Positions 1-54,255 are shown, numbered from the stretch's first letter. The stretch is 54,255 nt of DNA from Prevotellaceae bacterium (GCA_031267135.1 JAIRZQ010000183.1:1-54255); one strand, 5' to 3'. Made by a program: numbers and translations. Notes: generated by a model not told the origin, from the sequence alone.

Positions 1-457
1 ATTGATGAATGTCAATTTTTATATTGTTTTGTATTTCAAATTCTGAAAGCAGATTGCACAATGCTCTAAACTGGTATATGCGCGATTGTGAGTATTTTTT
101 ACGCGACAGGAATATCTTAAATAAATTTTGTATTGTATCCGCTTCGGGAATTTCGTTTGCAAGAAGCCTGTTTATCTCAGCGGTTAATGATTTTGATGTT
201 GGATTTTTAAGATTGGAATATGCTTTTAATATCAAATTTTTCCTTTCAAAAATTGCAGTATTAATTTCAATTCTTTTTTGCGTATCAAAAGTTATTCGGG
301 AACTTATGCCCTGTTCTTTTTTATTCCACAGTTTGGCGTTTACTTTGATTTCCGAAGTGCAATAAAGTTTGGGCTTATTTCTGCCCTGCGACACGCTGAA
401 CCTGACGTTTGTCATTTCGCTTTTTGATGCTTTGATAAAAGGAGTTACGGATGCCAT
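1..457 (-). CDS. Tyrosine-type site-specific recombinase/integrase, N-terminal part (truncated by window edge)
   Basis: Minus-strand reading from the ATG at 457 gives MASVTPFIKASKSEMTNVRFSVSQGRNKPKLYCTSEIKVNAKLWNKKEQGISSRITFDTQKRIEIN..., the arm-binding/SAM-like N-terminus typical of Bacteroidetes integrases. It is open to position 1 and absent from the supplied ORF track because it is incomplete. Confidence 0.8.
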   Translation of the reverse strand, partial: MASVTPFIKASKSEMTNVRFSVSQGRNKPKLYCTSEIKVNAKLWNKKEQGISSRITFDTQKRIEINTAIFERKNLILKAYSNLKNPTSKSLTAEINRLLANEIPEADTIQNLFKIFLSRKKYSQSRIYQFRALCNLLSEFEIQNNIKIDIHQ

Positions 458-627
458 AATCTTTTTTCGACAAAGGTAGAAAATATTCCGCACAAATTCC
501 GCACAACTTTGAAAATGATTGAAAATATTTGAAAACAGATTGAAGTTTCTTTTGTCGTAACCGCCTGAAAAACAGAAAAACGTCGCTAAACGTTTTCATT
601 CTATTTTCATTCTTTTTCAATACTTTG

Positions 628-711
628 TGCCCAGGACAAGACTCGAACTTGCACACCTCAATCGGCGCCACCCCCTCAAAGTGGTGTGTCTACCAATTCC
701 ACCACCTGGGC
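628..711 (-). tRNA. tRNA-Leu (anticodon GAG), class II with long variable arm; CCA not encoded
   Basis: Reverse complement GCCCAGGTGGTGGAATTGGTAGACACACCACTTTGAGGGGGTGGCGCCGATTGAGGTGTGCAAGTTCGAGTCTTGTCCTGGGCA: 7-bp acceptor stem, TTGAGGG anticodon loop, GTTCGAGTC T-loop. Confidence 0.93.
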
Positions 712-896
712 ATTTTGAAGTTGCAAAGGTATAATATTTTATTGACTTAACACAAAATTTTATGAAAACTTTATACCATCAAGTATTCAATGCAATTTTT
801 TGTTAACAACAGTTACGTATTTGTCTTTATATTAATTCTAACATGAGTGAAGAATAATTTATACGGACACACATGTAAAATTGAAACTTAAAAATA

Positions 897-932
897 ATGA
901 AAGAAGCTGACCAAAAGGTCAACTTCTTTCAT
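897..932 (-). terminator. Rho-independent terminator downstream of cydB
   Basis: ATGAAAGAAG(C)TGACC-AAAA-GGTCA(A)CTTCTTTCAT hairpin followed on the minus strand by TTATTTTT. Confidence 0.75.
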
Positions 933-957
933 ATTATAACGATTTAAATTTCTTAAA

Positions 958-2109
958 TCAATAAGTATGTTCGTTTTCTTCCATTTCTTTACTCGTAATC
1001 TTATGTATGTCGAGCGCACGCCATGCATACACAATATAAGCCAGTACCAGAGGAATAAGGATTGAAACATACGCCATGGTTTTCAATGTAAATAAACTTG
1101 ACGAACTGTTACTGATGGTCAATGAACTTTGCGTGTCTGACAACGAAGGATAATATGCAGTATTGTTCCATCCTGCGCAAAGCAGCAATGCCAATACGGT
1201 CAATACAGTTCCTGTTCCTGCAAACCAAATGCCTTTTTTCCATGTTTGTGATAATATTGTTTTACCTATTCCGAATAATACGCCCACAACACCAACCAGC
1301 AGTACAGCAAGCACCACCGGCATTTGCAGAAAGTTGTGCAAATACTTGCATGGAACTTTTGATACTATACTTGTTTGCGGATCCACTGCAAATCCTTCCT
1401 GTATTAACAGATGAACAAAGAATGTAAGGAAAAATACAAGGAATAATACTGTTTCAATCAGCAGTTGTTTGCGTGATTTTTTCCTGATTTCATCATCGTT
1501 AATATTGTTTATAAAATAAAGTAAAGCCAATACGCGCGACAGGAAGAATACAGCCAGCCCGAGCAATACATTCCATATTACGAATGCAGCTTCGAGTCCG
1601 TGCCATGAGGTTTTCCATGACGAAATTACAGGATTAGCCAAATCTGTAAGGTTTTGTTTTTCCACAATAAAGTTTGCTCCGTTGAAAAACGTTCCTACGG
1701 CTGCGCCCAGTAATACAGGTCCTAAAATGCCGTTTATTACGAGGAATATCTGATACGTTTTCTTTCCCAATAAATTTCCGTGTTTTGCCTGATATTCGTA
1801 TGATACGGCTTGCAGCACAAAGCACAGCAGTATTAAAATCCAAACCCAGTAAGCGCCTCCGAAACTTGTAGAGTAAAACAGCGGGAACGAAGCAAAGAAT
1901 GCTCCTCCGAAAGTAACCAAAGTTGTAAATGTAAATTCCCATTTACGACCTGTAGAGTTCAACAGCATTTTTTGCTGTGTCTGATTTTTGCCTATAGTGA
2001 AAAGCAATGACTGTCCGCCCTGTACAAACAGCAGAAACACCAGTAATGCTCCTAACAAAGATACTAAAAGCCACCAGTAATGTTGTAAGAATATGTATGT
2101 TGCATCCAT
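958..2109 (-). CDS. cydB: Cytochrome bd ubiquinol oxidase subunit II
   Basis: 383-aa polytopic membrane protein with CydB-like N-terminus; directly downstream of cydA. Confidence 0.92.
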   Translation of the reverse strand: MDATYIFLQHYWWLLVSLLGALLVFLLFVQGGQSLLFTIGKNQTQQKMLLNSTGRKWEFTFTTLVTFGGAFFASFPLFYSTSFGGAYWVWILILLCFVLQAVSYEYQAKHGNLLGKKTYQIFLVINGILGPVLLGAAVGTFFNGANFIVEKQNLTDLANPVISSWKTSWHGLEAAFVIWNVLLGLAVFFLSRVLALLYFINNINDDEIRKKSRKQLLIETVLFLVFFLTFFVHLLIQEGFAVDPQTSIVSKVPCKYLHNFLQMPVVLAVLLVGVVGVLFGIGKTILSQTWKKGIWFAGTGTVLTVLALLLCAGWNNTAYYPSLSDTQSSLTISNSSSSLFTLKTMAYVSILIPLVLAYIVYAWRALDIHKITSKEMEENEHTY

Positions 2110-2122
2110 AACTGTTTAATTT

Positions 2123-3829
2123 TTATTGTTCATTAATTTGAGGTCCTTTTTTTATTGCGCTCGTAAGTATTTTCAATTCGGCAATAAGCAAAATTGTAAA
2201 TAATGCAAGGAAAATAAAGAATGTCAATTGCACCGATGATGTCGATAATTTTGATATGGCAGCCGATGTCGGTAAAATATCCTGAATCGCCCACGGTTGC
2301 CGTCCTACTTCGGCAACTACCCAGCCTGCCTGTCCTGCAAAGATCGCAAGGAAAATAGAAATCAAGCATGTCCATTGTAACCAGCGTTTGGTTTCAAATT
2401 TGTTTTTATACGACAAATACGTTGCAAGCGCAAACAGCAGGAGTAAAAATCCGCCGAGTATAACCATCACCCTGAACGCATAGAATGTAAGACTTAAAGG
2501 CGGAATCAAATCTTTTGGCTCTTTAATGTATCCGTAGCCGAAATAGTCAAAATTGTCATCCAGCTGCTTTCGTGAATTTACAATTTTAGTTTGAATTTCC
2601 GCTGTTTTGCCGGAAAACAGTTCATCAGCTGTCAATGCCTGTGAAGTTGCTCCGGTGTCATCGGATACTGTTTCCGCATAATTTTCAATTTCGGCAGCCA
2701 GTACAATCTTTATACTGTCGGCTTTGTTTGCGTACAGTGCGCTGTCGGCTTTTGCCTTTTTATATTCGGATAAAGCATCAATGGCAAGTTTTCCTCGTGC
2801 TATTTTTTCTTCAGCCGACAAGGCTATAGCGCCGTCAGGCTGTTTATAACCACCTTCGAGTATGTTCTTAATTCCCGGCACATATTCGTTGAATTTTCCA
2901 AAAGCGAGATATGACAGCAATTTCGGTATGGGAACATCTATTTTGAATAAAAACGCTTTTTCATTATCGTTATATTCTTTTTTACTCGGATTTAATATTC
3001 CTATTCCAACTAAATTTACACCATTGTCGCCTTCATACAGTCCTTCCATTGCCGCAAGCTTCATTGGTTGTCTTTTTGCAACCTGTGAAGCAGAGCCATC
3101 GCCTGTCCATATTGACAACAGGCATGCTATCAAGCCAAATACAACAGCTACTTTAATACTTGACAATGCAAATTTTATTTCGCGTTTTCTCAACAAATAC
3201 CAGCTGGATATGCCTGCAACAAACATTGCGCCTATTATCCATCCTGATAATACGGTATGGAAAAATTTATTGATTGCAACGGGTGAAAATGCTACCGCCC
3301 AAAAACTTTCCATCTCATTTCTGACAGTGTCGGGATTGAAGCCCATTCCTGTCGGATATTGCATCCAGCCGTTGGCAACCAGTATCCAAAACGCTGAAAT
3401 TGTTGCGCCCAAAATGGTCAGCCAGGTTGAAGCAAGATGAAAGCCCTTGCTTACCTTGTTCCACCCAAAGAACATCACCGCAATAAACGTTGCTTCCATA
3501 AAGAATGCAACAACGCCTTCGATTGCAAGAGGAGCGCCAAAAATGTCGCCTACAAACCAACTGTAATTCGACCAGTTGGTACCAAATTCAAATTCGAGAA
3601 TCAATCCTGTTGCTACGCCTATGGCAAAATTAATTCCGAACAGTTTCATCCAAAACTTGGCGGTTTTTTTCCAAAACTCATCGCCTGTCTTGTAATAAAT
3701 AGTTTCCATAACAGCCTGAACGATGCCAAGCCCCAATGTCAATGGCACAAAAAGCCAATGATAAAAAGCCGTTAGAGCAAACTGTGCTCTCGACCAATCA
3801 ATAAGAGAAATGTCAATTTCTGCGATCAT
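2123..3829 (-). CDS. cydA: Cytochrome bd ubiquinol oxidase subunit I
   Basis: 568 aa; LIDWSRAQFALTAFYHWLFVPLTLGL...GWVVAEVGRQPWAIQ motifs of CydA; long charged insertion in the Q-loop region. Confidence 0.95.
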   Translation of the reverse strand: MIAEIDISLIDWSRAQFALTAFYHWLFVPLTLGLGIVQAVMETIYYKTGDEFWKKTAKFWMKLFGINFAIGVATGLILEFEFGTNWSNYSWFVGDIFGAPLAIEGVVAFFMEATFIAVMFFGWNKVSKGFHLASTWLTILGATISAFWILVANGWMQYPTGMGFNPDTVRNEMESFWAVAFSPVAINKFFHTVLSGWIIGAMFVAGISSWYLLRKREIKFALSSIKVAVVFGLIACLLSIWTGDGSASQVAKRQPMKLAAMEGLYEGDNGVNLVGIGILNPSKKEYNDNEKAFLFKIDVPIPKLLSYLAFGKFNEYVPGIKNILEGGYKQPDGAIALSAEEKIARGKLAIDALSEYKKAKADSALYANKADSIKIVLAAEIENYAETVSDDTGATSQALTADELFSGKTAEIQTKIVNSRKQLDDNFDYFGYGYIKEPKDLIPPLSLTFYAFRVMVILGGFLLLLFALATYLSYKNKFETKRWLQWTCLISIFLAIFAGQAGWVVAEVGRQPWAIQDILPTSAAISKLSTSSVQLTFFIFLALFTILLIAELKILTSAIKKGPQINEQ

Positions 3830-3849
3830 AATACAAAAAGTTTTAAAGA

Positions 3850-4110
3850 TTATTTAGCACGTTGAATTAGTTCATTTGATACGTATTTCTGTTTCTCGGC
3901 AGCATTGTCAAACTTTCCGAGATAGCTGGGGAAGAAAAAAAATTTCAGGAAAACAAACATTACAAATAACTTGACCAAAATGATCAGCCAAAGCGTTTTT
4001 CCTATTGTCATGCTTCTAAATCCTTCCACATAGAAAGATAATATTCGTTTTAGTACAGATGTTTTCATCTTACAGGGATTTTTACATTTTACAAGATAAA
4101 TATCATACAA
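3850..4110 (-). CDS. DUF4492 family small membrane protein (cyd-operon associated); true start probably MKTSVLKRIL
   Basis: FYVEGFRSMTIGKTLWLIILVKLFVMFVFLKFFFFP pattern immediately upstream of cydA. Confidence 0.8.
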   Translation of the reverse strand: MYDIYLVKCKNPCKMKTSVLKRILSFYVEGFRSMTIGKTLWLIILVKLFVMFVFLKFFFFPSYLGKFDNAAEKQKYVSNELIQRAK

Positions 4111-4528
4111 ATATAAAATATTTTTTGATATTACCCAAATTTTTTTAAAAAAATAATGAAATTTTTAATACTTTCTTTATAATTGCTCAATATAAATACC
4201 TTGCGATTATAAATTAAGATACTTTTTGCCATTGAAAGCATATATCAGTCTATTGAATTTTAACATTAATATTCAAAATTACGTTCAGAATTATCGGGTA
4301 AAAAGGCTGTTTTGAACGTCATCGTTTCGTAATTAACAGTAATTGATGTAAAGAATATTAAATTTACGAAGCAGGCTCATACATTCTATAATAAAATATT
4401 TCTCAAATATAGATGAATTCTTTGCATTGCATACAGGCAAATAAAAACTTTTATGTATTTTTGTAAAATACTTTTATGCAGGCAAAAGCACTATTAATTT
4501 CAATAATAATTACCGAATATCAGATAAA

Positions 4529-6082
4529 ATGCAATATAAAATACAAATAAAAGTTTCGCCGCAAGAGGCAGGCAACAGCGAGATTATTAAAACGATTGCG
4601 GCGCGAAAACTGAAAACCGCAACAGCCGGAATAACATGCGTCCGCATCGAGCGCAAATCAATAGATGCACGCTCCCGTGAACCTAAAATAAACTTGTCGC
4701 TGAATGTCTTTTGCGGCGAAATACCAACTTCGCTGAAAGCAAATTTCAATTATCAAAACGTAACAGGTAAGCCCGAAGTTTTGATTATAGGTTCAGGTCC
4801 TGCAGGACTTTTTGCTTCGCTTCGCTTAATAGAACTGGGATTGAAGCCTGTAATTCTCGAACGCGGTAAAAATGTCAGTGAACGCAAAAAAGACATTGCA
4901 ACAATGATTCGCAACAAAACCATAAACGCCGAGTCGAACTATTGCTATGGAGAAGGCGGAGCGGGAACGTTTTCGGATGGAAAGTTATATACTCGTTCCG
5001 GCAAGCGCGGTAATGTATTTGGAATACTGCAACGTTTTCATTTTCATGGAGCGCAGGACGAAATCCTTTACGAATCGCATCCTCACATAGGCACGGACAG
5101 GCTGCCTGAAATTGTAAAAAACATGAGCAGGACGATTATTGAATGTGGCGGCGAAATTTATTTCGACAATAAGGTTGATGATATAATCATATCGAATAAA
5201 AAAGTATCGGGAGTGAAATGTGCAAACGGAAATGTTTATACTGCAAATACAGTAGTACTTGCAACGGGACATTCGGCTCGCGACATATACGAACTGCTGA
5301 GCAGAAAAAACATAAAAATCGAAGCTAAAAACTTTGCTGTCGGCGTGCGTGTCGAACATCCTCAACCACTGATAGATACGATACAGTATCATTGCAAAAC
5401 GCGGGGAGAATTTTTGCCCGCGGCAAGCTATTCGTTGACGGCGCAGACATGCGGACGCGGCGTATATTCGTTTTGCATGTGTCCGGGAGGATATATTGTT
5501 CCATCGTCAACATCTGACCATGAAATAGTTGTAAATGGAATGTCGTCGTCGCGCCGGCATACTGAATTTGCAAATTCGGGAATTGTTGTCGAAACTCGAA
5601 TCGAAGATTTGAAGCAATTTGAACAATATAAAAATCTTTGCGGATTGAAATTTCAACAGCAAATCGAAAAAGCGGCATTTGAAAACGGCGGCGACGGGCA
5701 AATCGCTCCTGCACAGCGCTTAATGGATTTTGTAAACTCGAAATATTCATCCACTTTACCCGACAGTTCGTATCTTATCGGATTGAAAACTTCGGCTCTG
5801 CATGAATGGCTGCCCGATGCCGTTGTCAAACGTTTGCAGGAAGCGTTCAGGATTTTTGATAAAAAAATGCGAGGATTCCTCACCGGCGAAGCATTATTAA
5901 CCGGCGTTGAATCACGCTCATCTTCGCCCGTTCGCATTCCGCGCAACGAAAACATGCAGCATGTCGATATCGAAGGATTGTATGTTTGCGGCGAAGGAGC
6001 AGGATACGCAGGAGGAATAACATCGTCGGCAATGGATGGAGAAAAGTGCGCAGAAAAAATTGCCGAAAGCCTGCAAAATTAA
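4529..6082 (+). CDS. NAD(P)/FAD-dependent oxidoreductase
   Basis: 517 aa with VLIIGSGPAGLFASLRLIELGLKPVILERG dinucleotide-binding motif and C-terminal GLYVCGEGAGYAGGITSSAMDG. Confidence 0.88.
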   Translation: MQYKIQIKVSPQEAGNSEIIKTIAARKLKTATAGITCVRIERKSIDARSREPKINLSLNVFCGEIPTSLKANFNYQNVTGKPEVLIIGSGPAGLFASLRLIELGLKPVILERGKNVSERKKDIATMIRNKTINAESNYCYGEGGAGTFSDGKLYTRSGKRGNVFGILQRFHFHGAQDEILYESHPHIGTDRLPEIVKNMSRTIIECGGEIYFDNKVDDIIISNKKVSGVKCANGNVYTANTVVLATGHSARDIYELLSRKNIKIEAKNFAVGVRVEHPQPLIDTIQYHCKTRGEFLPAASYSLTAQTCGRGVYSFCMCPGGYIVPSSTSDHEIVVNGMSSSRRHTEFANSGIVVETRIEDLKQFEQYKNLCGLKFQQQIEKAAFENGGDGQIAPAQRLMDFVNSKYSSTLPDSSYLIGLKTSALHEWLPDAVVKRLQEAFRIFDKKMRGFLTGEALLTGVESRSSSPVRIPRNENMQHVDIEGLYVCGEGAGYAGGITSSAMDGEKCAEKIAESLQN

Positions 6083-6282
6083 TTATGTATTAAACAGTCA
6101 GCTACCGATTAAACAGTACTTTATGTGCAAAGGCATTTTTCTGTTTTTAACGAAACAGTTATTTGCTTTTTAATATTATTCTGTACAATATAATTATTGA
6201 TATTCCAATTGTTGGGAAAGATGGCAGCTTATTTGGCTCAAATTCAAAATATTTTTGTAAGTTTGTGAAAAAATAAATTACT

Positions 6283-6825
6283 ATGAAAGTTTATACGAAA
6301 ACAGGGGACGGAGGAACAACCTCTTTAATCGGCGGCACGCGGGTTCCCAAGTTCGATATTCGAGTCGAAGCGTATGGAACGGTTGATGAACTGATTTCAT
6401 ATATTGGACTGATTCGGTCGCAAAAAATTGATTTGCGCATCATTGAAATCCTGCATCAGATTCAAATCAAATTAATGGATATTGCAGCGATTATTGCAAG
6501 CGACGAAAAAGCAAAAAAAACTCGACAGGTTACTGTTGAAGACATTAATATCATCGAAAATGAAATCGACAGATACGATGCGGAACTCGAACCTCTCAAA
6601 TATTTTGTACTTCCGGGCGGGCACAGCATTCCCGCTTTCTGTCATATTACTCGATGCATTTGCCGCAGAGCGGAACGCATGATTTTGCGGGTTCACAGCG
6701 AAAATCCGATTTCTCAAAATGTACTGACATACATAAATCGCTTATCCGACTATTTTTTCGTTCTCGCACGAAAACTGCATAAAAATCTTGATGTTCAAGA
6801 GCTTTTTTGGATTACCGATAAATAA
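6283..6825 (+). CDS. Cob(I)yrinic acid a,c-diamide adenosyltransferase, PduO-type
   Basis: MKVYTKTGDGGTTSLIGGTRVPKFDIRVEAYGTVDEL signature. Confidence 0.92.
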   Translation: MKVYTKTGDGGTTSLIGGTRVPKFDIRVEAYGTVDELISYIGLIRSQKIDLRIIEILHQIQIKLMDIAAIIASDEKAKKTRQVTVEDINIIENEIDRYDAELEPLKYFVLPGGHSIPAFCHITRCICRRAERMILRVHSENPISQNVLTYINRLSDYFFVLARKLHKNLDVQELFWITDK

Positions 6826-6959
6826 ATATTAACAATTTTATAAATCAATGTTTGTAAAAATTTCATTAAACATGTTGTTTTAATCAAAATTATTTATATT
6901 TTCGCATCCTTAAAACAGGATGTTGAATTGTTAATTAATTGATTATTAAATTTTATATT

Positions 6960-7181
6960 ATGTACTGGACATTAGAACTTGCTTCAAAATTAGAAGATGC
7001 GCCCTGGCCGGCGACCAAGGAAGAATTAATCGATTACGCTGTACGCTCCGGCGCTCCGCTGGAAGTTGTTGAAAATCTTCAAGAATTGGAAGATGATGGA
7101 GAAATTTATGAAAACATCGATGACATTTGGCCGGATTATCCGAGCAAAGATGATTTCTTTTTTAATGAAGATGAATATTAA
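6960..7181 (+). CDS. DUF2795 family small protein
   Basis: MYWTLELASKLEDAPWPATKEELIDYAVRSGAPLEVVENLQELEDDGEIYENIDDIWPDYP; start reassigned to the ATG at 6960. Confidence 0.85.
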   Translation: MYWTLELASKLEDAPWPATKEELIDYAVRSGAPLEVVENLQELEDDGEIYENIDDIWPDYPSKDDFFFNEDEY

Positions 7182-7204
7182 CGCAAAAAATTACTGTAGA
7201 GATG

Positions 7205-7224
7205 GAAGACCTGTCAGGGTCTTC
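7205..7224 (+). terminator. Putative small hairpin terminator after the DUF2795 gene
   Basis: GAAGACC-TGTCAG-GGTCTTC hairpin followed by TGTCTTATTAT. Confidence 0.45.
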
Positions 7225-7265
7225 TGTCTTATTATATATAAACAATATATGCAATAAATATTGAC

Positions 7266-7616
7266 ATGCATACAATAGAACTCGAAAATATGGAATTTTT
7301 TGCTCATCACGGTTGCTTTGATGAAGAGCAAATTACAGGAAATAAGTTTATTGTCAGTCTGAAAATCATTACCGACGAATCGCTGTCGGAAATCACAGAT
7401 AATATTGATGATGCCGTCAACTATCAAATCATATACAATATTGTTTGCAGAGAAATGAAACAGACATCGCATCTGCTCGAAAATGTTTGCAGACGCATAA
7501 TTGACGCCATTTGTACGGAAACAGAAAACATAAATAACATAACCGTAAAAATCAGCAAACAAAATCCTCCAATGGGCGGAAAAACAGGCTGTGCAAGCGT
7601 TACAATGCAGCGATAG
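7266..7616 (+). CDS. folB: Dihydroneopterin aldolase
   Basis: MHTIELENMEFFAHHGCFDEEQ...NPPMGGKTGCASVTMQR pattern of FolB. Confidence 0.9.
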   Translation: MHTIELENMEFFAHHGCFDEEQITGNKFIVSLKIITDESLSEITDNIDDAVNYQIIYNIVCREMKQTSHLLENVCRRIIDAICTETENINNITVKISKQNPPMGGKTGCASVTMQR

Positions 7617-7763
7617 ACTGCAAAAACACGAGTGCATAATATTAAAGCAGTATTTACAGGTTTTCATTATTTTAAATTTGGAATCTTACAATTCACGGAT
7701 ACCCTGCTAAATGTAGCTTTTTATTCCAAACTTTATATTTACTTTTGCAGCATAAAATAAAAT

Positions 7764-8894
7764 ATGAAATTCAAGTTACAAAATACCGACAGCCTTACAA
7801 AAGCACGGGCAGGAATAATCACAACCGACCATGGATATATTGAAACACCAATATTCATGCCTGTAGGAACTGCGGGCAGCGTGAAAGGCGTATTTCACCG
7901 CGATCTCGTAAACGAAGTTCATGCTCAGATAATTCTCGGAAATACTTATCATTTGTATTTACGACCAACTACAGCAATACTCGAAAAAGCAGGCGGATTG
8001 CATAAATTCATTTCGTGGAACAAACCCATACTTACCGACAGCGGCGGGTTTCAGGTTTTTTCGCTGGCGGCAAATCGAAAACTTACGGAACAGGGTTGTG
8101 AATTTCGGTCGCATATCGATGGTTCAAAACACTTCTTCACGCCCGAATCGGTAATTGATATTCAACGGGCAATCGGAGCTGATATTATTATGGCGTTTGA
8201 CGAATGCCCGCCGGGAACAGCATCTTACGATTATGCCGAAAAATCGTTGAAACTTACTCAAAAATGGCTCGAACGATGCGTAAAGCAATTCAGCGGCACT
8301 CAACCAAAATACAGTTACAGCCAAACACTATTTCCTATTGTGCAGGGTTGCGTTTATAAGGATTTGCGCTTGCGTTCTGCCGAACATGCAATAGCGCAAA
8401 ATTGCGAAGGCTATGCAATAGGAGGACTTGCTGTTGGCGAACCAACAGAACAAATGTATGAAATGGTTGATTACGTTTCCGGTATCCTTCCTGCCGACAA
8501 GCCCCGTTATCTTATGGGAGTCGGAACACCTGCAAATATTTTAGAAAATATTGCGCTTGGCGTGGACATGTTCGACTGCGTAATGCCGACACGCAACGGA
8601 CGCAACGGGATGCTGTTTACCGACGAGGGAGTAATAAATATAAAAAATCAAAAATGGAATGATGACTTTTCTCCGATAGATGCCAATGGAACGGCATTTG
8701 TCGATACCGTTTACAGCAAAGCCTACTTGCGGCATTTGTTTGTTGCAGGCGAAATGCTTGGAGCGCAAATAGCAAGCATGCACAACATTGCATTTTATTT
8801 GCGACTTGCAGGCGAAGCGCGGCAACATATTATTAACGGCGATTTCCTTTTGTGGAAAAACACAATGATAAATAAAATCACACAGCGGCTGTGA
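7764..8894 (+). CDS. tgt: tRNA-guanine(34) transglycosylase
   Basis: 376 aa; LTDSGGFQVFSL, GGLAVGEP, YLMGVGTP and DMFDCVMPTRNGRNG motifs. Confidence 0.96.
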   Translation: MKFKLQNTDSLTKARAGIITTDHGYIETPIFMPVGTAGSVKGVFHRDLVNEVHAQIILGNTYHLYLRPTTAILEKAGGLHKFISWNKPILTDSGGFQVFSLAANRKLTEQGCEFRSHIDGSKHFFTPESVIDIQRAIGADIIMAFDECPPGTASYDYAEKSLKLTQKWLERCVKQFSGTQPKYSYSQTLFPIVQGCVYKDLRLRSAEHAIAQNCEGYAIGGLAVGEPTEQMYEMVDYVSGILPADKPRYLMGVGTPANILENIALGVDMFDCVMPTRNGRNGMLFTDEGVINIKNQKWNDDFSPIDANGTAFVDTVYSKAYLRHLFVAGEMLGAQIASMHNIAFYLRLAGEARQHIINGDFLLWKNTMINKITQRL

Positions 8895-8938
8895 TTTTGT
8901 AAAATAATTTGTTATTTATTTGCAATACTCGACTGATA

Positions 8939-8987
8939 TGGCGAATACCCACTATTGCTGAGCGTTATTTTTATGATCTTCTCGCCA
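8939..8987. repeat. Short, degenerate member of the palindromic core-sharing family
   Basis: TGGCGA...TCGCCA arms around ATTGCTGAGCGTTATTT; core aligns with the elements at 19857 and 44418. Confidence 0.4.
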
Positions 8988-9093
8988 ACTTGCCACGCGT
9001 TTTCTTTCTTACTCCATAATTAAACTTGATAACTGTGCAAAATTATAATATTTTAAATCAAATAAAAAAACAAAAAAATTCTTGAAAATTCGA

Positions 9094-9101
9094 TATATTT
9101 G
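9094..9101 (+). promoter_or_regulatory. Bacteroidetes -7 box (TATATTTG) upstream of HD protein gene
   Basis: TATATTTG matches TAnnTTTG, 27 bp before the ATG. Confidence 0.55.
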
Positions 9102-9127
9102 CAGCCCGAAATAATTATACAAAAGAA

Positions 9128-9784
9128 ATGAACATAATAAATCCCGACTTGAAAAACCATATCGAACAGAATATTCTGCCGCGTTATAGCGCCTTTGACG
9201 GCGGACACAATATAAATCATGTTCAAAAAGTAATTGATGACAGTTTAGTTTTGGCGCAACAATTTGATGTTGACATAAATATGGTTTATGCAATAGCTGC
9301 CTATCACGATATTGGCATTGAAAAAGGCAGAGAATTACATCATATAGTTTCGGGAGAAATTTTAGCATCCGACTACAATCTTAAAAAATGGTTTTCGCAT
9401 CGGCAAATCGAAATCATGCGCGAAGCCGTAGAAGATCATCGAGCATCAAACAAACATGTGCCTCGCAGCATTTACGGAAAAATTGTTGCCGAAGCCGACC
9501 GCGACATTTCATTACAAACCATCTTGAACCGTACCATACAGTTTGGACTGAAAAACAATCCGGACAGCGATTTTGAATTGCAGTTCGAAAGGGCTTACAT
9601 TCACATAACCAATAAATACGGCGAAAACGGCTATTTAAAATTGTATCTCCACAGCGAAAAAAACGAAAAAGGGCTTGCTGAAGTCCGTGCTGCAATCAGC
9701 GACAAAACAACATTGCGCAAAATCTGCAAAGAAATCCTCAGCTGGCACGAAACTGCGCCAAACGACTGTCAGATTTGCTTGTAA
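9128..9784 (+). CDS. HD-domain phosphohydrolase-like protein
   Basis: H(N)INHVQKV...AAYHDIGIEKGRELHH...EADRDI pattern. Confidence 0.8.
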   Translation: MNIINPDLKNHIEQNILPRYSAFDGGHNINHVQKVIDDSLVLAQQFDVDINMVYAIAAYHDIGIEKGRELHHIVSGEILASDYNLKKWFSHRQIEIMREAVEDHRASNKHVPRSIYGKIVAEADRDISLQTILNRTIQFGLKNNPDSDFELQFERAYIHITNKYGENGYLKLYLHSEKNEKGLAEVRAAISDKTTLRKICKEILSWHETAPNDCQICL

Positions 9785-9802
9785 TCCGTAAGTTTACTAT
9801 GC

Positions 9803-10402
9803 TTACCATTTTCCCTTATGAACTTTTTCGGGTTTCCATTTATCCTTAGGCGATTCTTTCACGCTTGGATAGCCTATGGAAATAACGCATAGCGATTGGA
9901 TGTTATCGGGATGCTGAGTTGCTTTTTTTACGGCGCTCATTCTGCCGGCGTAAGGATAACTCGCCGTCCACACAGCGCCAAGTCCCATTGCTTCGGCTGC
10001 AAGCAGAATGTTTTCAGTAGCGGCAGCGCAATCAACGTACCAGTATGCGGATTTTGAAGTATCGGCACAAACAACTATTGCGAGCGTTGCCTGCTGCAAC
10101 ATTTTTGCGTATGGAAGCTCTGTGGCAAGCGAGTCTAACTCAGGTCTTTCGTTTATAACAATGAATTCCCACGGCTGAGTATTCATACCTGTGGGAGCAG
10201 CCATGCCGGCACGCAGCAGTTTTTCAATTTTTCCGGATTCTATCTGTTTGCCTTCGATGTAATTTCTTACGCTTTTGCGGTTTGCAATGTTTTCCAGCAC
10301 AATTTCTTCGGCTGATTTTGATGTTTTATCGTTGTTGCAGCAGGAAGTAAATGTGCCTGCTGCAAGCAGAACCATACCCGTACAGAAAATTTTTATTGTC
10401 AT
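9803..10402 (-). CDS. Nitroreductase family protein, predicted lipoprotein
   Basis: NRKSVRNYIEGKQI...AAPTGMNTQPWEFIVI...AMGLGAVWTASYP; N-terminal signal with TSCC lipobox. Confidence 0.88.
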   Translation of the reverse strand: MTIKIFCTGMVLLAAGTFTSCCNNDKTSKSAEEIVLENIANRKSVRNYIEGKQIESGKIEKLLRAGMAAPTGMNTQPWEFIVINERPELDSLATELPYAKMLQQATLAIVVCADTSKSAYWYVDCAAATENILLAAEAMGLGAVWTASYPYAGRMSAVKKATQHPDNIQSLCVISIGYPSVKESPKDKWKPEKVHKGKW

Positions 10403-10498
10403 AATTTATAATTTAAATTGTTTTATATGTTTCATTTATAATTATACATGCGATTTGGAATAGGATAGGGGATAAGCTTGTATACATACATTAAATTA

Positions 10499-10993
10499 TT
10501 AAGCCAAGTTATCATCCTTATCTTCATATTCTTCTTCCTGTTCATCATCCATCATAAAATCATCGTCATGCGACATTCCGAATAAGTCTTTTTCGACATC
10601 ATCCGTTATTTCATTGTCAACTTTGACTTCAACTTTTATGAGGTAACTGACATCGTCCGTATCAAGCATTATTGCGTGAAAAAAGTCGCCGTTTCCTTTT
10701 TCAACTTTCAGGATATAATCACGCCATCCTGATGGGTATTTTTCGTTCAACAGTTCAACAAGTTCCGGAGCAAGTTGATTATAATTAACAACAATTCTGC
10801 GTCGTACCGGCTGTTGATTTGTTGATGCCTTTACAGGTTGATTTTCAGTAATATCAATCTCTTTTTTATCTGCTTTTTCAACTGCCTGTTCTTTTATTTT
10901 TTTTTTCGGTTTTGATGGGGTTACAGCTTTTTTTGCAGATTTTTTTCCTGTTGTTTTATTTGTTTTTGTTTGTTTATTATTTGTTGTTGCCAT
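10499..10993 (-). CDS. Hypothetical charge-polarised protein (Lys-rich N-terminus, acidic C-tail)
   Basis: 164 aa: KKSAKKAVTPSKPKKKIKE N-terminus, compact YNQLAPELVELLNEKYPSGWRDYILKVEKGNGDFFHAIML core, DDDFMMDDEQEEEYEDKDD tail. Confidence 0.75.
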   Translation of the reverse strand: MATTNNKQTKTNKTTGKKSAKKAVTPSKPKKKIKEQAVEKADKKEIDITENQPVKASTNQQPVRRRIVVNYNQLAPELVELLNEKYPSGWRDYILKVEKGNGDFFHAIMLDTDDVSYLIKVEVKVDNEITDDVEKDLFGMSHDDDFMMDDEQEEEYEDKDDNLA

Positions 10994-11389
10994 AGTAATT
11001 TTTACTAAAAGTTGTGCAAGTTTAATATCATTTTTTTAATCGTAAAAGAATATTTTACCGTTTTTGATTGAATTTTATAGAAATAAAATCGTTTAATGCA
11101 GTTAATCAATGAGATAAATGATGATACACGTTTAGCAAATTAAAACAATTTAACAAATGTTTTAATTTGTCCTATAATTTATATTATGTTAAGTTTATAA
11201 TTTAACTATTATAATATAAGTTAGTTAGCTACTATTTTGGTATTTTATGAACGATAATAAGTTTTTTTTCTGTTTTTTATTTTTTTGTCTTTTAAATTCG
11301 TTATTTGCTACGTTTTTTACATTATTTGCGTATCGTATTGAAAATAATGTATAAATTTGTTGCAAAAATTAATTTAAATATAAAAAATT

Positions 11390-11929
11390 ATGAGAAAAAT
11401 ATTTTTATTATCATTTGTATTTCTGGCGCTGTCGGCAAATGCTCAAAGTAAAAATTTTTACGATTTTTCTGTAAAAACTATCGATGGAAACGATTTGTCA
11501 CTGTCGCAATTTAGAGGTAAAAAAGTTATGGTTGTGAATGTTGCATCCAAATGCGGTCTTACGCCTCAATATGCACAGTTACAGGCATTGTTTGAAAAAT
11601 ACGGGAACGATAATTTTGTTATTATCGGCTTTCCTGCTAATAATTTCGGCGCACAGGAACCCGGCACAAATGCCGAGATTAAGGAATTTTGCACGGCAAA
11701 TTACGGCGTTACTTTCCCGATGATGGAAAAGATCTCGATAAAGGGTGACGACATCACTCCTGTTTATAAATGGCTTACGCAAAAAGTCGAAAACGGTAAG
11801 GAAGATGCCGAAGTTACCTGGAATTTCCAAAAATTTTTGATTGATGAAAACGGAAATTGGGTAAAATCATTCTCGCCACGCACAAGTCCTGATGATGAGG
11901 AAATTATAAACTGGATTGAGAATAAATAA
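11390..11929 (+). CDS. Glutathione peroxidase family protein (Cys type), exported
   Basis: VMVNVASKCGLTPQYAQLQALFEKY, FPANNFGAQEPG, WNFQKFLID motifs; signal peptide. Confidence 0.92.
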   Translation: MRKIFLLSFVFLALSANAQSKNFYDFSVKTIDGNDLSLSQFRGKKVMVVNVASKCGLTPQYAQLQALFEKYGNDNFVIIGFPANNFGAQEPGTNAEIKEFCTANYGVTFPMMEKISIKGDDITPVYKWLTQKVENGKEDAEVTWNFQKFLIDENGNWVKSFSPRTSPDDEEIINWIENK

Positions 11930-11953
11930 AAATTATTTTCAATCAATTTTACA

Positions 11954-12391
11954 ATGAAAAATTTTCAAATAAGATTTTGCATTGCGGATGATTATGCAGC
12001 GATTTTTGAACTGCTAAAACAATTGTGGATTGATAAGCAATTAAACTGTAAAGTGCTTCAAGCTGTATATGAAAATGCTTTAAAATCAGACAGGCAAAAA
12101 CTAATTATTGGATTGATTGGCAATAAAATAGTAGGATTTTGTTCGTTGACAATTAATAATAATTTATGGCAAGGCGGAAATTTAGGATATATAGATGAAT
12201 TAATTGTAGATGAAAATTTTCGCGGACAAGGAATTGGTAAAACACTAATGGCTGAAATTACAAAAATTGCAAGGGAAAATAATTGTAAGCAAATAGAACT
12301 AAGTTCGGCATTTCATCGAAAAGAAGCACATCAATTTTATAAAAATTCAGGATACGAAAAACGAGCATATTTGTTTTCAAAAGCAATATAA
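11954..12391 (+). CDS. GNAT family N-acetyltransferase
   Basis: IDELIVDENFRGQGIGKTLMAEITKIAREN...HQFYKNSGYEKRAYLFSK. Confidence 0.88.
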   Translation: MKNFQIRFCIADDYAAIFELLKQLWIDKQLNCKVLQAVYENALKSDRQKLIIGLIGNKIVGFCSLTINNNLWQGGNLGYIDELIVDENFRGQGIGKTLMAEITKIARENNCKQIELSSAFHRKEAHQFYKNSGYEKRAYLFSKAI

Positions 12392-12406
12392 TACTTTTGA
12401 TTCTGT

Positions 12407-12459
12407 GAATACTTGCATCTCCCCTACCCTGATTGCATTTCATTGAAATTCAAGTATTC
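12407..12459 (+). terminator. Inverted repeat/possible terminator between the GNAT and RM genes
   Basis: GAATACTTG (12407-12415) and CAAGTATTC (12451-12459) followed by TGGTTTTTTCT; inner TTTCAttGAAA. Confidence 0.45.
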
Positions 12460-12495
12460 TGGTTTTTTCTAAACAGTAATGTATGAATCTTGACA

Positions 12496-15400
12496 TTATT
12501 CAAAGTCAATTTCGGTATTTGCGATTTTATCCAATTCTCCCGAAATGCTTTTTTTGATTTGTTCTATCTTTTTGTGTTTTTCGGCGATTTCTTTTTGAGT
12601 GGACAAATCAAGTTCGCCTTTGGAATTAATGGGTATCTTAATAGTTATATTAGAATTGAGTATAACATTTTTCATTACTTTTTTGTTATCCGTCCCTGTT
12701 GCAATATTTCTGAAATTAAGAACAGCATTAACAAAAGGCAAATAAACAGTTTTTTTATAATATTCTTTTACTGTCATTAAACCGCACACGTTTGTTATTG
12801 AAAATCTGCCATTACGATAAAATGTTGTTCCTGCATAAATCCCATCTGTCGTCCAAGTTATACCTTCACAATCAAAATCAAAAGAATTTAAGTAACCAAA
12901 TATTCCATTTTCTTTGGTATTTGAAGAATATATAGGATATTCGCCCGCATTATCTTTCAAATCTTTCTTTGAAATTACTCGCCCCCTTGTAAAATTAAAA
13001 ATATCGTTTATTGAAACTTCTTTATATTGATAATTTGTTTCTATTTCTACATTCAACTCTTCTATCTGTTTTTTATAATTATCTATTTTCGTTTTTAATT
13101 CGGAAACAAACTCAAATTTTTCAATTACTTCTTTCTGCTTTTCAATGTCAATATTTCCACTTTCATCAAAAGGAATTTCAATAGAAACATTTTGCATATT
13201 TTTCAACGAAGAACGCAAACCTCTATCAAAACCGTATTTATATTTTACTTTTTCGAGTTGCACCATTAAATATGCAGGCAAAATATCATCTGTTAATATT
13301 CTAATTGCACCGCAATGGTCGGTTGTAACAAATGGTGTGTGTTTTGGAACAAAATTATACTCAAAATCGCCGTCAATTCCCCAAAGCACAAAATTGTTTG
13401 AGAAATCAGAAATATTACTTTTGTTATGGTACGAAATCGGAGTTTTTACATTGGCACTATAAATCGGCATATCGCCGTTAATGTGTATGAGGTTTTTCTT
13501 TACCAATCTTTTGCCAATAAACAAGTCAAAATATTTCTTATCTGTTAAAAATATTTCTCTGTAACTATGTACTAACTTTTTTTTTTCAGCAACTTCACCT
13601 AATAAATCAGTATATTCGTTCAGTGTATCAGAAATGTCTTTTATTAGTTCTTTAAAATCAACAATATCAATAGTTTTATCTTCTTCAATAATTCCTAATT
13701 CAATTTGTTCTTCTTTACTCCACCAACGTTCAATGCTCCAATTTGTATCTGGGTCAAATTTCTCAATCGGTTGAATTTTACAGCGTTTATCATTGAATTT
13801 GAATGATTTTTTTGCATTTTTGAATTGGTTAAACCAATCTACCGATTCGCTTAAATCATCTTGCTCTATGTTAAAACGGTAAATATCACGACTTTCGCCA
13901 ATCTCGCTTACCAAATAAGTAAAAACAGGGTCTGTTTGTTTTTCTGCTTTATTCTGCTTTTTGGTTAGGCACAGAATATAGGTTTTTTTCTGGGTCGTAA
14001 AAAATGTTTTTAAAGGCAAAGAAATAATTCCGTCAATAAAACATTCGTCTAAAATATACTGCCGTAAGTTCTTATCGTTTTGTCGATTGAAAATACCATC
14101 AGGAACAACAACAAACGCTTTTCCACCCGGTTTCAATGCACGAACAATCCATTCCATAAACAAACCTTCAACGCCCATTGCGTTGATTTTGTAATGACTT
14201 TGAAGATTACTTTTTATTATTTCTTCTTTCAAATTACTGCTGCCCGTGGTTACATACGGAGGATTCGTAAGAATTAAATCTATTTTTCCTTCGTAACTTG
14301 TATCGCGCAATGTGCCAAGAATATTTTTTGTTTTTAACTCAAAAGTCTCATTGAAAAGTTTTGAAAATTCAGGAGTTATATCCGAATATTTGCGTATTAT
14401 ATCCGACAAATAAATCAACATATTTGCTTTGGCTAGAATAATCGTTTTTTGTTCCTCTTTATCAAAACCTTTATCTTTGCCGACAAGTGTAATTTTGCGA
14501 ACTAATTTTTTGTTTTTTACTTCGTAAAAATGTTCTATATTATTATTTATCAAAAGTGGTTCAAGTAAAAATTTTCCCACTCCACACGCAGGGTCGCAAA
14601 TCGTTATTCCCTCTTTAATCTCAGCTTCTGCCATTTTTACCATTGAGCGAACAACTTTCAATGGCGTAAAATATTGTCCCCAATTCTTTTTGCTAATACT
14701 TTCTTTCAAAAAAGTCTCAAACAATTTGCTTTTAAAATCTTTGTCAATATTTCGCAATTCTCCACCACCTTCTTTTTCATCTCTAAATTTTTTCAATATT
14801 TTGTGGAAAACTGTGCCAAATCCATCAACAGCTTCATCATCTTTACTAACGAAAATAGTCCCATTTATTATAGTAGTATTATCATCATAGGAAACAGGGA
14901 ACAAATCTTTTTTTATGTATTTGCGTACATTGTCGGCATAATATTTTAATACAATATTTTCATCTTCTTTTTCAAACATTGTCATTATAAAATCATAACT
15001 CAAATGTTCTTTCAAAATTCCCAAATCACTCAAATATTTGAATATAAACAACTCAACAAAACTATACAAGCAGTTTTCGGGTGTCGCACCCGCCGCCATC
15101 CACAAATCCTGCCAAACGCTTTTTGCTAATCTGGTAGGGTCTTTTAATCGAGGTTCACGAATTTGCGAATTATCTTTGTCTATGCTGTCTATAATTTGTT
15201 CTATCAACCTCTCTAAATCCTGATTTTTATAATCGAATGTTGTCTTTAATTCTTCGCCTTTTTCATCTAAAATTTTCTCACCATTAAAGACGTTAATCCA
15301 AATTGTATCAACACTATCGGTTAGAATTAAAATTTTGGCATTGAGAACTTGCGCTACATCTAAACCTTGTTTTAAGGTATCTTGTTTTTGCTTTTCGGTT

Positions 15401-15624
15401 TTAAATTTTGAAATATCCTTGTTCTCAACAACAGCAATTACTTCTTTTTTAGACGTAATAATCCCGTCGGGTTTCCGCCTTTCAAAAGATTTGTAATCTT
15501 TTTTCGGAATAATCCCCGCATTTTTCAATGCATTGAGAGTAGTACTCCCAATATTACGAAAATCCCATTTCCCTATTTTTTCAGGATTTCGGATTAAATC
15601 TCTTTGTAATAGTTCTTCACTCAT
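12496..15624 (-). CDS. Single-chain restriction-modification enzyme: PD-(D/E)XK nuclease + HsdM-like N6-adenine methyltransferase + two HsdS-like target-recognition domains
   Basis: 1042 aa; PDGIITSKKEVIAVVENKD nuclease motif, DPACGVGKFLLEP (motif I), LILTNPPYV (motif IV), then two S-like segments each ending in a coiled-coil (SELKTKIDNYKKQIEELN; KKIEQIKKSISGELDKI). Confidence 0.87.
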   Translation of the reverse strand: MSEELLQRDLIRNPEKIGKWDFRNIGSTTLNALKNAGIIPKKDYKSFERRKPDGIITSKKEVIAVVENKDISKFKTEKQKQDTLKQGLDVAQVLNAKILILTDSVDTIWINVFNGEKILDEKGEELKTTFDYKNQDLERLIEQIIDSIDKDNSQIREPRLKDPTRLAKSVWQDLWMAAGATPENCLYSFVELFIFKYLSDLGILKEHLSYDFIMTMFEKEDENIVLKYYADNVRKYIKKDLFPVSYDDNTTIINGTIFVSKDDEAVDGFGTVFHKILKKFRDEKEGGGELRNIDKDFKSKLFETFLKESISKKNWGQYFTPLKVVRSMVKMAEAEIKEGITICDPACGVGKFLLEPLLINNNIEHFYEVKNKKLVRKITLVGKDKGFDKEEQKTIILAKANMLIYLSDIIRKYSDITPEFSKLFNETFELKTKNILGTLRDTSYEGKIDLILTNPPYVTTGSSNLKEEIIKSNLQSHYKINAMGVEGLFMEWIVRALKPGGKAFVVVPDGIFNRQNDKNLRQYILDECFIDGIISLPLKTFFTTQKKTYILCLTKKQNKAEKQTDPVFTYLVSEIGESRDIYRFNIEQDDLSESVDWFNQFKNAKKSFKFNDKRCKIQPIEKFDPDTNWSIERWWSKEEQIELGIIEEDKTIDIVDFKELIKDISDTLNEYTDLLGEVAEKKKLVHSYREIFLTDKKYFDLFIGKRLVKKNLIHINGDMPIYSANVKTPISYHNKSNISDFSNNFVLWGIDGDFEYNFVPKHTPFVTTDHCGAIRILTDDILPAYLMVQLEKVKYKYGFDRGLRSSLKNMQNVSIEIPFDESGNIDIEKQKEVIEKFEFVSELKTKIDNYKKQIEELNVEIETNYQYKEVSINDIFNFTRGRVISKKDLKDNAGEYPIYSSNTKENGIFGYLNSFDFDCEGITWTTDGIYAGTTFYRNGRFSITNVCGLMTVKEYYKKTVYLPFVNAVLNFRNIATGTDNKKVMKNVILNSNITIKIPINSKGELDLSTQKEIAEKHKKIEQIKKSISGELDKIANTEIDFE

Positions 15625-15629
15625 AATGC

Positions 15630-15995
15630 TTAAAGATTTAATTTCCTTTGTTTGGAATTTTTATTTGTCAAATATTGAACAGTATCCTCTGCTACAATAA
15701 ATACATTTTCTGAACATTTATATTTATGTGCTTCGGTTGCAAATTTATCTGCAAAAAATAAATCTATTATTTCCTGCAAATCAATTTGAAAAAGCTTGGC
15801 AAGATTACTCAATTTATTTTTACTGAATTTTTTAGAACCATTTTCTATACGGCTTACAGCGCTTGAGTTAATTTCTATTTTAGCGCCAAATTCGGTTTGA
15901 GTCCAACCCTGTTTTTCTCGCTCTGTTTTTATAAATAATCCAAAACTTGCCATCTTTATGATATTACTTTTTTTGGTTTGATTTATTTTGGGCAA
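15630..15995 (-). CDS. XRE-family helix-turn-helix regulator, candidate controller of the RM gene
   Basis: FIKTEREKQGWTQTEFGAKIEINSSAVSRIENGSKKFSKNKLSNLAKLF; stop lies 5 bp upstream of the RM start. Confidence 0.85.
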   Translation of the reverse strand: MPKINQTKKSNIIKMASFGLFIKTEREKQGWTQTEFGAKIEINSSAVSRIENGSKKFSKNKLSNLAKLFQIDLQEIIDLFFADKFATEAHKYKCSENVFIVAEDTVQYLTNKNSKQRKLNL

Positions 15996-16128
15996 AAATA
16001 ATAATTATTTTTCAAATACTATACAATAATAATTAATTTTTTGTAATAATTTTTACATTGTAGAATGTAACTTTATTATTAATATGTTTATAATCAATAT
16101 CTTTATAAAGATTCTTGGAATATTGTAA

Positions 16129-16329
16129 CTAATCATTTTCTTCGAGAATAAATATTTCTTCTACCGTTTTACTGAAATATCGCGCAATTTTTAACGCTAA
16201 TATAGTTGACGGAACATATTTGCCTGTTTCAATTGTATTTATCGTTTGACGGCTTACAAATACGGCATTTGCCAGATTTTCCTGAGTTATATTCTTTACG
16301 GCTCTTTCTACTTTCAAATTAGTTCTCAT
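16129..16329 (-). CDS. XRE-family (YozG-like) small HTH regulator
   Basis: MRTNLKVERAVKNITQENLANAVFVSRQTINTIETGKYVPSTILALKIARYFSKTVEEIFILEE. Confidence 0.88.
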   Translation of the reverse strand: MRTNLKVERAVKNITQENLANAVFVSRQTINTIETGKYVPSTILALKIARYFSKTVEEIFILEEND

Positions 16330-16579
16330 TTCTACTTGATTTACGATTAATAAACAGCAAATAATTAAATCTCACAATAAATATCAGCAATGTAGTAAAC
16401 ATGTTATAAATCATAACAGTGGAAAAAGGCATGTTATAAATAAACATGACGCAAAGCAACAGCAGAATATAATTAATGAATACAGCCCATTGAAGTGATG
16501 AAAGCCGCAATTCAGCAATGTATTCATCTTCTGTCTTCTCTTTTGAAAACGCAACAAGCCAAGCCTTGATTTCATCCAA
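16319..16579 (-). CDS. Small two-TM membrane protein coupled to the HTH gene
   Basis: Overlaps the HTH start by 11 bp; two hydrophobic segments; start would be TTG. Confidence 0.6.
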   Translation of the reverse strand: MDEIKAWLVAFSKEKTEDEYIAELRLSSLQWAVFINYILLLLCVMFIYNMPFSTVMIYNMFTTLLIFIVRFNYLLFINRKSSRNEN

Positions 16580-16582
16580 AAA

Positions 16583-16894
16583 ATGCTGAAATCCTTTCCT
16601 GCTCTTAATGTCGAATGGCTGATTACAGGCAATGGTAAAATGTATAAAGAGCCGAAAGAACAGTCGCTTTTTATTGATAATGAGCCTGATGATTTATTTT
16701 CACCGACATCGAAAATCATTGATAACGCTCATAATATCTTTAAAAGCGACGAAAATCAAAGCAGAAAAAGTATGAATAATGAGAACGAAACGGATGTTTT
16801 GCCTCAAAACGAAGTTAAAACCTACAGTCGCGAGATGGAACGCATAATTATCTGCTATTCCGACAAAACATTTGAATTTTATTATCCTCGATGA
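16583..16894 (+). pseudogene. C-terminal remnant of a phage/XRE-type repressor (N-terminal HTH missing)
   Basis: FIQKMLKSFPALNVEWLITGNGKMYKE is the post-HTH segment of Bacteroidetes XRE regulators; an in-frame stop (16544-16546) lies just upstream and the HTH is absent. Confidence 0.55.
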
Positions 16895-16952
16895 ATTTCC
16901 GCAATCTTTAATTTATATGAATAAATTATTTGTATAGATTGTATATAAAATA

Positions 16953-16984
16953 AAAACAGCGATAATTTATTTTACCGCTGTTTT
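16953..16984 (-). terminator. Bidirectional terminator downstream of the OmpA-family gene
   Basis: AAAACAGCG...CGCTGTTTT hairpin. Confidence 0.65.
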
Positions 16985-17005
16985 CTAAAATACAGTTCAT
17001 AAAAT

Positions 17006-18187
17006 TCACTGTATCACAAACTCAAGCCTGCGATTTTGTTTGCGGTTTTCTTTCGATGAATTTTGAGCAAGCGGTTGTGTTTCTCCTTTGCTATCTACGG
17101 AAATACGCTCTGTTGCAATGCCTTTTTCAATCAGGTATTCTTTGCCTGTTTCTGCGCGTTTCAGTCCTTTCTTAATATTAATGTTTTTATAACCGATTTC
17201 GCAAGTATGACCAACTATAAGTATCTTAACATCTGAATATTTATTGAGCATAACAGCAATATCATTAAGTATTGATTTTTGAGCTTCAGATAATGCTGTT
17301 TCGTCAAAAGAATAGCCGTCAATTTTTGTTTCTGCAATTTTTTGAATAGCACTTTTACGTTCTTCGGCGGCTTTGCGTTCGGCTTCCTGCCGTTGAAGTT
17401 CGGCTTGACGCTTGGCTTCTTGTTCGGCAAAAAGAGTCTCATTGTTAGCAATAACTTCATTTTGTTTTTCTTGAAAGGACTGCCAATATTGACTTTCCCA
17501 TTCTGATCGGGTAATGCCTTGGCTTTGTTGCTCTTCTGAATATGAAGAATACTTGTTTTCAACAAATTGTCTGTGCTTTTCAGGATTGTAAGTAAGATTT
17601 CCTCTTTCATCAACATCATACGCAGCGTAGAAATCGGGGTTTTCTTCCATATCTCTATCAAGTTTCTTCAATCTTTTGGCAACTACAATTTTGTCACTTG
17701 TATAGTTGGTAGCCCACATAAGAACGGCAAGTTGTGTCGTTTTATCTCCTTTTGAATCAACAAAAGCTTGTGTAGCATTCAAATTGTCAATAATGAGCTG
17801 TCTTGTAGGATTACGAGGATCGTTAATATTCTTGTCATTATCTTCAAAATAATTGCTGATGGTAACGGCAGATTTATTAAATCCTCCAGAAGCATTATTC
17901 CAAGCATCGGCACGTTGTAAAGATTTGCCATATACTTCTTTTTTTTCTTCGGCAGCCATTGCTTCGGGATTAATATCCCAACCTGTTTGCTCTTTTATTC
18001 TTTGATAGGATTCTCTTTTTTCTGCTTCATATCTATCGGCATTTGTGCGAGTATTACTGTGTTGCTGATTTTTAATGGCGTCATATATTTGGAATCCTCC
18101 TTTTATTATATCTCCCAACGACTGCGCAGAAATATTTCCCGAACAAATTATAATGCTTAAAGCACATAATATCATTTTCTTTTTCAT
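17006..18187 (-). CDS. OmpA-family C-terminal domain protein, exported
   Basis: Signal peptide; C-terminal VKILIVGHTCEIGYKNINIKKGLKRAETGKEYLIEKGIATERISVDSKGETQPLAQNSSKENRKQNRRLEFVI. Confidence 0.85.
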   Translation of the reverse strand: MKKKMILCALSIIICSGNISAQSLGDIIKGGFQIYDAIKNQQHSNTRTNADRYEAEKRESYQRIKEQTGWDINPEAMAAEEKKEVYGKSLQRADAWNNASGGFNKSAVTISNYFEDNDKNINDPRNPTRQLIIDNLNATQAFVDSKGDKTTQLAVLMWATNYTSDKIVVAKRLKKLDRDMEENPDFYAAYDVDERGNLTYNPEKHRQFVENKYSSYSEEQQSQGITRSEWESQYWQSFQEKQNEVIANNETLFAEQEAKRQAELQRQEAERKAAEERKSAIQKIAETKIDGYSFDETALSEAQKSILNDIAVMLNKYSDVKILIVGHTCEIGYKNINIKKGLKRAETGKEYLIEKGIATERISVDSKGETQPLAQNSSKENRKQNRRLEFVIQ

Positions 18188-18195
18188 GCCTGTAA

Positions 18196-18606
18196 CTATT
18201 TAATTGTTAAATCTGTAATAATATTATACCCTTTTGCTGTCGAGTCTGGTGATACCAAAACCATTCCTTCTGGAATAAGGAAACCTTTGTACTGCAAAGT
18301 TTCATTTTTAACACTTACCATATTTGCCATAACTTCTATGCCTTTTTTTAAGTTGCCTTTACAATTATAATTACCAGAAGCCGTTAATACAGGCTTTACA
18401 ATAATAGCATTATCCTTTTCTACTGCCGTATAAAAACTGACGGTATTTTTGTCCCAAAAATATACACTTGTAAGTATATTTCCTTTAACTCCGTCTTTTT
18501 CAACAGGAGTTACATTTAGCCAAACTGTCTTATTCAGGTAGTTGCGAGTTGCGCAACTGCATAAAAGCGTAAGACATAAGAGAAATAAAATATGTGTTTT
18601 TTTCAT
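18196..18606 (-). CDS. Hypothetical lipoprotein
   Basis: MKKTHILFLLCLTLLCSCATRNYLNK lipobox; 8 bp upstream of the OmpA-family gene. Confidence 0.7.
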   Translation of the reverse strand: MKKTHILFLLCLTLLCSCATRNYLNKTVWLNVTPVEKDGVKGNILTSVYFWDKNTVSFYTAVEKDNAIIVKPVLTASGNYNCKGNLKKGIEVMANMVSVKNETLQYKGFLIPEGMVLVSPDSTAKGYNIITDLTIK

Positions 18607-18607
18607 A

Positions 18608-18997
18608 TTATCGAATTATTACATTGTTAATGGCGATTTTAAAATCAGCGATTCCGCATCTATTTAATTGTGAGGTATCGCAAGTAAACAGAATAGAACT
18701 TTCACTTGGCGCATAAGAATGATTATTTGGTGGCGTATAGTCTTTATAATCACAGGTTGTAGAAATCAATCTTGTGATATAATCAGAATAAGCACAAATT
18801 TTCACATTAATGCTTTCAATGTCCTTTCCTGCATACTTTCCACTTGTATTGTACATTCTGTCTTGATAGATACCGGAAACCTTGAAATAGACCCGAATAC
18901 CGCCTTTTTCGGGATCTGTTCGTGTAATTGTTGCTGTTTGTGCATTAGTAATTACTACAAAGCCGATAACAGCTACTAAAATAATTAATATTTTTTT
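18608..18997 (-). CDS. Hypothetical secreted protein (start at MKKILIILVAVIGFVVITNAQ)
   Basis: Clear signal peptide; the ORF-track start at 19027 is probably too far upstream. Confidence 0.65.
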   Translation of the reverse strand, partial: KKILIILVAVIGFVVITNAQTATITRTDPEKGGIRVYFKVSGIYQDRMYNTSGKYAGKDIESINVKICAYSDYITRLISTTCDYKDYTPPNNHSYAPSESSILFTCDTSQLNRCGIADFKIAINNVIIR

Positions 18998-19106
18998 CAT
19001 AAATAATTTGTGTCGGTTATATACCATCGACCCGTCGGTTTTCAGTTAAAAATTTATTTTTCTCGCTCTGCCAGCTTCGCGAGTGTCTTGCCCGTTTTTT
19101 TAGAAA

Positions 19107-19192
19107 GTTTCTGCTCTTTCCTGCATTTTTTTGAGAACAGTTACAGTTCTGTTTTATATGATGTTGGCGGCTTTCCCGTCGTCGGATTTTTT
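19107..19192. repeat. Direct repeat copy A (about 86 bp, about 95% identical to copy B)
   Basis: gtttctgctctttcctgcatttttttgagaacagttacagttctgttttatatgatgttggcggctttcccgtcgtcggatttttt. Confidence 0.9.
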
Positions 19193-19683
19193 CAAAATGA
19201 GTTTATGTTTATTTCGACATTTGAAAACTTTTCCTGGCAATTAATTATAACATCTTCTTTTTTATAAGGGCTTAACTCGTACGTTTTATTACAGTTATTA
19301 TTTGCTGTTTGGGGATTGATACTTGCACTAACAGTTTGGTTGCTATTGTTATACAAACTTATTGTAGCATAAATATCTTCGTTTGAAGCTGACACTATTT
19401 TTATAATTTCATATTCCAAATGACCCAACGTATCGCTGTTGATTATTACAGGCTTTTTGCGAACGCGAGATTCGATGACACTTTTTAAAATCGACATCAT
19501 ATTACTACTATCACGCCACATTGCATTAAATATTTTACCTATTCATGTTTCTCTTTGTTCCCATTTTTCTAATTTTTCTATTGGTATTTTTTTTACTTCC
19601 TCTAATTTTTTCTTTACTGATTGTGCATTTGCACAAATTCCAAAGCCAATTAGGACTATCAAGATTGCTAAAATCCTTTTCAT
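19192..19683 (-). pseudogene. Secreted-protein gene split by an in-frame TGA (19543-19545)
   Basis: MKRILAILIVLIGFGICANAQSVKKKLEEVKKIPIEKLEKWEQRET[TGA]IGKIFNAMWRDSSNMMSILKSVIESR...; both halves are in the same frame with no other stop between. Confidence 0.65.
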
Positions 19684-19735
19684 TTTATTTTTGAGTTTAA
19701 CGACTACCTCCTTTTGGGCAGTCAAAAAAATAATT

Positions 19736-19820
19736 GTTTCTGCTCTTTCCTGCATTTTTTTGAGAACAGTTGCAGTTCTGTTTTATATGCTGTGGCGGTT
19801 TTCCCGTCGTCGGATTTTTC
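19736..19820. repeat. Direct repeat copy B
   Basis: gtttctgctctttcctgcatttttttgagaacagttgcagttctgttttatatgctgtggcggttttcccgtcgtcggatttttc. Confidence 0.9.
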
Positions 19821-19840
19821 TCAATTATATACAAATAAAA

Positions 19841-19860
19841 AAGCGGACTTAAATCCGCTT
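19841..19860 (-). terminator. Terminator-like hairpin AAGCGGA-TTTAAG-TCCGCTT plus T-tract on the minus strand
   Basis: AAGCGGATTTAAGTCCGCTTTTTTATTTG; abuts the 19857 palindrome. Confidence 0.6.
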
Positions 19861-19967
19861 CTGAGGTCTTCGCTACCTTATTATACAAGAAATAAGCCCG
19901 CATTCTTGCGAGCGTTATTTGCTTATCCTTGTATAATACTTTGAAAGTTTGCGAAGTTTTCAGAAGC
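19857..19967. repeat. About 111-bp segmented palindrome (conserved-core family)
   Basis: Paired blocks GCTTCTGA/TCAGAAGC, CTTCGC/GCGAAG, TTATACAAG/CTTGTATAA, ATAAG/CTTAT around core GCCCGCATTCTTGCGAGCGTT. Confidence 0.8.
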
Positions 19968-20255
19968 AAGAATTATAGCAAAACGCTATCTTATATGTCT
20001 TTTTTTATGCAATTTAGCACATTTTTTCGTCTTTATATCATAAATAAAATTCTCTTTATCCAATTCAATGCAAAATTATAGAAAAAATTTCAATTACAAA
20101 CAAAATATTTTATAAATTGATAATATTTTTTCATTTATCATCTTATTCACATTAGTACAAAAAGATACACTAAGTAACTAACATTGACAATTTTGATATT
20201 TGGTTTTAATGGTTTAAATTTATTCCGGCTTGTTGTGAAATCCTTTATGTTAAAT

Positions 20256-20672
20256 TCAAGTTATCAGCGTATTTTTTATTGCATTTATATTTGTTTCCCG
20301 TTCCAATGAATATGTTTTACTTTTCAAGTTACACAGTTCATAGAGCTGTAGCGCTTTTTCAAGATATTTTTGAGGATTGGCACATTTATCGCTAAAGCCT
20401 GTTTCAGAAATGCTTTCTGCCAAAAGTTCAATATTTTCAACACAAAATCCCTCGAAAGTGCATAAATATTTATTTGAATCTTCAATATTCAAGTCTAAAA
20501 ATTTATCAAGGTCAAAATTGATTTCCTTTAACAACATCTCTTTTGTATCTTCAATTTGCTTTTCGAGCGTTATTGCCAAGTTTTCTTTTCCACCAAAGAT
20601 TTTCTGTCGAATAGCATTCAATATCGCTCCGATTTTCTCAATTTCTCTTAAAATATAATCTCTCTGTACCAT
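20256..20672 (-). CDS. Hypothetical protein (MVQRDYILREIEKIGAILNAIRQKIFGGKEN...)
   Basis: Long ORF with coding-like composition; start reassigned to the ninth codon of the ORF-track entry. Confidence 0.7.
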   Translation of the reverse strand: MVQRDYILREIEKIGAILNAIRQKIFGGKENLAITLEKQIEDTKEMLLKEINFDLDKFLDLNIEDSNKYLCTFEGFCVENIELLAESISETGFSDKCANPQKYLEKALQLYELCNLKSKTYSLERETNINAIKNTLIT

Positions 20673-20808
20673 GATTTTGCGTTTTAAGCTAAACATTAAT
20701 TTTATTGTTCAATCCATCTTTATTTATCATTGACTTGTTTAGAAATATTTAAATTTTTGAATTATTAATTCTTCATCTATCACGTCGTGCGAATGAATAT
20801 TTGGGATT

Positions 20809-21570
20809 CTAAATTCCGCCTGCGCTTTGCGTTTCGGTTGGTTTTTGCTTCTGCCGTACTGTTTCGAACATCAAAACGCTTGCGGCTGCCGATACGTTCA
20901 GAGAATTGATTTTACCGCATATCGGAATTTTCACCTGCTCGTCGCACAGTTCAATATTTGCTCTTGAAATTCCCGTATCTTCCGCTCCCATTATTATTGC
21001 GGTCGGCTTTACATAATCGACTTCATAATAAAATTTTTCAGCTTTTTCGGTTGCCGCTATTATCTGAAATCCTGCCGATTTTAAGTAAAAAACAGCAGTT
21101 TTCAGATTCGGAACTCTGCATACCGGAATTATGCTCAACGCGCCGCACGAAGTTTTAACGGCATCGGCGTTAACAGGCGCAGCGCCTTTTGCAGGCATAA
21201 TCACGGCTTGCGCTCCGGCACATTCGGCAGAACGCGCTATCGCTCCAAAATTACGTACATCCGTTACTCCATCAAGGATTATTACAAGAGGATTTTCGAT
21301 GTTTTGTATTATATGCTCTGCTACCGTTTCAAAATCGGCAAGTTCAACGGCAGCGCACAATGCAACAACTCCTTGATGATTTTTTTGCGTGAACCTGTTT
21401 AACCGCTCAACAGGAACCCACTGTACAAAAATGCCATGCTGCTTTATCAGCCTTACAAGCCGGTGAAGAAGCTCGCTGTCGGCGCCATGTCTTAAATACA
21501 CCTTTTCGATTTGCTTACCTGTTTCAATCGCCTCTATCACGGGGCGAATTCCAAAAATTATATTATCCAT
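20809..21570 (-). CDS. rlmB: 23S rRNA (guanosine(2251)-2'-O)-methyltransferase, SpoU family
   Basis: MDNIIFGIRPVIEAIETGKQIEKVYL...ILDGVTDVRNFGAIARSAECAGA...IMGAEDTGIS...NSLNVSAAASVLMFE. Confidence 0.93.
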   Translation of the reverse strand: MDNIIFGIRPVIEAIETGKQIEKVYLRHGADSELLHRLVRLIKQHGIFVQWVPVERLNRFTQKNHQGVVALCAAVELADFETVAEHIIQNIENPLVIILDGVTDVRNFGAIARSAECAGAQAVIMPAKGAAPVNADAVKTSCGALSIIPVCRVPNLKTAVFYLKSAGFQIIAATEKAEKFYYEVDYVKPTAIIMGAEDTGISRANIELCDEQVKIPICGKINSLNVSAAASVLMFETVRQKQKPTETQSAGGI

Positions 21571-21632
21571 AACGAGTTTACAATGTTTGTAATATATTCA
21601 TTCATAATATTTAAATCTTACAGCTTAAAATT

Positions 21633-23576
21633 TTAACCGTTTGTAATCAGTTCCAGTTCGTAACCGGATTTTTCCCATTCATGCATTTGCTTTGCAAGTT
21701 GCGATTTCAACGAATTATACTGTTCAAAGATGCTGCTGTCGCCAATATCAATATTATACATTTCGGGATTTGCAAGTTTTATATCCCACTCGGCGATTTT
21801 CATTTCTGTTTCTTCTATTTGCTTTTCTATTTTAGCAATGCCTGTCTGTATTTTCCTTAAATTTTTTTCGTTTTCCTTTTTCTTGAGATATTCATCTTTT
21901 CCCGACGATTCTCTGTTCTTTTGACTTACGGCAGTATCATTTTTCTTTTCTATTTCGTTTAGATTTTCAATTTTTCGGCGCTGCAGGAAATAATAAACTC
22001 CACCAAGATATTCCTTTACCTTGCGGTCGCGAAATTCATAAACCCTGTCAACCAAGCCATCAAGAAATTCACGGTCGTGCGATACCACCAGAAGCGTTCC
22101 GTCATATTTGAGCAATGCATCTTTTAAAATATCTTTCGATCGCATGTCCATGTGATTTGTCGGCTCGTCGAGGACAATAAAATTATAAGGTTCTATCAAT
22201 AATTTTGCCATAGCAAGCCGCGAGCGCTCTCCTCCCGAAAGCACTTTTACTTTTTTATCGACATCATCGCCCCTGAATAAAAACGCTCCAAGGATATCGC
22301 GCAATTTTGTACGGACATCGCCAACGGCAATACGTTCGAGAGTTTCAAATACTGTTGCACTGTCGTCCATTATGGTATCCTGATTTTGTGCAAAATATCC
22401 GAGATTTACATTGTATCCGAGTTTTGCTTCTCCATGCTCGTAATCGAGTTCGCCTGTGATTATTCGCGCCATTGTTGTTTTTCCTTCGCCATTACGACCA
22501 ACAAATGCAATGCGGTTTCCACGTTCTAGTTTAAAATTCACATCTTTGAAAACCACGTTATTTACGAATTGCTTACCGACATCTTTTGCTTCAAAAACTA
22601 TTTGTCCGGAACGCGGCGCCGGCGGAAATTTTATATGCAATGCCGAATTGTCTTCTTCTTCGATTTCAATTATATCAATTTTTTCAAGTTGCTTTATTCT
22701 CGACTGCACCTGATTCGACTTTGTAGGCTTGTATCTGAACTTGTTTATGAAATCCTGAGTGCTTTCAATCAGCTTTTGCTGATTTTGATATGCGGCAATT
22801 TGCTGTTCGCGCCGTTCCTTTCGTAACTGCACGAATTGAGAGTAGGGAACTTTGTAGTCATAAATTTTTCCTAACGAAATTTCTATTGTGCGTGTTGTTA
22901 CATTATTCAAAAATGCACGGTCGTGCGAAATCAGCATCAACGCTCCATCAAAGGTTTTTAAATAATCTTCGAGCCACTGTATCGATTCAATGTCAAGATG
23001 ATTTGTAGGCTCATCGAGCAAAATTAAATCGGGACGCCGCAGAAGAATTTTTGCAAGTTCGATTCGCATGCGCCAGCCTCCGCTGAATTCATTTGTATTC
23101 CGGTAAAAATCGGCTCGTTGAAAACCAAGTCCCAGCAAAGTTTGCTCAATGCCTGCTTCGCGGTTTTCGCCTCCGTGAATATTATACAAATCGTTTGCTT
23201 CGTTAAGTTTTTCTATTGTCTTCAAGTATTCTTCCGAATTGTAATCACTGTATTTTGATAAATCTTCGGTGAGGCTGAATATCCGCTTTTCAATATTTTG
23301 TAGAATATCAAAGGCTTTCATTACTTCTTCAAAAACGGTAAGATGGTCGTAATGCGGCATTTGCTGCGGCAGATATCCCGTACTGATGCCGGCAGGACAC
23401 GAAACCATGCCTGATGAAGGATTTTGTAAACGCATGAGTATTTTCAATAATGTTGATTTTCCGGCGCCGTTTTTCCCTACAAGACCAATGCGGTCGCGCG
23501 AGTTTATCATTATCGAAACATTGTCAATCAGCGTAAATCCGCCAAACGAAACTGTTATGTTATCTAATGAAACCAA
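21633..23576 (-). CDS. ABC-F family ATP-binding cassette protein
   Basis: Two Walker A motifs (GLVGKNGAGKSTLL, AFVGRNGEGKTTMA), two signature motifs, C-terminal coiled coil. Confidence 0.95.
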   Translation of the reverse strand: MVSLDNITVSFGGFTLIDNVSIMINSRDRIGLVGKNGAGKSTLLKILMRLQNPSSGMVSCPAGISTGYLPQQMPHYDHLTVFEEVMKAFDILQNIEKRIFSLTEDLSKYSDYNSEEYLKTIEKLNEANDLYNIHGGENREAGIEQTLLGLGFQRADFYRNTNEFSGGWRMRIELAKILLRRPDLILLDEPTNHLDIESIQWLEDYLKTFDGALMLISHDRAFLNNVTTRTIEISLGKIYDYKVPYSQFVQLRKERREQQIAAYQNQQKLIESTQDFINKFRYKPTKSNQVQSRIKQLEKIDIIEIEEEDNSALHIKFPPAPRSGQIVFEAKDVGKQFVNNVVFKDVNFKLERGNRIAFVGRNGEGKTTMARIITGELDYEHGEAKLGYNVNLGYFAQNQDTIMDDSATVFETLERIAVGDVRTKLRDILGAFLFRGDDVDKKVKVLSGGERSRLAMAKLLIEPYNFIVLDEPTNHMDMRSKDILKDALLKYDGTLLVVSHDREFLDGLVDRVYEFRDRKVKEYLGGVYYFLQRRKIENLNEIEKKNDTAVSQKNRESSGKDEYLKKKENEKNLRKIQTGIAKIEKQIEETEMKIAEWDIKLANPEMYNIDIGDSSIFEQYNSLKSQLAKQMHEWEKSGYELELITNG

Positions 23577-23648
23577 AGTTTAAAAAATTCAAATTTTGCT
23601 GCAAAAGTATATATTTTATGCGTAAAATGAAAACAGTATGCTTGTTCA

Positions 23649-24194
23649 TTATACAGACGACAAAATATCCGATTGCACTGCACTTGTTATTATTTCAAAT
23701 ATTTTTTGAGGATTATGGCTTTCACCTGTTAAAATTATTTTTGCCTGTTCATAAACCGGCTCTCTGATTGACAAAAGTTGCTTGACATGCCGGTGCAGTT
23801 CATTGCCGCGTTTGCCTTGCAGTAACGGGCGTTCGGGATCCGACAGTAAAATATTTTCGTATAATTCGTCAACAGTGCATTTCAAATAAATGCTTATGCC
23901 TTGCATGTTCATATACGCGATATTGTTGTAATGACAAGGCGTTCCGCCGCCTGTGGCAAGTACAAAACTGCGGCTGCATGCTGTTATTTCGTATAAAGCA
24001 TTTTGTTCATATTCGCGAAATTTTTTCTCGCCTTCCTCGATGAAAATTTTCATTATCGGACAGTTATATTTTTTTTCTATATATTCGTCCAAATCAAAAA
24101 AAGCAATATTCAAAAGCTCAGCCAAAGGTTTTCCATAAGCGGTTTTTCCGCTGCCCATAAAGCCAATCAGAAATATTTTTATATTTTCGTTCAC
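23649..24194 (-). CDS. aroK: Shikimate kinase
   Basis: IFLIGFMGSGKTAYGKPLAELLNIAFFDLDEYIEKK...VLATGGGTPC. Confidence 0.92.
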   Translation of the reverse strand: MNENIKIFLIGFMGSGKTAYGKPLAELLNIAFFDLDEYIEKKYNCPIMKIFIEEGEKKFREYEQNALYEITACSRSFVLATGGGTPCHYNNIAYMNMQGISIYLKCTVDELYENILLSDPERPLLQGKRGNELHRHVKQLLSIREPVYEQAKIILTGESHNPQKIFEIITSAVQSDILSSV

Positions 24195-24221
24195 GGAAAC
24201 ATGCGGATTTTACAGCCGGAA

Positions 24222-26870
24222 CTACAGCAGTGACATTTGTACTGCTTTGCTGTCATCTGTTTCGGTTTTACCGTTTACTGCTTCATCCTGCTTTGGATTT
24301 TTTTCGACAGGCTCAACAAATTTAACCGTGTCGATTTCAAATGTTGAAATGCGCTTGCCTTTTGCTCTGAAGCTTTTTTCTCCGATGAACTGCTCTACGT
24401 CAATAAATTCAGCCGGACGCTTTGCGTGTTTTCCTTTGAATGTTACTTCAATTTGCGGATATTTGTCCTGTGACATTTCGACAAGGTACGATTGCTGATT
24501 TTCATCTATGAAGCGCTGCGGAGCATTTGATATTTCAAATTTGAAACGCTTAACATAAAAATATTTCTGTTCGCTGTCGAAATAAATTGTCGAAAAAACA
24601 GTATCGGGATCATATTTCCTGATAGACAGAATATCTTCGTCGTAACGGTTGCTTAAATCGAAACCTGTTGTGAAATATATTCCCTGATTTGTTACAACAA
24701 GAATTTTATCGTCGCCTGCAAATTCGCCAATCAAAATTCCTCTTCCTTCGGCGTTCAGGCGATTTATGGATTCATCAAACCAGATTTGGCGACCGCTCAG
24801 TGTTGATTCGCCCTTTTCTTTCAATACAATTTTATGAATGGCATATTTTGTAAATATATTTCCGATTGACTGTCGACCTTTGATTGCAAGCGTGCTGAAA
24901 TCAAGTTCTGCAATAAGATTTTTCAAGCGTGGACGCGGTTTAAAGTATATTTTCAATATTTCGGCTTCGCCGTTGGCGTTTGCGCTGAAATACAAGACTT
25001 GTGAATTTGCAGTTCCCTTTGTAAGGTCATATTCGCGGTCGCGCGTTATTGACGTAACGGCAAAACGTTTCATCATTATTGCTCCGTTTTTTCCATCGCG
25101 GTAAACGGCGTTATATATTGTTCTATCGTCGTTGCGTTTGAAAACTCCCACGTGTATAATATCTTTTCCTACAAAGGTTTTTTCTGCGACTTTTGTAATA
25201 ATATATTTTCCGCTTTTAAGAAAAACTATAATATCGTCAACATCCGAACATTCGCAAACATATTCATCTTTTTTCAATCCTGTTCCGGCAAAGCCTTCCG
25301 CACGATTTACATACAGCTTTTCGTTTGCAACAACAACCTGAGATGCCTGAATTATATCAAAATCCATAATTTCGGTTTTACGCTCTCTGCCTTTTCCGTA
25401 CTTCTTTTTTATTTGCTGAAAATATGTAATTGCATAATCGGTTAGATTGTCAAGATTGTTTTGAACTTCATCAATTTCAAATTCAATGTTTTTGATATGC
25501 TCATCAGCTTTTTTTATATCGAATTTTGATATCCGGCGAACAGGCTTGTCGGTAAGTTTAAGTACATCTTCACGGGTAATTTCGCGTTTCAAACTTTTCT
25601 GATACGGCGTAAATGCCAACTCAATCGCAACAAGCTGGTCTTCCCATGTTTTTGTGTCTTTTTCGAGTTCGCGATAGATACGCTGCTCAAAAAATATTTT
25701 TTCCAAAGACGAGTAGTGCCAGTCTTCGAGCAATTCGTTCATGCGTATTTCCAGTTCAAGTTTCAGCAGGTTTCTTGTCGAATCGGCAGAGCGTTTAAGA
25801 ATTTCGCTAATACCCAAAAACATTGGCATCCTGTCAACAATCACACATGAATTTGGCGATATTGATATTTCACAATCGGTGAATGCATAAAGCGCATCGA
25901 TAGTTTTATCGGGAGACGTATCGTTGGCAAGATGAATGACAATCTCAACGTTTTTTGATGTATTATCGTCAACTTTTTTGATTTTTATTCGTCCTCTTTC
26001 GTTGGCTTTAAGTATTGATTCTATTATGCCTGAAGTGGTTTTTCCAAAGGGAATATTTGTAATTACAAGAGTCTTGAAATCTTCGCCTTTTACTATTCGC
26101 GCGCGTACTTTTACCGCTCCTCCGCGTAAGCCGTCATTGTATCTTGAGCAATCGATATATCCGCTTGTAGGAAAATCGGGATACAGTTCAAAACCTTTAC
26201 CCTGCAAGTACAAAATCGAAGCATCTATAAGCTCGTTGAAATTGTGCGGCATAATTTTCGAAGCCAGTCCTACGGCAATTCCATCAACGCCCTGCGACAG
26301 CAGAAGCGGAAATTTCATTGGAAGCGTTACGGGCTCGTTGTTGCGTCCGTCGTATGATGGCATCCATTGTGTAATTTTATTATTGAAAGCAACGTCGCCG
26401 GCAAATTTTGACAGTCGCGCTTCGATATAACGCGGCGCGGCAGCATTGTCGCCTGTCAGAATATTTCCCCAGTTTCCCTGCGTTTCGACAAGCAGATCCT
26501 TTTGCCCGAGCTGCACCAGCGCGTCGCCGATTGATGCATCTCCGTGAGGATGATACTGCATTGTAAAGCCTATAATATTTGCAACCTTATTAAAGCGCCC
26601 ATCGTCCATATTTTTCATTGCATGCAATATGCGGCGCTGTACGGGTTTAAGTCCATCGTTAACGTGCGGCACGGCGCGTTCCAGAATTACGTATGATGCG
26701 TAATCAAGAAACCAGTCCTTATACATTCCCGAAAGGAGATGTTTTTTTGTATCATCCGTTTCAACAAGCTTTGTAAAGCGCCTTGTAGAAGCATCGGCTG
26801 TACTGTTTGTTTCGTCAACTATTTCTTCTGTTTTTTCTACCGGTTCGTCTAAATCAAAATCGTCTGCCAT
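24222..26870 (-). CDS. parC: DNA topoisomerase IV subunit A (gyrase/topo IV A family)
   Basis: YASYVILERAVPHVNDGLKPVQRRILHAM...MQYHPHGDASIGDALVQLGQKDLLVETQGNWGN. Confidence 0.93.
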   Translation of the reverse strand: MADDFDLDEPVEKTEEIVDETNSTADASTRRFTKLVETDDTKKHLLSGMYKDWFLDYASYVILERAVPHVNDGLKPVQRRILHAMKNMDDGRFNKVANIIGFTMQYHPHGDASIGDALVQLGQKDLLVETQGNWGNILTGDNAAAPRYIEARLSKFAGDVAFNNKITQWMPSYDGRNNEPVTLPMKFPLLLSQGVDGIAVGLASKIMPHNFNELIDASILYLQGKGFELYPDFPTSGYIDCSRYNDGLRGGAVKVRARIVKGEDFKTLVITNIPFGKTTSGIIESILKANERGRIKIKKVDDNTSKNVEIVIHLANDTSPDKTIDALYAFTDCEISISPNSCVIVDRMPMFLGISEILKRSADSTRNLLKLELEIRMNELLEDWHYSSLEKIFFEQRIYRELEKDTKTWEDQLVAIELAFTPYQKSLKREITREDVLKLTDKPVRRISKFDIKKADEHIKNIEFEIDEVQNNLDNLTDYAITYFQQIKKKYGKGRERKTEIMDFDIIQASQVVVANEKLYVNRAEGFAGTGLKKDEYVCECSDVDDIIVFLKSGKYIITKVAEKTFVGKDIIHVGVFKRNDDRTIYNAVYRDGKNGAIMMKRFAVTSITRDREYDLTKGTANSQVLYFSANANGEAEILKIYFKPRPRLKNLIAELDFSTLAIKGRQSIGNIFTKYAIHKIVLKEKGESTLSGRQIWFDESINRLNAEGRGILIGEFAGDDKILVVTNQGIYFTTGFDLSNRYDEDILSIRKYDPDTVFSTIYFDSEQKYFYVKRFKFEISNAPQRFIDENQQSYLVEMSQDKYPQIEVTFKGKHAKRPAEFIDVEQFIGEKSFRAKGKRISTFEIDTVKFVEPVEKNPKQDEAVNGKTETDDSKAVQMSLL

Positions 26871-26907
26871 TTCCTGTAATTTCTTAATATTGTTTACTGT
26901 TTTTGTT

Positions 26908-27531
26908 TTACCATTTTTCCCAGTGTAAATAATTTTCTTTCCATTTGTCTTTCGGCGTTTGTTTTCCTTCGGGATAGCCTATTATGACAAGCGACATGGG
27001 AATAACTGTTTCCGGCAAATTGAACGATTCGCGCAGTTGATTTACTCTTTCCATATTCGGATAAACTGCCGTCCACACCGCGCCAAGCTGCATCGATTCG
27101 ACAGCCAGCAGAATGTTTTGTGTAGCAGCCGAACAGTCCTGTACCCAAAATTCGCTTAGTTCGCCCTGAAAAAATCTGTCTGAATTGCCGCATACAAGTA
27201 TTGCGCCGCCGGCATTTCTAAGCATCTTGTTTTGAGGTGTTTTTTGCGAAAGCATATTTAAAACGGCGCTGTCGCTTACCGCAATAAATTCCCAAGGCTG
27301 TTTGTTTCCTGCCGATGGAGCAGCCATTCCTGCCTTGACCAATGTTGTCAAATCCTCTTTGCTTATCATTTTACGTCTTTCAAAATCGCGTACGCTTTTG
27401 CGGTTGTGAATGTTTTGAAGAACAGTGTTTTTGGCATCAGCCGTAACCGTTTTTTCTTTTTTTTCTTTTTTAACGTTGCACGAAGCAATCAAAATACCTG
27501 CTATTGCAAGGCAAATAAAAACTGTTTTCAT
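26908..27531 (-). CDS. Nitroreductase family protein, predicted lipoprotein
   Basis: IHNRKSVRDFERRKM...AAPSAGNKQPWEFIAV...SMQLGAVWTAVYP; lipobox IASC. Confidence 0.9.
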   Translation of the reverse strand: MKTVFICLAIAGILIASCNVKKEKKEKTVTADAKNTVLQNIHNRKSVRDFERRKMISKEDLTTLVKAGMAAPSAGNKQPWEFIAVSDSAVLNMLSQKTPQNKMLRNAGGAILVCGNSDRFFQGELSEFWVQDCSAATQNILLAVESMQLGAVWTAVYPNMERVNQLRESFNLPETVIPMSLVIIGYPEGKQTPKDKWKENYLHWEKW

Positions 27532-27558
27532 TTTTTTATATTTTGAATAAATATTTAA

Positions 27559-29427
27559 TTAACTGTCATAGCGTAACTTGTTTACAATAAAATCTTTTCG
27601 TTCCGGCGTATTTTCACCCATATAAAACTCCAGAAGTTCGCGTATGGAATCATCTTTGCTTAAATGCACTTTGTCGATGCGTATTCTTTCGCCTATAAAT
27701 TCTTCAAATTCTTCCGGCGAAATCTCGCCAAGCCCTTTGAAGCGTGTAATCTCCGCTTTTTCGCCCAGTGCGCTTATTGCTTTTTTGCGGTCGGCTTCAT
27801 TGTAGCAATAATAAGTTGCATCACTGTTTTTTTTTGATTTGGCATCGCTTGACGTTCGAGTTCCTGTTTTGCGAACTCTGAAAAGCGGCGTTTGCAGTAT
27901 ATATAAATGTCCCAAGCGGATTACATCCGGGAAAAACTGCAAAAAGAATGTAAGCAGCAGCAGGCGAATATGCATTCCGTCAACATCGGCATCGGTTGCA
28001 ATCACTATTTTATTGTAGCGCAGATTATCAATATTTTCTTCTATGTTAAGCGCAGATTGCAAAAGATTAAATTCTTCGTTTTCGTAAACCACGCTCTTTT
28101 GTTTTCCGTAAGTATTCAATGGCTTTCCGCGAAGGCTGAAAACGGCTTGCGTATTTACATCCCTTGACTTTGTTATAGAACCGCTTGCAGAGTCGCCTTC
28201 GGTTATAAAAAGTGTGGATTCTTCGGCAAGAGCATGTTTATCGTTGTAATGCACGCGGCAGTCGCGAAGTTTTTTGTTGTGTATATTTGCTTTCTTTGCG
28301 CGTTCGCGGGCATTTTTCTGAATACCCGATATTGTTTTGCGTTCTTTTTCCGATTCCTGAATTTTTTTCAGGATAACTTCGGATATTGCTTTGTTTTTGT
28401 GTAAATATTTATCCAGTTCATTTGAAAGGAAATCTATTACGAAAGTACGGATTGATTTACCATTTGGCGACATGTCTTTAGAACCGAGCTTGGTTTTGGT
28501 TTGCGATTCAAAAACAGGTTCTACAACTTTTATGCTTATGGCAGCATAAATTGACATGCAAATATCTTTTGTGTCAAAATCCTTTTTGTAAAATTCGCGT
28601 ATCGTTTTTCCTATTGCTTCTCTGAATGCGCTCAGGTGAGTCCCTCCCTGTGTTGTGTGCTGTCCGTTTACAAACGAATAACATGTGTCGCCGTAGCCCG
28701 ATCCGTGCGTAATTACGACTTCAATATCATTGCCTTTCAAATATATTGGCGGATACAGCGGTTCTTCGCTCATATTCTCATTAAGCAAATCAAGCAATCC
28801 GTATTTCGAAATATAATTTACGCCGTTGAACGATATGGTTAATCCTATATTTAAATAAGTGTAATTTCGCACCATGGTTTCAATAAAACTGCTGTTAATG
28901 ACATAGTTACCAAAGATATTTTTATCAGCAACAAATGTTGTATTTGTTCCGTTTTCTACATTTGTATCTTTTGATATGTCTTCCGTCAAATTTCCACACT
29001 CAAAAGCAACATGGCGTGCTTTTTTTTCGCGTATCGATTCCACGCAAAATTTCGATGAAAGCGCATTTACCGCTTTTATGCCTACACCGTTCAATCCTAC
29101 TGATTTTTTAAATACCTCCGAATCATATTTTGCTCCTGTATTCATTTTTGATGTTGCCTCAACAAGTGCGCCGAGCGGAATCCCGCGCCCGTAATCACGC
29201 ACGCAGATTTCATCTTCGTTTATTATGATTTCAATACGCTTGCCATAGCCCATTGTATGTTCGTCGATAGAGTTGTCAATAACTTCTTTTAACAGGACAT
29301 AAATGCCATCGTCGGGTGAAGAACCATCGCCGAGTTTGCCAATGTACATTCCGGGACGGCGGCGTATGTGTTCTTTCCAGTCAAGGGTTATAATATCGTC
29401 TTCAATGTATTTTTTTATTTCGCTCAT
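27559..29427 (-). CDS. parE: DNA topoisomerase IV subunit B (gyrase/topo IV B family)
   Basis: RRRPGMYIG...[10 protein letters not shown]...DYGRGIPLG...[12 protein letters not shown]...[19 protein letters not shown]. Confidence 0.94.
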
Positions 29428-29667
29428 ATAAAGTTTATGTTCTTTGCTTACTCTTTATTGCTTTGCCTGCAATAAACAGATTGTGCAAATGTACAAACTT
29501 TGCGATAAACATTATTATAAATTTATTAACAATTTGCCTGATATTATACTTTTAATATTGATGTAATTAATTTGTTTACAGTTTTTTACAATTAAAATTA
29601 TTGTGCGAAAATGCAATGTTTTCCGCATTTGCCGCCTATTTATAAACTTTATGAACGGCACAGGCAT

Positions 29668-29809
29668 TGTTACATAATATAAACAATTCCTGCGAAATTG
29701 CATTTATTTTTCGATGCTTTTTGAAAAGAAACATTTTTTGTAACAAGCGATAATTAACATGTTACATTTATTAATAGTTATGTAACTGGCAATAAAATAA
29801 ATGTTACAT
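29668..29809. promoter_or_regulatory. Cluster of five GTTACA/TGTAAC motifs upstream of susC
   Basis: TGTTACAT 29668-29675; TTGTAACA 29738-29745; ATGTTACAT 29759-29767; TATGTAAC 29779-29786; ATGTTACAT 29801-29809. Confidence 0.55.
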
Positions 29810-29838
29810 TTTTGTTTCTTACTGCTGTCGTTTCGATT

Positions 29839-29846
29839 TATCTTTG
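29839..29846 (+). promoter_or_regulatory. Bacteroidetes -7 box (TATCTTTG) of the xylan locus
   Basis: Exact TAnnTTTG match with TTTGTTTC-like -33 sequence about 20-24 nt upstream. Confidence 0.65.
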
Positions 29847-29908
29847 TATAATACAAAAATTATGTTAAATAACGAAGTTTATAATATTATTAGGTAAAAA
29901 AAACAGAT

Positions 29909-32900
29909 ATGAATGTAACAAAAACAAAAATGAGCAGGCTGAAAAAACTGCTGACAATAAATGGACTGTATTTATGCATGCTGTTGATTCCTTTATGTTT
30001 ACCGGCTCAAACCGGAATTGTGGTTCAAGGACAGGTTACCGATAAAAACGGTCCTGTATCCGGAGTTGTAGTTTTGGTTCAGGAAACCGGTAAATATGCT
30101 ATTACAGATGACAATGGGAATTATTCCATTACGGTAAACGATGAAAATTCCGTTTTATCGCTTTCTTACATCGGATATAAAACGGTAAACGAACAGGTGG
30201 CAGGCAGAACGCTGGTCAATATCTTGCTTGAAGAAGATATTGCAACGCTTACAGAATCTGTTGTGGTTGGCTATGGACAGATGAAACGAAGCGATTTGAC
30301 GGGTTCGGTTGTTTCCGTATCGTCGGATGTCATTACCAAATCGGTAGTTACTTCTATTGACCAGGTATTGAACAGGGCGGCAGGCGTGCAGATTACCCAA
30401 AACTCAGGTATGCCCGGCGCAAGTGCATCCGTGAAAATAAGAGGCATAAGTTCGTTAAACGCTTCGACCGAACCCGTTTATGTGATAGATGGAATAATTA
30501 TTGATGGAGGCTCGTCTGGCGGTAACAATACAAACACAAATGCAATATCGTTTGTCAATCCTGCCGATATTGTTTCAATAGACATACTGAAGGATGCTTC
30601 GGCTACGGCAATTTACGGCTCAAGAGCATCAAACGGCGTTATTATCATTACAACCAAACGCGGACAAAAAGGCGATGCTTCGGTTACTTACAATGGCTAT
30701 GCAGGCTGGCAGCAAATACCCGGAAAATTAGATGTGTTAAACCTGCGTGAATATGCCATACATCGTAATACGCTGGCAGAATTGGGCATCTCGCAATGGA
30801 ACAACAATTTTGTTCGTCCCGATTTGCTGGGAAACGGTACCGACTGGCAGGATGAATTGTTTGCAAGCGCTTTTATGCAAAGTCACAATATTTCCATTTC
30901 GGGAGGAAGCGAACGAAATACTTATGCAATGACGGCAGGATATCTGAATCAAGACGGTATCGCAGCAGGTTCGGGATTTAAGAGATTGAACTTGACGGGA
31001 AATTTTGATGCGCAGGTAAAGGATTTTTTGAAAGCTGGGATAAACTTTGCATTCAGCAATTCAAATCAAAAATTAACTGTTTCCGACCAATCGCTGATTT
31101 CGGTTGCATTAAGAACAACGCCTGATGTTCCCGTGCGCAATGCCGATGGCTCTTTTGCAGGAACCGAAGAACAGTTTATGCCGAGAAATCCAATGGCATT
31201 GGCATCGCTGGTTAATAATACAAATGAAATTACGGGAATACGCGGAAATACTTATCTGGACGCCAAAATTTTGGATGGGTTAACCTTACGCACCGAACTG
31301 TCTTTTAATTACGGTATTACAAATACCTATAGATTTCAGCCAAAATACAGCCTTTCGTCAACTCAATTTGCCGATGACAACCAGGGCGATTACAACAAAC
31401 AGTACAATAAGTACTGGAACTGGAATACTGTTGCAACATACGGCAAAACGTTCGGCGTGCATACCATCAACGCTATGCTTGGACACGAAATGCAAAAATC
31501 GTTTTGGGAATTTATATCCGGAAGCCGAACAGGATATATTGTGAATACGGGAATGCCGGGGTTGAATTTGGGTGATGCCACAACCGCCACCAACAACGGC
31601 TATCCCGAATCCAGCGCAATTCAATCGGTTTTTGGTCGCGTGTTCTACTCTTTCGCCGATAAATATTTAATAACCGCAACATTGCGGCGAGACGGTTCAT
31701 CAAAACTGCCGCCTGAAAATCGCTGGGACTGGTTTCCATCTGCTGCCGTAGCATGGAAAATATCCAACGAAAAATTCTTTAAGGACATCGATTTTCTTAA
31801 AAATGTTAATAATGCAAAACTGCGTTTAGGCTGGGGACTTGTAGGCAATCAGAATATTCCCGACAATAATGCTTTCCGGTCTGTGTACAGTACGGTAACA
31901 ACAAATTTCGGAACCGGCTTGCTGGCAAGCAATACGCCAAACACGTACATGGTATGGGAAAAAACAAGTTCATATAATATCGGACTGGATTTGAATTTGT
32001 TTAACAACCGCATCGAATTTATCGCCGATTTCTATTATAAGAAAACGCAGAATTTGTTGCTTCAGGCATCGCTTCCTGTTTATTCGGGAACAAGCGGAAC
32101 AGGCGGAAGCGCCCGTCCGTGGGTTAATCTCGGCTCGCTCGAAAACAAAGGTTTTGAACTGACATTGAATACCGTAAATCTTAACAAAAATGATTTCCTG
32201 TGGCGTACAAATATCACGTTTTCGTTAAATAGAAATAAAATGCTGTCAATTAATACTCAAACAGGTACCGACGTGCGAAGCATTGCAGACCCCGAAGGCG
32301 GCACAACTACTCTTACGCGTACAGTCGTAGGTCAGCCTATCGGACAGTTTTACGGCTATCAGATAATAGGTCGTTTTGAAAAGCCAACCGATTTCTATTA
32401 TAAGGATGCAGATGGAAATATAAAACGTACTCCTGTTATGTTCGACTTGCCTGTCGATGAGCTTAACGGCGTATGGATTGGCGATTTTATATATGCCGAC
32501 CGCAACGGAGATGGAAAAATTGATGAAAACGACCTTGCATTTATAGGAAATCCCGAACCTGAATTTACTTTCGGAATCAGCAATACCTTTACCTATAAAA
32601 ACTGGGATCTGACTGTATTTCTTACAGGCTCGGTAGGCAATAAGGCGGTAAATTATATGCGGAGATGGATGGAAAATCCGCGACGGAATATTTCAAACCT
32701 GTTTTCAAAAGCTGCGCGGTATGCACAGACAGGATTGATTAATCCCAACGGACCCGACAATGATTACAGAAATCTGCAAATCACCGGCGGCGACAGCGAC
32801 ATGCCTCGCATACCTCTTTCGACTGCAACTTCCGATTACGATTTTGCATTCAGCGACAGATATGTCGAAGATGCTTCTTACCTTCGTATTCAGAACATAT

Positions 32901-33121
32901 CGCTTGGATATACTTTACCTTCCAAGTTAACAGGCAAATTCGGCGTCAGAACGGCTAAACTGTACCTTAATCTGCAGAACGTATATACATTTACGGATTA
33001 TTCGGGTTACGACCCTGAAATAGGCATATCGTACAGTAACGGCAACCAGCTGACCGGCGTTGATTTCGGACGCTATCCTTCACCGCGTATTTACACATTT
33101 GGAATTAATATTACTTTCTAA
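29909..33121 (+). CDS. SusC/RagA-family TonB-linked outer membrane protein
   Basis: 1070 aa; carboxypeptidase-D-like domain (GQVTDKNGPVSGVVVLV), VVVGYGQMKRSDLTGSV plug start, C-terminal beta strand ending ITF. Confidence 0.97.
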   Translation: MNVTKTKMSRLKKLLTINGLYLCMLLIPLCLPAQTGIVVQGQVTDKNGPVSGVVVLVQETGKYAITDDNGNYSITVNDENSVLSLSYIGYKTVNEQVAGRTLVNILLEEDIATLTESVVVGYGQMKRSDLTGSVVSVSSDVITKSVVTSIDQVLNRAAGVQITQNSGMPGASASVKIRGISSLNASTEPVYVIDGIIIDGGSSGGNNTNTNAISFVNPADIVSIDILKDASATAIYGSRASNGVIIITTKRGQKGDASVTYNGYAGWQQIPGKLDVLNLREYAIHRNTLAELGISQWNNNFVRPDLLGNGTDWQDELFASAFMQSHNISISGGSERNTYAMTAGYLNQDGIAAGSGFKRLNLTGNFDAQVKDFLKAGINFAFSNSNQKLTVSDQSLISVALRTTPDVPVRNADGSFAGTEEQFMPRNPMALASLVNNTNEITGIRGNTYLDAKILDGLTLRTELSFNYGITNTYRFQPKYSLSSTQFADDNQGDYNKQYNKYWNWNTVATYGKTFGVHTINAMLGHEMQKSFWEFISGSRTGYIVNTGMPGLNLGDATTATNNGYPESSAIQSVFGRVFYSFADKYLITATLRRDGSSKLPPENRWDWFPSAAVAWKISNEKFFKDIDFLKNVNNAKLRLGWGLVGNQNIPDNNAFRSVYSTVTTNFGTGLLASNTPNTYMVWEKTSSYNIGLDLNLFNNRIEFIADFYYKKTQNLLLQASLPVYSGTSGTGGSARPWVNLGSLENKGFELTLNTVNLNKNDFLWRTNITFSLNRNKMLSINTQTGTDVRSIADPEGGTTTLTRTVVGQPIGQFYGYQIIGRFEKPTDFYYKDADGNIKRTPVMFDLPVDELNGVWIGDFIYADRNGDGKIDENDLAFIGNPEPEFTFGISNTFTYKNWDLTVFLTGSVGNKAVNYMRRWMENPRRNISNLFSKAARYAQTGLINPNGPDNDYRNLQITGGDSDMPRIPLSTATSDYDFAFSDRYVEDASYLRIQNISLGYTLPSKLTGKFGVRTAKLYLNLQNVYTFTDYSGYDPEIGISYSNGNQLTGVDFGRYPSPRIYTFGINITF

Positions 33122-33132
33122 ATTAAAATAAA

Positions 33133-34791
33133 ATGAATATGAACACTAAAAAATTAATATATTCGATTACTGTTGCATTAACCTTATCGTTGAGTTCGTG
33201 CAGCGATTTTCTTGAAATTACGCCAAGAAATGTAGTAACGGGAAGCAGTTTGACTGCCGAAAATCTTTCGGCGCTCACATCGCCTCTTTACAATATAGTA
33301 TGGGCTGATTTCAATTCTCAATTTTATTACGGTTTGGGCGATGGAGCTTCGTATAATTTATACGCGCCCTATTCAAACTATATTTACCCTTTTGCCGATT
33401 TTTCGGTAACAGGTCTTACAGGACCGCTGGTAAGCGCGTGGTCGTCGTTCTATCAGGTTGTGCAGCAAGCCAACAAAATAATAATAAGCGTTAACGAAAG
33501 TTCGGCAAGTCAGGATGTGAAAAATCAATACATTGGCGAAGCGCGTTTTATGCGGGGAACTGCCTACTGGTATTTGGCATCGTTATGGGGAAATGTGATT
33601 ATATCCGAAGACCCTGCGCAAATAGTAAACAATCCGTTGATGAATACGCATCGCAGCAGCGATGTTTTTGAATTTGCCATACGCGATTTGGAATTTGCGG
33701 CAAAATATTTACCTGAAAATCCTCCGCAAACAGGACGCATCGACAGATATGCCGCATTTGGAATGTTATCGCGGGTATACTTGGCGTATTCGGGATTTGT
33801 ATCGGGTCAGTCGAACCCTAATTCAGGAACGCGCGACAGCGAATATCTGGATCTTGCAAAAAAAGCGGCAGAAAAAGTTATCGACGAGAGCAGGTACCGG
33901 TTAATGGATAATTATCCGGATTTGTTTAAAGTCGAAAATAACAACAATGCAGAATCCGTATTTGCTTTTCAGTGGGTGCCGGGAATGAACAGCAGTAATG
34001 GCTGGGGAGTAATAAACAATCATCAGGCGTATTTTGCATACAGCTCGGAAATTACCGGAGACGATGCCGCATGGGGCGACTGGACGCGAGCTACGTATGA
34101 TGTGATTAAAGAATACAATTCAGCCGATACAATTCGGCGCAAAGCTACCTGGATGGGCTATGGAGATTTTTATCCTGAAATAAATAAAGCCAACGGCGGC
34201 TTACTCTGCGAACGAAGCAACGGGCAGCAGTATCTTAATGTGAAAAAAGGAGTTGTCGGTTCTACAAAAGACAATCCTGCCATTGCACGCATGAATTCTG
34301 CCCTGAACACATACATGCTGCGTCTGGCTGAAGTTTATTTGAATTATGCCGAAGCGATATTGGGCAACAGTGCCGCTACAACCGATGTTAATGCACTGCT
34401 GTATTTCAATAAAGTTCGTTCTCGTGCAAAAATGCCCGAAAAATCAAGCATTTCGTATGAAGATATACGTTACGAGCGCCGTGTTGAATTTTGTATGGAA
34501 GGTCAATACTGGTATGATTTGCTTGGCCGCTCGTATTATAAGCGGCAGGACGTCATAGAATACCTTATTGCTCAACACAGAGAAACTATTGTACCGTTTC
34601 TTTTTGAATCGCCCAATAATTTAAGCATGGATACTTCGCGGGATGAAGCGTCGCGAGCTGTCGGCAATATTGATGCATCGGTATTTTTATTGCCTTATCC
34701 ATCGGATGAAGTGATACAGAATCCATTACTCAGGGAGCCTCCGATTCCTTATCAGTTTACGGAAGAAAGAATAACAGATTTATTTAATTAA
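33133..34791 (+). CDS. SusD/RagB-family nutrient-binding outer membrane lipoprotein
   Basis: SSCSDFLEITPRN lipobox; RFMRGTAYWYLASLWGNV; MLRLAEVYLNYAEAI. Confidence 0.96.
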   Translation: MNMNTKKLIYSITVALTLSLSSCSDFLEITPRNVVTGSSLTAENLSALTSPLYNIVWADFNSQFYYGLGDGASYNLYAPYSNYIYPFADFSVTGLTGPLVSAWSSFYQVVQQANKIIISVNESSASQDVKNQYIGEARFMRGTAYWYLASLWGNVIISEDPAQIVNNPLMNTHRSSDVFEFAIRDLEFAAKYLPENPPQTGRIDRYAAFGMLSRVYLAYSGFVSGQSNPNSGTRDSEYLDLAKKAAEKVIDESRYRLMDNYPDLFKVENNNNAESVFAFQWVPGMNSSNGWGVINNHQAYFAYSSEITGDDAAWGDWTRATYDVIKEYNSADTIRRKATWMGYGDFYPEINKANGGLLCERSNGQQYLNVKKGVVGSTKDNPAIARMNSALNTYMLRLAEVYLNYAEAILGNSAATTDVNALLYFNKVRSRAKMPEKSSISYEDIRYERRVEFCMEGQYWYDLLGRSYYKRQDVIEYLIAQHRETIVPFLFESPNNLSMDTSRDEASRAVGNIDASVFLLPYPSDEVIQNPLLREPPIPYQFTEERITDLFN

Positions 34792-34804
34792 AACATATAT
34801 TAAA

Positions 34805-36115
34805 ATGAAAAACATAATATATAGAGATATTTTTGCATGGCTTGCGATTATGAGCATATCGGTGATTTGCCTTACATCGTGTAAAGACGATGAAAATGAT
34901 GATTTGAACACGCCGATGAAAATTACAGCCGTTTACTTGGAAGATTCGCAGTCTTCGGTATCCGACAGGCTCGTGGAGTATGCCCGTTTGGGACAGACCC
35001 TGCGTCTGGAAGGTTCCGGATTCGGCGGCTTGCAGAAAATATATGTAAACGGACGTTCTACCTTTTTCAACAACGCATTGCTGACAGATGCCAACGTGCT
35101 TGTAAGCATTTCAGGCGAAACTCCTGTATTGGATGCAGACCCTGATATGAGAAATACAATTATTCTTGAAAAAAACGGAACTCAATACACATATCCGTTT
35201 GAAATACGGCTGGCTGCCCCTGCAATTACGGGCATCTCGCACACAATGCCTCAAGCGGGCGAAGAAATTACCGTTTACGGAACAGGTTTGCAGGGAATAG
35301 ATAAAGTAATATTTCCCGGCAATGTTGCAGTTACCGGCGGAATAATATCCGACAACGTGGATGGTAAGTACTGTATTGTTACAGTGCCTTCGGGAGTTTC
35401 TGACGATGGAGGTTCCCTGTTTATCGAAGGTATTAATGGCGGAGCATATTCTCCTGCTTATTTTAATTTCAAAAGAGGACTTTTTCACAATTTCGATAAT
35501 GTAAATAACTATTCGTGGGCATCGGGTATTGATGATGCAGGAACGCCTCTGACTGATATAATTCCTGCATTGGGAAGTCAGCCAAAATCACAGGGCGGAT
35601 ATCAGTGCTTCAATTTTAGCGGAGCAACCATTGCCGCCAATGCCGATAAGCGCTACTGGACTAACTCTGCCGACTGGCCTTCTGCACTGTTGAATGTAAT
35701 ACCCGGAAATACCGCCGCCGGTATGGCTGCCGTACAAATGGACATTTATGTCGAAGGAAACTGGAATTCGGGAATTATTCGTATGGTAATGGCTGACGGT
35801 TCGGGTACCGACAGATATTGCATGCTGTATCGTCCGTGGTACAGAAACGGAGCCGTTGTACAGTTCGAAAATCCGGGCTGCTGGTACACGATTACGCTTC
35901 CGTTCAGCGACAGCGATGATTATTCGGGAAAAACTTTTGCCGATGTTGTAGCTTCGATGACAAATGCAGCGTATAAGCAATCGGGACCATGGTTCCATAA
36001 TACAGGAATAACTGATGTTTTTGAACCTGATGCAACAGATGTAAAAGTTTACTTTGATAATTTGCGCGTAGTGCCGCTGGATACGCCTGTTTATGATGAA
36101 TTTGGGGATGAATGA
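34805..36115 (+). CDS. IPT/TIG-containing glycan-binding surface lipoprotein (SGBP-like)
   Basis: LTSCKDDENDD lipobox; two IPT/TIG-like segments; position between SusD and GH10. Confidence 0.82.
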   Translation: MKNIIYRDIFAWLAIMSISVICLTSCKDDENDDLNTPMKITAVYLEDSQSSVSDRLVEYARLGQTLRLEGSGFGGLQKIYVNGRSTFFNNALLTDANVLVSISGETPVLDADPDMRNTIILEKNGTQYTYPFEIRLAAPAITGISHTMPQAGEEITVYGTGLQGIDKVIFPGNVAVTGGIISDNVDGKYCIVTVPSGVSDDGGSLFIEGINGGAYSPAYFNFKRGLFHNFDNVNNYSWASGIDDAGTPLTDIIPALGSQPKSQGGYQCFNFSGATIAANADKRYWTNSADWPSALLNVIPGNTAAGMAAVQMDIYVEGNWNSGIIRMVMADGSGTDRYCMLYRPWYRNGAVVQFENPGCWYTITLPFSDSDDYSGKTFADVVASMTNAAYKQSGPWFHNTGITDVFEPDATDVKVYFDNLRVVPLDTPVYDEFGDE

Positions 36116-36145
36116 AATAATGTATAAGATTTTAAAATTAATAAT

Positions 36146-38320
36146 ATGAAATATTTTAAATTTATTTTCCCTGCAATATTGCTTGCAGGAAGTTTATTTT
36201 CGTGTAATGATGTTGACGAATTTAAATATGGCGATGGAAGAACTCCTTTAACCGATATAAAAAATATTCCGCTTTCATCTGACGAAAAACTTGGATTATA
36301 TGGAAATCTGACGGAATATATTCCATCCGGAATGTTACTGGGTTGTGGTATTGATATGGTTGATGGCTATATGAACAGCGAAACATATCGCAATTTGACA
36401 AATGCAAATTTTAACGCCGTAACGGCGGGCTATCACATGAAACACGGCGCTGTTGTAAGCAATACCGGTACATTGAATTTTCAGGCTGTCGATAATTTCG
36501 TTAACGCTTTACCTGCAAATATCGATTTGTTTGGACATACACTGGTATGGCACCAAAATCAGAATAAAACATATCTTAATCGTCTTATAGCTCCTGAAGT
36601 AATAGCTGCGCCCGGCGAAAATCTGTTGGATTTAAGCGCCTTGGAAGATGGAACATTTACAGGCTGGGGAAGGAATAATGCATCGGATATAACCTTATCA
36701 ACAGGCGAAGGACGCGATGGAGGAGATGCCGTACGCATGGAAACAACCACCGGCGGCAACGAGTGGGATACTCAACTTACTTCTCCCGAAATTCCCGCTG
36801 TAGCAGGACATACTTATGAACTTTCGTTTTGGATAAAATCCGAAGCGCCCGGTCAGGGCAGAGTTTCGTTTGCGGGAATGACAAACAACTACCCGTGGGT
36901 AAACGGGGGAGCATTGTTTGATACGGATGGAACATGGCAGGAAATAACTTACTCGGATTTGGAAGCTGCTGATGACGTTATAAAAATAGCTTTCGATTTG
37001 GGAAAAACAGCAGGCGTATATTATATTGATATTAACTCAATAAGCGTAACAGACCATGATGCAGAACCTGCCTATGTAAATTTGATTGCAAACGGTACTT
37101 TCGATGATAATTTGGATGGATGGGCAAAATGGAATGGCGCAGACAACTGTATGACGCAGGCGGCAGCAGTTGATGCATACGAAGGAACAGGAGCCTTACA
37201 AGTGGAAAACGCTACGGCAGGCAATGAATGGGACACTCAAATACATGTTGATTTCACTTCTACACTTGAAGAAGCCAAGAATTATGAAATTTCGTTTATG
37301 ATAAAATCTGATATTGATGCTACAATGAGATGCTCGACAACAGGAGGAACGACTCATTATCAAGGTACGCAGAACACAGGCGCTTCGTGGATTGAAATTG
37401 TATGGGAATTTGAAGGAAACGGCGCCGAAACAGGATTGAATTTTGACCTTGGAAAAACTGCTGCAACATATTACATTGATAACGTATTGGTAAGAGAAGT
37501 TATTGATGGCGGAGGCGGAACGGTTATCATAAATAAAACATGGGAACAGAAAGTACAGATTATTGACGATGCAATGCGCAACTGGATTACCGAAATGGTA
37601 AATCACTACAAAAATCGGGTACACGACTGGGATGTCGTTAACGAACCAATGACCGAAGGCGGAAATGTTCGCCCGGGACAGGAAGCTACAGAAGCGGCCG
37701 ACGAGTTCTATTGGCAATATTACCTTGGCAGCGACTATGCAGTTAAGGCATTTCAGTATGCACGCGCAGTATGCAATGCCGGCGATAAGCTGTTTATCAA
37801 CGATTATAATCTCGAATCGAATAACTCAAAACTCGAAGGAATCATAAATTATGTAAATTATATTGAGCAGCAGGGGCAAACGGTTGATGGCATTGGAACG
37901 CAGACTCATGCTTACATAAGGAATGCAGACGAATCCACAATAAACGAGATGAAATCCGGAATCGACAACATGTTCCAAAAATTGGCAGCTACGGGTAAGC
38001 TTGTCAAAGTGTCGGAATTGGATATTCGCGTGGGTTCTACTTCTCCAAGTCCCGACCTGCTGCAGCTTCAATCGGATATGTACCGTTATGTGATTGAATC
38101 GTATGTAAGAAATGTGCCTCAGGCGCAACGCTACGGAATTACAATATGGGGAATAAGCGATGGCAACAACGGCTCGTGGCTCGAAGATGATGCTCCCTGC
38201 GTTTGGGACAGCAATTATAATCGCAAGCCTGCGTATATGGGTGTTGCAAACGGACTGGCAGGATACGATGTAAGCGCCGATTGGGATTACGGTTATATGA
38301 CTGACTTGCAAAATCAGTAA
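36146..38320 (+). CDS. GH10 endo-1,4-beta-xylanase with two carbohydrate-binding modules inserted in the catalytic domain
   Basis: N-terminal GH10 half (VTAGYHMKHGAV...LFGHTLVWHQN), tandem CBM4/22-like repeats (GGNEWDTQL... twice), C-terminal half with VHDWDVVNEP (acid/base) and KVSELDIRVGS (nucleophile). Confidence 0.92.
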   Translation: MKYFKFIFPAILLAGSLFSCNDVDEFKYGDGRTPLTDIKNIPLSSDEKLGLYGNLTEYIPSGMLLGCGIDMVDGYMNSETYRNLTNANFNAVTAGYHMKHGAVVSNTGTLNFQAVDNFVNALPANIDLFGHTLVWHQNQNKTYLNRLIAPEVIAAPGENLLDLSALEDGTFTGWGRNNASDITLSTGEGRDGGDAVRMETTTGGNEWDTQLTSPEIPAVAGHTYELSFWIKSEAPGQGRVSFAGMTNNYPWVNGGALFDTDGTWQEITYSDLEAADDVIKIAFDLGKTAGVYYIDINSISVTDHDAEPAYVNLIANGTFDDNLDGWAKWNGADNCMTQAAAVDAYEGTGALQVENATAGNEWDTQIHVDFTSTLEEAKNYEISFMIKSDIDATMRCSTTGGTTHYQGTQNTGASWIEIVWEFEGNGAETGLNFDLGKTAATYYIDNVLVREVIDGGGGTVIINKTWEQKVQIIDDAMRNWITEMVNHYKNRVHDWDVVNEPMTEGGNVRPGQEATEAADEFYWQYYLGSDYAVKAFQYARAVCNAGDKLFINDYNLESNNSKLEGIINYVNYIEQQGQTVDGIGTQTHAYIRNADESTINEMKSGIDNMFQKLAATGKLVKVSELDIRVGSTSPSPDLLQLQSDMYRYVIESYVRNVPQAQRYGITIWGISDGNNGSWLEDDAPCVWDSNYNRKPAYMGVANGLAGYDVSADWDYGYMTDLQNQ

Positions 38321-38355
38321 AGTATTAGATTAAATCGGTCAAATTCAGTAATTTT

Positions 38356-38388
38356 GAAGAAAGTTGTCATATTGCGGCAACTTTCTTC
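38356..38388 (+). terminator. Hairpin at end of xylan locus
   Basis: GAAGAAAGTTG-TCATATTGCGG-CAACTTTCTTC, 11-bp perfect stem; weak T-tract (TGTTTAT). Confidence 0.65.
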
Positions 38389-38592
38389 TGTTTATCGGCT
38401 TTATATAAGTCCTGTAAAAGCTTACACTTATGATTGCGGCTTATAAAACTGAAACCAATAAGATCAATCACCGGATAGCTCGGTATCGGCTTGCCGAATA
38501 AGGCTTATATGGTAAACGCACAATCGAACAAATTGTCAATAAATACTGTTTGTTTTTGAAAATAAAAATTGCGCTATACCCTGACGATATGC

Positions 38593-39159
38593 TTATTTTC
38601 CGTTCCATCGATAGCTTTCGATATTTGCGTTCGACAGGTTTAACACCCGCTCAACAACAGTTTTTGCAATATCATCGACAGTTTGCGGTTTGCTGTAAAA
38701 TGAAGGCGCTGCCGGACAGACAATTCCGCCTGCAAGCGTTATTTGTTCCATGTTGCGAATATGTACCAGATTTAACGGCGCTTCACGGGTAACTGTAATC
38801 AACCTTCTGCGTTCTTTTAGCATTACATCTGCGGTTCGTGAAATAAGGTCACTTGCGTATCCGTTTGCAATGCGGGCAAGCATGCCCATCGAGCATGGAA
38901 TAACAATCAGCGTGCCGTAATCGGACGAGCCGGAAGAAAAAGGAGCGAACAAATCGTCGTTTTCGTATATACTGATATGCTTGTAGCGATTTATATCTTC
39001 ACAGGTCTCGTAATCGAAAACCTGCTTGCCTGTCGGTGTAAATATGACGGCAATTTCATCAAACTGCGAATAGTGCGCATCAAGCATGTCGAGCATTGTT
39101 TTTGCATATATCTGTCCGCTTGCGCCTGTTATTCCTATTATTATTTTTTGTTTTTTCAT
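38593..39159 (-). CDS. ubiX: UbiX-family flavin prenyltransferase
   Basis: KIIIGITGASGQIYAKTMLDML...PCSMGMLARIANGYASDLISRTADVMLKERRRLITVTREAPL. Confidence 0.93.
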   Translation of the reverse strand: MKKQKIIIGITGASGQIYAKTMLDMLDAHYSQFDEIAVIFTPTGKQVFDYETCEDINRYKHISIYENDDLFAPFSSGSSDYGTLIVIPCSMGMLARIANGYASDLISRTADVMLKERRRLITVTREAPLNLVHIRNMEQITLAGGIVCPAAPSFYSKPQTVDDIAKTVVERVLNLSNANIESYRWNGK

Positions 39160-39367
39160 CTTCGTAAAATTATTTTTGCAAATGTATATATTTATTTAAG
39201 TACATAACAAAATTAAAGACATTAATATTAATTTGATTAGAGGATTAAACAAAACATTTGCAATATGTTAATATTTTATTGATATGTACTAAAATAATCT
39301 GTTTGTTGTTATTTATGAAAACCCTTAACTTTATAGTACAAAGTTAAAGGTTCTTTAATTATTAAAG

Positions 39368-40423
39368 TTACCTTTCATTTTTTACAAATTTCACAAATTC
39401 ATCCATAACGTCACTCCATTTGGAATCGTTCCAAATTTTCTTGCCATCGTCATTTATTAATTCAAAATTGTGTCCTCGTCCAGGCATCGGATGCATTTTA
39501 TAATTTGTTTTATTTGCAAATCCGAAATATATCGGTAATAATTCGCAGGCTAAACTGTGATAATCTCTTGTTCCGTAAGTAACAAAAACAGGCTGTTTCA
39601 AATTTGCCAATATTTCTACAACCGATTGCGAAAAACTTTTCCATGTTGCAGGCAAATCGCCGCTCCAATTATCAGGAACATTTGTTGATTGAACCATATA
39701 CATCCAACTGTTCCAATAATTTTCTATTTGCTGTTGCGCTTCATCTTCGGTTATTTGTCCTTTTATTGCTTCTGCGCGTAATTCTTGCATTATGCCTGCG
39801 TATCGGCCAAAAGGACTCGAACTCGAAAAGCCAATGGCTTTTATAGTTTCATTCTCTGATGCCAATCGTGCTGCAACATAGGCGCCCTGTGAATGTCCAT
39901 AAACATATATGCTGTCACTGTACACCAAATTTTCTCCTATCAAACAGTCAATAACTTCATTTGCACGCTCAACATAAGTTTCGACTACATTGCGCTTCAT
40001 GTACGTCTTGTCATAATCGTAAGGATTTTTCGATTTTACGTAAGCGTACTGATTATTCAAATTTTCTACATTCACAACAGGCGGCGTATTGGGTTGTGAT
40101 ATTTCTACAACGTTAAACCGGTTAAAAACCGTTTTGTTGAAAATGCTAAAATGATTTGCATCCAAATAGCCATTGTTATCAACTATTAAAGGCATTGGCA
40201 AAGAACCCTGAATAAATAAAAGTAAAGGTTTTTTTGAGTCAACAGTATCGTATTTCACAAAATGAATTGTATCTGTTGCGGTTGTCAAGCAAAATAATTT
40301 GAGATTTAACTGTTTAATGTTTTCTGTCGTAAGTTTATTTTGCGCAAATGTAATATTGCAGCAAAACGCCAAACATAAACATAACACTAACTTTGTAATG
40401 TTTTTGTTAATTGTAATCATCAA
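39368..40423 (-). CDS. Exported alpha/beta-hydrolase (dienelactone hydrolase-like)
   Basis: Signal peptide; KKPLLLFIQGSLPMPL; SIYVYGHSQGAYVAARLA (GxSxG nucleophile elbow); GRGHNFE His. Confidence 0.78.
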   Translation of the reverse strand: MMITINKNITKLVLCLCLAFCCNITFAQNKLTTENIKQLNLKLFCLTTATDTIHFVKYDTVDSKKPLLLFIQGSLPMPLIVDNNGYLDANHFSIFNKTVFNRFNVVEISQPNTPPVVNVENLNNQYAYVKSKNPYDYDKTYMKRNVVETYVERANEVIDCLIGENLVYSDSIYVYGHSQGAYVAARLASENETIKAIGFSSSSPFGRYAGIMQELRAEAIKGQITEDEAQQQIENYWNSWMYMVQSTNVPDNWSGDLPATWKSFSQSVVEILANLKQPVFVTYGTRDYHSLACELLPIYFGFANKTNYKMHPMPGRGHNFELINDDGKKIWNDSKWSDVMDEFVKFVKNER

Positions 40424-40437
40424 ATCTTGCGTTTTAT

Positions 40438-42015
40438 TTACTGATTATCAGGTATCTGAAATCTTTTATTGTTGCTTTTTTGTTTATTTGAATCTAAAAT
40501 ATCATGTATTTTTTCCTTTGTAACGCTATCAACAGGAATGCCGAACACATCTTTCTGGTTGGTTATATTAGCACGCCGTTTCATTTCTTCTACAAAATCA
40601 TCCGTGTAAAGTTCTTTCAACTCATAATCATAAGGTTCTTCTTTTAACGGACAAAGAAAAATATAACCATCGTAAAAATCTTCATAATTTCCATACAAAT
40701 AACCAAATACAAGACCATCATCGTAAGGCTCTTTTCCAAAAAGACTGTTTTTCAAATCAAAAGCAATAGGAGTATTACCTGTTTTTTCAAAAACATAGTC
40801 GAACAATCCGTACCTGACTTTACCAAGCCAATTATGGTTATCGTTTTTCATTGAGTGAGAATTGGTTGCAATAATCCGCATTTGCGGATTATTTTCTGTT
40901 AATTGCTTTAATAATGTTCCTGCCGTTATTCTTATACTTGGTGAGGATTTTTGTGCATGACCTTGCCCAATTATAAACAAGCAATTTCTATCGTCGCTTT
41001 TATTTTGTAAATACGAATAAACAATTTCAGCCATTGTACTGTCTCTGTCTCGTCTTGTGAAAGACACATAGTCATCACGAGTTTGAATGTTGTTCCAGTT
41101 ATCATGAAAATCAGCTGGAATTATTTTTATCTTATTATTTGTATGCTGATTAATTTTCCAAACTTCCTGAATAAATTCATACATTCCTTTATCCTGCCAA
41201 CCATATATATCATCGTCTCCTAAAATTTTTAATATCAACGCGGTATCTAATACATTGTTTTGCAAAAATTCATCAAACAAAGGTTGACTAAAATGCGACA
41301 ATTCCATAAAAACCGTACCGCAATTTTTGACAAAATCAGGCTCATGAATTAGGCTTTTCAAAAAAATCCACGAAATTTGCCGCTTATGAAATTCTCCATA
41401 TATTACTAATGGATACTCACTTAATTTTTCAAGTAAATATGTTTTTGGATTTTTACCATATTGTGTTAGATAGTTGATAAAAGCAATTGTATCAGTCGAA
41501 ACAACTTTTTGGCGATAATATTGTCGTAACCCGTTTAAAAACATGACGCTGTTATTTTCGATATATTGTTTTATTTTTGGGGGATTTTCTGCATCGCATA
41601 ACCCTTCGGCAGATCCCAACCATTTTCCATTTTCCAATTGAGAAAACCCAATCAAATACACATCTGGCGTACCCGGTTCTTTCCTGAATACCAAACCTAT
41701 AGAATCTTTGTATGTTATCACTTGTTCTATTTCGGAATTTAACAATAATTCTGCCGCTTTTTGTGTATATGGCTGCTTTGATGACTGTGGTTTAGCAGCA
41801 ATCAATTCAGTGTAAATTGTATCATATTTTCCTTCAATCCACAAATGCATACGTGCAACATAATTTTCTAAAGGCGAAACGCAGGGATTTTCATAACCAA
41901 TGTCTTTTACCTGTTTGCCAACGTGAATTATTTTATAATCATTACTCAAATTTTGAGCAAAAACAGAAAGCCCTAAAAAGGATAAACATAAGAAAATTAA
42001 TAATCTATTTTTCAT
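40438..42015 (-). CDS. Exported protein resembling the Tiki/EreA/ChaN superfamily
   Basis: Signal peptide; LVIYGEFHKRQISWIFL, CGTVFMELSHFSQPLFDEFL, RDRDSTMAEIVYSYL, CLFIIGQGHAQ motif series. Confidence 0.55.
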   Translation of the reverse strand: MKNRLLIFLCLSFLGLSVFAQNLSNDYKIIHVGKQVKDIGYENPCVSPLENYVARMHLWIEGKYDTIYTELIAAKPQSSKQPYTQKAAELLLNSEIEQVITYKDSIGLVFRKEPGTPDVYLIGFSQLENGKWLGSAEGLCDAENPPKIKQYIENNSVMFLNGLRQYYRQKVVSTDTIAFINYLTQYGKNPKTYLLEKLSEYPLVIYGEFHKRQISWIFLKSLIHEPDFVKNCGTVFMELSHFSQPLFDEFLQNNVLDTALILKILGDDDIYGWQDKGMYEFIQEVWKINQHTNNKIKIIPADFHDNWNNIQTRDDYVSFTRRDRDSTMAEIVYSYLQNKSDDRNCLFIIGQGHAQKSSPSIRITAGTLLKQLTENNPQMRIIATNSHSMKNDNHNWLGKVRYGLFDYVFEKTGNTPIAFDLKNSLFGKEPYDDGLVFGYLYGNYEDFYDGYIFLCPLKEEPYDYELKELYTDDFVEEMKRRANITNQKDVFGIPVDSVTKEKIHDILDSNKQKSNNKRFQIPDNQ

Positions 42016-42018
42016 TTT

Positions 42019-43512
42019 TTATAAAGGGTTTAGTTCATTAATAAACTGCGGTGCAAACTTACAGCGCGGATCAGGAAAATCCCAGTTTTCGTCGCCGTAG
42101 GCTTTCAACACATCTACGTAACATTTATTATGATACGAATAACATTCGTCAAAGATAGTACATTTTTTACAAATACTTGCATCTCTGAAACTTTCTTTTT
42201 TAGGAAACGCAAGTTCAAGCGCATGCGGCGAATTCCAAACTTCCTTAATTGTTTGTTTTGTTAAATCGCCAATAATAAAACGAGGATTCCAATACATTTG
42301 TTCGCAAAGGGTAACCTGTCCATCTGGCAAAACAAAAATATTGGAATAATTCGCCGAGCATCTTGAACCTCTAAAATTTCGGCTACCTCCTTCCTCAGCA
42401 AAATATCTTGTACCCGTATCAAGTGTTGCTTCAATAGTAATTGATGAGTATTGTTTTACATCTGCTATCCATTTGTTTATTTTAACAATAGATTCTTTAG
42501 AAGTTCTTATTTCATCAAAATTTCCCCTGCTGTACATCGACTTAAAACCGACTCTTATATCCCATTTTCTTAAATTTTTAAAATCCAAAAGAAAATTATG
42601 TAAACTCTCTAAATTTTCAATACTGTCGTTGTATTTGGTAAGCACAGTAGCCACTTTAAAAGCAATATTGTGGTTATCTAAAAAAGTAATGGTTTGTTTT
42701 ATATTATCGGCATAATCCGATTTAACCTTAAGTATTTGCACTAATTTGTTTGGATTAACAGAATCCAAAGAGATTTGTACCGGAATATCGTATGTTTTTA
42801 ATGCAATTATATCTTCTTCACAAATGGGTACTTTTGTTGAAATTAAAGATTCCTTAAAACCGTTTTCAAGCAATAAATCAAGCAATTCTTTCCATTGCCA
42901 ATAAAGAAAAAATTCTCCTCCTGTAATAGTTATATCTTGAAATTGTAGTTGTTTTGCCTCTTGTATTATTTCTTTTATTCTATCGAAGGATAACATTTGT
43001 GATTTTACGGACTTATTTGCGTAACAGTAAACGCAGTCGGTAACACAAGTATTATTAATCATCAAAACCATAGTTAAAGGAGCAACGATGAAACGGTCGT
43101 GCCGCAAGTCCAATTCATTGTATGCAAACTGTTCCGGTTTATAATCAATAGTAGGTGCAAACGACTTGTCGGCATCAATAATTATGTTTTTTGGGAAAAA
43201 ATTTTCTGTTCCACCATAGTTGCCCATAACGATTTCGTAGTTGTTGATAAAAGGTTGAATCAAATTTTCAACATCCGATTCAATCATATCCAAAAAATAT
43301 GACAATTCTTTAATTGCATCCTGTAATGCAATCGGTTTTGAAAAAAAAGATAAAATCATGGCATAAACAGGATGAATCCTGCTCAACCATTTTGCATCAA
43401 CAAATTCAGAATATTTACCGTCAACAAAAGTTGGCGCTAATATGTAACTCCTTTTTAAATCGTGTCGTATTTTATAAAAATGATTAAAAACTATTTTCTT
43501 TTCTGTATTCAT
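42019..43512 (-). CDS. Radical SAM/SPASM peptide maturase with RRE/PqqD-like N-terminal region
   Basis: CVTDCVYC (CX3CX2C) cluster motif; TITGGEFFLYW; C-terminal SPASM Cys pattern CSANYSNIFVLPDGQVTLC...CKKCTIFDEC...KCYVD...DPRC. Confidence 0.88.
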   Translation of the reverse strand: MNTEKKIVFNHFYKIRHDLKRSYILAPTFVDGKYSEFVDAKWLSRIHPVYAMILSFFSKPIALQDAIKELSYFLDMIESDVENLIQPFINNYEIVMGNYGGTENFFPKNIIIDADKSFAPTIDYKPEQFAYNELDLRHDRFIVAPLTMVLMINNTCVTDCVYCYANKSVKSQMLSFDRIKEIIQEAKQLQFQDITITGGEFFLYWQWKELLDLLLENGFKESLISTKVPICEEDIIALKTYDIPVQISLDSVNPNKLVQILKVKSDYADNIKQTITFLDNHNIAFKVATVLTKYNDSIENLESLHNFLLDFKNLRKWDIRVGFKSMYSRGNFDEIRTSKESIVKINKWIADVKQYSSITIEATLDTGTRYFAEEGGSRNFRGSRCSANYSNIFVLPDGQVTLCEQMYWNPRFIIGDLTKQTIKEVWNSPHALELAFPKKESFRDASICKKCTIFDECYSYHNKCYVDVLKAYGDENWDFPDPRCKFAPQFINELNPL

Positions 43513-43543
43513 GGTTATTATATTTTTTATTTTAAAAATTAAA

Positions 43544-43586
43544 AAACTAATTGAGGATATTTACATATAATATCCTCAATTAGTTT
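43544..43586 (-). terminator. 18-bp perfect-stem intrinsic terminator/attenuator between precursor and maturase genes
   Basis: Minus strand AAACTAATTGAGGATATT-ATATGTA-AATATCCTCAATTAGTTT followed by TTTAATTTTT; lies 32 bp upstream of the radical SAM start. Confidence 0.85.
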
Positions 43587-43678
43587 AAATACTGTTTGTG
43601 TTACCAAAGATGTTGTCTGTTGATAATACTTGTAACATAAATTGTGTACTTTCTGCAAAACACAAACTTGGCAGTGCT

Positions 43679-43888
43679 TTATGTACTTTGAGTGCATGTG
43701 CCGATGCCGCTAGCGCAAATGCCATCTCCATCAGTGCAGAAACCTGCTCCAACCTCACGATTCCTTACACAAACTTGGGTTCCACAACCAACTGTTAATG
43801 CACTTTGACCACCTTTTAGCACAGATAGTTCTTCTACTTTTAAGACTTCTTTATTTCCTGTTAAGTCTTTGAATTTTACTTTTTTCAT
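43679..43888 (-). CDS. GG-leader natural-product (RiPP) precursor peptide, 69 aa, Cys-rich core
   Basis: MKKVKFKDLTGNKEVLKVEELSVLKGG|QSALTVGCGTQVCVRNREVGAGFCTDGDGICASGIGTCTQST; leader resembles the GG-Bacteroidales precursor class; next to a radical SAM/SPASM gene. Confidence 0.82.
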   Translation of the reverse strand: MKKVKFKDLTGNKEVLKVEELSVLKGGQSALTVGCGTQVCVRNREVGAGFCTDGDGICASGIGTCTQST

Positions 43889-43954
43889 ATAAATAATTTT
43901 TATTTATGGCTAGCTTTTAATTAGGAGTAGCCGTTATCCTTTTTAATTTTTTTA

Positions 43955-43962
43955 CAAAAGTA
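43955..43962 (-). promoter_or_regulatory. Bacteroidetes -7 box (TACTTTTG) of the precursor gene
   Basis: Plus-strand CAAAAGTA = minus TACTTTTG (TAnnTTTG), about 65 nt upstream of the precursor ATG. Confidence 0.6.
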
Positions 43963-43995
43963 AGGAATAATTTTTTACGAACATCTACAATTTGT

Positions 43996-44031
43996 GTCTA
44001 AAAAACGGACAAAAATGATTTATTTTTAGAC
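43996..44031. promoter_or_regulatory. Dyad upstream of the precursor promoter (candidate operator)
   Basis: GTCTAAAAA (43996-44004) / TTTTTAGAC (44023-44031), no T-tract after it on the minus strand. Confidence 0.5.
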
Positions 44032-44042
44032 AGTAAATGTTT

Positions 44043-44366
44043 TTAGTGCTGATTTTTATTTGTTTTTCTGAGTAAAACGGCATTTTCGGGCAAAGTATCG
44101 GGAATTTCGGTTTCGTTCAAATAAACTATAAGTATATATTCGTAACTATTGTTTATAATATTTGTATAATGGTTTTCAATAAAATCGTAACCTAAAACAT
44201 CGGATATTTTTTGCAATAATTGAACGTCAACACTTGCGCTTTCGTAAATATTATAAACGGCTCCTCGCGAAAGATTAATCCGTCTTGCAAACTCAGTAAC
44301 AGAAAGCGAGCGCTGCTTCACTTTTTGTTTTATAATACTGCCGATATGTATTTTATCGCTTTTCAT
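44043..44366 (-). CDS. XRE-family regulator, likely regulator of the RiPP cassette
   Basis: IHIGSIIKQKVKQRSLSVTEFARRINLSRGAVYNIYESASVDVQLLQKISDVLGYDFIENHY. Confidence 0.85.
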   Translation of the reverse strand: MKSDKIHIGSIIKQKVKQRSLSVTEFARRINLSRGAVYNIYESASVDVQLLQKISDVLGYDFIENHYTNIINNSYEYILIVYLNETEIPDTLPENAVLLRKTNKNQH

Positions 44367-44417
44367 TATTCTTCTGTTTGCGAATGTTTAAAATGAAATA
44401 ATCGTGAACTGATATTT

Positions 44418-44531
44418 GTTATCTATGGCTCTGGGATTGCCTTGCAGTACAAATGAAAAAGCTCACGATTGCTCGCGAGCGTTGCCTTTCATTCCTGTAC
44501 TGCTATCTAAATTTCCCAGATTTAAGATAAC
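44418..44531. repeat. About 114-bp segmented palindrome (conserved-core family)
   Basis: Paired blocks GTTATCT/AGATAAC, TCTGGGA/TCCCAGA, GCAGTACA/TGTACTGC, ATGAAA/TTTCAT around core AGCTCACGATTGCTCGCGAGCGTT; 52 bp upstream of the XRE ATG. Confidence 0.8.
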
Positions 44532-44855
44532 AAGAATAAGCTAACGCTTTATTTATTTTCTGTTTTATTCGTTTATGTCATAATAATATCATTTGTTTTA
44601 GCAAAGTTATAATTTTATTTTTAATGTATAATAATCTACATTAAAATTTTCTCATGTTGAGTTGATTTATCATTATAACTTTTAATCTATCAATTGCAAA
44701 AGCACAAAACATCAAAATTTTTTCAAAATAAAATTATAGAATAATATATTAATAATAAAGAAGTTATATGGCAAATCTATAGTTTTTGTCATGTAGTAAA
44801 ATATTTATATTGCAGATTGATAAATCATTTTTACTTTTGTGAAAAATATTTGGAC

Positions 44856-45464
44856 ATGGAAAAGATAAAAAAAATGTTTTGCATTTGCATTGCATTTATT
44901 TTTGCTGCCGGCTGCACGAAATCATCATTATCGTTTACCGACAGCGAAATTGAATTAATAAACAAATATTCGCAACAAAAAATGCGGGTATTAATTTATA
45001 ATAATGAAAGTGATTCCTTGATTTTGCGGCAGCAAGCCAAAGAATTTTCAATCGCCGATTTGCAAAGCGATATTTTCAAAAGCCTGAAAGCGCAAATGCT
45101 GCTTACAGTGCAGGATACGACAAACACAGGCGTAGGCATTGCGGCTCCTCAGGTTGGAATTTCAAGACGTTTGATTGCTGTTCAGCGTTTCGACAAGCCC
45201 GGCGAACCGTTTGAGTTTTATGCCAATGCTTATATTGTTTACTTTTCCGAAGACAGGCAGACAGGAGCCGAAGGCTGCCTGTCGATTCCGAATATCAGAG
45301 GAAATGTGGAACGTTCGCAAACCGTAGCTGTAAAGCATGTTGACATGGAAATGCTAAAAACCCGCATTGATACCGTTTCGGGGTTTACTTCGGTGATTTT
45401 TCAGCACGAGATCGACCATCTCAATGGCATTTTGTTTATTGACAAGATTCATCCCGATGCATGA
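44856..45464 (+). CDS. Peptide deformylase-family protein with a lipoprotein signal
   Basis: GVGIAAPQVG, EGCLSIP and HEIDHLNG motifs; N-terminus MEKIKKMFCICIAFIFAAGC; start chosen at the internal ATG. Confidence 0.85.
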   Translation: MEKIKKMFCICIAFIFAAGCTKSSLSFTDSEIELINKYSQQKMRVLIYNNESDSLILRQQAKEFSIADLQSDIFKSLKAQMLLTVQDTTNTGVGIAAPQVGISRRLIAVQRFDKPGEPFEFYANAYIVYFSEDRQTGAEGCLSIPNIRGNVERSQTVAVKHVDMEMLKTRIDTVSGFTSVIFQHEIDHLNGILFIDKIHPDA

Positions 45465-47217
45465 CTTTTACGATAAAAGATTATGGTTGCCGACTTCAAA
45501 GAAAGAAACTGACGGCTTGGGATGGGAAGACATTGATATAATATTTTTCAGCGGAGACGCCTATGTCGATCATCCGGCTTTCGGTTCTGCGATTATAGCG
45601 CGTATCTGGCAAAATATGGGATTCAAAGTAGCAATAGTTCCTCAGCCGAACTGGCGCGACGATTTGCGAGATTTCAGAAAGCTCGGCTGTCCGCGTCTGT
45701 TTTTTGCTGTTTCGGCAGGAAACATGGACAGTATGGTAAATCATTATACAGCCAATAAGCGCCTGCGAAGTAACGATGCATACACGCCTGATGACAAATC
45801 AGGCTTTCGTCCTGATTATTCGGTAACGGTTTACACAAATATTCTGAAAAAACTTTACCCTTCGATACCTGTTATAATCGGCGGAATAGAAGCCTCATTA
45901 CGCCGGCTTACTCATTACGATTACTGGAAAAACGAACTTATGCCGAGCATTCTGATAGACAGCCAAGCCGATTTGCTGGTTTACGGAATGGGCGAAAAGG
46001 CGGCAAAGGAAATAGCTATTCGAATTGCCAAAGGCGAGAAAACGTACATGCTTACAAATATTCCTCAAACAGCCTATAAAACAAAAAACATACCGGCAGA
46101 CGAAAATATTTTATACCTTAATTCTTACGAAAAATGCAGAAATGACAGGAAAAAATTTGCCGAAAATTTTCGCCTGACCGAAGAAGAGAGCAACGCGTTT
46201 TCGCCTCGTACCATAATTGAACCTGTCGGCGATTACAGTACAGTTATAAATCCTCCGTACGCTGTAATGACCGAAAATGAAATAGACGAAGTTTACAGTT
46301 TGCAGTTTACCCGAATGCCGCATCCGCGCTATGGAAATAAACGTATTCCGGCTTACGAAATGATTCGACATTCGGTAAACATTCATCGCGGATGCTTTGG
46401 CGGATGCAGCTTTTGTACAATATCGGCTCATCAGGGTAAATTTATAACAAACCGCAGCGAAACATCAATCCTGAACGAGATAGCCAAAATCACTGAAATG
46501 TCGGATTTCAAAGGATACATAAGCGATATAGGAGGTCCGTCGGCAAACATGTACGGTATGGGCGGAAAAAATATGAACATTTGTAAAAAATGTCGTCGAG
46601 CCTCTTGTTTATTTCCATCCGTATGCAGCAATCTTAACAGCGACCACAGTAAACTTACTGCAATTTATAAGAAAATACAGTCGTTGCCTGAAATAAAAAA
46701 AGCAAGTATAGGCAGCGGTATTCGATATGACCTGTTTATGAATGAAGATGGATTTATTGATAAAAATTGCGAAAAATATTTTAATCAGTTAGTGAAACAT
46801 CATGTATCGGGACGATTGAAAGTTGCGCCCGAACACACATCCGACAAGGTTTTGAAAGCCATACGCAAGCCATCTTTTGAGCTGTTTAAAGTGCTGAAAA
46901 ATGAATTTGACATGATAAATAAGACTGAAAAGCTAAATCAGCAAATCATACCGTACTTTATATCATGTTTGCCTCACTGTACTTTTGATGATATGAAAAA
47001 ACTGTCGGTTGAAACAAAAAACATGCATCTAAAACTCGAGCAGGTTCAGGCATTCACGCCAACTCCAATGACTTTGGCTTCTGCAATTTACTATACAGGT
47101 ATTGACCCGTACACGGGCAAAAAAGTTTTTACAGCCAGAACAGCAGAAGAACGAAAAAAACAAACCGAACAGTTTTTTTTGCACGGCAGTCAAAATAAAC
47201 ATAAAACAGGTAAATAA
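45457..47217 (+). CDS. YgiQ-family radical SAM protein
   Basis: MHDFYDKRLWLPTSKKETDGLGWEDIDIIFFSGDAYVDHPAFG; HRGCFGGCSFCTISAHQGKFI; start reassigned, overlapping the PDF stop by 8 bp. Confidence 0.93.
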   Translation: MHDFYDKRLWLPTSKKETDGLGWEDIDIIFFSGDAYVDHPAFGSAIIARIWQNMGFKVAIVPQPNWRDDLRDFRKLGCPRLFFAVSAGNMDSMVNHYTANKRLRSNDAYTPDDKSGFRPDYSVTVYTNILKKLYPSIPVIIGGIEASLRRLTHYDYWKNELMPSILIDSQADLLVYGMGEKAAKEIAIRIAKGEKTYMLTNIPQTAYKTKNIPADENILYLNSYEKCRNDRKKFAENFRLTEEESNAFSPRTIIEPVGDYSTVINPPYAVMTENEIDEVYSLQFTRMPHPRYGNKRIPAYEMIRHSVNIHRGCFGGCSFCTISAHQGKFITNRSETSILNEIAKITEMSDFKGYISDIGGPSANMYGMGGKNMNICKKCRRASCLFPSVCSNLNSDHSKLTAIYKKIQSLPEIKKASIGSGIRYDLFMNEDGFIDKNCEKYFNQLVKHHVSGRLKVAPEHTSDKVLKAIRKPSFELFKVLKNEFDMINKTEKLNQQIIPYFISCLPHCTFDDMKKLSVETKNMHLKLEQVQAFTPTPMTLASAIYYTGIDPYTGKKVFTARTAEERKKQTEQFFLHGSQNKHKTGK

Positions 47218-47218
47218 G

Positions 47219-47245
47219 GCTCATTTAGAATAAATGGAAAAGAGG
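47219..47245 (+). repeat. 27-nt inverted repeat, left copy
   Basis: GCTCATTTAGAATAAATGGAAAAGAGG; one mismatch to the reverse complement of 54006-54032. Confidence 0.85.
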
Positions 47246-47267
47246 TAGTGATGCCAAAAATGGAAAA

Positions 47268-47298
47268 ACCCCGACAGAATTATCAATTCCACCGGGGT
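47268..47298 (-). terminator. Terminator of the AraC-family gene
   Basis: Minus strand ACCCCGGTGGAATTGATAATTCTGTCGGGGTTTTT. Confidence 0.75.
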
Positions 47299-47323
47299 CA
47301 ACAACAATAATTATTTCAAGAAA

Positions 47324-48202
47324 TTAAAGATTAGATACGGCATTCAGTTTGTTATTATTATTGCGTATTGTGCCGGGCGACATTCCAAATTCCTTTTTGC
47401 AAAACTTATCGAAATGCGCAGACGACGAAAAGTCAAATTCCATAGAAATTTCCTTGAATGATTTTTGACTGCAATTTATTTCATAATATATTTTTTTCGC
47501 TTTCTGTTTAAGTATCCAGTGATACGGAGATGCGCCGAATACTTTGACAAATCGCTTTTTAAATCCCGATACGCTGTAATTTACAATATCAGCCAATTCT
47601 GATATGGTCTTTACTTTGTCAAGGTTTTTATAAATCAGTTCGGAAAAAACAATATCTTCGCTAAGTATGGGAGCAAAAAAAGCAAATAAATCCTTTTTAG
47701 GATAATATGCACGCATATAGTAAAGCAGTTCCTTTTGTTTTAGTTCATGAAGATATGCGCATTTCAGTCCGTCTTCAATGGTGCTGACAAGAACGTTGAG
47801 AAAATTATGAATTACGGCGTTTGTCTTCAATGGATAAGGAGATGTGTCGAGTTTAATATCCTTGTTTAATTTGTACAGCATTTCGAGCGAGAAATGATTA
47901 CAGAAATTTATTTTTAATAAATTGACAATTATTAGTGTAGAGTTTTCTTTGATTTTCATTGCACATTTAAATCCGTGCGGGAACAGCAAAAAATTGCCTT
48001 CGTTTAAATCCTTATTCAAATACCGTCCGTAAGAAAACGTTATATTTCCTTTCAGTACAAAGATAATTTGATTATAAGTGCCCGACGTTATAAACAATTC
48101 ATTTTTCCCCAGATTAAAAAACTGTATTATGGGATCTTTGTTGTTATCATACAAATAACAGTTAAGATGTTCATTTATGTTGTGTAATTGTGTCATAGAC
48201 AT
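47324..48202 (-). CDS. AraC-family transcriptional regulator
   Basis: C-terminal double HTH: TISELADIVNYSVSGFKKRFVKVFGASPYHWILKQKAKKIYYEI...FKEISMEFDFSSSAHFDKFCKKEFGMSPGTIR. Confidence 0.92.
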   Translation of the reverse strand: MSMTQLHNINEHLNCYLYDNNKDPIIQFFNLGKNELFITSGTYNQIIFVLKGNITFSYGRYLNKDLNEGNFLLFPHGFKCAMKIKENSTLIIVNLLKINFCNHFSLEMLYKLNKDIKLDTSPYPLKTNAVIHNFLNVLVSTIEDGLKCAYLHELKQKELLYYMRAYYPKKDLFAFFAPILSEDIVFSELIYKNLDKVKTISELADIVNYSVSGFKKRFVKVFGASPYHWILKQKAKKIYYEINCSQKSFKEISMEFDFSSSAHFDKFCKKEFGMSPGTIRNNNNKLNAVSNL

Positions 48203-48649
48203 TTGTTTTTAATAATACCAATAAATTTCAGTTTATTTTTTATATTTCTACAAAAATACATCATTTTTTTGAGATTTTCATGATACAATATGTCCATGCG
48301 ATTATAAAAAAGAACCTTGCGCGGATTTTAAAATATTTGTAATCTCAATGTTTATAACGGATTAAGTGTTTTTTGATTTAATGTTAAAAATAAAATACCT
48401 CAAATTCGCATTAACTTATTTTATTATAAATTAACACAAATATTAAGTTTTTATACTGAATATTTAACTGAAAATATTTTAAAATTCATTATTTTCGTTT
48501 ATTCAATATTAAAAAATACTTTTTATCTGTTAGATAAAATTCAATTTATAACAATAAGCTATTATTTGACTTATTTTTATTATTCGTACTTTACATATAA
48601 AAAACATATTGCTTTTTATATACCTTGATTGTAATTCGGGAATTTCATG

Positions 48650-48657
48650 TACATTTG
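48650..48657 (+). promoter_or_regulatory. Bacteroidetes -7 box (TACATTTG) upstream of the DUF4491 pair
   Basis: CATGTACATTTGCCG. Confidence 0.5.
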
Positions 48658-48673
48658 CCGCAAAAATATAAAA

Positions 48674-48949
48674 ATGTATTTCACAGGTTTAATAGTCGGA
48701 GCATCCGTATTTTTGTTGATAGGCTTGTTTCATCCTTTGGTTGTAAAGGCTGAATACCGTTTAGGCAAAAAAAGACTGAAACTGATTTTCGGCGCAGTCA
48801 GCTTAATATCAATAGCAACATCGTTATTTACCAATGTATTGCTGTCGATATATTTGGGATGTTTCGGGTTTTCGTGCTTTTGGGCAATATTTGAAGCCGA
48901 CAAGCAGGAAAAACGGAGAATAGAGCGAAATACGGATATAAAATCATAA
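48674..48949 (+). CDS. DUF4491 family membrane protein (copy 1)
   Basis: MYFTGLIVGASVFLLIGLFHPLVVKAEYRLGKKRLKLIFG...GCFGFSCFWAIFEADKQEKR; start reassigned to 48674. Confidence 0.8.
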   Translation: MYFTGLIVGASVFLLIGLFHPLVVKAEYRLGKKRLKLIFGAVSLISIATSLFTNVLLSIYLGCFGFSCFWAIFEADKQEKRRIERNTDIKS

Positions 48950-48950
48950 A

Positions 48951-49238
48951 ATGGAACAACTATCAGGCATAATAGTAGGATTTTCGTTATTTGTTATAAT
49001 TTACATATCGCAATGGGCATGTATCAAGGGCGAGTATTATTTTACAAAAAAATTCTGGATATTTTTTTTATTTACGGGAATAGCAGGAATAGCTGTTTCT
49101 CTGCTTTCCGACAATATTACGGTATCATCGATTGCAAGCATATCGGGCTTTGTGTCGCTGTGGGGCATAGGCGAAACAGTAATGCAGGAAAAACGCGTAC
49201 AGAAAGGATGGTTTCCCAAACGGCAAAAAAAGAAATAA
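48951..49238 (+). CDS. DUF4491 family membrane protein (copy 2)
   Basis: MEQLSGIIVGFSLFVIIYISQWACIKGEYYFTKKFW...GFVSLWGIGETVMQEKRVQKGWFPK. Confidence 0.85.
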   Translation: MEQLSGIIVGFSLFVIIYISQWACIKGEYYFTKKFWIFFLFTGIAGIAVSLLSDNITVSSIASISGFVSLWGIGETVMQEKRVQKGWFPKRQKKK

Positions 49239-49298
49239 AATTCGCAATCACTTTATTTTTACTGATGCTTACGGCTTTTTACTTACAAAAAATTCATG

Positions 49299-49306
49299 TA
49301 TATTTG
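49299..49306 (+). promoter_or_regulatory. Bacteroidetes -7 box (TATATTTG) upstream of GH3
   Basis: CATGTATATTTGCCG, near-identical to the promoter at 48650. Confidence 0.5.
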
Positions 49307-49327
49307 CCGTAAAATTAAAGTTTGACA

Positions 49328-51004
49328 ATGAAAAGTTTTAATATTATGCTTATCGTATCGCTGTTAGTTGCCGGCTCAATATCTGCAAATGCACAGGAAT
49401 CAAAGCGAAAATGGGTTAATAAACAAATAAAATCAATGACCCTGCGCCGGCAAATTGCACAGCTGTTTGTTATAGCCTGTTATCCCGAACGCGGAGAAAA
49501 TCATATAAATGAAATATCAAATATTATACGGGATGAGCAAATAGGCGGAATTATCTGGGGTGAATGCAGTCCTGCTGTATGTATTAAAACACTGAACAGG
49601 CTTCAATCGCCGGCTAATATTCCTCTGCTTGTAACCATAGATGCCGAATGGGGAATTGCAATGCGTTTGGACAGTGTAATAAAATTTCCGCAACAGCTTA
49701 CGCTCGGAGCAATTCAGGATAACGGTTTGATTTATGAATTTGGCGCGGAAGTTGCCGAGCAGTGTCGGAAAACAGGCATCCACTTTAATTTTGCTCCCGT
49801 TGTTGACATTAACAACAATCCTGACAATCCCGTAATAAACATGCGCTCGTTCGGCGAAAATAAATATAAAGTTACCGAAAAGGCATATTCATACATGAAA
49901 GGAATGCAGGATGGAGGAATACTTACAAGCCTTAAACATTTTCCCGGACACGGCGATACCGACAAGGATTCGCACAAAGAGCTTCCAACAATTACGCACG
50001 ATAAAAAGCATATAAGCGATAACGAATTATATCCTTTCCGCGAGCTTATAAAACGGGGCGCAACAGGTGTAATGACTGCGCATCTGAGAATACCTGCGCT
50101 GTTTGAAAACGATATTCCGGCATCGCAGTCAAAAGAAATATGTACCGATTTGCTGCAAAAGAAATTGAAATTCAAAGGATTGACGGTTACCGATGCTCTT
50201 GAAATGAAAGGCGCTTTGCATAATCGCGATGCGTCAAAGGTCGCATTGTATTCGCTGATTGCAGGAAACAATATTCTGGAAATTCCGGTAGATGTAAAAA
50301 AGTCAATAGATGAAATAGAAAAAGCCGTTATAAATGGCGAAATATCCAAACGGTACATACGGAAAAACTGCAAGAAAATACTTGCTGCAAAATACGACTT
50401 GGGGTTACACAAAGGCTTCATCCCCATAAATTCTCAGGGAATTTTGGAAAGATTAAATACCGAACAGGCAAAGACATTGCGTATGAAACTTGCAGAAGCA
50501 TCGCTTACACTGCTGTCGAATAAAAATATTTTACCTGTAAGTGCAGCAAAAATAAAATATATTGAAATTGGAAACGGTAAGGCATTTAAAACTCAACTTG
50601 AAAAATATTGCAAGATTGATACAATCAGCTTGCAACCCGAAACACTCAAAGAAACTATTGACTCGCTTGCCGTAAAACTGTCGGATGCTGAAACGGTTAT
50701 TATTGGTTATCATAATACGCGTCCACATTCCCGTGTAAATTTCGGTATGGACACGCTTACCGTTGATTTTATCGACAGTTTGACAATAAATAAAAACATC
50801 GTTTTGGTATTTTTCGGAAATCCCTATGCAATATCAAAATTCAAAAACCACGAAAAATTTGCCGCAATAATAGTCGCCTATGACAATTCGGACGAAGCGC
50901 AAATTTGCTCGGCAAATGCAATTTTCGGAAAGCAGAAATTTAAAGGAAAATTGCCTGTAAGCATAAATGAAAAATACAGGGAAGATTTCGGACTAACTTA
51001 CTGA
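49328..51004 (+). CDS. Glycoside hydrolase family 3 (beta-N-acetylhexosaminidase/NagZ-like), exported
   Basis: FAPVVDINNNPDNPVINMRSFGE...LKHFPGHGDTDKDSHKELP...VTDALEMKGA. Confidence 0.92.
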   Translation: MKSFNIMLIVSLLVAGSISANAQESKRKWVNKQIKSMTLRRQIAQLFVIACYPERGENHINEISNIIRDEQIGGIIWGECSPAVCIKTLNRLQSPANIPLLVTIDAEWGIAMRLDSVIKFPQQLTLGAIQDNGLIYEFGAEVAEQCRKTGIHFNFAPVVDINNNPDNPVINMRSFGENKYKVTEKAYSYMKGMQDGGILTSLKHFPGHGDTDKDSHKELPTITHDKKHISDNELYPFRELIKRGATGVMTAHLRIPALFENDIPASQSKEICTDLLQKKLKFKGLTVTDALEMKGALHNRDASKVALYSLIAGNNILEIPVDVKKSIDEIEKAVINGEISKRYIRKNCKKILAAKYDLGLHKGFIPINSQGILERLNTEQAKTLRMKLAEASLTLLSNKNILPVSAAKIKYIEIGNGKAFKTQLEKYCKIDTISLQPETLKETIDSLAVKLSDAETVIIGYHNTRPHSRVNFGMDTLTVDFIDSLTINKNIVLVFFGNPYAISKFKNHEKFAAIIVAYDNSDEAQICSANAIFGKQKFKGKLPVSINEKYREDFGLTY

Positions 51005-51045
51005 TTACGGATAAACGAAATATAAAAATAGTTTGGAGCAGGAAC

Positions 51046-51834
51046 ATGAAGAAAAAATTAATCATTTTTATTTGCACAGGCATATTAATATCGGCGTGCA
51101 GCTATTCTCAAAAAAAAGAAATAACAAAAGAATTTGAATACATTCAGGGCGGAATTGTGCGCGGCGATAAAAACGAGAAAAAAATAGCGCTTGTTTTCAC
51201 CTCCGATGGCTATTTTGATGGATATGAAACTATTAGTGCAACATTGAAAAAGCATAATGTCAAAAGTTCGTTTTTCTTTACGGGAAACGCTTACAGAATG
51301 AGCCAATTCAAGCCTGTAATTAATGAGCTGAAACACGATGGACATTACCTCGGCGCACATTCCGACAGGCATTTGCTGTACTGTGCATGGGAAAAACGCG
51401 ATTCGCTGCTCGTTACAAAAAAGGAATATACCGACGACATAGAAAATAATTATAACGAAATGCAAAATTTCGGTATTTCAAAAACAGACGCTCCCTACTT
51501 TCTTCCTGCATACGAATATTACAACGATACAATTTCGGCATGGACACGCGAACTCGGCTTGCAGCTTGTAAATTTCACCGGCGGCACAGGTTCAAACGCA
51601 GACTATACCGTACCGGGCATGGGCGAAAAATATCGCGACAGCAAAACTATTTACAGTAATATCCTGAAATACGAAAACGATAATCCTGACGGGCTCAATG
51701 GATTCATACTGCTCATGCATTTTGGTGTTGATGCGGAACGAACAGATAAGCTGTATAATCTTTTGGATAGCCTGATGACAGATTTGGAACATAAGGGATA
51801 TGCCTTTGTAACAATAACTGAATTATTGAAATAA
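51046..51834 (+). CDS. Polysaccharide deacetylase-family lipoprotein
   Basis: ISACS lipobox; KKIALVFTSDGYFDGYETI...VKSSFFFTGNAY...LGAHSDRHLLYC. Confidence 0.82.
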   Translation: MKKKLIIFICTGILISACSYSQKKEITKEFEYIQGGIVRGDKNEKKIALVFTSDGYFDGYETISATLKKHNVKSSFFFTGNAYRMSQFKPVINELKHDGHYLGAHSDRHLLYCAWEKRDSLLVTKKEYTDDIENNYNEMQNFGISKTDAPYFLPAYEYYNDTISAWTRELGLQLVNFTGGTGSNADYTVPGMGEKYRDSKTIYSNILKYENDNPDGLNGFILLMHFGVDAERTDKLYNLLDSLMTDLEHKGYAFVTITELLK

Positions 51835-51900
51835 ACATGCCGTTTTCGATTCATTTCTAAAAAAAATCGGATTAATGCTCAAAACAAAGCTGTAATTTTA

Positions 51901-51908
51901 TATCTTTG
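51901..51908 (+). promoter_or_regulatory. Bacteroidetes -7 box (TATCTTTG) upstream of the FKBP pair
   Basis: Exact TAnnTTTG match about 44 bp before the ATG. Confidence 0.55.
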
Positions 51909-51951
51909 CATCTTGAAAAACATATTTTAAATATAAAAATACACAATTGTT

Positions 51952-52878
51952 ATGAAAAAACTGATTATATTTATGTCAGTACTGGCAGGTATTATTGCAG
52001 CCTCTTCGTGCCAGTCGCGATTAAACGGTTCATCAAGCGATATTGACTCGCTAAGTTACAGTATCGGTGTTATGTGGGGCTATCAGATGACAATGGACAG
52101 GCTGGACTTTGTAAATATCAGCAAAGCCATAGCTCAACTGAAACAAAAAATCAAAGAACCCGTATCGGCTGAAAACAATATTTATACATTATCGATGCAG
52201 TTAAGAGAATTTTTGCAAAAATCGCCGCAGCGAGTCTATACCAAGCCGGAAAAGGAGCATGTAACAACTCTGCTCGGCGCTGTTTGGGCGCATCAGCTTA
52301 ACGAAGCAAATATTTTACGACTGAATCTAAAATACACAAAGCAGGGAATAAGAGACATGATGAAAAACGATACCGCATCGTTACAGTTGAAACTTGAACA
52401 GTCAAACAACTACATAATGGAATATAAAATTCGGTTTGAAAAAAGGGAAAACGAAAAACGTCTTGAAGAAGGTCGCCGGTTTTTTGAAAAAAACAAAAAT
52501 GAAGAAGGAGTTGTTACAACCGAAAGCGGATTGCAGTATAAAGTCATAAATCAGGGAAATGATGAAAAGACAGCAATAGGCGATACGGCGTATATTAACA
52601 TCGCAATAACCCAAATTAACGGCGATACAATAGAAAACAGCAGTGAAAAGGCTTATTTTATTGCCGAAAACCGCTTAATCAAAGGTCTCTTTGAAGGATT
52701 GCTGCTATTTGGCGAAGGAGCAAAATTTACTTTGTACATTCCGAGCGAACTTGCATTCGGCAGTACAGTAGAACCATGGATAACGCAAAAAATAAAACCT
52801 GACATGGCTTTAATATACAATATCGAAATTAAAAAATTAATCAAAAATAATAGTCATTCTAAATCGAAAAGAAAATGA
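51952..52878 (+). CDS. FKBP-type peptidyl-prolyl isomerase-like lipoprotein, divergent active-site region
   Basis: ESGLQYKVINQG...GEGAKFTLYIPSELAFGS; SSC lipobox. Confidence 0.85.
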   Translation: MKKLIIFMSVLAGIIAASSCQSRLNGSSSDIDSLSYSIGVMWGYQMTMDRLDFVNISKAIAQLKQKIKEPVSAENNIYTLSMQLREFLQKSPQRVYTKPEKEHVTTLLGAVWAHQLNEANILRLNLKYTKQGIRDMMKNDTASLQLKLEQSNNYIMEYKIRFEKRENEKRLEEGRRFFEKNKNEEGVVTTESGLQYKVINQGNDEKTAIGDTAYINIAITQINGDTIENSSEKAYFIAENRLIKGLFEGLLLFGEGAKFTLYIPSELAFGSTVEPWITQKIKPDMALIYNIEIKKLIKNNSHSKSKRK

Positions 52879-53552
52879 AACAAATTTTAATTTTATGTAT
52901 TGCGGCATTAATGTTTACAACAGTGTCGTGTGCGCAAGGCACAAATAAAAATTCTCAAAACGAAGAAACAGGACAGGACGTTCAAGATGCATCGTACGCA
53001 TTTGGCGTTGACGTCGGTAACAGCCTTAAATCGTATAATATCGAAGGTTTTGACATCGACAGGTTTATAGAAGGCTTCAAAGCCATATTCAACGATGATG
53101 GAAAAATCGACATTATGGCAAACAGAACGATACTTCAAAACTTTATGGGTGCTTTGCAGGCAAAAAAGAGCGAAAAAAACAGGGCTGAAGGAGAAACGTT
53201 TCTCGAAAAAAACAAAAATGAACCCGGCGTAGTTACAACCGAAAGCGGATTGCAGTACAGAATAGAAAAAGACGGAACGGGAGAATATCCGGTAGCCGAA
53301 AGCGAAGTTGAAGTTGCGTATAGAGGCACGCTTATTGATGGTCGTGAATTTGATGCAAATGAAAAAATTAACTTGTCGCTTAACCGTGTAATTGCAGGCT
53401 GGACCGAAGGAATACAAAAAATCAACGAAGGCGGAAAAATAACGCTTTTTATTCCTTATAATCTTGCTTATGGCGAAAGAGGCGGAGGAAATATTATCGA
53501 ACCGTATTCGGCATTAATTTTTGAAATTGAACTGTTTAAAATCATAAAATAA
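52875..53552 (+). CDS. FKBP-type peptidyl-prolyl cis-trans isomerase, lipoprotein
   Basis: ESGLQYRIEKDGTG...VEVAYRGTLIDGREFDAN...VIAGWTEGIQKINEGGKITLFIPYNLAYGERG; overlaps the previous gene by 4 bp. Confidence 0.92.
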   Translation: MKQILILCIAALMFTTVSCAQGTNKNSQNEETGQDVQDASYAFGVDVGNSLKSYNIEGFDIDRFIEGFKAIFNDDGKIDIMANRTILQNFMGALQAKKSEKNRAEGETFLEKNKNEPGVVTTESGLQYRIEKDGTGEYPVAESEVEVAYRGTLIDGREFDANEKINLSLNRVIAGWTEGIQKINEGGKITLFIPYNLAYGERGGGNIIEPYSALIFEIELFKIIK

Positions 53553-53553
53553 A

Positions 53554-53952
53554 ATGGCTCTCGACATTGCAGGCATACTTATACAGAAATTGGATATCAA
53601 ATCGGGCGAAGGCGCTCGCGGAGCATGGAAAATACAGGATGTAATAATAGAAACCATAGAACAGTATCCGCGAAAGATTTGCATATCGTTTTGGAATGAG
53701 AAAATAAGCGACCTTGATAAAATAAAGCTTGGAGATAAAATAACGGTAAGCGTAAATATCGACTCGCGCGAAGCCAACGGACGATGGTTTACTTCCATAC
53801 GTGCGTGGCGCATACAGCTTTCGGACGAAAATGCCGATCAACAGCAGGCATCTGCATCCCAGCCGGCGAACAGTTTTAATAACATTCCAACGCCAACATC
53901 AAGTGATTTTATAGATATTTCAACTGATGAAATAGATGATTTACCTTTCTAA
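53554..53952 (+). CDS. DUF3127 family protein
   Basis: GARGAWKIQDVIIETIEQYPRKICISFWNEKI...IDSREANGRWFTSIRAWRIQ, C-terminal DDLPF. Confidence 0.88.
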   Translation: MALDIAGILIQKLDIKSGEGARGAWKIQDVIIETIEQYPRKICISFWNEKISDLDKIKLGDKITVSVNIDSREANGRWFTSIRAWRIQLSDENADQQQASASQPANSFNNIPTPTSSDFIDISTDEIDDLPF

Positions 53953-53977
53953 AAAGGTTTTTTTATGCTATTTGGAT

Positions 53978-54014
53978 GAAAAGAGGTTTATTGTTAAATA
54001 CAAAGCCTCTTTTC
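53978..54014 (+). terminator. Terminator after the DUF3127 gene
   Basis: GAAAAGAGGTTT...AAAGCCTCTTTTC hairpin. Confidence 0.7.
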
Positions 54015-54032
54015 TATTTATTCTAAATGAGC
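54006..54032 (-). repeat. 27-nt inverted repeat, right copy
   Basis: CCTCTTTTCTATTTATTCTAAATGAGC. Confidence 0.85.
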
Positions 54033-54179
54033 AGGTTATTTAGTTGCTCCTTAACAAGTATATTTTTCAAAGATAAGAGATAATGAAGATATTTTTTCTG
54101 TTTCTTTTGTACCAAGACAAAAGTAACAGGAAAAACATTTATTACTGTCCGCTAAAACTTTTTTGAGGGCACAAAATCA

Positions 54180-54210
54180 GGGCTGATTTCTATCTTTTAG
54201 AAATCAGCCC
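54180..54210 (+). terminator. Strong hairpin terminator near window end
   Basis: GGGCTGATTTCTA-TCTTT-TAGAAATCAGCCC followed by T6. Confidence 0.8.
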
Positions 54211-54255
54211 TTTTTTGGTTAATTTTGCGTTATCGAGCTAAAAAAATAAACCAAT

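Follow-up and report, generated by a model that had tools for sequence, protein, structure and literature searches.

A radical SAM peptide cassette with exported TIKI-like and alpha/beta-hydrolase-like proteins on a discrete insert in a Bacteroidales genome

Among the RiPP matches in Bacteroidales, radical SAM loci rank first by frequency (PMC10352776). The Bacteroidales GG-leader loci surveyed there, which have TIGR04149 precursors, combine a GG leader and a SPASM maturase with a C39 exporter, and the words Tiki and hydrolase are absent from the main text of that survey. Homologues of Tiki/TraB proteins, alpha/beta hydrolases, and erythromycin esterases have been reported beside graspetide (ATP-grasp) loci in branch 2 of the candidate phyla radiation bacteria and, in another case, in Gammaproteobacteria, and leader cleavage, maturation, and resistance were proposed as roles of these hydrolases (PMC8939145). 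The grasp-with-spasm system (TIGR04192/TIGR04193) has a GG leader, a SPASM protein, and an exported neighbor with the TIKI motif, together with an ATP-grasp ligase. Among solved structures, the closest relatives of the proteins described below, by fold or sequence, are two RiPP SPASM maturases, SuiB (streptide) and SkfB (sactipeptide), and, by fold, three enzymes with an E-x-H...E...H pattern, EreC, Bcr135, and VvRRSP.

The window analyzed here is a stretch of 54,255 nucleotides from a Prevotellaceae bacterium (GCA_031267135.1 JAIRZQ010000183.1), whose genome is a 2.6-Mb Bacteroidales draft. Five minus-strand open reading frames at 39368-44366 were all found where the preliminary description had placed them. 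The gaps that it reported, 3 bp from the maturase gene to the TIKI-like gene and 14 bp from there to the hydrolase gene, are exact. The features are as follows.

39197-44815, no strand assigned: entire insert between ubiX and def, holding all five genes (nucleotide homology breakpoints)
39368-40423, minus strand: exported alpha/beta-hydrolase-like protein, 351 aa (weak family score; signal peptide and GHSQG by eye)
40438-42015, minus strand: exported TIKI/EreA/ChaN-superfamily hydrolase, 525 aa (motif, fold matches, homologues; signal peptide by eye)
42019-43512, minus strand: 497-aa radical SAM/SPASM peptide maturase, its N-terminal region possibly RRE-like (Pfam, NCBIfam, Foldseek)
43544-43586, minus strand: perfect hairpin of 18 bp with a T run after it, in the precursor-maturase gap (folding)
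43679-43888, minus strand: precursor, 69 aa, a 27-aa leader ending in GG and a 42-aa core with five Cys (TIGR04149 near-match, homologues)
43995-44032, no strand assigned: inverted repeat TGTCTAAAAA..TTTTTTAGACA in the XRE-precursor gap (sequence inspection and folding)
44043-44366, minus strand: XRE-type regulator, 107 aa (Pfam HTH_3, 29.0 bits, cut-off 23)

The cassette shares the GG leader and the SPASM maturase with the surveyed Bacteroidales loci. It differs from them in having a TIKI-like protein and an alpha/beta-hydrolase-like protein (or an S41 peptidase) in the place where relatives have an outer-membrane beta-barrel protein and a C39 exporter. The hydrolase classes and their conceivable roles are those of the graspetide loci, whereas the radical SAM maturase and the Cys-rich core are not; no match to an ATP-grasp ligase was obtained with Pfam or NCBIfam in any of the five window proteins, which also separates the cassette from the grasp-with-spasm system. 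A search of the open-licence literature for TIKI or erythromycin esterase proteins with radical SAM RiPPs returned only the graspetide study (PMC8939145). The impression that this partner pair was new to RiPP loci therefore has to be narrowed: these hydrolase classes are known beside graspetides, but we found no report of them beside radical SAM GG-leader peptides in that literature. The peptide-maturase pair is of a known kind, and, as far as we found, the recurrent TIKI partnership had previously been noted only for a different peptide class.

The same genome also contains a grasp-with-spasm graspetide locus of its own (L072, contig C138, 14000-22338), which encodes a GG-leader peptide and a 400-aa protein that is exported. 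The latter has the E-x-H, E, and G-x-G-H motifs and is TIKI-like by motif only, the profile comparison being weak. A relative of this protein follows a maturase remnant in another locus (L031).

The window DNA is 90% identical to that of a relative (G083, L132) on both flanks of the cassette. The match ends at 39196 and restarts at 44816, with a 3-bp overlap at the rejoining ends. In G083, ubiX and def are divergent and 35 bp apart, and the five genes are absent; in the other two relatives (G128 and G117; loci L133 and L134), the two genes are likewise divergent, about 150 bp apart, and meet at the same junction with none of the five genes between them. Because ubiX and def are adjacent in three relatives, we consider the five genes to be one discrete insert, and since all three lack it, a gain in the lineage of the window is a simpler reading than loss in the three relatives. 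The insert of about 5.6 kb holds no further recognizable gene, and no integrase or transposase gene was recognized among its genes. Its G+C content is 31.5%, compared with 40.9% in the 15 kb to the left and 36.7% to the right, but other stretches of the window are equally low. An Rfam search of 38300-45500 gave no element at E 0.5. To the left of the insert, a protein read by eye as a GH10-type xylanase bearing a signal peptide (36146-38320) lies beside a TIG-type lipoprotein (34805-36115), and the 34805-38320 region is probably a xylan-use locus.

The precursor consists of the leader MKKVKFKDLTGNKEVLKVEELSVLKGG and the core QSALTVGCGTQVCVRNREVGAGFCTDGDGICASGIGTCTQST, and the Cys pattern after LKGG is exactly C-x4-C-x10-C-x6-C-x6-C, as described at the outset. 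Against TIGR04149 (GG_sam_targ_CFB), the family check suggested for it, the precursor scored 24.0 bits (E 2.6e-5), just under the cut-off of 25. The context expected of that type is present here and in the homologous loci, in that the leader ends in GG and the gene adjoins a radical SAM maturase gene. Precursor homologues occur in L015, L016 (two), L017, and L023. A core motif, C-x-S-G-[ILVM], is found in eight of nine cores, which are not fully independent of one another; the mean count in shuffles was 0.18, and none of 10,000 shuffles reached eight. A second motif, C-x3-[VI]-C, is present in six of the nine. Between the window and L015, pN/pS is 0.22 for the leader, 0.57 for the core, and 0.22 for the maturase. 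A longer precursor, read by a frameshift past 43679, was considered and rejected because the L015 precursor stops at the identical place. In L016, a third precursor-like reading frame lies between the TIKI and S41 genes (4158-4404); its frame breaks at a G run, past which an alternative frame carries more Cys codons. This break may be a sequencing error, decay, or a programmed shift.

The maturase exceeds the Pfam and NCBIfam cut-offs for Radical_SAM (PF04055, 60.3 bits), SPASM (PF13186, 48.1 bits), and TIGR04085 (32.9 bits). The predicted CX3CX2C motif is present as C156-x3-C160-x2-C163 and is invariant across 22 homologues, and seven further invariant Cys (385, 403, 448, 451, 457, 464, and 484) bear out the SPASM-type pattern. 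Its best Foldseek match is SuiB over 403 columns, and SkfB is also among the matches; the model was built from a shallow alignment and is of low confidence (pLDDT 57). The window maturase is about 16-20% identical to SuiB and SkfB, which act on different precursors, and it reaches no equivalog score. No Pfam family matched the N-terminal region as an RRE/PqqD-like domain. Searches for maturase homologues gave 10 positive genomes among 300 of the family (some with remnants), 12 among 393 of the order, and seven loci in GTDB contigs; beyond the order, none was found at E 1e-60 in a phylum-wide sample of 247 genomes. The named records that contain such loci comprise Bacteroidales MAGs classified under Prevotellaceae, Dysgonomonadaceae, and Paludibacter, together with Marinifilum; the isolate names of the MAGs look like those of termite-gut samples. 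A GG-leader, Cys-bearing reading frame adjoins most intact maturase homologues with sufficient flanking sequence, and, as far as sampled, homologues of the 69-aa reading frame do not lack a radical SAM neighbor. The homologous GG-leader frames, the common core motif, and the near-TIGR04149 score together uphold the proposal of a RiPP-like cassette.

In the maturase tree, the window, L015, L016, L017, and L023 form one clade (100/99). A precursor-type reading frame, the maturase gene, and a TIKI-like gene follow one another in the same order in all of these loci. The fourth gene varies between loci. The TIKI-like gene is downstream of the maturase gene in all five members of the clade and also in two loci that fall elsewhere in the tree, L004 and L114, so the TIKI link has been gained or lost more than once. 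This recurrence supports the suggestion that the TIKI-like protein is part of the system. Most other maturase loci have an outer-membrane beta-barrel protein in the TIKI slot, followed by a C39 exporter. L114 is a complete version of the cassette, where a single run of genes encodes XRE, precursor, maturase, an RDD-TIKI fusion (identified by hhalign, E 5e-19), C39 exporter, and HlyD.

The TIKI-like protein comprises an N-domain (1-185) and a catalytic domain (186-525). E208-x-H210, E238, and H353, which form a 2Glu/2His site, are invariant across 11 homologues. The protein itself scores 22.3 against Pfam PF04187 (cut-off 27.7), and its homologues in L015 (32.5) and L004 (32.6) pass. In Foldseek, the eight best matches belong to the TIKI/Ere superfamily (best E 5.4e-4, low TM, from a model of pLDDT 50 built on a shallow alignment), and EreC is among the further matches; no solved relative was found by sequence. 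VvRRSP and Bcr135 have the same E-x-H, E, H arrangement and the same 28-residue H-to-E distance (PMC6254334), and EreC shares this pattern. The window protein differs from all three in its own 185-residue N-domain (weak NTF2-like matches), its signal peptide, and its RiPP neighborhood. The Tiki/EreA/ChaN assignment made initially is therefore right, on the strength of the invariant motif, the homologues that pass PF04187, and the fold matches. In L131, a TIKI-like gene (51% identity) accompanies an S41 peptidase gene and a radical SAM gene of another class. The run there (7600-13834) consists of that maturase with its precursor, the S41 peptidase, a 149-aa protein, the TIKI-like protein, and the remnant of an alpha/beta hydrolase. 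TIKI-like homologues also occur away from any radical SAM gene (L073, L074, L075, and L076), so they have roles outside RiPPs as well.

The two domains of the TIKI-like protein have different affinities. Identity in the N-domain (residues 1-110) tracks the maturase, being 71-74% to L015 and L131, unlike that of the catalytic domain, which is nearer to L021 and L023. The catalytic-domain tree contains the groups of the window with L021 and L023 (100/100) and of L015, L016, and L131 (99/98). In AU tests, the former group is rejected by the N-domain (p 0.009), as is a group of the window, L015, and L131 by the catalytic domain (p 3e-6); the groups were named after the trees had been seen, and these p-values are somewhat generous. 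The trees indicate that the catalytic domain is swapped between loci. Its pN/pS between the window and L015, 0.51, is near that of the core and unlike those of the leader and the maturase. Because of the exchange, this value compares non-orthologous domains and is suggestive only. We read the catalytic domain as the part that probably works on the variable core.

The fourth gene product was labeled an alpha/beta hydrolase at first, and this label stands in part: the GHSQG nucleophile motif is visible by eye, but the best family score, to NCBIfam EstD (E 4.7e-9), is 35.8 bits against a cut-off of 600, and Pfam matches are below the cut-offs. A 78% identical homologue follows a TIKI gene in L126 (G040), and a remnant follows one in L131 (G057). 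The fourth slot is held instead by an S41 peptidase in L016 and L023.

From these observations, we propose that the insert carries a RiPP cassette whose exported hydrolases act on the exported core, a reading to which we give a probability of roughly two in three. The XRE protein, whose assignment holds by its HTH_3 score and whose homologues adjoin the precursor in L017 (37%) and L114 (38%), would regulate expression. The inverted repeat next to its gene is a candidate operator, possibly of XRE, or a candidate terminator; as a conserved operator it was rejected because it was not seen in the other loci. The hairpin between the precursor and maturase genes is a probable attenuator. It has counterparts at the equivalent place in L015-L019, L023, L106, and L114, and was found in nine of nine intact loci folded, with differing sequences. 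Its presence in all of them fits partial termination, through which more precursor than maturase would be made. The maturase would grip the leader through its putative RRE-like region and modify the Cys-rich core, most likely by joining Cys sulfur to a backbone or side-chain carbon near C-x-S-G. A C39 peptidase-exporter encoded elsewhere would then cut after GG and deliver the core to the periplasm, where the TIKI protein and its partner hydrolase (alpha/beta here, S41 in relatives) would hydrolyze the exported peptide. We consider trimming or maturation after export somewhat likelier than protection of the producer.

One alternative, which we consider less likely than not, is protection: the TIKI and alpha/beta-hydrolase-like proteins would destroy the finished peptide in the periplasm of the producer, and their stand-alone copies would be orphan resistance genes. 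In L021 (10001-11644), two decayed copies of a maturase 3' end are separated by unrelated genes, and the TIKI gene immediately downstream is intact, which fits protection better than maturation. The four TIKI homologues without a radical SAM gene, the alpha/beta hydrolase genes of L127 and L128, which are solitary or in tandem, the exchange of the catalytic domain, and the erythromycin esterases within the superfamily (PMC6254334) point in the same direction. However, the TIKI gene directly follows the maturase gene and, in L114 and L004, lies ahead of the exporter gene, an arrangement that is also compatible with a maturation step, the S41 peptidase in the fourth slot points to proteolytic processing, and degradation of a product in a compartment that it must cross would be costly.

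It is likewise possible, but not our preference, that the alpha/beta hydrolase is a passenger and that the system consists of XRE, precursor, maturase, and TIKI only. The hydrolase gene is not beside TIKI in L016, L021, and L023 and is solitary in other members of the genus. Against this, it lies within the insert boundaries, 14 bp from the TIKI gene, it comes after TIKI in L126 (and in L131, there as a remnant), and its pN/pS of 0.20 indicates strong constraint. Its place in the pathway, proposed in the preliminary description, is thus favored by location and weakened by the solitary copies and the S41 replacements.

That one of the two exported proteins cuts the leader of an exported precursor, replacing a C39 exporter, is unlikely. 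As noted initially, the window has no peptidase-ABC exporter: C39 (PF03412) was found only on contigs C130, C44, and C52 of the genome. Neither the insert nor the neighborhood of L023 contains one, and members of the TIKI superfamily can be endopeptidases (PMC6254334). However, the window leader has Leu at -4, -7, and -12 before the cleavage site, hydrophobic residues occupy these positions in nine of nine leaders, and this is the recognition pattern of C39/PCAT exporters (PMC10885120). The leader lacks its own signal peptide, and the L114 and L004 loci have a C39 exporter in addition to their TIKI-like proteins. Since the genome encodes three C39 exporters and the recognition residues are kept, leader removal by the exported hydrolases is unneeded, and this part of the earlier proposal has become less likely. 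The three exporters are in apparent peptide loci of their own (L069 on C130, L070 on C44, and L071 on C52), and the C44 and C52 loci also encode radical SAM maturases, relatives of TIGR04463/CefB. Supply of a C39 exporter in trans from elsewhere in the genome would be the economical reading. Exporter-less loci of the Bacteroidales GG-leader type are on record: two of the nine detailed in the survey have no C39 exporter (PMC10352776).

Finally, a non-peptide radical SAM enzyme that does not use the 69-aa product is very improbable: the maturase reaches no NCBIfam equivalog cut-off (best, mycofactocin maturase, 68.7 versus 265 bits), but GG-leader Cys-rich frames adjoin its homologues across the order, the precursors have a common core motif, and the fold matches include SuiB and SkfB.

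To our knowledge, few natural substrates are known in bacteria for the TIKI/EreA/ChaN proteins, a large enzyme superfamily. Here, a TIKI-like protein is tied to an identifiable peptide, which makes its substrate directly testable. As a speculation that we hold only tentatively, the cassette could represent a radical SAM RiPP class in which TIKI is a dedicated periplasmic maturation peptidase, its catalytic domain swapped between loci to match the core, and C39 exporters are borrowed from other RiPP loci of the genome. The cassette also offers a candidate substrate motif, C-x-S-G, for a whole maturase clade, and an example of an exporter-less RiPP that may use the exporters of other systems in the genome.
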